From the IMG/VR virus record IMGVR_UViG_3300023108_002883, positions 1 through 35,443 of that record: 35,443 nucleotides of DNA; one strand, given 5' to 3'. Below the pieces are notes generated by a model, which made no database searches, was not told the origin of the DNA, and saw only the letters and a program-made list of their open reading frames with translations. The position numbers and the translations under genes were made by a program. How positions within the stretch are numbered: position 1 is the first letter of the stretch; every line of letters begins with the position of its first letter. This DNA is from a virus. Below, piece by piece: positions 1-35,443 of the stretch.

Positions 1-310
1 TATTATTTAATGTGTTTATATTTTTGGGAATAGATAATATCTCATTTTCTGATTTGTCCGAAGCGTCTACTACGAGATAGTAATTTAGCTTGTTTTGCTG
101 CCTAACAAATTCTTCTATGTCTTCTGGCAGCTTATCTTTATATTTATCAAAAGACTGTTTAGAAAACGCATACGAACACTTGTAGTCTTGTATATAGTTA
201 TATCCGTCTTGTTTTTTTAGTTCATAGCTATCTTTGATCAGATCTGGAATATTAAATGAACAACCATAATTGGACTTGCTAAAATAGCAGTCTTCACATT
301 TGGTATTCAT
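1..310 (-). CDS. Cys-motif protein, probably the start of a glycosyltransferase-type gene; cut by left edge
   Basis: The reading frame is open from an ATG at 310 to the window edge, giving about 103 residues; the C-terminus lies outside. The start is fixed by an ATGA overlap with the stop of the preceding gene. The N-terminus has four cysteines in a small zinc-knuckle-like arrangement (CEDC near residue 5, another near 17, another near 47). A basic, Tyr-rich stretch follows, then a hydrophobic strand (YYLVVDAS). Position at the end of a run of GT-B glycosyltransferase-like genes suggests that a sugar-transfer domain follows, but none is visible here. The gene is certainly coding; the function is inferred from context only. 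Confidence 0.6.
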   Translation of the reverse strand, partial: MNTKCEDCYFSKSNYGCSFNIPDLIKDSYELKKQDGYNYIQDYKCSYAFSKQSFDKYKDKLPEDIEEFVRQQNKLNYYLVVDASDKSENEILSIPKNINTLNN

Positions 311-720
311 AGCTTACTCCTTATTACGGTATATGAAGCAAACGAGCCGTCAAATGTGATTTGATCTATATCTATATCTGTGTTTTTATGAAATATTTCA
401 ATTATGTTAGATCTATCTAATAAGCACTTAATTGATGAAATATATTGACATATTTCGTCTTTGCTTAGGTCTCCATTATGATAATTAGAAATCATTTGAT
501 CCCAATCAAGAAGTCTAAAGGTTAATTTTGCATTGTGTTTTAATTTATTACACAATAGCGATAGGATGTTAATCGCCTGATCTTTTGAGAGTAGGTTCAT
601 GAAAGATATATTGATGTGAGCTTCTGAAAAATTAGGTATAGAGTCTATATCAGAAATGCTTACATTGTTTGCGCCCTCTAGAGAATAATTATTTTGATAA
701 GATATATTGGTAATTTTCAT
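307..720 (-). CDS. Unknown 137-aa protein, possibly a degenerate methyltransferase-fold protein
   Basis: No family is recognised with confidence. The order of elements, with an alpha/beta pattern in the middle (NLLSKDQAINILSLLCNKL), then a strand with LTFRLLDWD near residues 65-75 and a C-terminal FDGSFASYTVIR, is reminiscent of the second half of a class I SAM methyltransferase. The glycine-rich SAM-binding motif I is absent, so it may be a remnant or an unrelated fold. It overlaps the gene before it by 4 bases (ATGA at 720-717) and the one after it likewise, so it is translated with the glycosyltransferase run of 4139-1 and probably serves the same glycan pathway. Confidence 0.55.
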   Translation of the reverse strand: MKITNISYQNNYSLEGANNVSISDIDSIPNFSEAHINISFMNLLSKDQAINILSLLCNKLKHNAKLTFRLLDWDQMISNYHNGDLSKDEICQYISSIKCLLDRSNIIEIFHKNTDIDIDQITFDGSFASYTVIRSKL

Positions 721-1550
721 TTAGAAATTTCCTGTAAAATTGAATTAAAGTTATTGACAGAATAATATTCTTGTATAATTGAGGTTGAAGGCGCTGGCTT
801 TGAGAGACAAGATACCACACATCGATATATATCGTCGTATGTTTTAAAGTTGGTAATTAAATCTTTTTCTGGATAATTATTTAAATTCATGTTAGTAATA
901 ATATTACACCCACATGACAAGCCGCATAATACATTTAGTCTTGAACTGAAATCTAAAATGGCTTTATATGGAGATATAGCATCAAATATTGATTTGATGT
1001 CAAGAGTGATGGACTTAACTATATTTACATTAATACCCTTCTGTTGTAAAGATGACGCTATGTTGTTTACCATATTATTGTTTTCTAGATTAAAAATCAA
1101 AAGGTCTTTTGTTTTTGGTGAATCTTTTCTGTATTCCGGTATTGCATAATTGCAATTGATGGCATTTGATACATATCCATCCGATCGCCTATTGAAATTG
1201 ATTACATGGACATTATTAATATTTTTTTGCAATATTAGGAGATCTTCTCTTTTGGTTTTTGACAAATCATCATGATTAAAGATAAGCAGATCAGTATTAG
1301 TATTAAATATATTATCTATTTGTTCTGCATTGACAAACACAGAATTTAGTGCAGTAAAGTTGTAGTTGATGTCTAATATGGTGGAGTTGTTTTGGTGTTT
1401 AATAAATAAAAACCTATCATCTGTCATATCCATTACTAACGCATCAAATATAGACCCATGACCATGATACAATATGTTATATCTATGATTCAGTGTCTTG
1501 GATTTAATTTTTTGGTAAAGATTATTACTTGACCATTCTGATTTTAACAT
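717..1550 (-). CDS. Degenerate GT-B glycosyltransferase-like protein
   Basis: The 277-residue protein looks like a diverged GT-B fold. A first Rossmann-like half carries strands such as DLLIFNHDD. The second half begins near residue 145 with KDLLIFNLENN and runs to a region near 200-215 (LDFSSRLNVLCGLSCGCNI) that sits where family-4 glycosyltransferases have their E-x7-E nucleotide-sugar motif and the ACG.P loop. The acidic residues of that motif are not convincing, so catalysis is doubtful. It overlaps its neighbours at both ends within the 4139-1 glycosyltransferase run. Glycosyltransferase-like is an inference from pattern and context; a non-catalytic partner of the neighbouring enzymes is an alternative. 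Confidence 0.55.
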   Translation of the reverse strand: MLKSEWSSNNLYQKIKSKTLNHRYNILYHGHGSIFDALVMDMTDDRFLFIKHQNNSTILDINYNFTALNSVFVNAEQIDNIFNTNTDLLIFNHDDLSKTKREDLLILQKNINNVHVINFNRRSDGYVSNAINCNYAIPEYRKDSPKTKDLLIFNLENNNMVNNIASSLQQKGINVNIVKSITLDIKSIFDAISPYKAILDFSSRLNVLCGLSCGCNIITNMNLNNYPEKDLITNFKTYDDIYRCVVSCLSKPAPSTSIIQEYYSVNNFNSILQEISK

Positions 1551-2500
1551 AATATGTCTGCAAGTTGTGATATCGGATATTTACTAGGTTCTTTTTTATG
1601 TGATAGTATGTTTTCTTTGAGGCTCTTTTTTATGATGGTATACTGCGTTTGGTTGTGATCGCTTAATTTATCTAGATCTAAATCTCCATAGGATATAATG
1701 GTGTTATTATTTTTAGAGGCCAAAGAACAATTACTAATTAATTCATATTGATTATTTATGGATAAGAATATATCAGCAGAGCTATGGAGAGAGCTTAGTC
1801 TGGAATGTGAAAGATTATCTAACATTAATAAGACCTTATCTTCCTTATTGGTGTGCAGATCTGATTTGCATTGTTCGTAGTAAGATATTAGATCTTTCTT
1901 ATTTGATGTGTTTGTTTCGCAACAAATAATAAGGCATATATTGTCATTTTGATTGCAGCAATCGATAAATGTTGGTATTAATGATCTTATAGAAGCTTTG
2001 TCTCCATCATAATTGCCAATAAAATAATATTTTTTATAAGAGGAGTAGATGCCTAGATCGAGCGTGTACTTGCTGGTACTTTTGGTCGATTGTGGGTATG
2101 GTATTTTAAAAATATTAGAATTAGAGATACCTATATCCAAAAATTTCTCATAGTCGAAATCGTTAAAAACAAATATGCCATCAAATTCTTTTAGCTTATT
2201 GTGGTACTTGGTATTGATTGATAGGTCTTGTTGGGTTATAGGTATCAAATAATTTTTTGTATAGCGATTAATAGATGCTGTTTCTATTAAACAATGAGTG
2301 ATGACGGCATCAGGCATTTTGCTAAGTTCAGACATTCTCAAATAAGGAATGGTCGAAGATTTCTCATCATCATACCCAGAATAGATAGGATATGCATATG
2401 TTTGTATTTGGTTAAGTGTACATATGTCTTCCAGTATGCTTGCAGAGCAATAGCCTATAGCATTGTTGGATTGGAACGGTCCATTATAAAGTATTTTCAT
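1544..2500 (-). CDS. GT-B type glycosyltransferase-like protein
   Basis: About 318 residues. The N-terminus (MKILYNGPF followed by NNAIGYCSASI) is the usual first strand and Gly-containing loop of a GT-B glycosyltransferase. The middle has DGIFVFNDFDYEKF and KIPYPQ, which resembles the hinge and first strand of the C-terminal Rossmann half. I chose the ATG at 2500, 16 codons into the end of the upstream gene, because the domain starts there; an in-frame ATG at 2539 would add a tail with no domain signal. No clear SD precedes either start. The C-terminal catalytic Glu motif is weak. Likely role: transfer of a sugar onto a host or virion glycan together with the 4139 gene. Confidence 0.6.
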   Translation of the reverse strand: MKILYNGPFQSNNAIGYCSASILEDICTLNQIQTYAYPIYSGYDDEKSSTIPYLRMSELSKMPDAVITHCLIETASINRYTKNYLIPITQQDLSINTKYHNKLKEFDGIFVFNDFDYEKFLDIGISNSNIFKIPYPQSTKSTSKYTLDLGIYSSYKKYYFIGNYDGDKASIRSLIPTFIDCCNQNDNICLIICCETNTSNKKDLISYYEQCKSDLHTNKEDKVLLMLDNLSHSRLSSLHSSADIFLSINNQYELISNCSLASKNNNTIISYGDLDLDKLSDHNQTQYTIIKKSLKENILSHKKEPSKYPISQLADILC

Positions 2501-4139
2501 TTTTGTTTTTAAGTTTGGCGTATTGTATGAAGTCATCATTGAATCTTATGTTTTCTTTTATTACTGCAGCTAATTCGTTATTATTATTAATTAGTATATT
2601 TAATTGCTCTATGGCGCTATTTATATCATAATGATGATACGACATTCCATTTTGCTGAAAACCATAATCTATATCATTTAAAATAGTGAGAATTTTATGA
2701 GAAGAAAACATATTAATATCTCCAAGGTTATTTTTGCATATAGATATAATATTTTCTAAGTCTGCATTTTCTTTAATATTTGTGATTTTTTGCATAGATA
2801 CTGGCCGATCCCAGTGACCAGGTGCCTGCGGCTCTATTTGATCCAAATATTTTTCCCATTTCTTTGACACATCGTCCCAATTGTAAAATTTTTCTGTCAA
2901 TGTTCTTATTTCGGTTCTCTTTTTTTCTACAATAGGAGCTGGCCAGCTCATGACTGTTTTGATAGCAGAAATCAAATCGTCATTATTGGGATATACCCTA
3001 ATCGCTCTAGTTTCTAATTCTTTAAAATACGTTTGAACACCAACAGGAAAAGCTTTTAATTTTTGAATAATGTCGCACATAGCGCTGTAGTCTATAGTTG
3101 CTATGGGGATACCACAAGCTGCTGCCTCTACTTGAGGCATCCCAAAGCCTTCACATATTGCATATTGTACATAAATGTCAAAAACGTTATATATGACAGA
3201 CAATTGCTTTGATTCAATACCAGCTGAAACACTAGGAAAGACTTTATTTTTAGATAGGCATTTATCGCATATGGTGCTGGGACCAGCAAACACTCCGCAT
3301 GTAACATCATTGCACTTTTTGCACACATATGTAAAAAGCACCCTATTGGCCAATCTATGTTCTTTTAACAGCTCAGGGATGTCCCAGCCTGCATCGGGAT
3401 AGCTTGTATGTAAATATAAAAATGGTATTTGCTTAACCAGGCTATTATTTTCTAGTTCATCCAAAAGACTTCTGAAAGACTTAAACAATTCCGGTATTAG
3501 TTTTCTTTTTTGGTTTCTCATTACCGAGCCGATAATAAATGCATCGTTCGGTATATTCATTGCTCTTCTGCATTTGGTTTTGTCCTGGATTTTAAAAGTT
3601 GAAAGATCTACTCCTGGAGAAGCAGTATCAACATAGTTAATTTGTCCGCTAGATTGTTTTTCTAGTGTTTTTGCCCCCCAATCAGAATAAGTAAAAATAG
3701 CATCAGCGTCTAGGAAGGTGCTGATCCATGATTGTTGCTGTGGGGCAGAATCTACTGTCGGCATCAGAATCCAATGAAAGAACTTTCTAGCTGGAGAAAG
3801 CTCTTGATAACTAGACATCCAATAATCTCTAATGTCTATAACAACATCAGGCTTAAAGTCAATGACAACTTTATCAAATCTCCACCTACCGAACATATTG
3901 TCAGACCTAGATGAATATTCGTTATATCTAGGATCGGTTTTTTGCACAGCGTTTGCATAAATAGTCCAAGGGGTCTTTGAATCTCTTGGGTCATTTACAT
4001 TGGCATAACTTGCAAATTCCGCTATATCATATTTATTGGTATTATATAATCGGGTCAATAGTTCTTTGGCATAGATCGAAAAGCCAGAATTGAGGAAACT
4101 GGCTTCTGAGCACATCAATATTTTTAATTTTTTCATCAT
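2484..4139 (-). CDS. Family-4-like glycosyltransferase with an inserted Cys4 zinc ribbon
   Basis: A 551-residue GT-B glycosyltransferase. The N-terminal half opens with KILMCSEASFLNSGFSIYAKEL. The C-terminal half holds the retaining-GT signature near residues 325-345 (CEGFGMPQVEAAACGIPI), with the E-x7-E pair that binds the nucleotide sugar. Between the halves, about residues 271-297, a CKKC...CDKC zinc ribbon is inserted just before the donor site, which plain GT4 enzymes lack. About 200 extra residues follow the GT core. The gene starts 18 bases beyond the ssb terminator's T-tract and has no clear SD; ATG at 4136 is an equal alternative. It leads the run of sugar genes that continues to the left edge. 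Donor and acceptor are unknown. Confidence 0.82.
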   Translation of the reverse strand: MMKKLKILMCSEASFLNSGFSIYAKELLTRLYNTNKYDIAEFASYANVNDPRDSKTPWTIYANAVQKTDPRYNEYSSRSDNMFGRWRFDKVVIDFKPDVVIDIRDYWMSSYQELSPARKFFHWILMPTVDSAPQQQSWISTFLDADAIFTYSDWGAKTLEKQSSGQINYVDTASPGVDLSTFKIQDKTKCRRAMNIPNDAFIIGSVMRNQKRKLIPELFKSFRSLLDELENNSLVKQIPFLYLHTSYPDAGWDIPELLKEHRLANRVLFTYVCKKCNDVTCGVFAGPSTICDKCLSKNKVFPSVSAGIESKQLSVIYNVFDIYVQYAICEGFGMPQVEAAACGIPIATIDYSAMCDIIQKLKAFPVGVQTYFKELETRAIRVYPNNDDLISAIKTVMSWPAPIVEKKRTEIRTLTEKFYNWDDVSKKWEKYLDQIEPQAPGHWDRPVSMQKITNIKENADLENIISICKNNLGDINMFSSHKILTILNDIDYGFQQNGMSYHHYDINSAIEQLNILINNNNELAAVIKENIRFNDDFIQYAKLKNKNENTL

Positions 4140-4156
4140 TATTTTTTGGACGATAC

Positions 4157-4186
4157 AAAAATAGCGAGGAATGAATCCTCGCTATT
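4157..4186 (-). terminator. Rho-independent terminator after ssb
   Basis: A perfect 11-bp inverted repeat (AATAGCGAGGA with a 5-base loop) at 4160-4186 is followed, reading on the minus strand, by a T-run that includes the last two stem bases (five T in a row). It lies 22 bases past the ssb stop codon. It should end the ssb transcript and reduce read-through into the glycosyltransferase genes. Confidence 0.85.
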
Positions 4187-4208
4187 CATGGTTAAGAATT
4201 AAGATTCA

Positions 4209-4580
4209 TTAAAAGGCTACAGCTTCTTGATCTTCTGATTTCTTGTATCTAGATAGCTTTGTAAGCTTTGAAAAATTATTTACCCTTACCTTGAAACTAT
4301 TGTGCTTAACTCCGTCTTTTTCCCAGGAATCGTTTCTTAAGGAACCCTCCACCATGACCAGATCACCCTTGGCAAAAGACTCTCCAATAATTTCTGCGCC
4401 AGTATCCCAGGCTTCACAGTTGATAAAAGACGTAACCTTGTCTCTATCCCCATTAGCCTTTGTGTATTCTCTTGATGTAGCAACAGTAAAGTTGACTACA
4501 GCAGTCTCTTTTCCTCCAGTATTAACTCGTCGCATTTCTGGATCTCTAGCTAGGTTTCCTCTAAGAATTACAAGATTCAT
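4209..4580 (-). CDS. ssb: Single-stranded DNA-binding protein (SSB)
   Basis: A 123-residue bacterial-type SSB that coats single-stranded DNA at the replication fork and during recombination. It is a single OB fold: MNLVILRGNLARDPEMR at the N-terminus, then VVNFTVATSREY and FINCEAWD, then GDLVMVEGSLRNDSW with the expected spacing. The C-terminus ends in DQEAVAF, a short acidic tail with a terminal Phe like the partner-binding tip of bacterial SSBs (usually DDDIPF). The start has a good SD (AAGGAG, six bases before ATG). A consensus promoter upstream and a hairpin terminator downstream make it a one-gene transcription unit, consistent with a need for high expression. Confidence 0.95.
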   Translation of the reverse strand: MNLVILRGNLARDPEMRRVNTGGKETAVVNFTVATSREYTKANGDRDKVTSFINCEAWDTGAEIIGESFAKGDLVMVEGSLRNDSWEKDGVKHNSFKVRVNNFSKLTKLSRYKKSEDQEAVAF

Positions 4581-4630
4581 TTAAATCTCCTTAATTATAA
4601 AAATATAAAATAACCAAACCAACTGATACT

Positions 4631-4658
4631 ATTATAGCAGAACTGTTCCGTTTGTCAA
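4631..4658 (-). promoter_or_regulatory. Consensus sigma-70 promoter of ssb
   Basis: On the minus strand TTGACA (4658-4653) and TATAAT (4636-4631) are separated by 16 bases; both hexamers match consensus exactly. The -35 is extended as TTGACAAAC, shared with the promoters at 11953-11981 and 21892-21920. The -35 overlaps the end of the polymerase C-half gene. The start codon of ssb is about 51 bases downstream, leaving a normal leader with an SD. Confidence 0.85.
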
Positions 4659-6277
4659 GACTGCGGCTCAAAACATTTTTCTACTATGAGGCTATCTTTG
4701 TTTTTAGACTTTTTCCCAGTAAAAACTAACACATTGCCTTCAAAAATATGTGTTTTGTATTGTTCCCAAACGTCAGGAAATAATATGATTGAGTCAAGTA
4801 TTCCGTATTGGTCCTCTCCAGTTACAAAAGCCATCTCTGATCCTGGATTCTTACCTGTTTTTGTTTTGGTTATATTAATAGATGATATTTCGGCAGCCAT
4901 AATGATATCAGACTTATATGTGGTTTTAAAATCTTTGCAGTTAGTATTGGTTGTGTCTATGTCGTAAGAGTCTAATTTTGAGCATGTGATGGCTGTACCC
5001 AGTAAAGAATTTTCGGAATCAGACAACCATTCTATTTTATCTACCATAGAATACGGCGGATTGTCTATGGTTTTTATAAGATTGGCAATGATTTCTTTTC
5101 TATTCTTATTTATTTTTTCCTGCAAGAGTCCGACTAATATATTTTTTAAAGACTGATTATCTTTTTTAATATAAGTATCACATTTTTCTATTTCTTTTTT
5201 TGTTAAGGAAGAAAATATCTCATATTCAAATAACATTTCTGTTCTTGTTTTTTTGTAGAAGTCCAAGGAGCCACAACATATTAAGGCTTTGGTTGCAGTA
5301 CTATTGATATTACATAGTATCATAGATAACATTTGGTACCAATTAATATTATTGATATCTATTTGGTCTTTTTCTATTATTTGTTGCATCTTTTGAAAAA
5401 CAGAATTGCCTACACCCTTAATATCTGTTAGTCCAAAAAATATCTTGCCAAACTTGATAGAAAACAGCTGATTCATATGTCTTATATCTGGTGTTTGGAT
5501 AATAATATCCATTTCGTTGGCGTTTCTAACGAGCTCTTTTATTTCTTGTTGTGGATCTATTTTGTCTTTTGCAAATTTCAAATAAGAAGCAAAAAATATT
5601 CTTGGAAAATGAGCCTTGGTATATGCAGATAAGTAGGCATTCATCGCGTATGATATTGCATGGCTTTTATTGAAAGAATATCTCTGACTTTTTTCTATCC
5701 ATCCAAAAATCTCTTCTGCCGTATCTTTATCTACGGTTTTTTGTTTTAGTGCGCCTTCAATAAAAGACTTTTTGACCTTAGCCATCAGGTCAGCCTTTTT
5801 CTTTCCAATAGCCTTTCTTAAAACGTCTGCTTCTTTTAGGTCAAAGCCAGAAACAACCCTTGCTATTTCCATAGCCTGCTCCTGATATATCATTTCTCCA
5901 TAACTTTTTTCAAGAGGACTTTTTAAAGATGGATGATAATAATCTACTGTTTCTTGTCCATTTTTTTTATCAATATAATGATTACTTACGCTTTTACCGT
6001 CTCTATAGGCCTCAAGGCATCCCGGCCTTAAAATACTAATCAGGCCCGCTAAATGCTCTATATTTCTTGGTTTTAGCTTTTTGGACATACTTTGACCAAG
6101 TCTTGACTCTAACTGAAAACATCCTTTAGTATTGCCAGAGGATATCAAGTCCCAAGTTTTTTCACATTCTAGATTAATTTTTTCTAATCTAGGATCAAAT
6201 TCAATCTTAGGAAAGTCGCCACTATTGTCCAATACTCTAAATTTGCATCCACAATCGAATGTAAAAATTTCAGCCAT
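4655..6277 (-). CDS. DNA polymerase III alpha subunit, C-terminal half (fingers to OB fold)
   Basis: 540 residues matching the second half of a bacterial C-family replicase. It opens with a short Cys motif (FDCGCKF, residues 6-12), then the start of the fingers (TWDLISSGNTKGCFQLES, about 42-59), LRPGCLEAYRDG, the MIYQEQAMEIARV motif near 129-141, and the RYSFNKSHAISYA motif near 200 (basic, primer/dNTP side). The C-terminus has an OB-fold pattern (MAAEISSI...MAFVTGEDQYG...ILFP). It lacks the PHP domain and all three palm aspartates, which are encoded at 7152-9023. The two products must associate to make a polymerase. It starts 9 bases after the exonuclease stop, without an evident SD nearby. 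Split genes, not a frameshift: each half has its own start and stop and two genes lie between. Confidence 0.9.
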   Translation of the reverse strand: MAEIFTFDCGCKFRVLDNSGDFPKIEFDPRLEKINLECEKTWDLISSGNTKGCFQLESRLGQSMSKKLKPRNIEHLAGLISILRPGCLEAYRDGKSVSNHYIDKKNGQETVDYYHPSLKSPLEKSYGEMIYQEQAMEIARVVSGFDLKEADVLRKAIGKKKADLMAKVKKSFIEGALKQKTVDKDTAEEIFGWIEKSQRYSFNKSHAISYAMNAYLSAYTKAHFPRIFFASYLKFAKDKIDPQQEIKELVRNANEMDIIIQTPDIRHMNQLFSIKFGKIFFGLTDIKGVGNSVFQKMQQIIEKDQIDINNINWYQMLSMILCNINSTATKALICCGSLDFYKKTRTEMLFEYEIFSSLTKKEIEKCDTYIKKDNQSLKNILVGLLQEKINKNRKEIIANLIKTIDNPPYSMVDKIEWLSDSENSLLGTAITCSKLDSYDIDTTNTNCKDFKTTYKSDIIMAAEISSINITKTKTGKNPGSEMAFVTGEDQYGILDSIILFPDVWEQYKTHIFEGNVLVFTGKKSKNKDSLIVEKCFEPQS

Positions 6278-6286
6278 TGTATATTT

Positions 6287-6973
6287 CTATTTAAAAGAAT
6301 CCTTAAATTTAATCTTTGGTGACATGCTTCTAAAAAGTTTCATAAATCTAATTAGAATTTCTGCTGTGTCCTGTACATCTTTAAGAGCGTCATGAGCATT
6401 TTCTTTAGATAATCCTAGATAATCTCTAAGATTGTCTAATGTATAATTTTTAAGTTCACTATTTCCTTCGAACCAATAAAATATAACATTCATAACATCT
6501 AAAACATCTCTAGGAAAAAACAGATCGGTTTTATTTTCCTTGTTTGTGTTTTTATATCTCTGGCTCAATCTGTTGATGATTGGCAAATCGAACCTGTTAA
6601 TATTGTATCCGGCAGCAATCGGGGCACTAAAACAGCTTTTTTTAGTTGACCTACTGTGATACATTTGTAGATAATTAACAAACATTTTCCATGCCTGCTC
6701 TTGCTTTTGACTAGATTTCCAGTCCTTCAAAATTTGAGCTTTGCTAACTCCTCTAACCTTAGAGTGAAAGTCTAAAACATCAGAGTCATCATATGTATAA
6801 TCCTCATTTTCTTCTAGAGCAGATGGTCGCAGAGATATATTAAATTCTGAATCTGGTACTATCTCTAATTTTATTGGGTCAACAATAACAGCTGCTATTT
6901 GTACCGGACTGCATACATCTGGATTGCAGCCATCTGTCTCTAGATCGAAAACACATATCTTATTCCTATTAAT
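6287..6973 (-). CDS. DEDDh 3'-5' proofreading exonuclease (DnaQ/epsilon-like), AUU start
   Basis: About 228 residues. All three Exo motifs are visible: VFDLETDG (Exo I, D10 and E12), NINRFDLP (Exo II, D129) and NAHDALKD (Exo III, H194 and D199). It is therefore probably an active DEDDh proofreading or processing nuclease for the split replicase whose halves flank it. In this frame there is a stop (TGA) two codons before an ATT at 6973, and no ATG, GTG or TTG until a TTG at 6730, which would remove Exo I. The ATT sits 6 bases after a perfect GGAGGTGA, so AUU initiation is the best reading. The start overlaps the stop of the 59-aa gene (ATTAA). A later TTG start giving a truncated product is the only alternative. 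Confidence 0.87.
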   Translation of the reverse strand: MNRNKICVFDLETDGCNPDVCSPVQIAAVIVDPIKLEIVPDSEFNISLRPSALEENEDYTYDDSDVLDFHSKVRGVSKAQILKDWKSSQKQEQAWKMFVNYLQMYHSRSTKKSCFSAPIAAGYNINRFDLPIINRLSQRYKNTNKENKTDLFFPRDVLDVMNVIFYWFEGNSELKNYTLDNLRDYLGLSKENAHDALKDVQDTAEILIRFMKLFRSMSPKIKFKDSFK

Positions 6974-7148
6974 TTTTCACCTCCACTTTGATATCTGGCT
7001 GAATAAATGTCCTATCATTGGCATTGCCAACCACATGACAATTAACGCTTCTGCAACAACTAACTTTGACGGTATTAACTTTTACATATGTCTTATTATT
7101 TAAGTCAAATTGTTCGCCAATAGCGACGTCTTTAAAAGATTTTTGCAT
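6969..7148 (-). CDS. Small 59-aa protein between the polymerase halves
   Basis: A short gene with ATG at 7148 preceded by GGAG eight bases upstream and three bases after the stop of the polymerase N-half. The product has KDVAIGEQFDLNNKTYVKV, then VSCCRSVNC and a C-terminal FIQPDIKVEV. The pattern of a short beta-rich domain with a paired Cys (SCCRS) resembles a widespread family of tiny phage proteins of unknown role. Its place between the polymerase N half and the exonuclease suggests a replisome-linked job, for instance a structural adaptor, but nothing in the sequence proves that. Its last codons contain the SD of the exonuclease, so translating it may regulate exonuclease synthesis. Confidence 0.75.
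   Translation of the reverse strand: MQKSFKDVAIGEQFDLNNKTYVKVNTVKVSCCRSVNCHVVGNANDRTFIQPDIKVEVKN
6977..6984 (-). promoter_or_regulatory. Strong ribosome binding site that fixes the AUU start of the exonuclease
   Basis: GGAGGTGA on the minus strand matches eight bases of the anti-SD of 16S rRNA. GGAGG ends 6 bases before ATT at 6973. It lies inside the last codons of the 59-aa gene, so the two are probably coupled in translation. Confidence 0.8.
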
Positions 7149-7151
7149 AAT

Positions 7152-9023
7152 TTATTCTCCACTATGTAGTAATTGTGAAATAGACATAACCTTATCGAGC
7201 ATAGCCACCCCCAGAATATCAAATTTAATAATACCAATAGATTCCAAGTCTTGCATTTCCATGCCAGCTATTGTTGTCTTGTTTTTTGTATCATAAATCA
7301 TGGGACAGATATTATTTAGGTTGTGACTACTAATAACTACACCGGCAGCATGTTTTGACTGATTTGATTTGGTGCCCTCTAATCTAATAGCTTGCTCAAA
7401 TCTTTTGGCAAGGGGACCCTTCAGTGTATTGTCTTTTTCATCAATATAGCACCATTCTTTTAGCTTATCGGCGTTATTCTCTAGAGCCCATCTAATAATA
7501 GAGGCTTCGCCACCATCTTCTTTCATTTCTTGTAATTCATCGGCTATTTTTGCTTCGTCTGGAATAAATTTTGTAATTCTGTTCATTTCATCAAAACTAA
7601 TATTTCCATATACCCTTAATACTTCTTTAAGGGCGCCTCTGCCTTTCATGGTGTTAAAAGTAATCATCTGAGACACTTTTGATTCACCATATCTATTTCT
7701 AATATACGATATGATTTCTTCTCTTTTATTGATTGGTACATCCACATCTATATCTGGCATAGAGATTCTGTCTTTAGTATTTCTTCCAGAATTATAAAAT
7801 CTTTCAAATATAAGATCATATTTTATTGGGTCTATAGATGTTATGCCTATTAAATAGGACACTAAGCACCCAGCGGCACTGCCTCTGCCTGGACCAGCTA
7901 ACCATCCACGAGATTTAATATAGTTAACAATATCCGCAACAATTAAGAAATAACTAGAAAGGTCAGCTCCCTGTAAAACTTCTAATTCTTTTTTGATGCG
8001 TTCTACATAAATATTATGGTCTTCTTTTGGTATATGATTTGCAATTTTTTCCTGCCATCCATTTCTACATAATTGCCTTAGATATTCATCTGGATTCTGA
8101 TTATCTGGACACTGAAATGGAGGCAATAATGGTTTGTGTAAAATATCATAATCTTCACACATGCTGTCTATATAAAGTGTATTCTCTACCTCTTCCTGGG
8201 TATGTATTTCGTTAATCTCTTTTGGATCAAGTATATAATACTTGTCAGACTTAAAAAAACATTCAAATGGTACAGATTCTTCGTTGACAATTTTTTTATT
8301 AATATTGGATAGCGTAGTTTTTATATTATTGCACAACAATATTCTTTGATCTATGGCATCTTCTTGCTCTGCATAGTGTGCATCGGGTGTACAGATAATT
8401 TTGGTTTTTGTTAGCTTTCCCAGGCCTCTAACAATGTCTGTAAGCTCTTTTTGTCTGGGCATATTTTGTTGATCCATTAGTTGTGACTCAAGGAAAAAGT
8501 TATCACTTCCAAAAATTTCTTTCATCTCCGCAATAAAATCCACACATTTGCCTTTGTAGTCTGTGGGATTTTGTTCAACTATATCGGCAATATATGATCC
8601 CATATGCCCACAAAATGCAATTAAATTATTATGTGATACTATATCTTTTAGTTTACAGATAGACAATCTTGGTTTTTTATAGTAATTTTCAGGATCGTTA
8701 GATTTAGAAACGATTTGTATTAAATTTTTCCAACCTGTTAGATTTTTGGCCAGTACTATAAAATGTGTTAGGTCAATATTTTCTTTAGATTTTATACTAG
8801 AATCATCGAACGATAAATATAATTCACATCCAAGTATGGGCTTGATATTTTTAGCTTTTAGTGCGGTATGTATTTGTACAGCACCGGATATGGATCCATG
8901 GTCTGTAATGGCACAACTCGGTACTCCTATTTTATTGCACCTATTGGCTATCTGTTCAGGTCTTGACAAACCATCCAATAAAGAATAGTGGCTATGCACA
9001 TGCAAAGGTATATAGTTTTTCAT
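7152..9023 (-). CDS. DNA polymerase III alpha subunit, N-terminal half (PHP domain and palm)
   Basis: 623 residues. Residues 1-260 are a PHP domain that keeps its metal-site pattern: HVH at 8-10, TDHG near 40, CELYL near 66, CGHMGS and PDAHY near 220. Then comes the palm: GPGRGSAAG near 377 (triphosphate-binding motif), the two catalytic aspartates in PDIDVDVP near 425, and the third in IKFDILGV near 601. It stops about 20 residues later, before the fingers. A full-length bacterial DnaE continues for about 500 more residues; here they are in the gene at 4655-6277. It overlaps the nuclease before it by ATGA at 9023-9020. The phage thus carries its own replicative polymerase in two polypeptides. 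Confidence 0.93.
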   Translation of the reverse strand: MKNYIPLHVHSHYSLLDGLSRPEQIANRCNKIGVPSCAITDHGSISGAVQIHTALKAKNIKPILGCELYLSFDDSSIKSKENIDLTHFIVLAKNLTGWKNLIQIVSKSNDPENYYKKPRLSICKLKDIVSHNNLIAFCGHMGSYIADIVEQNPTDYKGKCVDFIAEMKEIFGSDNFFLESQLMDQQNMPRQKELTDIVRGLGKLTKTKIICTPDAHYAEQEDAIDQRILLCNNIKTTLSNINKKIVNEESVPFECFFKSDKYYILDPKEINEIHTQEEVENTLYIDSMCEDYDILHKPLLPPFQCPDNQNPDEYLRQLCRNGWQEKIANHIPKEDHNIYVERIKKELEVLQGADLSSYFLIVADIVNYIKSRGWLAGPGRGSAAGCLVSYLIGITSIDPIKYDLIFERFYNSGRNTKDRISMPDIDVDVPINKREEIISYIRNRYGESKVSQMITFNTMKGRGALKEVLRVYGNISFDEMNRITKFIPDEAKIADELQEMKEDGGEASIIRWALENNADKLKEWCYIDEKDNTLKGPLAKRFEQAIRLEGTKSNQSKHAAGVVISSHNLNNICPMIYDTKNKTTIAGMEMQDLESIGIIKFDILGVAMLDKVMSISQLLHSGE

Positions 9024-10066
9024 TCTGTACTTCCTGGGGCTTTGTAATGACCTACATTATACCCTGGCATCGTGTATTCGTCAACCACATTTTTCATGCC
9101 TTTGAGCTGTATGTCGTGGGCTACCTGTTCACACATTGTCATCTCATTACCAGGAGAACAAATCTGCCCATCCCTATATTCTAGTATCGGCATCACATGA
9201 TCTATGTCTTTAAAAGAATTTTTCCCATAATGGCATAATTTTGTACATTTCCAGGTTTTAGATAGTTTTGGCCTTTTGGTTTGTTTGATATGATGAAATT
9301 TTTGTCTCAATAAATCTTCTGTTTTCTGTAAATCAGATTTGTCAAAACTCATACTAAAAGGTCCACCATCATTGATAAAAAAAATAGTTACTATACAATT
9401 ATCTATTTCTGGGTATAATTTTTGTACAGCATAATAGTATATCATTAATTGAGGGTCTTTTTCTAGTTTTTCTTGTGTCTTTTCTTGTCCTGTGGCCCAG
9501 TCTAGTCTTCTTCCTGTTTTCCAGTCCACAATTTCTAAGGTGTTTGAGGATGGTCTAGTGATTAAGTCAATTGTGCCTTTGATGGCCAATTTGCCCTTAA
9601 GTGTTTCTCCATTAGATAATTTATATTCATATTCTGCCCATGGCTTATCTATAGTGATATCGAATCTCTGTTCCGGATACAGTATTTCTCTATTTCTTGG
9701 GTCAAACATACCATCGGCATATTCAATGGCTTTATATGTCCACTTTCTACAGTCTCTGAAGTCAGTTGTTGTCCATTGATGGTGCGTGAAACTAGAAGTA
9801 TAATATTGATATACTCTTTCTATTATATCATCTAGATTATAATTATAGGCATTAATTTTCCCTAAAATATCATCTTCAAAAGTCTGTTCCCCCTTTTGCA
9901 TCGTAAACTTTACGAAAGCGAGTATCTCCAGGGCCTTATGCACTATGGTGCCTTTATCTGCCTTCTTATTAGACGGAGATCTATACCCCATGACATAATC
10001 AAAGAAGTATTGTTGTTCGCACATGTTGTGCGTATTGTAACTAGAACTACGAAAATATGTAATAAT
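9020..10066 (-). CDS. RecB/Cas4-family PD-(D/E)XK nuclease, probable AUU start
   Basis: About 348 residues. The C-terminal two thirds show the RecB-nuclease order: KGTIDLI (catalytic Asp), LEIVDWKTG (Asp-x-Lys), QLMIYYYAV (Q-x3-Y motif). The N-terminal family motif, a Ser-rich start then Cys and YFFDYV, is complete only if translation begins before the ATG at 10024. The frame continues upstream through YFRSSSYNTHN to ATT/ATA codons after a stop, with no ATG/GTG/TTG. ATT at 10066 overlaps the kinase stop as TAATT, the same geometry as the TAATG junctions elsewhere in the window. CTKLC near 275 with the N-terminal Cys could bind an Fe-S cluster or zinc, as in AddB and Cas4. Likely role: end processing in replication or recombination. 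Confidence 0.88.
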   Translation of the reverse strand: MITYFRSSSYNTHNMCEQQYFFDYVMGYRSPSNKKADKGTIVHKALEILAFVKFTMQKGEQTFEDDILGKINAYNYNLDDIIERVYQYYTSSFTHHQWTTTDFRDCRKWTYKAIEYADGMFDPRNREILYPEQRFDITIDKPWAEYEYKLSNGETLKGKLAIKGTIDLITRPSSNTLEIVDWKTGRRLDWATGQEKTQEKLEKDPQLMIYYYAVQKLYPEIDNCIVTIFFINDGGPFSMSFDKSDLQKTEDLLRQKFHHIKQTKRPKLSKTWKCTKLCHYGKNSFKDIDHVMPILEYRDGQICSPGNEMTMCEQVAHDIQLKGMKNVVDEYTMPGYNVGHYKAPGSTE

Positions 10067-10803
10067 TATGATAGCACCTCTTTAAGAATTTTATCTACTT
10101 CTAATGATTGGTTATAAATATCTATTTCTCTATTATCTATGATGTAATCGAATTTATTCCAGTCATACTTGTCTTCGTCTAAAATTTGCTCACTAATATG
10201 AGATGAATTATATATATTTCTAGTTAATCTGACTACAACACCATTGTTTTTCTGAATACATTCTACCTCGTTTGGAAATCTACAATCTGTAATGATAGCT
10301 ATTTGAGGTTGATCTCTGTGTATTTTGGCTATCATAGCATCAGTCCATACGCTTTGCTTGATAGATCTAAGCATATCTGTGCCAATATACTGCATGACTT
10401 CTCTCGCTGTCATTTGTGTCTTTTTATCGGGCCAATAACAATCGACTAATTCATTTTTTTTATCATCAGCACCATAGCATTGATCATGTGTTAGGCCTAA
10501 TATGTTCATGCAAATATCTTGTTTCAGAGGGTCTGCAAAGCTATATAGTTTGATATATGGACCTAAGGTGTTAAGACATTTTGTAATAATATAGTCATTG
10601 CTATTAGTTGTACAGGGATTGAAGAGACCTGCATATTCTTTTTTGTTATATAGGTCCGATACTACTATTTCGCCATTTTCGTTAAGATTTATCTTTTTTG
10701 CTATGTTCAGATTTCCCAAATACTTAGAGTATATAAAATTAGCACAGGTATTTTTGCCAGATTGTTTTTTTCCAGAAAATGCTATAATTTTTGTATTATT
10801 CAT
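10066..10803 (-). CDS. Deoxynucleoside monophosphate kinase
   Basis: 245 residues of the P-loop phage dNMP kinase type, which phosphorylates dNMPs to feed dNTP synthesis. The P-loop is AFSGKKQSGKNTCANF at about 8-23. The middle has LYSFADPLKQDI, TAREVMQYIGTDMLR (the lid and substrate region) and AIITDCRFPNEVE near 165-180, which is the family's second acidic and Arg motif. The C-terminus IDNREIDIYNQSLE is also typical. It begins 8 bases inside the end of the primase gene. It partners the dCMP deaminase and ribonucleotide reductase further upstream. Confidence 0.87.
   Translation of the reverse strand: MNNTKIIAFSGKKQSGKNTCANFIYSKYLGNLNIAKKINLNENGEIVVSDLYNKKEYAGLFNPCTTNSNDYIITKCLNTLGPYIKLYSFADPLKQDICMNILGLTHDQCYGADDKKNELVDCYWPDKKTQMTAREVMQYIGTDMLRSIKQSVWTDAMIAKIHRDQPQIAIITDCRFPNEVECIQKNNGVVVRLTRNIYNSSHISEQILDEDKYDWNKFDYIIDNREIDIYNQSLEVDKILKEVLS
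10075..10080 (-). promoter_or_regulatory. Ribosome binding site of the RecB-like nuclease
   Basis: GAGGTG on the minus strand, inside the last codons of the kinase gene. The core GAGG ends 10 bases before ATT at 10066 and 7 bases before ATA at 10069. It supports a non-canonical start upstream of the ATG at 10024, which has no SD of its own. Confidence 0.6.
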
Positions 10804-11950
10804 GAATCAGTTGGGGTTTGATGGTTTGTTGAACTTGTTCGATTGTCATGCTGGCTATATCGGGATATTGTATTTTTATCTCGTGTACATTATATGTTCT
10901 TTCACATTTTTTTCTAATCATAGCCGCAGCTTTTCTTCCGGCTTCGTCATTGTCCATTATAGTAAATATCGTCATAGCCCCAGAAGAATCTATAATCATT
11001 TTTTGAATATCAGCTAATGACGAACCGAATATGGCTACACTATTATGTATACCTGCTTCTTCCAGTCTCCATACATTGCCTGGACTTTCTACTAAAATAA
11101 TACTATGACTATTCTTTATATGGTCTTTGGCAAACCAAAAATTATATAAGTGATTCTGTGTTTTAAAGCCACTATTATGTTTCCATTTAGAATATAGATA
11201 TTTCTTGTCTTCTGATGGACAGCTACTTGAATTATGATAGCAATTACATCTATCACATCTGTCATTTGTGGCCCTTCCCGTACAACCAACCATAAATTTA
11301 TGGTTTTGATCATATACTGGAACAACAGCCCTATTGGTCATCGGCTTATTTGCATTTTGACAATCTCCAATATCGTATTTCTCTAGAATCTCTTGGCTGA
11401 ATCCTCTATTTAGAAAATAGGCAGAAGGGATGTTAAGAGAGTTGACAATTTGGCTTCTTGGTAATTTATTTATATCGTCTTTGCGTATATTTTGTACATA
11501 CCTAACAGCATTTACGAATGTGGTCTTCTCTTTTTGTTTATTGGATACTTTAATGTCTTTTAATTTATTGCCAAGAAAGTTTTCTACAAAAGATATGGTT
11601 TCTTTGAATGTGCAAATTTTGTCCTGGTTATTGTACCATTCATATTTCATATTCGATAAACAGCCTCTCACAAAACCAAGTATTGATGGCTTAAAGATTT
11701 CTTCGCAATTATGAGTCCTGCATTTCCAGTTGCCTCGATAGCTATCTCCTACATAGTAAAGATTAAGAGCGGATGGATTATCTCCTTGATGTATAGGACA
11801 ATTCATTGCTATCATCTTATCAGATAGTTTATACTCAGAAATATTTAATATTTCCAATAGTTCTTCTATATTATCGCAAAGGCTGTCAGATAAAATCTTA
11901 AGCTTATGCTGATCATACGAATTCGATTTTGTTGCTTTCATTGTTATCAT
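10796..11950 (-). CDS. DnaG-type DNA primase
   Basis: About 384 residues. An N-terminal CHC2-like zinc finger (NCPIHQGDNPSALN then WKCRTHNCEE, residues 49-80) is followed by a middle domain with a second Cys cluster (DRCDRCNCYHNSSSCPSE, near 235). A Toprim domain comes last: SIILVESPGNVWRLEEAG with the catalytic Glu, then IFTIMDNDEAGRKAA with the DxD-type pair. It makes RNA primers for the phage fork. Starts at TTG 11953, ATG 11950 and ATG 11941 are in frame; none has a good SD. Because a consensus -10 box ends at 11953, a transcript from that promoter would begin near 11946, so ATG at 11941 would then be the start. It overlaps the helicase gene. Confidence 0.9.
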   Translation of the reverse strand: MITMKATKSNSYDQHKLKILSDSLCDNIEELLEILNISEYKLSDKMIAMNCPIHQGDNPSALNLYYVGDSYRGNWKCRTHNCEEIFKPSILGFVRGCLSNMKYEWYNNQDKICTFKETISFVENFLGNKLKDIKVSNKQKEKTTFVNAVRYVQNIRKDDINKLPRSQIVNSLNIPSAYFLNRGFSQEILEKYDIGDCQNANKPMTNRAVVPVYDQNHKFMVGCTGRATNDRCDRCNCYHNSSSCPSEDKKYLYSKWKHNSGFKTQNHLYNFWFAKDHIKNSHSIILVESPGNVWRLEEAGIHNSVAIFGSSLADIQKMIIDSSGAMTIFTIMDNDEAGRKAAAMIRKKCERTYNVHEIKIQYPDIASMTIEQVQQTIKPQLIHE

Positions 11951-13379
11951 CAATTATAAACCCATCCTGCCTGTTTGTCAAACCTCCACCAGCCATTAAT
12001 TCTAATCGTGTCTGTCCTTCTGTGATTTTAGCACACCAGCCCTTCATGTGACAATTTATATAGTCATTATCATCCAATCCTCCTCCGTGTCTGCTAATAA
12101 CAGGCAATAATTTTCTATTGCCATTATCTGGTCCATCTTCTGCAATTTCCTCGTCTGTCTTTCTTTTAAAGATGGTAAAATTACTACATAGCCATATAAT
12201 TCTATCAGAACCACTAGCAGTATCTGTACTTTCTTTCGTAATTCCGTCTCTATTTAATTGAACAAAAGCTACGATAGGTATCCCATATTGGCATGCAAAA
12301 TTATGTAATGAAGTCATCATAAATCCCAAAACCTGATATTCTTTAAGGTCTTGACTCATGCCAGCACTATCCATTAATTTTAGATAATCATAAAACACAA
12401 CACAGTCTTTCGCCTTGCCGTCTGGCAGCAAACCCACTTCTTTGACTATCCATCTTCTCATAATAGCTAACTGCTCTTCGAATGGTTTGCCCGCTATGCT
12501 TTTATGATAAAAGGGAATTTCAGACATTTTTTTAGAGCTGTCATAGATTTTTTTCTTTAAGTTTGGTGAATCTGCAAATTTTCCTGTTTCTATGCTTTGC
12601 ATATCTATTTCGGTGGACATTGCCAAAAGTCTATGGATATGGTCCTCTTTAGTCATTTCGGTATCCATATTAAGTACTGGTATATTTAATTCATTGGCGA
12701 TATAATATCCCATATTATCAGATAGTAATGTTTTGCCGGTTTTGGGTCTGGCGGCAATAACGTTGATAGTATTTTTTCTAAGTCCTCCCCCTATAGCTTT
12801 ATCAAACACAGGAAAACCAGTAGAGATACCAATTTGCTCTACCTTGTTATTTTCCAGATAATCTATATATCCTTCAATATCTTTTCCTATTGCTTCCGGG
12901 CCAGATTCATTATCATTAAGCTTAGAAGAGAAATCAAATATAGAATCTTCAGCAATACCAAGGATGGAGGTAATTGTCTCATTACCACTAATATCCAAGA
13001 TCTTATCTTGGGTCTGTTTTAAGTTGGCATGAAGATCTCTCGCTATTTCTAGTTTTTTTATCTTCGCAGCAAATTTTCTCGCATTAATCTTTTCTACAGG
13101 AAAATCCTTGATTGCTTTGATGTGTTGGGCTTCTGTTTTATTGTTAATTAAGTGGGAGAGTCCAAGTTCGTGAGATGCAGAAAATACAGAAGCGATATCT
13201 ATAGATGAACAAGCCCCTTGTTCACAAACATGCTTTAAGCATTGATACAAATATTGATTACTATCAACAGTAAATGTTGTTTCTTTTATAATATCCGACA
13301 CCTCAAGGTACACACTGTCCCCATATTGCATGATTGAGCTTAGAACAGCTCTTTCTGCAGCCGTATCGCACAGTATCAT
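11913..13379 (-). CDS. dnaB: Replicative DNA helicase, DnaB family
   Basis: 488 residues. The N-terminal DnaB domain begins MILCDTAAERAVLSSI. The RecA-like motor starts near 190 (GISTGFPVFDKAIGGGL) with Walker A AARPKTGKT near 210, the LNMDTEMTKEDHIHRL motif, a Walker B region (VVFYDYLKLMD) and the Q/N switch IPIVAFVQLNRDG. It unwinds DNA at the fork and should work with the primase encoded next. The start was set at ATG 13379, which overlaps the previous stop as TAATG and has AAAGGGG eight bases upstream; the longer frame from 13400 adds seven residues with no support. The last 70 bases carry the primase promoter. Confidence 0.94.
   Translation of the reverse strand: MILCDTAAERAVLSSIMQYGDSVYLEVSDIIKETTFTVDSNQYLYQCLKHVCEQGACSSIDIASVFSASHELGLSHLINNKTEAQHIKAIKDFPVEKINARKFAAKIKKLEIARDLHANLKQTQDKILDISGNETITSILGIAEDSIFDFSSKLNDNESGPEAIGKDIEGYIDYLENNKVEQIGISTGFPVFDKAIGGGLRKNTINVIAARPKTGKTLLSDNMGYYIANELNIPVLNMDTEMTKEDHIHRLLAMSTEIDMQSIETGKFADSPNLKKKIYDSSKKMSEIPFYHKSIAGKPFEEQLAIMRRWIVKEVGLLPDGKAKDCVVFYDYLKLMDSAGMSQDLKEYQVLGFMMTSLHNFACQYGIPIVAFVQLNRDGITKESTDTASGSDRIIWLCSNFTIFKRKTDEEIAEDGPDNGNRKLLPVISRHGGGLDDNDYINCHMKGWCAKITEGQTRLELMAGGGLTNRQDGFIIDDNNESNKIEFV
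11953..11981 (-). promoter_or_regulatory. Consensus sigma-70 promoter at the primase start, inside dnaB
   Basis: TTGACA (11981-11976) and TATAAT (11958-11953) on the minus strand, 17 bases apart, both exact. The -35 reads TTGACAAAC as in two other promoters here. The -10 is immediately before the first possible primase start, so the expected transcription start falls at about 11946 and the message would have almost no leader. Confidence 0.8.
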
Positions 13380-13744
13380 TACGAAGACCCCTTTGAACAA
13401 CAGTTATTGCATTTATATCGGTTTGCACTATCTACTAATAGTCTTTTGCTGACTGTTTCTTTTTTTCCACAGATGCAGCACTGCACATCTATTATAGTGC
13501 TTGGTCTAGATCTGGCTGTTGGTGGATATGAAGAAAGTTTTTTATCTATTGCACTATCTGATCTATGCATCTGTGCCTCTGGCATGCTATCAAATAAATT
13601 GGGTCTTGTAGAAGTTTGTTTCGCATCTTTATTTGTGATAGGATTAGTAATAGTATCGGATTCTGTTTTTTGCTCAGATTGATCTATTACATTAATCATC
13701 GCCATCATCAATTCTTTTAATTTTTGTGTATCTATGTCAGCCAT
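13379..13744 (-). CDS. Small zinc-ribbon protein upstream of the helicase
   Basis: 121 residues. A short helical N-terminus (QKLKELMMAMINVI) is followed by about 50 low-complexity Ser/Thr/Asp-rich residues. The C-terminus is a treble-clef or zinc-ribbon pattern, CCICGKKETVS then YKCNNCC (about residues 87-116). Such proteins usually bind nucleic acid or a protein partner. It is joined to the helicase gene by TAATG and may be a fork accessory factor or helicase loader, but that is inference from position. I do not recognise a named family. Confidence 0.75.
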   Translation of the reverse strand: MADIDTQKLKELMMAMINVIDQSEQKTESDTITNPITNKDAKQTSTRPNLFDSMPEAQMHRSDSAIDKKLSSYPPTARSRPSTIIDVQCCICGKKETVSKRLLVDSANRYKCNNCCSKGSS

Positions 13745-14222
13745 TTTTAATTTTATTCCTTTGAATAGAGATAATGATATCTGATAAATTTTTTATATTA
13801 TTGGCTAAATATGAAAGCCTATCCATTCTTTGTTTGGCGTATCTTTTGATTGTGTTAAGAGCATAAGCCTTTTCGTTGTGCTTAATTGCCTGGAGAGATT
13901 TTTCTACATACCCATATCCTTTATAGTTATTGATTTCATCAGCAATAACCTCTTTTATTTTTTCGTCTGACCAATTATATCTTGCTATTTCTCTATTTAA
14001 TGTTCTTTGAATATGAAAACCAAATTGAGATAATCTATAAGCGATTTCTCCACAATCGTCTGGAGTTAATTTTTCTAGCATTGAACGATTCATGGTAAGA
14101 TATTCATTCAGCTCCTCTGACGGCATGGAGTCTTCTGCATAAGAAGGCATGCCCATACTGGATTCATATTCGTCTAATATAGTATCCCAATACTGTAGTT
14201 CTTCTTTACTATTTCTATTCAT
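13737..14222 (-). CDS. Helical protein between RecA and DnaB, possible UvsY-like recombination mediator
   Basis: 161 residues, almost all predicted helix. The order is an acidic N-terminus (LDEYESSMGMPSYAED), then LTPDDCGEIAYRLSQFGFHIQRTLNREIARYNW and EINNYKGYGYVEKSLQAIKHNE, ending in a basic helix with RMDRLSYLANNIKNLSDII. The layout (a helical pair, a YxG-type turn, then a helix with conserved Arg/Lys and hydrophobics) recalls T4 UvsY, the mediator that loads the RecA-type protein onto SSB-coated DNA. Similarity is by pattern only and I cannot confirm it. Its neighbours, a PD-(D/E)XK nuclease and RecA on one side and the helicase on the other, fit such a job. It overlaps both adjacent genes by 8 bases. 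Confidence 0.7.
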   Translation of the reverse strand: MNRNSKEELQYWDTILDEYESSMGMPSYAEDSMPSEELNEYLTMNRSMLEKLTPDDCGEIAYRLSQFGFHIQRTLNREIARYNWSDEKIKEVIADEINNYKGYGYVEKSLQAIKHNEKAYALNTIKRYAKQRMDRLSYLANNIKNLSDIIISIQRNKIKNG

Positions 14223-14622
14223 TGGTCAGTCTTTCTTTCCAATCTTCTAATCCTTCATTATACGGAAGTTCTATATATCTAATATTATTTTTTTCACACC
14301 AGTATTTTTTATCTCTGTCTCTTTTTTTGTGTTTCATAAACCCCAACGAGGTTTGGTGGTAGAATTGTACAAATTTATAATGTTGTTCGCCATGAACCTC
14401 TATGCATGTTTCATTAAGTGGTAGATAAAAATCTAAAAACAATGTTTCATTTTTTCTAACTGGTATTGGAACCTCTTCTAAGACTTGCAAAGTAGGAAAT
14501 ATTTCTTTTATTAAAGATCTTGCCGTCAGATGTAGAGAAGATTTATTTATCGCTCTACCTTTGGCTATATGGCCCTTGAGAGACCACCTCTGAACATTAT
14601 CATCCAAATCAACAATATTCAT
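14215..14622 (-). CDS. PD-(D/E)XK endonuclease-like protein (Vsr/DUF559-like)
   Basis: 135 residues. The core reads FLDFYLPLNETCIEVHGEQH, giving the Asp and then the Glu-Val-His of the Vsr/DUF559 group of PD-(D/E)XK nucleases. It continues with KKRDRDKKYWCEKNNIRYIELPYNE, the basic helix and following strand of that fold. The N-terminal 60 residues lack a recognised domain. It is wedged between recA and the possible mediator gene, overlapping both by a few bases, so a recombination, repair or resolution role is plausible. A free-standing mobile endonuclease is possible but the tight operon packing argues against recent insertion. Confidence 0.8.
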   Translation of the reverse strand: MNIVDLDDNVQRWSLKGHIAKGRAINKSSLHLTARSLIKEIFPTLQVLEEVPIPVRKNETLFLDFYLPLNETCIEVHGEQHYKFVQFYHQTSLGFMKHKKRDRDKKYWCEKNNIRYIELPYNEGLEDWKERLTNE

Positions 14623-15638
14623 TCGCTGATTCCCATCATTTCTTTAACAGAAGCCCACAGACTTTCATATATGTCTGGGTTTTGACTAATAAAATCCCTT
14701 GCCTTTTCGGCTCCCTGAAACTTTGGAGTATCTTTCACATTTGTAAATGTATACCAAGCTCCGCCCTTATCTATTAATCCAAGATCTGTGGCTAAATTAA
14801 ATAGCTCCATCTCTTTATCTACGCCGACGCCATAGCGAATATAGCTTGTTATTTTAGCTCCAGGCGGACCTAATGCAGAGCATATTACTTGCCACTCAAT
14901 TGTTTGTCCTATCTGGGTTTCTTCTTTGCCGACATTCCACGCTTTAAAATACGTAGCTTTTAATTTGACATCTGTCTGATAGGCTATTGCCTGCCCTGAT
15001 TTTTCTTTCCATTCACTACTGCCGTATCCTGGGTTGCCCATCAGATGGGTGATACCTATAACTATATTCTTATTAACGGGAATAACATTAGCAACTTTTC
15101 TGCAAAATTTTGCTAACAGTTTTGCACCATCGGCTCTTTGCATCTTACTCATGTCTGATGTGATTTCAGATTCTGTACATAACGCTGAATAAGAATCGAT
15201 AATTAAGACAGAACCAGGTACTTCATTGATAATTCTTTCAGCGATTTGAAGATATTCCTCCGCATGTAATATCTTACCTGTTTTTGATCCTATGATATGA
15301 AATCTGTCTAAATTAAGTCCATTGATACCAGACAAGTCTCTTTTTTTAAGTCTACCTTCTATGTTTAGATAGTACACTTCTCTGCCGTCAGCAAAATCTC
15401 CGTATGCGTATTTTTCCTGTTGTGCTAATGCCGCTATGTACAAAGAAGTAGTAGTCTTGCCGCATTTGGGCTGACCGGTAAAAATCACAAAACTACCTTC
15501 TGGAATTCCTCCATTAAGAGCGATATCTAACGATGGGCTTACCGAAATATTCAAAACCTTCTTGTCAATAACAGAATTACCAGAAAGTATAATGTCGTCA
15601 CCAAAATTTTTCTTAATATCAGTCTTGATACTCATCAT
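14619..15638 (-). CDS. RecA/UvsX-type recombinase
   Basis: 339 residues with the RecA core: NISVSPSLDIALNGGIPEGS at 30-49, Walker A FTGQPKCGKTTTS near 53-65, Walker B SVLIIDSYSALC near 141-152, and a ThrHis switch region GITHLMGNPGYGSS (Q/N residue replaced by His as in some phage recombinases). It drives strand exchange for recombination-dependent replication and repair, with the SSB and the neighbouring nucleases. The start ATG at 15638 follows AAGGA by 5-6 bases; a second ATG follows immediately. Bacterial RecA has a longer C-terminal domain. It overlaps the preceding gene. Confidence 0.92.
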   Translation of the reverse strand: MMSIKTDIKKNFGDDIILSGNSVIDKKVLNISVSPSLDIALNGGIPEGSFVIFTGQPKCGKTTTSLYIAALAQQEKYAYGDFADGREVYYLNIEGRLKKRDLSGINGLNLDRFHIIGSKTGKILHAEEYLQIAERIINEVPGSVLIIDSYSALCTESEITSDMSKMQRADGAKLLAKFCRKVANVIPVNKNIVIGITHLMGNPGYGSSEWKEKSGQAIAYQTDVKLKATYFKAWNVGKEETQIGQTIEWQVICSALGPPGAKITSYIRYGVGVDKEMELFNLATDLGLIDKGGAWYTFTNVKDTPKFQGAEKARDFISQNPDIYESLWASVKEMMGISE

Positions 15639-16065
15639 CTATTTCCTTAAGTGTTGATAATATATTTTCTTGCTTTTTGTTTTTTCTAAAAGACGTAGGC
15701 TTTTTCCTGTCTATTGGTTTAGACAGATGTGTATTTTTCGATGCTATAATGCGTTCTTCCGTTTCTATGATCTTAATCAAAAATGGTGATCTTAATGAAT
15801 ACGTATTTTTTGTTTTAGGGTTATTCAGAGCTGCCACAATTGCCTTGGCTGAATATATCTTTAACAGTTTGTGGGCAGAGGCTATTTGACTCCGATAAAA
15901 CTTTTCCCAATAACTACTCACCCAAAATCTATAATGTAAATCCTTTTTTTCCCTGATTGCCTTGTGTTCACATATCATCTCTGTGATATACTGAGCATCA
16001 GACACTTTTTTCCCATTAGAATATTTAGAAATATACATCTTTAACCATTTGGTCGATGGATACAA
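15619..16065 (-). CDS. Conserved phage-type protein upstream of recA, function unknown
   Basis: 148 residues. The N-terminal part contains STKWLKMYISKYS and VSDAQYITEMICEHKA. A central Trp/Tyr-rich helix pair (LHYRFWVSSYWEKFYRSQ) leads into a basic patch (NPKTKNTYSLRSPFLIKIIE) and a lysine-rich tail. The arrangement suggests a DNA- or RNA-associated accessory protein of the replication and recombination block. The start at TTG 16065 keeps the STKWLK segment; an ATG at 16038, two bases after the previous stop, is the alternative and has no better SD. No family assigned. Confidence 0.65.
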   Translation of the reverse strand: MYPSTKWLKMYISKYSNGKKVSDAQYITEMICEHKAIREKKDLHYRFWVSSYWEKFYRSQIASAHKLLKIYSAKAIVAALNNPKTKNTYSLRSPFLIKIIETEERIIASKNTHLSKPIDRKKPTSFRKNKKQENILSTLKEIDDEYQD

Positions 16066-16358
16066 TCGTCTGTAACTCTAGAGTTTTTATGTTTGTGTGA
16101 TTGTATACTCATTGATGCTTCACCAGTCATAACGGTTACGGAAGCGTTGTTGGCGGTTTTAGAAGAAAGCATCTTCTGGACCGCTGGTTTTTGAGCCGTA
16201 GAAACTTTGTCTTTGTTAGATGTGGAGCCATATTTCTCTATCACAGACTCTACTTGTTTAGTTGTCAGCTTTAATTCTGTGGCGATATTCTCTATTGTTT
16301 TTTCTTCATGATTAAGCCACCTAATAGCATATGTTTGCGCTTTGCTGATTCTTGCCAT
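16041..16358 (-). CDS. Small protein with an N-terminal helix-turn-helix-like region
   Basis: 105 residues. Residues 1-43 (ISKAQTYAIRWLNHE, then ENIATELKLTTKQVESVIEKY) fit a helix-turn-helix of the sigma-region-4 or LuxR-like type: the second segment reads as a turn plus recognition helix. The rest is disordered, with NASVTVMTGEASM and a C-terminal IHRPNG. It may bind DNA or the host RNA polymerase. The gene is joined to the previous one by TAATG at 16358 and overlaps the next. No catalytic motif is visible. Confidence 0.65.
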   Translation of the reverse strand: MARISKAQTYAIRWLNHEEKTIENIATELKLTTKQVESVIEKYGSTSNKDKVSTAQKPAVQKMLSSKTANNASVTVMTGEASMSIQSHKHKNSRVTDDCIHRPNG

Positions 16359-16735
16359 TATGTTAATTCCCTTTCAGTATTTAATAGCCATGCCTTATTA
16401 TTTGTGTTCAAATACTTGATATAGTGACCAAAAGCCTTTTGTCCAACTTCTACAAATTTATATCCCGATCTGTATGAGCTTGCTGTTTTATGGGGGTGTG
16501 CTATTTGGTCGTTGGGGTCAAACGGCTTGCCATACCTATCGCACTTTATCATAAGTCTATATGTAGAGTCGTCCCGATATATTTTTTTAGCAGCCACGTC
16601 TTGATCGTCATGCTTGCGTCTTAGATTACTGTTGGCATCTACAAAATCTTCTTTGCCTTTATGTGTATAATACTCGTTGTCTGTCTGCCGATTGCTATTT
16701 TGATGTGTTTTAGCTTCAACCACAAAATCATTCAT
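16358..16735 (-). CDS. Unknown protein, member of a duplicated family (copy 1)
   Basis: 125 residues from ATG 16735, chosen because AAGGAG lies seven bases upstream; the frame also reads from 16756 but without an SD. The product shares the plan of the protein at 17368-17757: an N-terminal EYYTHKGKEDF (there KYYTITGKEDG), a middle strand near YRLMIKCDRYGKPFDP (there YKYYIAINCQRQAYNP), and a C-terminal helix FGHYIKYLNTNNKAWLLN (there FNKYIGFLKTGNEKVLAD). The two are old paralogues separated by two small genes. No enzyme motif is seen; the strands plus the terminal helix suggest a small binding domain. Confidence 0.7.
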   Translation of the reverse strand: MNDFVVEAKTHQNSNRQTDNEYYTHKGKEDFVDANSNLRRKHDDQDVAAKKIYRDDSTYRLMIKCDRYGKPFDPNDQIAHPHKTASSYRSGYKFVEVGQKAFGHYIKYLNTNNKAWLLNTERELT

Positions 16736-17039
16736 TAGGCATCTCCTTTGCTGCATTGATTAATGACTGCTCAAAATGTTTTAAAAAATTTAGCATATAC
16801 TCTTCAGGATCTTGGCCAGGAGGTACGGGCATATGAAAATTTCTTTTATGTATCAATTTAGATCCCACATTTTCACGCTTTTCATTCTGCTCCATAATGT
16901 TTGATTCAACAGAAAAGATGATTTCATGAGGACAATCTATTAATTTTCTGGGAGATGTATTCAGTTCTGCATATCCAAGCATTTCCTCTTTAAATTTTGG
17001 ATCGTCCAATAGTTCTTTCACTGTTTTTTCTATGTCCAT
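16728..17039 (-). CDS. Unknown 103-aa protein
   Basis: A small acidic and helical product with MDIEKTVKELLDDPKF at the start, a strand-rich middle (HEIIFSVESNIM), then NFHMPVPPGQDPEEYMLNF and an amphipathic C-terminal helix. No family recognised. It sits between the two copies of a duplicated gene and overlaps the next gene by 8 bases; its last codons carry that gene's SD (AAGGAG). It overlaps the preceding zinc-ribbon gene by 10 bases. A regulatory or structural role in the middle-gene block is possible but unsupported. Confidence 0.65.
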   Translation of the reverse strand: MDIEKTVKELLDDPKFKEEMLGYAELNTSPRKLIDCPHEIIFSVESNIMEQNEKRENVGSKLIHKRNFHMPVPPGQDPEEYMLNFLKHFEQSLINAAKEMPNE

Positions 17040-17368
17040 TTGGTTTTACTTCCTCTCTTTATCCTTGACATACCGGTGGGAAGTTCCTGCTGACCCCCTT
17101 TGTATTCATTGTGTTTTTTGTATAAATAATTTTTTTCATCATTACTCATACGATCACGGTTCCTATTTGCTAAATCTCCCAGCTTAATATCTGAATCAGA
17201 CTTAACTACACTACCAAACATATTGCCAAGATCCGTAGAGTAATCCCTATCAATATCTTTAGTTTGGCATTTTGTACATTTGATCTGTTTGGAATCATAC
17301 TCTTTATATGTGGCCACAATAGAAAATTTATTACCACAATTATTACACACAAACGAATATTCAGGCAT
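17030..17368 (-). CDS. FmdB-type zinc-ribbon protein
   Basis: 112 residues. The first 45 form an FmdB-like zinc ribbon: MPEYSFVCNNCGNKFSIV with CxxC, then QIKCTKCQTKD with the second CxxC. The remainder is polar and basic (RNRDRMSNDEKNYLYKKH, then PTGMSRIKRGSKTKWT). FmdB ribbons are found in many bacteria and phages as small putative regulatory proteins whose partner is usually unknown. Joined to the previous gene by TAATG at 17368. The zinc-ribbon call is firm; the function is not known. Confidence 0.82.
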   Translation of the reverse strand: MPEYSFVCNNCGNKFSIVATYKEYDSKQIKCTKCQTKDIDRDYSTDLGNMFGSVVKSDSDIKLGDLANRNRDRMSNDEKNYLYKKHNEYKGGQQELPTGMSRIKRGSKTKWT

Positions 17369-17757
17369 TATGCTTTTAAGTCCCTATTTATATCTGCTAG
17401 AACTTTTTCGTTACCGGTCTTTAGAAATCCTATATATTTATTGAATATGTATTGATTGACCTGTTTCATTGTATGCGATTTGCTATTTTTGCAAATTCTG
17501 TCTACAAACGTTGCTTTGGGACATGATTTTGATAATGGATTATAGGCTTGTCGTTGACAATTTATGGCTATATAATATTTATATCCAATATTATCAACCC
17601 CCAAAGAACTTGCGGCCGTCATGCTTCTGGGCTTTTTCTCACAAATACTTTGAGCATATATATGTGTACTGTCACTGCCTACTGTAGGGAATCCACCACT
17701 ATCAAAACCGTCTTCTTTTCCTGTGATAGTATAGTATTTATTTTCTTTCATATTCAT
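17368..17757 (-). CDS. Unknown protein, member of a duplicated family (copy 2)
   Basis: 129 residues and the longer-range paralogue of the protein at 16358-16735: KYYTITGKEDG at the N-terminus, YKYYIAINCQRQAYNP in the middle and FNKYIGFLKTGNEKVLADINRDL at the C-terminus align with the other copy end to end. It has extra cysteines in the middle (SICEKK, SKSCPKATFVDRICK). Starts at ATG 17757 or 17751 are equally likely; both lie inside the end of the HNH gene. No catalytic motif. The two copies flank a zinc-ribbon gene and an unknown gene, so the four could form one module. Confidence 0.7.
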   Translation of the reverse strand: MNMKENKYYTITGKEDGFDSGGFPTVGSDSTHIYAQSICEKKPRSMTAASSLGVDNIGYKYYIAINCQRQAYNPLSKSCPKATFVDRICKNSKSHTMKQVNQYIFNKYIGFLKTGNEKVLADINRDLKA

Positions 17758-18328
17758 AATGCTTGTTAATGTATTTAGTCCATATCTCCATCGCTTCTGA
17801 TCTTATATTAGTCAATTCGTCGTACCATGGCAAGTATTTGTATGAAAATTTTGGCATATGAGGCTCATTGAGCAGTGACATGTTTGCCTCTTTTGGTGTT
17901 TTGTTGGCCTTTTTAGCATTGCATTTTATACAAGCTGTTGTGACATTGGTCCAGCTTGTTGCCTTTTTATGATCAGAAAATCTAGATTTGGGTATAATGT
18001 GATCATATGTCAATTGTGATCTATTTAAATGCTTGCCACAATATTGACACATAAAATTATCTCTAGTAAATAAATTTTTTCTAGACAATTTAATATTAAC
18101 AGAGCCAAAGCATTTTAGATATTGTGTTGTTCTAGCTACTGCAGGAACTTTAATCTTTTTATTGTTGGCACATAGAATATAGTCGTCATAGTGTTCTAAG
18201 ACATGAATACCATATCTTATATCATTATGGTATTTTATATTCCAGAGCACTGCTCTTCTCCAATCTATTATTCTTATTGGTGTAAAATCACAATTTAATA
18301 ATAGGCATTTATTATGATCTATTGTCAT
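17738..18328 (-). CDS. HNH endonuclease
   Basis: 196 residues. The C-terminal half is an HNH (beta-beta-alpha metal) nuclease with two CxxC zinc pairs: FMCQYCGKHLN, then LTYDHIIPKSRF (first catalytic His after Asp), TSWTNVTTACIKCNAKKAN (Asn and second CxxC) and KTPKEANM. The N-terminal half (LLLNCDFTPIRIIDWRRAV) is the partner domain found in bacterial and phage HNH proteins of this type, including RIID-W near residue 20. It cuts DNA; targets are not predictable. Tight 17-base overlap with phoH shows it is an integrated operon member rather than a recent homing insertion. Confidence 0.9.
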   Translation of the reverse strand: MTIDHNKCLLLNCDFTPIRIIDWRRAVLWNIKYHNDIRYGIHVLEHYDDYILCANNKKIKVPAVARTTQYLKCFGSVNIKLSRKNLFTRDNFMCQYCGKHLNRSQLTYDHIIPKSRFSDHKKATSWTNVTTACIKCNAKKANKTPKEANMSLLNEPHMPKFSYKYLPWYDELTNIRSEAMEIWTKYINKHYEYERK

Positions 18329-19049
18329 ATTCTTCTAGTCTGTCTATAATATCTGCTATAATTGGATTTCTCACAATATCGGAAGCCTCTAAACGAGCAA
18401 TGCCGATTCCACTTATTCCTTCAAGTACATTGATCAGTTTTATAAATCCTCCCTGAAGGGGTCTTTGCAAGTCAGATTGCGCAACATCTCCCGTTAATAT
18501 CATTTTACTATCAATGCCTATTCTTGTCAATAGCATTTTTAGCTGATCATAAGAGGCATTTTGACACTCATCAGCTACCACAAAAGCATTATGAAAACTT
18601 CTGCCTCGCATCAGTCCGAGAGGAACAACCTCAATTCTTCTACCGACTTTTAGCTTAGTGTAATGCTGCATTTGTAAAAAATAGTTGATTTCATCGTATA
18701 GTGGTAATAAATATGGATGCAGTTTTTCTTCTGCTGTTCCGGGCAAAAATCCAAGTCTTTCCCCGGCTTCTACAACAGGACGAGTAATTACTATTTTTTC
18801 TACCTTATCTTCAATTAGATATTCCAGTGCCATACCTATAGCTATGTGGGTTTTACCGCTACCTGGAACGCCCTGGCAGAAGGTTATGTCATTTTCTGCT
18901 ACCGTCCTGATATAATCTTTCTGATTAATAGATCTTGGCTTAAGCCTATTTTTAAATCCTACAATAATATCTTCAGGAGCAACAAAACCATCTTTTGTGT
19001 TATTAATAAGAACAGGTTTTGTAGCACGATTTTTATTTTTTTTTCTCAA
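18312..19049 (-). CDS. phoH: PhoH-like ATPase
   Basis: 245 residues of the PhoH P-loop family, common in phages of many hosts. Walker A is CQGVPGSGKTHIAIG near 57-70, followed by IVITRPVVEAGERLGFLPGT (family signature), the Walker B VVADECQNASYDQL and MILTGDVAQSDL. The family has RNA or DNA helicase-like ATPase activity; its role in infection is not settled. The start is TTG at 19049 with GAGG seven bases upstream; no ATG is available near the conserved N-terminus. It follows the ribonucleotide reductase by 21 bases. Confidence 0.93.
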   Translation of the reverse strand: MRKKNKNRATKPVLINNTKDGFVAPEDIIVGFKNRLKPRSINQKDYIRTVAENDITFCQGVPGSGKTHIAIGMALEYLIEDKVEKIVITRPVVEAGERLGFLPGTAEEKLHPYLLPLYDEINYFLQMQHYTKLKVGRRIEVVPLGLMRGRSFHNAFVVADECQNASYDQLKMLLTRIGIDSKMILTGDVAQSDLQRPLQGGFIKLINVLEGISGIGIARLEASDIVRNPIIADIIDRLEEYDNRS

Positions 19050-19070
19050 TGTAATGCCTCTAGGAGTAAA

Positions 19071-21269
19071 TTAAATTAGACATGCGCCACCAGCACAACT
19101 AATTTCCTCTATTCCTACAGTATTGTCCTCTGTTTCCAGTAGTTGTGTATAATCAACCTTAGAAAAGCTATCATATAAATCTGTATAAATCTTCCAATTA
19201 TATACATCTTTCATACAGTACGTTAATCTTTTAATATCGTCATCAAAATATTTTTTAGCAAATCTTTTCATCTTTATAGAAAAGAGTTTCTTATCGTCTC
19301 CGTCTGTATCCAGTTCTTGATTTAGCGTTATATAGTCACAAGCTGCCCATAAATTGTTGTCGAAAGCATTCAGTCCTAATTCTATTAAACCAGAACACCA
19401 CAGCGAAGCGTCTCCATATTCTTTAGCTATTTCTCTGCTTGTATAGACTGTTGTGAATGGAGCTTGTGGATAGTCTTTGTCTCCGCTTTGTGGAATAAGA
19501 CTGATGCCTGCAAAATATTTACGATTTTGATAAATATATTTTGTTACATCTTCCCACTCTTCCGGCTGAACCGTAACTGTGTTGCTTACATTGTGACTAA
19601 GGAAGTCTTGAGTACAGAGCGACCTATTCTTGCCCGACTGCACCCAGTTACGTTGTGTATCTTTTACTACCGTGAGCATTTCTACTGCTGGTAATTGATT
19701 TTTTAATTTAGAACCATCTGGTACTTCGATAGGGAATTTAATAACCTCATCCGTGTTATTGGCTGACCACGATGATTTTTCACACGCTTGCGGATTGTAA
19801 CTTTTGAAATATTGATAAGGTGGCTCTAAAATATTTGCTTGTACATGCCTTATATACCTTTTGGCGTGATGAGGATGAATGCCCGAACTTGTTCCAAGCA
19901 TAGAGCTGCTTGTTCCTTCTGGTTTCAAACAGGTGACCCTGGCTGCTTGGTTGATATTTATTTTTTTAGACAATTCTTTATTGGTATCGACAGCAATTTT
20001 TGCTCCGGCCTTTAATACCTTTTCTGTCAGAACTAGATCATGTTTTTCCATAATGCCTGTTAGCGAAACACCCAACAATGCTTCTCTATCGAAGATAGCC
20101 TTGCTGACTTCGCCTAAGTAATCTAGATCAGTAAATCCTGCTTGTAGTGTTCCGATAATAGCAGCGGCTTTGCATCTTTCATAGAAATCAGCCTCATCTG
20201 TTACAGATGAACAATTAATGGTGGAGAGATTACAACCCTGCCATCCTGACTTACCTGTTTTTTCATCAACAGGCCACATGCCCACTTCAACACACGGATT
20301 AAAGGTCATTTCTGTAGAATCGCTCCAGATAAATCCTGGCTCACCAAATTCTTTTACAGACTCCATTAGGTTTTTAAAATCTTCATAAGATGTATCATCT
20401 TTTAATAGTAGAGCAGAGTTATTGCTTCTGGCTCTTTGTGGATTCTCAATGTACCAATTGCCGGTTTTAGCTTTTGCCATTTCTTCATCGTCAGCACTAA
20501 ACAATGCTAATGACGCACTTCTACGCACCCCACCAGATAATACAGCATCGCTGCTGTGCATAATAATATCATAAGCGTCAATTGGTCTGAGCTTTTTTTG
20601 TCCATTCTCAATACACTTGTCTAAGAGTTCTCTAATTTTTTCTAAGCCATTTTGTAATGGTTCAAAACCAGGCGCTTTGCCAACGCCAGAAGATAGCTGA
20701 GCACCTTTTTCACGAATATTACTGTAATCAAAAACTACATACTTATCTTTGTATTCTGAAAAACGTGATTCGCTAGGCTTATTGAAATAGGAGCTTAATA
20801 AAATGCCTAAAGCATCAGACCAGCCTTCAATACTATCTTCTATAACATATTTTACACCTTTGCGCTTGTCTTTTTTTTCTGATGAAAGATTGGGCAATTT
20901 GGCAACATGGTGTTTTTGTACACTAAAGCCAGTACCGCTACCACAAAGTAACAACCAAAAGCATTCTTGGAAGAATCTTAGGCGATCACAGTAGGAGCTG
21001 GTGCAGTTATAGATCTTCGCATGACGCTTTAGGATCGGTTCTCCGCCGAACTGAAGGGCTCTTTGGCTTCCCAATACCTTCTTTTTAAACATAAGGTCAT
21101 ATGCCCAATCAATGTCTTCTTTAATATTTCTATCAGCATACATAGTATGCATCATGCCTCTTACGCGATCCACAGCTTCTTTCCATGTTTCTCTACGATT
21201 TTCTTTCTCAATCCAACGGGCATATTTACTGACAAATGTATAATTCTGTAATTCATTTAACGCCGACAT
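19071..21269 (-). CDS. nrdJ: Adenosylcobalamin-dependent ribonucleotide reductase (class II, NrdJ/RTPR type)
   Basis: 732 residues, about the length of the monomeric Lactobacillus-type ribonucleoside-triphosphate reductase. It reduces ribonucleotides to deoxyribonucleotides using a B12 radical. Visible elements: IYNCTSSYCDR near 88 (first redox Cys), GSGTGFSVQKHHV near 112, the radical-site NPCVEVGMWP near 327, GCNLSTINCSS near 347, KPEGTSS near 455, and the C-terminal CAGGACLI redox pair in the last eight residues. No subunit NrdB is needed. SD AAGGAG lies seven bases before the ATG. The phage depends on B12 from the host or environment. It follows dCMP deaminase in a nucleotide-metabolism unit. 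Confidence 0.95.
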   Translation of the reverse strand: MSALNELQNYTFVSKYARWIEKENRRETWKEAVDRVRGMMHTMYADRNIKEDIDWAYDLMFKKKVLGSQRALQFGGEPILKRHAKIYNCTSSYCDRLRFFQECFWLLLCGSGTGFSVQKHHVAKLPNLSSEKKDKRKGVKYVIEDSIEGWSDALGILLSSYFNKPSESRFSEYKDKYVVFDYSNIREKGAQLSSGVGKAPGFEPLQNGLEKIRELLDKCIENGQKKLRPIDAYDIIMHSSDAVLSGGVRRSASLALFSADDEEMAKAKTGNWYIENPQRARSNNSALLLKDDTSYEDFKNLMESVKEFGEPGFIWSDSTEMTFNPCVEVGMWPVDEKTGKSGWQGCNLSTINCSSVTDEADFYERCKAAAIIGTLQAGFTDLDYLGEVSKAIFDREALLGVSLTGIMEKHDLVLTEKVLKAGAKIAVDTNKELSKKININQAARVTCLKPEGTSSSMLGTSSGIHPHHAKRYIRHVQANILEPPYQYFKSYNPQACEKSSWSANNTDEVIKFPIEVPDGSKLKNQLPAVEMLTVVKDTQRNWVQSGKNRSLCTQDFLSHNVSNTVTVQPEEWEDVTKYIYQNRKYFAGISLIPQSGDKDYPQAPFTTVYTSREIAKEYGDASLWCSGLIELGLNAFDNNLWAACDYITLNQELDTDGDDKKLFSIKMKRFAKKYFDDDIKRLTYCMKDVYNWKIYTDLYDSFSKVDYTQLLETEDNTVGIEEISCAGGACLI

Positions 21270-21429
21270 ATTAGCTCCTTAGAAGATTATCTGAAATTTG
21301 GCCCGAAGTAAGATTGATTCTGTCATAGATATGATAAATCATTGGTTAGAGGAAAGCAAGGGCCATAATTAATATTGATTGTACTACTAAATACACCATT
21401 GCCAATTATCTTAATTTTGTTTTTGTGTT
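21270..21429 (-). other. Intergenic region before nrdJ, weak candidate promoter
   Basis: 160 bases without a gene I would call. A TTGCTT (21359-21354) and TATCAT (21336-21331) pair 17 bases apart on the minus strand is a possible but poor promoter (3/6 and 5/6 matches). A 17-codon hydrophobic reading frame can be read here but has no support. I see no cobalamin riboswitch: there is no recognisable B12-box-like conserved stretch and the region is short for one. Confidence 0.3.
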
Positions 21430-21885
21430 TTATAAATTTTGAATCCAAGCAAGATTTGGTGTACATCGGATAATTTTAATCCCCGTTTGATTCACAAAAA
21501 GATCAAATCTTTCTTTCGCCTCTTGGTCGAATAGTTTTGTGCCATGGCCATTCGCCATAACAACCTCTGTGATGCCTTCTTGCCACAGAGCCATGATACA
21601 ATCATTACAAGACTGGCCGGTTATGTACGCTCTGCCCTCGTCTGGACGAATGACACAATTAGACAAAGCATTTCTTTCTGCATGAATCATCCAATGATAT
21701 TTTTCTGGACGATAAGTAGGCAGCATTGAATCATCCATACCTTTAGGAAAACCATTATATCCAACGCCTAATATCCGGTGCTGCTTGTCTGTGATTACGC
21801 ATCCGTGCTGTGTGTGTATGTCGTGGCTTCGTTGTGAAACAACCCTAGCCAACCCTAAGAAATAATCTGTCCAGTCTGGTCTCAT
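21430..21885 (-). CDS. dCMP deaminase
   Basis: 151 residues of the zinc-dependent dCMP/ComEB deaminase family, which converts dCMP to dUMP for dTTP synthesis. The N-terminus DWTDYFLGLARVVSQRSHD is typical. The zinc motif is MIHAERNAL near residue 65 (His and catalytic Glu) and SCNDCIMALWQEGI near 88 (two Cys; the family often has PC in the first position, here SC). VGYNGFPKGMDDS precedes. There is no SD; a promoter -10 box ends seven bases before the ATG, so the message is probably leaderless. No thymidylate synthase is in the window. Confidence 0.93.
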   Translation of the reverse strand: MRPDWTDYFLGLARVVSQRSHDIHTQHGCVITDKQHRILGVGYNGFPKGMDDSMLPTYRPEKYHWMIHAERNALSNCVIRPDEGRAYITGQSCNDCIMALWQEGITEVVMANGHGTKLFDQEAKERFDLFVNQTGIKIIRCTPNLAWIQNL

Positions 21886-21891
21886 AGATAT

Positions 21892-21920
21892 ATTTTATCG
21901 GATGCCGTTGTGTTTGTCAA
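21892..21920 (-). promoter_or_regulatory. Sigma-70 promoter directly in front of dCMP deaminase
   Basis: TTGACA (21920-21915, exact) and TAAAAT (21897-21892, 5/6) on the minus strand, 17 bases apart, with the extended -35 TTGACAAAC. The -10 ends at 21892 and the ATG is at 21885, so transcription should begin at or within a base or two of the start codon. Confidence 0.75.
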
Positions 21921-21928
21921 TACATAAT

Positions 21929-22663
21929 CTAATTATATCTCTTAATCACCAGAGATCGATATTTTCTGGGTGTGGGCTTTTCCATGCCAATGTTCTGTAC
22001 AGGATATACATCGTAACTATTTGATATATACCAACCTATAGAATTAACCATTCTTTCAATTGTAGAATAATCGATATTCCACCACACTCTCCTAAATTGA
22101 TTTTTACTAGGATAAAATGTAGAGCCATTAAAGTGTCGATCTACAAAAGGATTAATGAGAACAGCAAAACTTTTTACTTTGTATAAAATATTCATTAATA
22201 CTAGCATAGGATCTCTGACATGAGATAACATTGTGCCAAAAATAGCGGCATCAAAATCTCCTAATTCTTCTGGTAAATCTTGATAGATATTAGCTCTATA
22301 TTGTTTGCATTTTGAATTTATTTTTTCATGTATATAATCATAAGCATTATAATACATTTCATGAACTTCTGTGTGGACGGCCGGTTTATATCCTGGATAT
22401 TTTAAAACATCCCAGTAAGATCCGTCTGGCATATCATAAGAAACAACATCGGCCCCTTGCTTTTCCATCGTGAAAGATAAGAACCCCGAACCTGCGCCAA
22501 CATCTATAACTTTTTGATTCATATAATTCATATTCCCTAAATACTGATTTATACATTTTGTAAGATCCCAATCTCCCTGAATTATCTCTCCGTCGGGTAG
22601 TGGAATAGAATGATAAAATTTACAGTTTTCTAACTTTAGTCCTTTTTTTGGTAATATAAACAT
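21929..22663 (-). CDS. SAM-dependent methyltransferase
   Basis: 244 residues. Motif I of a class I methyltransferase is KVIDVGAGSGFLSF near 51-64, then VVSYDMPDGS (acidic end of strand 2) and FDAAIFGTMLSHVRDP (motif IV region). The N-terminal FYHSIPLPDGEIIQGDWDL resembles the lead-in of CmoB-like and sugar methyltransferases. It ends the sugar cassette (RmlB, RmlC, oxygenase, glycosyltransferase, two sulfotransferases), so O-methylation of a sugar is likely. The start at 22663 follows the sulfotransferase gene by 33 bases. Substrate unknown. Confidence 0.85.
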   Translation of the reverse strand: MFILPKKGLKLENCKFYHSIPLPDGEIIQGDWDLTKCINQYLGNMNYMNQKVIDVGAGSGFLSFTMEKQGADVVSYDMPDGSYWDVLKYPGYKPAVHTEVHEMYYNAYDYIHEKINSKCKQYRANIYQDLPEELGDFDAAIFGTMLSHVRDPMLVLMNILYKVKSFAVLINPFVDRHFNGSTFYPSKNQFRRVWWNIDYSTIERMVNSIGWYISNSYDVYPVQNIGMEKPTPRKYRSLVIKRYN

Positions 22664-22696
22664 ATTTATTCTTATGCTCCATCTCTTTATGTATAT

Positions 22697-23344
22697 TTAG
22701 TACTGATAATTAAAATGTTCTATAGTGTCTCTTTCTTTTTCTGCTACCAAATCTATTAGCTCTTGATCATAAATATCAGAACAAGAAATTTGTGTTATGC
22801 TTTTATTGCCGTGTGATAATTTTATTGCGTCCAAGCCTATAGTCCCACAAAGATAATCAAATTCTTTTTGTAAATTTTCAAATCTGGCAATATGCGACAC
22901 CATTATCTTTTGATTTTCGTTTAAAAAATACTGTGATTGTGCTGAATTATTCTTAATGATTTGTCTAATAATCTGTTGCTCATTATTGTTGCTAAACAAA
23001 TTAACACAATCTTTTCCCTGTTTTATTTTGGGGTCTTTCCATTTTTTAAAATCTGTTGTTCGTAAATATTCTTCTGCTTTTTCTTTGTAGTATTTAAAGA
23101 AGCTCAAATATCTTTCCCAAGGATTTCTCACAACACAAAATGAAAAATAATCACTAAAACTAAATTTAATTTTTTCTAGTCCCCGCTCACAGTCTAGAGC
23201 AGTGCCGTGTTGATAAAAAAACTTATCTTCTGGTTGTCCAACTATGTCCAATATATCAAGAGGAGACAATGTTTCTCTTAATGACCTAGTTCCTGTTTTT
23301 GGTATGTCTATAGTTATGAATTTTTTTTTATGAGATATAAGCAT
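22697..23344 (-). CDS. Sulfotransferase (carbohydrate type)
   Basis: 215 residues with the two PAPS-binding sites of the family: ITIDIPKTGTRSLRETL near 12-28 (5'-phosphosulfate loop, with the catalytic Lys) and FSFCVVRNPWERYLSFFKYY near 67-86 (3'-phosphate site with the RNP and the Ser). A basic C-terminal half follows. It transfers sulfate from PAPS to a hydroxyl, most likely on a sugar. It is one of two adjacent sulfotransferases; the two are only distantly alike, so a recent duplication is unlikely. PAPS must come from the host. Confidence 0.87.
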   Translation of the reverse strand: MLISHKKKFITIDIPKTGTRSLRETLSPLDILDIVGQPEDKFFYQHGTALDCERGLEKIKFSFSDYFSFCVVRNPWERYLSFFKYYKEKAEEYLRTTDFKKWKDPKIKQGKDCVNLFSNNNEQQIIRQIIKNNSAQSQYFLNENQKIMVSHIARFENLQKEFDYLCGTIGLDAIKLSHGNKSITQISCSDIYDQELIDLVAEKERDTIEHFNYQY

Positions 23345-23347
23345 ATT

Positions 23348-24178
23348 TTAATTTTTTTGTGAAAAATAGTTATATAGAGCCATGTCGTATTTACACTGTG
23401 ACAATAAATAGCTCATATCGTCTGGTGTGATATGTTCCTTTATAGATTTAGTATTTTTATTCATGGCTTTTTCTATAGGATATTTATCATAAAAAGGTGC
23501 ATTTAAAGGTCTGTATTTTATACCATACTTCCAAATATCTAACTCAAATTGTTCTATATTTTCTAATATGCCTACAATATGAAAATCTTTAAGTGTATTT
23601 ATGGCCTGTTGTAGATCTTTCTCTGTTGGGTCTGTGCTAATGTCTCTCTGATTTATATGATCGATAACCCAATTTTTTTCAAGGTCTTTACTATGAATAT
23701 ACTCATGAAATGTATTCTGTGAGATTGTTTGATGGTTTTTTTCCCACTCTCCAAATTCAGTATTATAGTAAAAAATTGATTGAAGTCTAGTTATAGGGTT
23801 TCTCAGTAGTGTTATATATATAGGATCGAAATTATATTTTGTAGTGATTTTATCTATAAGTTTTTGAGTGTCTTTAAATCTACTAACAGAGACAATGGAT
23901 ATTGAATAAAGCTGAAAAACATTCGAATCGCAACAATTTTTAAAGATTTCATAGTCTATTGTTTGTTCGTGGTATTTAGACGTGTCGTGTTTTAGCGTAT
24001 AAAAATTAGCAACAAAAAAATGATTGCAACCAACGTTTATTTTAGTAGAACATAAATCGTAAATCTGCCGATTGGGATTATTACGATCCATCGCATACAA
24101 CATAGCATGATCTCGAAAAAAAGTACCACCACTTTTTGGTATGTGATAAAAAATATAAAGATTATTATTTTGGCTCAT
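23348..24178 (-). CDS. Second sulfotransferase
   Basis: 276 residues. LYIFYHIPKSGGTFFRDHA at 7-25 is the 5'-PSB loop with its Lys. IYITLLRNPITRLQSIFYYN near 121-140 is the 3'-phosphate site. The C-terminus (KEHITPDDMSYLLSQCKYDMALYNYFS) is the usual closing helices. Like its neighbour it should use PAPS to sulfate an extracellular or virion-linked sugar. It starts 13 bases inside the end of the glycosyltransferase gene. Its acceptor specificity is unknown and likely differs from the other sulfotransferase, as the central regions differ. Confidence 0.85.
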   Translation of the reverse strand: MSQNNNLYIFYHIPKSGGTFFRDHAMLYAMDRNNPNRQIYDLCSTKINVGCNHFFVANFYTLKHDTSKYHEQTIDYEIFKNCCDSNVFQLYSISIVSVSRFKDTQKLIDKITTKYNFDPIYITLLRNPITRLQSIFYYNTEFGEWEKNHQTISQNTFHEYIHSKDLEKNWVIDHINQRDISTDPTEKDLQQAINTLKDFHIVGILENIEQFELDIWKYGIKYRPLNAPFYDKYPIEKAMNKNTKSIKEHITPDDMSYLLSQCKYDMALYNYFSQKN

Positions 24179-25931
24179 TTATTTTTATTTTTTTATGGAT
24201 AATTGCAGGTTGGTATCTTTTGATTATTTCTGATACAGGAAAATCTATATCCTGTGGTATATTGTTGCAATAATTGCATATTAAATTGTTCTTTAGAATA
24301 TTCTTTTTAATGAATTTTAATATTTCTCTATTAGATAGATTGTAGTCATAGTTGTTTTCTAGTACATAATAAATAGTATAATCATACGGCATATTTTGTG
24401 AAATGCGTCGAACATACAGGGGCACAGAATCTAAGCAGAAGTCCATGTATTGGTTAAGAATCTGGTTGCCTGTTGAGTATAGACATATGCCACCGTTGAT
24501 ATGCTGATTATTAATATCGTAATATTTCATGTAGCAGTGGCCGTCGTATTGTGAGCCAGATATCATAAAGGGTCCCGACGTTAGACAATAGTTGTAAATT
24601 TTATCTAGCCAATTATCTAATAATATGCAATCACACTCTAAAAATAGTGATGTGTTAAAATTTTCTAAATGTCTTTGTCTAAAAATACTAAAGAAGGAAT
24701 ATAATGGACCAGATTGTTTGCCATAAGTAAAATCTAGTGTCTCATCTTCACTATTGTAATGGTTATATTCTTCGGGAATATTTAAATAAATAATATCTAC
24801 ATCTCTAAAGGTCTTTTTTAAATAAGACAAGTCTATATTGTCATTTTCATTATTATTTCTGATAATTCTAAAACTTAATTTTTTAGCAATTTTTTTATTG
24901 GCTCTTGTCATAGACTTACGCAGATTTTCTATAAACGTGTCATACTGACCATCTTTATCCTCATTAGATGTTATTAAGAGAGTTAGGCATTCTAATTTGT
25001 TTTGGTATGCTTTGAGATCGTCTTGTGTAAAATACTGAGAAATATTTCCTATAACTTCCGTTCTTTTTTCTGTATTGAGATCATAATATTTTCTAGTCTT
25101 ATTTTTTCTATAATCAATATGTATAGCATTGATATCCGGGTATAGATTTTTAAAATAGATCTTTTGTTGATTAAGATAATTAGAGAACAGCCGGTCACAG
25201 TTGCCTTTGCCTAAATCAAAATCGAAACATTCTTTTATAGAATCAGGAGATATTAAAAGAGTGTCGTAAAAAATCCAAGCATCATGTGAATATAGCGGGT
25301 TGCTAGGGCATGATTCATCCCCATAATAATCAGAACTTTCTACTATTTCTCCTTTTTCTGACAGATCTTTTCTGGTTATTGCATAAAAATTATATGGAGA
25401 AAATTTTTGTTTTTTAATATATTGGATTGTTTTATCAAAATAAATATCCGAATTCGCTAATACTTTTATATGATTAGTAAAATTATTTTGACTGTACAAT
25501 ATCCAATCACTATATGATAATCTTTTTCCAATAGGCGATGACGATATTTTGGTTTTTTTTGTAATATCTGGTATCTGTTTAATAGAATCTTTTTCATAAA
25601 AAATATGAATATTGTCGATATATTGATTTTTAAGATTATTTAGTAGGCACTTTTTTCTATGCCGCTCTGTATCTGCATCATGATACCATTGTGAAAATAA
25701 ACAAATTTTTGTATCGGGCGATAGATGATAGGAATTTTCAGTAGTGTAGACTTCGCCAATAGACTGTGCTGTTGATTTATATCTTCTTTGCTCGTCGCGG
25801 CCAAATAAAATATAGTGGGTTATCGCACCCTTTTCAGTGTTTACTCCTGCTAATCCAAGATCGGGATGATTATCTAGATAGAATTTCCAGTCAAAATCTT
25901 TTGGTAATTCTGGATTTTGCAAATTAACCAT
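24165..25931 (-). CDS. Large two-domain glycosyltransferase-like protein
   Basis: 588 residues. The N-terminal 50 show the FDWKFYLDNHPDLGLAG ... HYILFGRDEQRR motif seen at the start of many bacterial and phage glycan enzymes. Residues 70-290 look like one nucleotide-diphospho-sugar (GT-A) fold, with KVLANSDIYFD near 164 and SHDAWIFYDTLLI near 218. Residues 312-560 look like a second, with GPLYSFFSIFRQRHLENF and FLECDCILLD (acidic cluster for metal and nucleotide sugar) and INGGICLYS. Two catalytic domains in one chain suggest two transfers or a synthase. It lies between the oxygenase and the sulfotransferases in the sugar cassette. Confidence 0.78.
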   Translation of the reverse strand: MVNLQNPELPKDFDWKFYLDNHPDLGLAGVNTEKGAITHYILFGRDEQRRYKSTAQSIGEVYTTENSYHLSPDTKICLFSQWYHDADTERHRKKCLLNNLKNQYIDNIHIFYEKDSIKQIPDITKKTKISSSPIGKRLSYSDWILYSQNNFTNHIKVLANSDIYFDKTIQYIKKQKFSPYNFYAITRKDLSEKGEIVESSDYYGDESCPSNPLYSHDAWIFYDTLLISPDSIKECFDFDLGKGNCDRLFSNYLNQQKIYFKNLYPDINAIHIDYRKNKTRKYYDLNTEKRTEVIGNISQYFTQDDLKAYQNKLECLTLLITSNEDKDGQYDTFIENLRKSMTRANKKIAKKLSFRIIRNNNENDNIDLSYLKKTFRDVDIIYLNIPEEYNHYNSEDETLDFTYGKQSGPLYSFFSIFRQRHLENFNTSLFLECDCILLDNWLDKIYNYCLTSGPFMISGSQYDGHCYMKYYDINNQHINGGICLYSTGNQILNQYMDFCLDSVPLYVRRISQNMPYDYTIYYVLENNYDYNLSNREILKFIKKNILKNNLICNYCNNIPQDIDFPVSEIIKRYQPAIIHKKIKINEPK

Positions 25932-26573
25932 TTATAGCTCTTTATAATATTCGCCTATAACAAATTTTGTATTTGTGGTCATAGAGTTTAATTTATTCGC
26001 TTTTTCATAATCTGATCTGGTGATAATTCTAAAGTCCAAACTCACCCTAGTGTTACCTGTCATATTGGGAAGATTTCCATGCAAGCACTTATTTCCATTA
26101 AAACTAAAAATTTCGCCAGGAGATAAGCATATCTGTTTGAAGTCCTTTTTGTTAGGTTCGCTTTCTGTTATGACAGTATTACTCTCAAACATTGGACTAA
26201 TGGCTATGATATAGTTAATTTCTCCTTCTGGATGATTAAATTCACTATCTGTATGCCATGCGGCAACCGCTAAATTATCTGGTAAATGTACTCTGAAAGT
26301 GGGCCATTTTTGGTATATTATTTCTTCGTGATATTGTGTAGATATTTCATTGCTGATTAATGATTCATACGCATCAATAAACTCATTCCAGCCAGATCTC
26401 ATCTTGTCATAAAACATTTTGTGGAATATGGTAGCTGAATCAGCTCCAACTTCATCGAAATATTTATATCTTTCGTTAGTGGATTGATGCAGGCTAGACA
26501 AGTCGTCAACATCAAATAAAGATTGGATTAAAGAAATAAATGGGTATTTAGATATATCATATTTTAAAATCAT
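25932..26573 (-). CDS. 2-oxoglutarate/Fe(II)-dependent oxygenase-like protein
   Basis: 213 residues. The Fe(II)-binding triad of the cupin-like oxygenase fold is visible: AAWHTDSEFNHPEGEINYI near 104-122 (His and Asp), GNKCLHGNLPNMTGNTRVSLDF near 155-176 (distal His and the Arg that holds 2-oxoglutarate). This type includes phytanoyl-CoA and StrG-like enzymes that hydroxylate small molecules and sugars. SD AAGGAACAACA precedes the ATG. Between RmlC-like and glycosyltransferase genes it probably oxidises a sugar intermediate or its product. Confidence 0.8.
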   Translation of the reverse strand: MILKYDISKYPFISLIQSLFDVDDLSSLHQSTNERYKYFDEVGADSATIFHKMFYDKMRSGWNEFIDAYESLISNEISTQYHEEIIYQKWPTFRVHLPDNLAVAAWHTDSEFNHPEGEINYIIAISPMFESNTVITESEPNKKDFKQICLSPGEIFSFNGNKCLHGNLPNMTGNTRVSLDFRIITRSDYEKANKLNSMTTNTKFVIGEYYKEL

Positions 26574-26582
26574 TGTTGTTCC

Positions 26583-27071
26583 TTATCTACATATATTTTT
26601 ATCTTTATTAGAAATAATATCTACTGTGGCTGGCCAATTGATATCGTAATTTTTATAGCAGAATGTCTCGTCCAGACTAGGGTTATATTCTTGGTTTTGT
26701 TGATATATTAAAATACTATCTTCTAGAGCCAAGAAAGCATGTCCGCAAAATGGTGGTATATATAAACTATTAAGTACATATTCACTTAAACATATACCAA
26801 AATATTGATTGTATGTTTTGCTGTGGGGCCTTAGATCAATACATACATCATAAACTGTTCCTTTGACGCAAGTTACATATTTAGCATAAGGTGTTCTGTG
26901 AACACCTCTTAATGTTCCTTTTTTTGAAAAACTATAGTTTGATTGTTCTGGATTAAATAATGGCTCTACAGATGAAACTTTAAATATCTCGGAAAACCTA
27001 CCTCTGTGATCTTCAAAGATTTTAGGTTGTGTCCAAAAGCAGTTTTCTATATGAGTTTCGTGTTTAATCAT
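26583..27071 (-). CDS. RmlC-like dTDP-4-dehydrorhamnose 3,5-epimerase
   Basis: 162 residues of the cupin-fold NDP-sugar epimerase family. Features: FEDHRGRFSEIF, TLRGVHRTPYAKYVTCV with the catalytic-site Arg-Gly-x-His near 53-56, VYDVCIDLRPHS, IPPFCGHAFLALED and a Tyr/Asp-containing C-terminus (YNPSLDE). The canonical RmlC has RGLHxQ; here the Gln is absent, so an isomerase that acts at C3 only, or on a different NDP-sugar, is possible. It follows the RmlB-like gene with an 8-base overlap. Confidence 0.85.
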   Translation of the reverse strand: MIKHETHIENCFWTQPKIFEDHRGRFSEIFKVSSVEPLFNPEQSNYSFSKKGTLRGVHRTPYAKYVTCVKGTVYDVCIDLRPHSKTYNQYFGICLSEYVLNSLYIPPFCGHAFLALEDSILIYQQNQEYNPSLDETFCYKNYDINWPATVDIISNKDKNICR

Positions 27072-28047
27072 TTAACATCCAGTGTATAGTTTTTTGTAAA
27101 GACTCATCAAAACTTATGGGTTGCTGCCAGCCCATATTCCTTAATTTACTACCATCTAAACTGTATCTTCTATCATGTCCTGGTCTGCTTTTTTCTAAAT
27201 CGACATATTTTAGTCTTGGTTCTTTATTCATTAATTGACCAAGTCTTTTTACCATATCATCATTGTATAGTTCTACATCTCCTACGACATTATAGTGTTC
27301 TCCAGCTTTGCCGTGATTCAATAAGAATAATGTTGCATTGGCTGCATTTCTTGCATGTAGCCAATGTCTTTGTCCCACATATTCTACATTCCCTTGAGAG
27401 TCTAATTTGGCATGTATTTTAACGGGCTGGTTTTTGTTGATAAGATCTATAGCCAGAGCAACAAATTTTTCTTTATGTTGTCTTTCTCCAAATAGATTCA
27501 TGGTATATGTATGAATAATGGGTAATTTATAGGTGTTATGATAGGATATTCCTAATGCCCCCTGACCAGCTTTACTGGCACTGTAGGGATTGCTGGGACG
27601 CCATCTGTCGTCTTCTTTAAAATCATAACCCTCTGGGGCTGGTCCAAAAACTTCGTCCGTTAAATAATTAATAAACAATGCTTTGGGAGAATATTGCCTA
27701 TACCACTCTAAAAGATTGAGAGTGCCGACTACATTATCTTCCACGAATTGCCTGGGATGAATTATGCTTCTAGTCACATGGCTGTTGGCGGCTATATGCG
27801 CCACATAATCCACTTCTCCGATTGCTTCTATGGTGTGCGGAGGCAATTCAAATTTCAAATCGTGATAAATTATTTTGATTCTGTCAGCATGCTGTTTAAC
27901 ATGCAGGCTATTCACGATTCTTTCCATGTCTCCAACATATGTAAGCCTGCATAAAGCCACTATCTCCCAATCTGTATTAAGCAATACTTCTTCTACAAAA
28001 TGCGAACCTAGAAATCCTGCCGCACCGGTTATTAATATTTTCCTCAT
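27064..28047 (-). CDS. RmlB-like NDP-glucose 4,6-dehydratase (SDR family)
   Basis: 327 residues of an NAD-dependent extended short-chain dehydrogenase. The dinucleotide loop is KILITGAAGFLGSHFVEEV at 3-21. The catalytic YxxxK is NPYSASKAGQGAL near 155-167, following INYLTDEVFG, which holds the Thr-Asp-Glu used by 4,6-dehydratases for elimination. TYVGDMERI matches the substrate loop and GRPGHDRRYSLD near 293 its C-terminal site. It makes NDP-4-keto-6-deoxysugar, the precursor for the epimerase encoded next. The ATG has AGGA at 5 bases. Confidence 0.9.
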   Translation of the reverse strand: MRKILITGAAGFLGSHFVEEVLLNTDWEIVALCRLTYVGDMERIVNSLHVKQHADRIKIIYHDLKFELPPHTIEAIGEVDYVAHIAANSHVTRSIIHPRQFVEDNVVGTLNLLEWYRQYSPKALFINYLTDEVFGPAPEGYDFKEDDRWRPSNPYSASKAGQGALGISYHNTYKLPIIHTYTMNLFGERQHKEKFVALAIDLINKNQPVKIHAKLDSQGNVEYVGQRHWLHARNAANATLFLLNHGKAGEHYNVVGDVELYNDDMVKRLGQLMNKEPRLKYVDLEKSRPGHDRRYSLDGSKLRNMGWQQPISFDESLQKTIHWMLND

Positions 28048-28070
28048 TTGTATCCTATTAAATATAGTAT

Positions 28071-28328
28071 TTATTCGTGCTTATCCATCTCCGTTGATAA
28101 TACTATATTAGCTTCTTGGTCTCGTATGTCTACTTTAGATATTTTATTAGATGTTTCATATACCGTATTGGTAATTTCTCTCGGAGAAACCAAATCATCT
28201 AGTGCAGAAATGCTGTTGGATATGGTTGGTATATTAATATCTGATATATTTGTTGTATCTAGTACATATACATCAACAAAATATGAATTTTTTTCCATAG
28301 ATAATATTTGACTGTAGCTATGACTCAT
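28071..28328 (-). CDS. Unknown 85-aa protein
   Basis: A small acidic protein, rich in strands in the first half (KNSYFVDVYVLDTTNIS) with a charged C-terminus. No signal peptide, cysteine cluster or family motif. ATGA overlap at its start with the GlsB-like gene shows it is in the same unit as the membrane proteins upstream. Its downstream gap of 23 bases leads into the RmlB-like gene. A small structural or accessory protein is possible; the function is not recognised. Confidence 0.65.
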   Translation of the reverse strand: MSHSYSQILSMEKNSYFVDVYVLDTTNISDINIPTISNSISALDDLVSPREITNTVYETSNKISKVDIRDQEANIVLSTEMDKHE

Positions 28329-28573
28329 GATTTTACCACCTTATTATATAATACTAATGCCAGAACCGCTCCAGCAATTCCCATGAATAGTCCAGCGGGC
28401 TCAATCGATTGGTTCATGCCTAGAAGATAATGCGTTGCACCACCAAAATAGGAACCCGTGATGCCTAATGCTATTGTTTTAAAAAATCCAAAATTTTCTT
28501 CTCCAGGCACTAAGCTTTTGGCTATTGCCCCAACGAAAATGCCATATACACACCATACTAATAAGCTAAACAT
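28325..28573 (-). CDS. GlsB/YeaQ/YmgE-type small membrane protein
   Basis: 82 residues with three hydrophobic segments: LVWCVYGIFVGAIAKSLVPG at 5-24, then FFKTIALGITGSYFGGATHY and AGLFMGIAGAVLALVLY. The pattern GxxVGAIAK, a P-G-x-E turn and a second Gly-rich helix is that of the GlsB/YeaQ/YmgE 'transglycosylase-associated' family, inner-membrane proteins tied to envelope stress in bacteria. A GGAGG lies nine bases before the ATG. In a phage this could act on the host membrane, perhaps at lysis or to stabilise it, but no such function is known for the family. Confidence 0.82.
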   Translation of the reverse strand: MFSLLVWCVYGIFVGAIAKSLVPGEENFGFFKTIALGITGSYFGGATHYLLGMNQSIEPAGLFMGIAGAVLALVLYNKVVKS

Positions 28574-28943
28574 TGTTTGAAGCCTCCACGAGTTTAATTA
28601 ATTTTTCCTCCGTGAGATTTTCACCAGTGTCCATAATAGCGTCCAGAATAATTTTACCATACTGTTTATATTTTTCTATGCCAATCTGTTGTCTTATTGA
28701 TTTTCTGATTCTCATCTTAGTAAACCAGCCTTTCCGTGTGCATAGCTCTTTTATTTGATTTGCCGTATATTTATCTGTAGACTTATTATCATTATTACAT
28801 TCTTGCACCACACGAATTAGATTAAGTACTATTCCTACTATCATAATAGTCAAAATAATACTTCCAAAATTTTCATTTTCAGTATTGTTGGCAGCTTTAT
28901 CAGATATGTGCTGGGCCACTTCTTCTAGTGTTGAATTATTCAT
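28566..28943 (-). CDS. Single-pass membrane protein, unknown
   Basis: 125 residues. A short N-terminal polar stretch is followed by one transmembrane helix (GSIILTIMIVGIVLNLIRVV, 28-47), then a basic cytoplasmic-type domain with CNNDNKSTDK, FTKMRIRKSIRQQIGIEKY and a helical C-terminus. Positively charged residues follow the helix, so N-out/C-in is the likely orientation. No known family. It overlaps its neighbours by 8 bases each in the membrane cassette. Confidence 0.7.
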   Translation of the reverse strand: MNNSTLEEVAQHISDKAANNTENENFGSIILTIMIVGIVLNLIRVVQECNNDNKSTDKYTANQIKELCTRKGWFTKMRIRKSIRQQIGIEKYKQYGKIILDAIMDTGENLTEEKLIKLVEASNNV

Positions 28944-29229
28944 TATTGATAATAATACCTGGATTTATAAAATCTGCTGGAAGTTCTTTATTTTCCGGTT
29001 CGCAATATCCACAACTAACTTTTGCTATACCATCACCACTTATATACCATCCTTTGCCTTTGCATACTGGGCAATCTTTTCTTTTATATTTTTTAACAGG
29101 TTGTTCCTGCTGTTGTGATAGAATTTGAGCACCCGTTAATGTGACAACGGATGTTGTGCTGTATCTTGGTAAAGACGCTGCTGTGATCGCTGTAGCTATG
29201 AGGCCAGCAAATAATAGAGTTTTACTCAT
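28936..29229 (-). CDS. Membrane-anchored protein with a DnaJ-like CxxCxGxG zinc finger
   Basis: 97 residues. The N-terminus (TLLFAGLIATAITAASL) is a signal peptide or uncleaved anchor. About residues 50-76 form a CxxCxGxG finger: KDCPVCKGKGWY, then SCGYCEPEN, the half-zinc-centre pattern of DnaJ and of the TsaE-style or RNA-binding Cys-rich fingers. A single half centre is unusual. Placed outside the cytoplasm by its N-terminus, a chaperone-like or redox role in the envelope is possible. It overlaps the 55-aa gene at its start. Confidence 0.75.
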   Translation of the reverse strand: MSKTLLFAGLIATAITAASLPRYSTTSVVTLTGAQILSQQQEQPVKKYKRKDCPVCKGKGWYISGDGIAKVSCGYCEPENKELPADFINPGIIINNE

Positions 29230-29389
29230 TTTTAAAAACCTTGTCTAATAAATCTCTTATGGGCCTTTTTCTTTTTGGTGTGACCATATCTGTTTTAGTA
29301 TCGGGTGCAAAAATTTTGATGATAGCTAAAATAAAATTTGTAATAGTTTTTATTAGGCTATTTAAGGCTATTCTGTCTAGTAGTTTCAT
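29222..29389 (-). CDS. Small 55-aa amphipathic/membrane-active peptide
   Basis: A short frame with ATG at 29389 (ATGA overlap with the protease stop) and TAA at 29222 (overlapping the next start). The sequence has a hydrophobic helix, LNSLIKTITNFILAIIKIFAP, followed by a basic tail with TPKRKRPIRDLLDKVFK. The tight overlaps on both sides and the composition indicate a real gene. It could be a small membrane peptide, for example holin- or spanin-like in size, but no family is recognised. Confidence 0.65.
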   Translation of the reverse strand: MKLLDRIALNSLIKTITNFILAIIKIFAPDTKTDMVTPKRKRPIRDLLDKVFKNE

Positions 29390-30312
29390 AGATAATCTCC
29401 AAAACCATAGTCTGGTAACTTCTGTGGTGGAAATCCGTTAAAATCACTAAAGGCATAAGCTCCATTTTGCCTCAACATACCTTCGGCTACATCGGCGTGT
29501 ATTAAAAAAGAACCGTCTGGGATAGGACCCCATTCTGGATGGCCTCCATCATTCCATTTGCCCCAGCTATTTTGGACTAGAAAGGCTGGTTCTCCACCAG
29601 TATCGTCGCAAGCCGTCCATGCCATCGCGTGGGCCCAGCTGCCAGATTTACGAGCAAATCCCTTAGAATCGCGGCGATTAGAAAATCCATAACCAGAACA
29701 TACACTTAATCCATACCCATTGGCCAATGCGTCTCTAGCTTCTTCAACTGTTCTAATTAATGATACAGTTCGGACCTGATGGTTATCTGCTTCATCTATT
29801 ACATTATCTGGTAAACCTCTAGATCCCCATTTAGCGCCCATACTGCCATTGTATTTACTAAAGTCTGCTACACCAGGATAATTTTTACGAACAAGAACGC
29901 CACCTGTTTGGCTTACAAAAGTTGCTGCCCTACTACAACTCATACCTTGGCCACCATGACCTCTTGCTCCATAAATAGCTTCTGTAGCACCTCTAGCAAC
30001 CCAGCTTTCTTTATCTCCCTTAATATCAATTTCTACCGCCCTTGTTACATCACACCCGTTGCGAGTAGCGTGGCTGACACAATCACCAGTTGTCTGGCGC
30101 TCTATATAAGCATTCTTATCAAATTTCAATACTGATTTGAATGGTGTTGACAGTTTACCTTTGCCGCTGTTTTTAATTTTTTTAGCGCCATCTTTAAAGT
30201 AGGCGTATTTGCTATTCTCTATAAGCTCATCATATACATGCTGTTCCCATAAGCATCCACTAAATCCTTTTCGATATTCATTATAAAGTTGATCTGGTGT
30301 CATTCTTGGCAT
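29386..30312 (-). CDS. Papain-like cysteine protease (clan CA)
   Basis: 308 residues. The catalytic set is complete: Gln73 with Cys78 (TTGDCVSHATRNGCDV), His228 (SWAHAMAW) and Asn248 (QNSWGKWNDGG), in the papain order. VSLIRTVEEARDALANGYGLSVCSG near 185-206 matches the second domain of the fold. There is no signal peptide. The family cleaves proteins; in a phage it could mature virion proteins or act on host proteins at the envelope. It is joined to the preceding anchored protein by TAATG at 30312, so the two probably work together. Confidence 0.88.
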   Translation of the reverse strand: MPRMTPDQLYNEYRKGFSGCLWEQHVYDELIENSKYAYFKDGAKKIKNSGKGKLSTPFKSVLKFDKNAYIERQTTGDCVSHATRNGCDVTRAVEIDIKGDKESWVARGATEAIYGARGHGGQGMSCSRAATFVSQTGGVLVRKNYPGVADFSKYNGSMGAKWGSRGLPDNVIDEADNHQVRTVSLIRTVEEARDALANGYGLSVCSGYGFSNRRDSKGFARKSGSWAHAMAWTACDDTGGEPAFLVQNSWGKWNDGGHPEWGPIPDGSFLIHADVAEGMLRQNGAYAFSDFNGFPPQKLPDYGFGDYL

Positions 30313-30812
30313 TATTTACTGCCCTCATAAAAAGCCCAGCTTAATGCCATAAATGCATCAACAGATTTTGTTCTTAATTCTTTATCTAGCACGACATCCT
30401 CATCCCCAATAGTGTTTATCAATAAATTTTTGGCAGCTTCCGCCAAGCCAGGATATTTATCTTTGATATTTAATCTAAGCATTTTACCAGCTAGGCTATT
30501 TGCCTGTCGTATAGCCGAAGTGTCCGATATTACCTTATCGTCACTATCTAAAGCAATCAGTGTTGCCATGTCGCAATACAGCGAAGATAATTTTAAACAG
30601 TCTCTAGATCTGGTAGAGTCGCTTGAATTTTTTAATAGAGTGGAGATTTTTCTAGCATCTTCCAACAGCACATCATCGGATGGGGCGTCTATAACATAGT
30701 TTTCTATAGATACGGCCGTTGGATTTATTAGATTAATGTTGGGTAGATTGTTTCCGAATACCCCAAACAATAGTAAAATTCCACCAATCACTAATAAGAT
30801 GTTATTCTTCAT
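30312..30812 (-). CDS. Membrane-anchored or secreted helical protein, unknown
   Basis: 166 residues. One hydrophobic N-terminal segment (ILLVIGGILLLFGVFG, 5-20) is followed by an entirely helical domain with SSLYCDMATLIALD and LINTIGDEDVVLDKELR. No lipobox Cys follows the segment. The start ATG overlaps the gene before it by about 11 bases. Domain unrecognised. Its immediate linkage (TAATG) to the cysteine protease hints that it presents or restrains the protease at the membrane. Confidence 0.68.
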   Translation of the reverse strand: MKNNILLVIGGILLLFGVFGNNLPNINLINPTAVSIENYVIDAPSDDVLLEDARKISTLLKNSSDSTRSRDCLKLSSLYCDMATLIALDSDDKVISDTSAIRQANSLAGKMLRLNIKDKYPGLAEAAKNLLINTIGDEDVVLDKELRTKSVDAFMALSWAFYEGSK

Positions 30813-31203
30813 TTACTTTTTCCTTGTTAACTATTGTCTTGTCTTCACAAACCATAGGAGAGAGATATGGAAACATTTGATCAGCAACCTCTACGGCTTT
30901 TTTGCATCCACTTTTTTCAGCCAGATCTCTTGTTTGTTTCCACGACACAACTAAATCAAAAAAAAGATTTTCATCTAGGTGTTTTTCGGAGTTGTTTTCT
31001 ATGCTTTTTTTGATAGATTCTGGTATATTGTTATCTCCCATTTTTCCTTTAACCTGATTAACAAGATCCATAATCATTTTTTGTACAGGGCTCATTCTGT
31101 CTTTAAACAATACCCAGATAATTAAACCAGCACCAGCATAAAGTGCCAAATCAGTTGGACCCAGAGCAGAGCTAAAGTCATTGAAACTATCGGTAAAATT
31201 CAT
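30802..31203 (-). CDS. Single-pass membrane protein, unknown
   Basis: 133 residues. A transmembrane helix at 17-33 (TDLALYAGAGLIIWVLF) is followed by MSPVQKMIMDLVNQVKGKM and a charged helical domain with CKKAVEVADQMFPYLSPM. The gene is bounded by TAATG at 31203 and an 11-base overlap downstream, showing it belongs to the membrane cassette. It is not a recognised holin family, though its size and single helix fit several small phage membrane proteins. Confidence 0.68.
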   Translation of the reverse strand: MNFTDSFNDFSSALGPTDLALYAGAGLIIWVLFKDRMSPVQKMIMDLVNQVKGKMGDNNIPESIKKSIENNSEKHLDENLFFDLVVSWKQTRDLAEKSGCKKAVEVADQMFPYLSPMVCEDKTIVNKEKVNEE

Positions 31204-31667
31204 TATTTCCTCACTATATTATTAAGATTATTGATAAAGTCTATTACTATTTGATTTTTCGCCAATACTTGTGCGTCGGCTACGGTTTTTGGTTGAAATA
31301 CACCGACCTGCCTAAATGTCGCGACCATAGCATCTATGCCAGAACTAACTAGAATCATCAGGAATGATTTTACATGGCTGTGTATTATTGGCTCTAATAT
31401 CCTTGGCACCCAGGGGATACTAACCACTGTGAATATTTTGTCGTAAAAATTAGATATAAGCTCCAGGGCCAGCTCCTTTTTCTCTGGACTACTAAGATCA
31501 TTTCCAAGATTTTCAATCAGTCTGATTACAACAGCTGTTAATAGTTGTAAAATTTTCCAAGCCTCACTGACTGCAAAATACTTTACTTCAGACAGAGATT
31601 TTTTGGTTTCATTAATTAGATTTTCTACTTCATCGCGTATTAAATCTTTAGTAGTGAGTTCACTCAT
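31203..31667 (-). CDS. Conserved phage-type membrane-associated protein
   Basis: 154 residues. Amphipathic and hydrophobic helices at 43-60 (KILQLLTAVVIRLIENLG) and 85-125 (KIFTVVSIPWVPRILEPI, then KSFLMILVSSGIDAMVATF) suggest a membrane-bound or membrane-inserting protein rather than a soluble enzyme. The motif IPWVPRILEPI followed by the KSFLMILVSSGIDA helix looks like a family feature. GAGG lies seven bases upstream of the ATG. No function assigned; a pore or holin-like role is a fair guess from the amphipathic helices. Confidence 0.7.
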   Translation of the reverse strand: MSELTTKDLIRDEVENLINETKKSLSEVKYFAVSEAWKILQLLTAVVIRLIENLGNDLSSPEKKELALELISNFYDKIFTVVSIPWVPRILEPIIHSHVKSFLMILVSSGIDAMVATFRQVGVFQPKTVADAQVLAKNQIVIDFINNLNNIVRK

Positions 31668-31676
31668 AATTGTACC

Positions 31677-32159
31677 TCATATAGTAATATAATGTTTGAT
31701 ATCTTGGTATGTAGTGTCGCCTATTCCGTTTACTTTTTTGATATCAGATACTTTTTGAAATTCTTCATTTTCTCTATAATCAATAATGCATTGTCCTAAA
31801 TATGGACCGATATGCGGCAATCTAATTAGCTCTCCTAGTGGAGCTGTATTTATATTAATTTTTTTGTTTCTTTTGTCTACACCAACATAATCTTCTAATT
31901 CTTTACGTATTAGATCTGATTCTTTTTGTTTGGTTTTTTCGTATTCTATCTTTTCTTCTTTTCTTTTCCTGATATATCTAGACAAAACCATGGCTTGTCC
32001 GCCCAACAATATCACGCTTTCTGTGACGTGTGTAAATACATCAGTCAGTTCATCTTTGGTTTCTGGTTCGGATATAACTCCAAAAAGAAATAATCCACTC
32101 ATTATAAAACTAACAAGTGTAAACCAGAATTCACTTGTTTTATAGCTTGCTTTTCTCAT
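31677..32159 (-). CDS. Two-helix membrane anchor fused to a ComEA-like helix-hairpin-helix DNA-binding domain
   Basis: 160 residues. Residues 10-32 and about 44-62 are hydrophobic (EFWFTLVSFIMSGLFLFGV and VTESVILLGGQAMVLSRYI), giving a membrane hairpin. A charged coiled linker (RKRKEEKIEYEKTKQKES) leads to a helix-hairpin-helix pair: ININTAPLGELIRLPHIGP near 102-120 and KVNGIGDTTYQDIKHYI near 143-159. The NINTA-x-x-x-EL-x-x-LP-x-IGP wording is that of ComEA, the DNA-binding protein of the bacterial uptake machinery. The predicted topology is cytoplasmic for the linker after two crossings. It may tether DNA at the host membrane. Confidence 0.8.
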   Translation of the reverse strand: MRKASYKTSEFWFTLVSFIMSGLFLFGVISEPETKDELTDVFTHVTESVILLGGQAMVLSRYIRKRKEEKIEYEKTKQKESDLIRKELEDYVGVDKRNKKININTAPLGELIRLPHIGPYLGQCIIDYRENEEFQKVSDIKKVNGIGDTTYQDIKHYITI

Positions 32160-32205
32160 AATATATTCTCTTGCGATATTTATATATACACCACAAGAAG
32201 ACTAT

Positions 32206-32352
32206 CTATGGAACAATGGAGGCGCTGATAGCTGAGAAAAATTGAGCATAACTTTGCGGGCATAGCTCTATAGGACCTATATATATCTTTATTATTTGTT
32301 GTGATCCTATATAGATCCTACATGCGTCGTTTGATCCTATTTTAATTGGCAT
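32206..32352 (-). CDS. Small 48-aa structural-type protein
   Basis: ATG at 32352 three bases after the stop of the preceding gene; TAG at 32206. The product has two similar segments, RIYIGSQQ and KIYIGPIE, each a short strand with IYIG, preceded by PIKIGSNDA. Repeats of the form KIY(L/I)GS are frequent in phage tail and fibre proteins, where they form small beta units. The C-terminus has LCPQSYAQFFSAI. Together with the two genes before it, it probably belongs to the virion or its fibres. Confidence 0.65.
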   Translation of the reverse strand: MPIKIGSNDACRIYIGSQQIIKIYIGPIELCPQSYAQFFSAISASIVP

Positions 32353-32355
32353 AAT

Positions 32356-32637
32356 TTACACTATAAAATATATGGTATTGGGATCGGGGTCTAATAAATC
32401 ATAATTTGCTTGTGTAATTTGTACCATATTTAATATACCACTAGCTCCACTGACCGCTGTAGGATTACTAGGCACTCCAACGCTAGGCAAATCTGACCAA
32501 ACGTCTAGTCCATTGCCCACCTTCAGAATACCACTATCAACGGCTATTGCTGGTTCTCCACTGGCTAATATTTCATTACTGTAATATAGGGTTTCGTAAC
32601 CACCTTTTCTTAGAAATATTGTAGAATATCTGGTCAT
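32356..32637 (-). CDS. Small tail-fibre/decoration-type protein
   Basis: 93 residues. LASGEPAIAVDSGILKVGNGLDVWSDL near 25-51 is the N-terminal pattern of phage fibre, tropism and receptor-binding proteins (GE-x-A-x-D-x-x-x-LKVG-G). The C-terminus ITQANYDLLDPDPNTIYFIV is also typical of such proteins, which often end in a Tyr-Ile-Val strand. Short length suggests a free-standing cap, adaptor or decoration protein rather than a whole fibre. Confidence 0.78.
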   Translation of the reverse strand: MTRYSTIFLRKGGYETLYYSNEILASGEPAIAVDSGILKVGNGLDVWSDLPSVGVPSNPTAVSGASGILNMVQITQANYDLLDPDPNTIYFIV

Positions 32638-32647
32638 TTGTTGTTCT

Positions 32648-32914
32648 TTATGCTGGGGTTGGACTTGGGGTTGGGGTTGGGGTTGGCGTGAATCCCCCTC
32701 CGTCTAATGCCACAGGTATTTCATAATAGTCTACTTCATCAAATTTATTGGTTAATTTATTTTCTATGTCAAGAAAATTTTCAGAAAATTTACCACCATC
32801 AGAACTAATAGAACCGTTTGTTTTGTCCAAATGGACGACTTTAGAGCCATTTTTGATCTGCGTATCGCCATTGATCGCATTTGTTATGACATCATTTGTA
32901 ATGATATTTCCCAT
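32648..32914 (-). CDS. Small protein with a Pro-Thr repeat tail
   Basis: 88 residues. GNIITNDVITNAINGDTQIKN at the start and a short coiled-type middle (ENFLDIENKLTNKFDEVDYYE) lead to a glycine linker and a tail TPTPTPTPSPTPA. Such tails act as stiff linkers or sites for O-glycosylation. SD AAGG seven bases before ATG. The tail is coded by near-identical hexanucleotide repeats on the DNA. A fibre or decoration-associated role is probable from context. Confidence 0.72.
   Translation of the reverse strand: MGNIITNDVITNAINGDTQIKNGSKVVHLDKTNGSISSDGGKFSENFLDIENKLTNKFDEVDYYEIPVALDGGGFTPTPTPTPSPTPA
32655..32686 (+). repeat. TTGGGG repeat, four G4 tracts
   Basis: The plus strand reads four GGGG tracts (32655-58, 67-70, 73-76, 79-82) with TT spacers between the last three, the Tetrahymena-telomere unit. 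It lies on the strand complementary to the mRNA, encodes the TP repeat tail, and could form a four-tetrad G-quadruplex. Confidence 0.75.
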
Positions 32915-32949
32915 AATTTGCCTTAGGAATAAGTATACTGTTATTGTCT

Positions 32950-32982
32950 ATTATAGTAGTATACACCTTTGTGATGTGTCAA
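32950..32982 (-). promoter_or_regulatory. Candidate promoter before the fibre-type genes
   Basis: TTGACA (32982-32977) is exact on the minus strand. A TATAAT (32955-32950) is exact but 21 bases away; TACTAT (32958-32953, 4/6) gives an 18-base spacer. One of them may be the -10 of a promoter for the gene at 32914. It lacks the AAC extension seen at the other promoters. Confidence 0.45.
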
Positions 32983-33008
32983 GCAATATTTTGTTTTTGT
33001 TTATTTAT

Positions 33009-33022
33009 TATTGTCAACAATA
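33009..33022. promoter_or_regulatory. Small dyad, possible operator
   Basis: TATTGT-CA-ACAATA, a perfect 6-bp inverted repeat with a 2-base centre, in the gap between the polyproline gene and the candidate promoter. Looks like a small repressor site; no terminator T-run follows it. Confidence 0.35.
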
Positions 33023-33039
33023 TGAGTCATTGATCTGAC

Positions 33040-35097
33040 CTATTGAGGTGGCGGTGGAGGAGGCGGAGGAGGCGGTGGAGGAGGAGGTGGTGAACCCGGT
33101 TCACAGCCACTAAAGACAAAACTTACATGTGTGAATAGAGGGTTGTTCACTGCTGCGGATTGGCCAAAGGTTTCGGGGTCTACAAAATAGGGCGATCCTT
33201 CTGGATCCCAAACGCTATAACTATCGCAGAATATAAAATTGATACCTTCGGGGCCGTGTGGGTTATCCGGGTCGTTGTCGCACGCGTCGCAGTCACAATA
33301 CCAGTAAGGAGAAGGACACACACTGCAATCTAGTACGCTATTGCTAAATGCGGCCATTTCCCAAGCCTTATTGCCCGTACAGGGCTGACAGCTGCAGACA
33401 TTTGGATCAGCATTGAACTCTTCTCCCGGGGCGCAATCGGGCGGCCATTGCTCTCCGTTGGCAATTTGATCCCTTCCGTCACAAACATAATTGCAGCCAG
33501 TTGCATATGTGTAATGCGCCTTGCTGGGCGCTGGATTATATAAATTATCTTCTATTCTGGCATAGGTCGCTTTATCTTTGTCTTCCGCCAAGTCTGTACC
33601 AGCAGGACATTCATATTGACATGTATTACCGTTCCATGTTTTTCCAAAAGATTCTTCGGCTGCAATTTTATCGTCGTCCAGACATGTTCCTCTTATATAG
33701 TTTCCAACAGGCAAAATACCTGGTCCATATCCAGGGGATGCTCCAGTAGTATATTTTAAACAGCCACATCCAGCACCATTTTTCCATGTGTATCCAGCTT
33801 CACAAGATTTACATTCACAAGGACCAGATAATGCAGGATTATTTTCTCGTTCTAGATTACATCCACAATCAGGATAACACGCTTTAACCTCATCAGCCTG
33901 TATTGGTGCTACAAAATCAAGGATTGACCATAAAGGAGTTGAACCACTACCACCAGCGCATGTTGTTGTATTAGGATCGCAAACACATGTACAAGTAGTT
34001 TTATCTAAATGGGTATTTGCGCCTAAACAAACCTTTTTTCTAGATGGGTCCAAGGCAGCAAGAGCTTCAAATGAATAACCGACAATTGATGATAATAGAT
34101 TATATATATCACTATTAAGGGCAGCAGTGACATATTCATTCCATGCATATTTCATATTGTTCATATCTATTCTGGCCTGGTCCCTATCGGCAATACGTCT
34201 GGGCAGGGCTTGCGATTCTTGAAATCTTAGAATGGTGTTTTGCTGGTACAGATTTTCGTTTCGTAGTATTGAATTGTTGGTTCTGTTTTTAAGTATTTCT
34301 GAAGCGTCTATTTTGCGTTGGAGCTCCTGTACCAATGCAGTATTTCCGTCGGTTATTGCCTGTGCCTTATCTATCGTTAGATCATAGATATGAGTCTGAA
34401 TTCTAGCAAGATAGTTTTGGAGGTTCTTTTTTTTTGCTATTAGTCTATCTATTTCATCATCTAATTTTTTTATATTCCTCCGAATAACAGCAATAACATC
34501 TTGTAAGTCATCAAAAAGTCTCTGATAGTATCTCCAGTCATAAATAGCATCTGCTGCTTCATGCAGCCTATCAGTGTATTTGCCCCATATTCCTAACCAT
34601 TTTAATATCGCTTGAAAACTTTGGCCACCCTTCCATAAATCGCTAAGATAATCACTTATTTTACCAGCTTTTGCTATTTTACCAAATAGTGACAAAAGAG
34701 GAATATTCAATGGAACATAGCAATCACATGGCGCATATCCAAAAAGAGCAATACCGGGATCTCCTCCATTTTCATCGTCTATTGTAATTGTTAATACATT
34801 TGGAAGTAATCGTGACGAACCCCTTGTAAGAGGTGAGTCGCAACCGCCATCTGGATCATTGTTTGATAAGGTCCTAGCATATTGTGCCTGATTTTCTCTT
34901 TCTTTTGTTGTATAGCTGGAGCTTTGTGCAGAATTTGATACTCCATTGTTATTTTCGATATTGGATTCTATTTTATTCTGATTTTGAGATGATAATATTG
35001 ATTCTGGCCCAGGAACTGGAACGGATGGGTTGCCCAATGTGCTACCGCCGTTGTTGAAATCATTTTCTGATTTTGCTTTGCTGATAAAATCTGACAC
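33040..35097 (-). CDS. Cys-rich, coiled-coil virion-type protein with a polyproline tail
   Basis: About 685 residues. The N-terminal part is low-complexity (GNPSVPVPGPESI and Asn/Ser-rich). A domain follows with PCDCYVPLNIPLLSLFGKI. A coiled coil spans about 210-300 (LDDEIDRLIAKKKNLQNYLA and relatives). The last 330 residues carry 29 cysteines by my count in short loops (CTCVCD, GCGCL, CSCQPC, CDCDAC), like a string of disulfide- or metal-stapled modules, then a 15-Pro tail. Start is uncertain: GTG 35097 has AAAGGG ten bases upstream; ATG 35160 would overlap the previous gene. A virion fibre or adhesin is the best guess. Confidence 0.7.
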   Translation of the reverse strand: MSDFISKAKSENDFNNGGSTLGNPSVPVPGPESILSSQNQNKIESNIENNNGVSNSAQSSSYTTKERENQAQYARTLSNNDPDGGCDSPLTRGSSRLLPNVLTITIDDENGGDPGIALFGYAPCDCYVPLNIPLLSLFGKIAKAGKISDYLSDLWKGGQSFQAILKWLGIWGKYTDRLHEAADAIYDWRYYQRLFDDLQDVIAVIRRNIKKLDDEIDRLIAKKKNLQNYLARIQTHIYDLTIDKAQAITDGNTALVQELQRKIDASEILKNRTNNSILRNENLYQQNTILRFQESQALPRRIADRDQARIDMNNMKYAWNEYVTAALNSDIYNLLSSIVGYSFEALAALDPSRKKVCLGANTHLDKTTCTCVCDPNTTTCAGGSGSTPLWSILDFVAPIQADEVKACYPDCGCNLERENNPALSGPCECKSCEAGYTWKNGAGCGCLKYTTGASPGYGPGILPVGNYIRGTCLDDDKIAAEESFGKTWNGNTCQYECPAGTDLAEDKDKATYARIEDNLYNPAPSKAHYTYATGCNYVCDGRDQIANGEQWPPDCAPGEEFNADPNVCSCQPCTGNKAWEMAAFSNSVLDCSVCPSPYWYCDCDACDNDPDNPHGPEGINFIFCDSYSVWDPEGSPYFVDPETFGQSAAVNNPLFTHVSFVFSGCEPGSPPPPPPPPPPPPPPPQ
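33046..33090 (-). repeat. Fifteen consecutive proline codons
   Basis: 15 CCN codons, using CCT, CCA and CCG in mixed order, directly before a Gln codon and the stop. Mixed codons suggest the protein sequence, not DNA slippage, is being maintained. Runs of this length stall ribosomes without EF-P. Confidence 0.85.
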
Positions 35098-35134
35098 GTT
35101 TATTTCGCCCTTTAGATAAAAAGTTAATAATATT

Positions 35135-35443
35135 TTAAGAACACGATGGACAAGGTCCATCAGCTATAGTATCTCGCAGCTGCCCATCACAACATACTCC
35201 ATAGGCTGTAACTCCACATAACTCCAGTCCTGGAGCAGGGTCTGGGCACGGAGCATTGCAGTCGCCTAGATATACTCGAGTATTGCATTCATACTCGGCG
35301 TTAGGAGAGTACTCACAATAACAATGGGTGTCCGAAAAGTGGGTGCATTCACACATAGACCCTACATAGCAGTTGGCTGAGGTTTCACAATCCAAGTATG
35401 GTGAGCAATAACACAAGCTGTCTTCTGTTCGGGAAACTCCATT
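35135..35443 (-). CDS. Cys-rich protein, C-terminal part; cut by right edge
   Basis: The frame is open at the right edge, giving about 102 residues and a stop at 35135. It has 16 cysteines by my count, such as CYCSPYLDCE, MCECTHFS, HCYCEYS and YGVCCDG, with a TIADGPCPSCS ending. The spacing is irregular, so it is not a clear EGF repeat but is of that kind. It precedes and resembles in composition the Cys-rich gene at 33040, and both are probably secreted or virion-displayed. The true start lies outside this window. Confidence 0.6.
   Translation of the reverse strand, partial: NGVSRTEDSLCYCSPYLDCETSANCYVGSMCECTHFSDTHCYCEYSPNAEYECNTRVYLGDCNAPCPDPAPGLELCGVTAYGVCCDGQLRDTIADGPCPSCS

Follow-up and report, generated by a model that had tools for sequence, protein, structure and literature searches.

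A group of uncultured bacterial viruses very probably (roughly 85%, in our estimate) makes its replicative C-family DNA polymerase in two non-covalently cooperating proteins, the cut falling precisely at the palm/fingers boundary. We describe the locus in a window of 35,443 nucleotides (the whole stretch analyzed, IMG/VR record IMGVR_UViG_3300023108_002883), in which ORFs and Pfam matches place alpha-N, a 59-aa gene, a DEDDh exonuclease gene, and alpha-C head to tail on the minus strand, the arrangement already read in the initial annotation. Its features are as follows.

4209..4580, minus strand: SSB gene, just downstream (context; PF00436, 6.4e-26)
4655..6277, minus strand: alpha-C, the polymerase half with fingers, HhH, and OB, 540 aa (ORF, Pfam, alignments, model)
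6197..6277, minus strand: alpha-C N-terminal extension with FDCGCKF motif (alignment, model)
6287..6973, minus strand: DEDDh exonuclease, epsilon-like proofreader, 228 aa, probable ATT start (RNase_T; phrog_192; catalytic residues)
6980..6984, minus strand: Shine-Dalgarno-like GGAGG of the exonuclease gene (read from sequence)
6969..7148, minus strand: small protein S of 59 aa, modeled as an SH3-like beta barrel; function unknown, phrog_2183 (ORF; PHROG, 7.4e-07; structure model)
7152..9023, minus strand: alpha-N, the C-family DNA polymerase half with PHP, palm, and thumb, 623 aa (ORF, Pfam, alignment)
9020..10024, minus strand: PD-(D/E)XK nuclease gene, just upstream (context; PF12705, 1.3e-17)
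10796..11953, minus strand: Toprim primase-like gene (context; Pfam and PHROG matches)
11913..13400, minus strand: DnaB-like replicative helicase (context; Pfam and PHROG matches)

The replication neighbors of the polymerase genes are DnaB, Toprim primase, SSB, PD-(D/E)XK, and dNMP kinase genes; the PD-(D/E)XK gene shares 4 nt with the alpha-N start.

The four genes of the locus

Alpha-N has the PHP domain (PF02811, 7.3e-35) and the palm with three catalytic aspartates (DNA_pol3_alpha, PF07733, 6.9e-76) of a C-family DNA polymerase. Palm residues D424, D426, and D602 are invariant in the 29 aligned alpha-N sequences, all selected for an intact start, as are H8, H10, D17, H42, E67, H87, H140, D214, and H216, which we take to be the likely PHP metal positions. 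These 29 were drawn from 41 representatives; L009, L011, L019, L021, L029, L033, L038, L041, L044, L058, L063, and L080 were omitted for a disrupted start or an insertion. The third palm aspartate, D602 (KFDILG), lies 21 residues ahead of the end of the protein, in keeping with the 20 or so first estimated. The top match of alpha-N in the phage collection is 33% identical. Among the 118 distinct loci surveyed below, tblastn returned alpha-N in more than one piece in 15, which have insertions or, in L163, an apparent frame break. By eye, we recognized split-intein-like pieces within alpha-N of L033 and L034: an IntN-like piece after GPGRG, a separate ORF, and an IntC-like piece before SAAG.

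Alpha-C supplies the fingers (DNA_pol3_finger, PF17657, 5.6e-44) and HhH (HHH_6, PF14579, 4.1e-08). It begins MAEIFTFDCGCKF, with the fingers next, bearing out the short Cys motif remarked on earlier. This extension, predicted to form a beta hairpin (pLDDT about 84), occupies the place of the palm-fingers linker in single-chain enzymes; C8, G9, C10, F12, and C37 are invariant in 39 of the 41 representatives (L059 and L060 omitted), and the CxC and Cys37 might bind a metal that stabilizes the junction. Alpha-C aligned to E. coli alpha 586-899 and weakly to 950-1055 (i-E 0.019; 2.5e-05 in another search). An OB region is suggested by this weak alignment and by strands at 457-535 of the model, with no Pfam OB match. 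The protein stops soon after this region and therefore lacks the tau-binding C-terminal domain known from E. coli alpha. The alpha-C model (pTM 0.68, poor at residues 84-110) overlaid on Pol III alpha at TM 0.35-0.52, with an rmsd of at least about 10 A; thus, the family is recognized but the domain arrangement is not reproduced.

The exonuclease gene matches RNase_T (Pfam, 1.6e-10) and phrog_192 (DNA polymerase exonuclease subunit), and the DEDDh catalytic set (D10, E12, D129, H194, D199) is invariant in 27 aligned sequences, a subset of the 41 representatives. The initial annotation called it a complete DEDDh exonuclease; the catalytic set and the full frame are indeed present, but the window has no ATG, GTG, or TTG at the expected start position, and the ORF list holds just a shortened TTG form (6287-6730). 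The full frame begins at an ATT (6971-6973), 6 nt past the GGAGG, where most relatives have ATG; judging from the sequence, this ATT is probably the start codon. In L182, the exonuclease has an apparent frame break.

The small protein S shows purifying constraint (dN/dS 0.08-0.23, window versus three relatives), and F14, C31, C32, and V55 are invariant in 35 aligned sequences, again a subset of the 41. Its predicted structure (pLDDT 94) is an SH3-like beta barrel that appears to resemble small proteins of many phages, with modest likeness (best Z 5.2) to EF-P domain I and other SH3-like barrels. We could not assign S to a known domain: it has no Pfam match and no PDB sequence match at E 1, and the structural likeness is one of fold only. 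S lies between alpha-N and the exonuclease gene in 109 of the 118 loci by tblastn, and in all 118 by a profile built from the same group of loci that it searched.

The split among relatives and its interpretation

We collected 241 loci, which reduce to 118 distinct alpha-C DNA sequences of 56-100% protein identity; L165 (28%, Holosporales) stands outside this count. Each of the 118 keeps the order alpha-N, small gene, exonuclease gene, alpha-C, and in each the polymerase occupies two ORFs, although a single polypeptide is usual (not universal) in the C family. Because the survey was limited to the best 80 matches per scan (one scan found 437 relatives in total), it may have missed more distant fused relatives. 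In the window versus three relatives, dN is 0.11-0.24 for alpha-N, exonuclease, and alpha-C, whose synonymous sites are nearly saturated (pS 0.67-0.83). Host assignment failed: bins belong to Alphaproteobacteria (L162), Flavobacteriales (L163), and Chitinophagia (L164), three separate groups, and we therefore claim no host.

One reading, possible if less than probable in our judgment, is that a neutral, accidental split became fixed a single time in an ancestor, the exonuclease gene and S being insertions with no role in holding the halves together; it is compatible with a working heterodimer. In Mycobacterium phage MrMiyagi, cut at the same junction, the two halves are directly neighboring genes, Rossellomorea phage phiT1 halves are separated by a different 49-aa protein, and look-alikes of S occur in many phages. 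The MrMiyagi arrangement and the S look-alikes also weaken the earlier suggestion that the exonuclease or the 59-aa protein organizes the complex. Against a mere accident, S and the exonuclease gene are retained between the halves in all 118 loci, even where other DNA has been inserted nearby (L034, L170, L197, L203, L209).

It is improbable that the halves form an accessory or repair enzyme while the phage replicates with the host enzyme. The beta clamp (PF00712) was found in none of 10 large related records, which may be fragments with a clamp gene outside them (a gp45 search of the large relatives gave no match either, its gp45 control being equally silent), and alpha-C lacks the tau-binding domain; but the catalytic residues are invariant in the aligned sequences and the genes sit amid helicase, primase, and SSB genes. 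Furthermore, PolA (0/13) and PolB (PF00136, 0/10) were not found in large related records, again possibly fragments beyond which another polymerase may lie, while controls were positive; the C-family enzyme is thus the only replicase found there.

Rejoining of the halves into an ordinary alpha chain, after translation or at the RNA level (undetected intein, trans-splicing, or an intron at 6278-7151), we consider very improbable: the intein-like pieces of L033 and L034 and the split-intein rejoining of cyanobacterial DnaE lend it some color, but Pfam found only PHP/palm and finger/HHH matches in the window halves, with no intein family; Rfam gave no match at the gathering threshold in the window and six loci, though the same scan named nothing in loci with insertions; and the DNA between the halves encodes two conserved proteins of low dN in 118/118 loci. 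Sequencing or assembly error does not account for a split with 0/118 distinct loci fused.

Given a real palm/fingers split, no intein found at the junction, and no sign of an intron, two non-covalent chains are the most likely reading, in agreement with the initial annotation. Alpha-N and alpha-C would fold separately and dock through the old palm-fingers interface, aided by overlapping, coupled translation from one mRNA. Gene spacing is consistent with the co-translational assembly proposed at the outset: in the window, as in many relatives, the stop of the small gene shares nucleotides with the start of the exonuclease gene, and the exonuclease and alpha-C genes overlap or abut in 81/118 loci (≤12 nt apart in 107/118). 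Epsilon of E. coli attaches to the PHP domain, and here that domain is located in alpha-N; the exonuclease would join alpha as its proofreading epsilon, so that the phage would possess a non-covalently held alpha heterodimer together with a dedicated epsilon-like proofreader. S may contribute structurally as a subunit, act as a regulator, or be a passenger.

A stop-codon element in alpha-N of relatives

Alpha-N of 25 of the 118 distinct loci, the window not among them, has a stop codon directly after the PHP motif HxHS. The stop is flanked by hairpins that vary in compensating ways, and coding resumes 8-12 nt past it, in any frame. Parsing yielded 43 unique elements (L248 was taken in by this parse; L279, a chance pattern match outside alpha-N, was dropped from the element count), with TAA in 25 and TAG in 18; the search pattern demanded TA, but the first cases were found without it. 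As in T4 gene 60, the stop directly follows the putative take-off codon; the codon compared with it is identical in 12/43, another Ser codon in 16/43, and different (ACT, GCT, GCC) in 15/43. From sequence, the element is a candidate for programmed ribosome bypassing. Re-initiation is not a general cause: 34 of 73 parsed contigs lack any in-frame ATG or GTG on the way from the stop to LDG, and gap lengths are spread over all three frames. Re-initiation may still occur at TTG (LDG), or at ATG/GTG in the other 39 contigs, but it would yield a product that loses the PHP HxH.

We give even odds to assembly of alpha at two levels: palm and fingers halves held non-covalently throughout this group and co-translated with a proofreader and, in about a fifth of distinct loci, alpha-N made only via a ribosome hop over a stop and an 8-12-nt gap flanked by compensating hairpins. 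Should it function in this way, the element would be a well-defined programmed bypassing system with dozens of natural variants for dissecting mechanism; it would be compact, frame-independent, T4 gene 60-like, and located inside a replicase gene.

Comparison with known systems

Single-chain DnaE proteins (Streptomyces phage Rana gp55, E. coli DnaE) share the domain order PHP-palm-thumb-fingers-HhH-OB; E. coli has an extra C-terminal domain. Splitting is not unprecedented, occurring at the same junction in cultured phiT1 and MrMiyagi and at other sites in other phages. In phiT1 (gp20-gp19-gp18), the small ORF, gp19, is not matched by the S profile, and no exonuclease lies between the halves; the tree puts phiT1 outside the window's clade, on a long branch whose position is uncertain. 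In MrMiyagi, gp83 matches to alpha-N alignment position 619 and gp84 from alpha-C alignment position 33, the two genes overlapping by 4 nt. These distantly related cases indicate that a palm/fingers cut can be tolerated, and the comparison requested with the original reading thus finds homologs split at the same place. Elsewhere, two ORFs are cut between PHP and palm in Microbacterium phage Rachella (56/57), Rhodococcus phage Trina (gp101/102), and Bacillus phage vB_BpsS-140 (unannotated, perhaps a frameshift), and inside the palm in Cellulophaga phage phi13:1 (gp38/39); since splits occur elsewhere in the gene, splitting of phage DnaE is tolerated as such and may serve no function. Among 21 phage records, chosen (some for two listed features) rather than sampled, 13 have a single chain, 5 are annotated as two genes, and 3 have two unannotated ORFs; the tree requires 4 changes of split label.

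Cyanobacterial DnaE is likewise encoded in two genes, but its halves undergo trans-splicing and its break is at another position; Pfam showed no intein family in either window half. In PolC, the exonuclease sits within the PHP domain of a single chain, whereas the window encodes it in a gene of its own.

This entire group of large phages appears to keep a C-family replicase as two chains cut within the catalytic core, which means that contacts between palm and fingers can turn into contacts between subunits; at least two further phage lineages share the cut site, making the boundary testable in the laboratory as a natural point at which to split Pol III. Iyer et al. (2021, PMC7824862) describe group 2.2 jumbo phages with a minimal Pol III alpha split in two proteins, lacking other alpha domains, encoded by distant genes, and found alongside a family B polymerase; in contrast to that description, the window genes are adjacent, PHP is present, and PF00136 was found in 0/10 related records. 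As far as we have searched, two things are new: a large clade split at every locus seen, and the exonuclease gene lying between the halves.

Gene order and conservation of the split polymerase

Four genes in the window, listed here in translation order, encode the two parts of its C-family DNA polymerase (alpha-N and alpha-C), the 59-aa protein S, and an exonuclease.

Genes of the polymerase operon
7152-9023, minus strand: alpha-N (first)
6969-7148, minus strand: S, 59 aa (second)
6287-6973, minus strand: DEDDh exonuclease (third)
4655-6277, minus strand: alpha-C (fourth)

A PD-(D/E)XK nuclease gene lies 5' of alpha-N and overlaps its start, with dNMP kinase, Toprim primase, and DnaB helicase genes further upstream; an SSB gene is directly 3' of alpha-C. 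The exonuclease has an apparent ATT start codon (6971-6973, minus strand) with GGAGG 6 nt before it; this start is common to the near relatives L005-L008, and ATG occupies the same place in most others. Elsewhere, the window encodes a glycosyltransferase (2484-4139), RecA/UvsX (14619-15638), an HNH endonuclease (17738-18328), PhoH (18312-19049), a ribonucleotide reductase-like protein with weak matches to the B12-dependent class (19071-21269), a sulfotransferase (22697-23344), and a GDP-mannose dehydratase (27064-28047).

We scanned viral contigs with the alpha-C query (232 relatives), an alpha-C profile (437), and a distant member (242), and kept the best 80 of each plus three genome-bin contigs; the resulting 241 loci comprised 118 distinct alpha-C DNA sequences with 56 to 100% protein identity to the window. 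The initial annotation had described a polymerase in two pieces with the proofreader gene between them, and proposed asking whether homologues are fused or split at the same place. That description was correct: the order alpha-N, S, exonuclease, alpha-C was found in all 118 distinct loci (S by profile; 109 by tblastn), and alpha-N and alpha-C were fused in none. The exonuclease and alpha-C genes are at most 12 nt apart in 107 of 118 loci; in 81 they overlap or are directly adjacent, whereas insertions of 1 to 3.6 kb separate them in three loci (L197, L203, and L209 have insertions in this gap). Palm, PHP, and exonuclease signature residues are invariant among aligned rows, and comparison of the window with L005, L007, and L012 shows low nonsynonymous change with synonymous change near saturation. 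Not every locus is so tidy: alpha-N is broken into two or more pieces in 15 of 118, and apparent frame breaks confined to single loci (L182 exonuclease, L163 alpha-N start) may be errors or real. Searches of large related records (118 to 231 kb, possibly fragments), each with positive controls, found PolB and the bacterial clamp in 0 of 10 each and PolA in 0 of 13. The fixed split architecture of the group is a solid result.

Several relatives carry insertions. In L033 and L034, alpha-N contains, by eye, split-intein-like pieces at GPGRG/SAAG that flank a separate endonuclease-like ORF, so that alpha-N is itself two genes there; in L173 and L212 it is interrupted at the same residue, judged only by a tblastn break at residues 381/382. 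An insertion of ∼1.1 kb near the catalytic SMPDID motif (alpha-N residues ∼419 to 427; L021, L041-L043, L046-L049, and L162) holds, as judged by eye in L021 and L041, an endonuclease-like ORF that is out of frame with alpha-N; it had no Rfam match and may be an intron or other mobile element. Cultured phage phi13:1 and fecal record MT835494 have polymerases that break close to this residue. By eye, the L021 PD-(D/E)XK nuclease gene, upstream of alpha-N, has an in-frame intein-like insertion between DWK and TGRRLD, and L034 has an insertion with an endonuclease-like ORF between alpha-N and S. The alpha-N/S gap is ∼0.7 kb in L170 and L171, and L212 has an insertion inside alpha-C.

Domains and proposed assembly

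PHP and Pol III palm domains lie in alpha-N, and fingers and HhH in alpha-C, whose putative OB region matched more weakly, by profile. The alpha-C profile aligned to residues 586 to 899 and 950 to 1055 of Escherichia coli alpha, which places the cut in the palm-fingers linker and indicates that the part beyond OB is missing. For alpha-C, the structure predicted by AlphaFold2 (mean pLDDT, 83.5; pTM, 0.68) matches Pol III alpha structures with a best E value of 1.6e-21, but with TM scores of only 0.35 to 0.52 and rmsd of ∼10 Å or more. The N-terminal extension, which has invariant C8-G9-C10 and C37, is predicted to form a beta hairpin; a metal site there would be speculative.

The predicted structure of S, a small beta barrel, is of high confidence (pLDDT, 94); among solved structures, EF-P domain I resembles it most (Z, 5.2). 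Because S-like small, mostly uncharacterized proteins occur in many phages (TM to the S model up to 0.84; E value under 0.001 in only 1 of 875 matches) and S matches phrog_2183 (7.4e-07), S is probably not specific to the split polymerase.

Most likely, two chains with their own domain sets dock via the former palm-fingers interface; the DEDDh exonuclease would act as epsilon in proofreading, and assembly may be coupled to translation. The non-covalent complex proposed in the initial annotation is probably right; the exonuclease and S may, as it also suggested, organize this complex.

Split polymerases in other phages

Among 21 phage records picked by choice, 13 encode a single-chain polymerase, 5 have two annotated genes, and 3 have two unannotated ORFs. 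Unlike the window's, the polymerases of Rachella, Trina, and vB_BpsS-140 are broken near PHP/palm, and those of phi13:1 and MT835494 inside the palm; in MT835494 an exonuclease ORF lies directly downstream. The window's breakpoint, the palm/fingers junction, is shared by MrMiyagi (gp83/gp84) and by Rossellomorea phage phiT1 (gp20/gp18), which has a 49-aa ORF between the two genes; this cut recurs among distant phages. The break lies at various points among the split C-family polymerases of the distant phages L325 (phiT1), L319 (MrMiyagi), L318, L320, L321, L333, and L337. On a tree of 30 rows (20 split, 10 single chain), accounting for the split state takes 4 changes, of which starred branches force 3; the window's clade has 100/100 support and includes no single-chain rows, and deeper placements are unsure because of long branches (phiT1 included) and uneven composition. 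The split is not unique to the window's clade. According to Iyer et al. (PMC7824862), jumbo phages have a minimal split alpha with distantly located genes and PolB present, a different kind from the window's; literature searches, limited to open-licence papers, turned up neither this clade nor polymerase halves with an exonuclease gene lying between.

A stop-codon element at the alpha-N start of relatives

While aligning alpha-N, we noticed a stop codon near its start in some relatives. The coding sequence reads M-D/G-V/M-x-x-x-Y-x-P-L-H-V-H-S, in which HVHS are PHP codons, directly followed by TAA/TAG; alpha-N resumes as H/M-Y/F-S-L-L-D-G 8 to 12 nt beyond the HVHS codons, whatever frame results. 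Of the 118 distinct loci, 25 carry this element: 23 were matched by regex, and in L058 and L064 it lay outside the regex search window; the start is intact in 90 (L241 by eye) and missing from the locus in 3. The window lacks the element. A pattern scan of viral contigs returned 74 contigs with 48 unique elements, 47 of them at an alpha-N start; the other, L279, was a chance match.

Loci (examples) and contigs with the element
L019: 5252
L038: 5232
L044: 5239
L080: 3418
L228: 2109
L244-L317 except L279: contigs with the element

Two predicted hairpins flank the stop. The first would form between the region of the start codon and the nine nt that finish with the HVH codons. Of 42 unique elements, 38 are complementary throughout these nine positions, counting G-U as well as Watson-Crick pairs, and the other 4 carry a single mismatch at the end of the stem. 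Compensatory change is seen (ATGGACGTG with CACGTCCAT, ATGGACATG with CATGTCCAT), but much of this stem was fixed by the scan pattern. In the second, pairing is between the gap and the codons that follow (e.g., AAGTGAAT/ATTCACTT, AGCGAAT/ATTCGCT, and TAGAGAAT/ATTCTCTA), averaging 6.94 pairs versus 5.72 ± 0.16 with downstream arms permuted (0 of 1,000 as high; 35 distinct combinations, uncorrected for relatedness); 4 of the 35 have a stem of 5 or less. Eight elements fold 2.3 to 4.95 s.d. below shuffles, whereas starts without the element (window and L012) do not (z, 0.05 and 0.81). For L019, L228, and L080, three of these eight elements, the minimum-energy fold swaps the first hairpin for a longer second one, and thus the two may compete.

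Judged from sequence, the element is a candidate programmed ribosome bypass site: the ribosome would leave at TCY and resume at the H/M codon, giving the same product as an uninterrupted gene, an equality by which the gap is defined. All three frames are represented among the gap lengths of the 73 contigs (30, 28, and 15), 34 of 73 have neither ATG nor GTG in frame from the stop to LDG, and a Shine-Dalgarno-like motif precedes the ATG in 73 of 73 (loose pattern). The last gap codon always has a middle C; it repeats the take-off codon in 12 of 43, is another Ser codon in 16, and is neither in 15. Literature searches on bypassing brought up no recognizable polymerase case. The element may be more novel than the group-wide split, itself moderately surprising. 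In T4 gene 60 (PMC5009743), the take-off codon is followed by a stop, stem-loops are present 5' and at take-off, and the landing codon is matched. The relatives' element follows this logic, but departs from a strict analogy in that 15 of 43 elements show imperfect codon matching and 39 of 73 contigs contain re-initiation codons.
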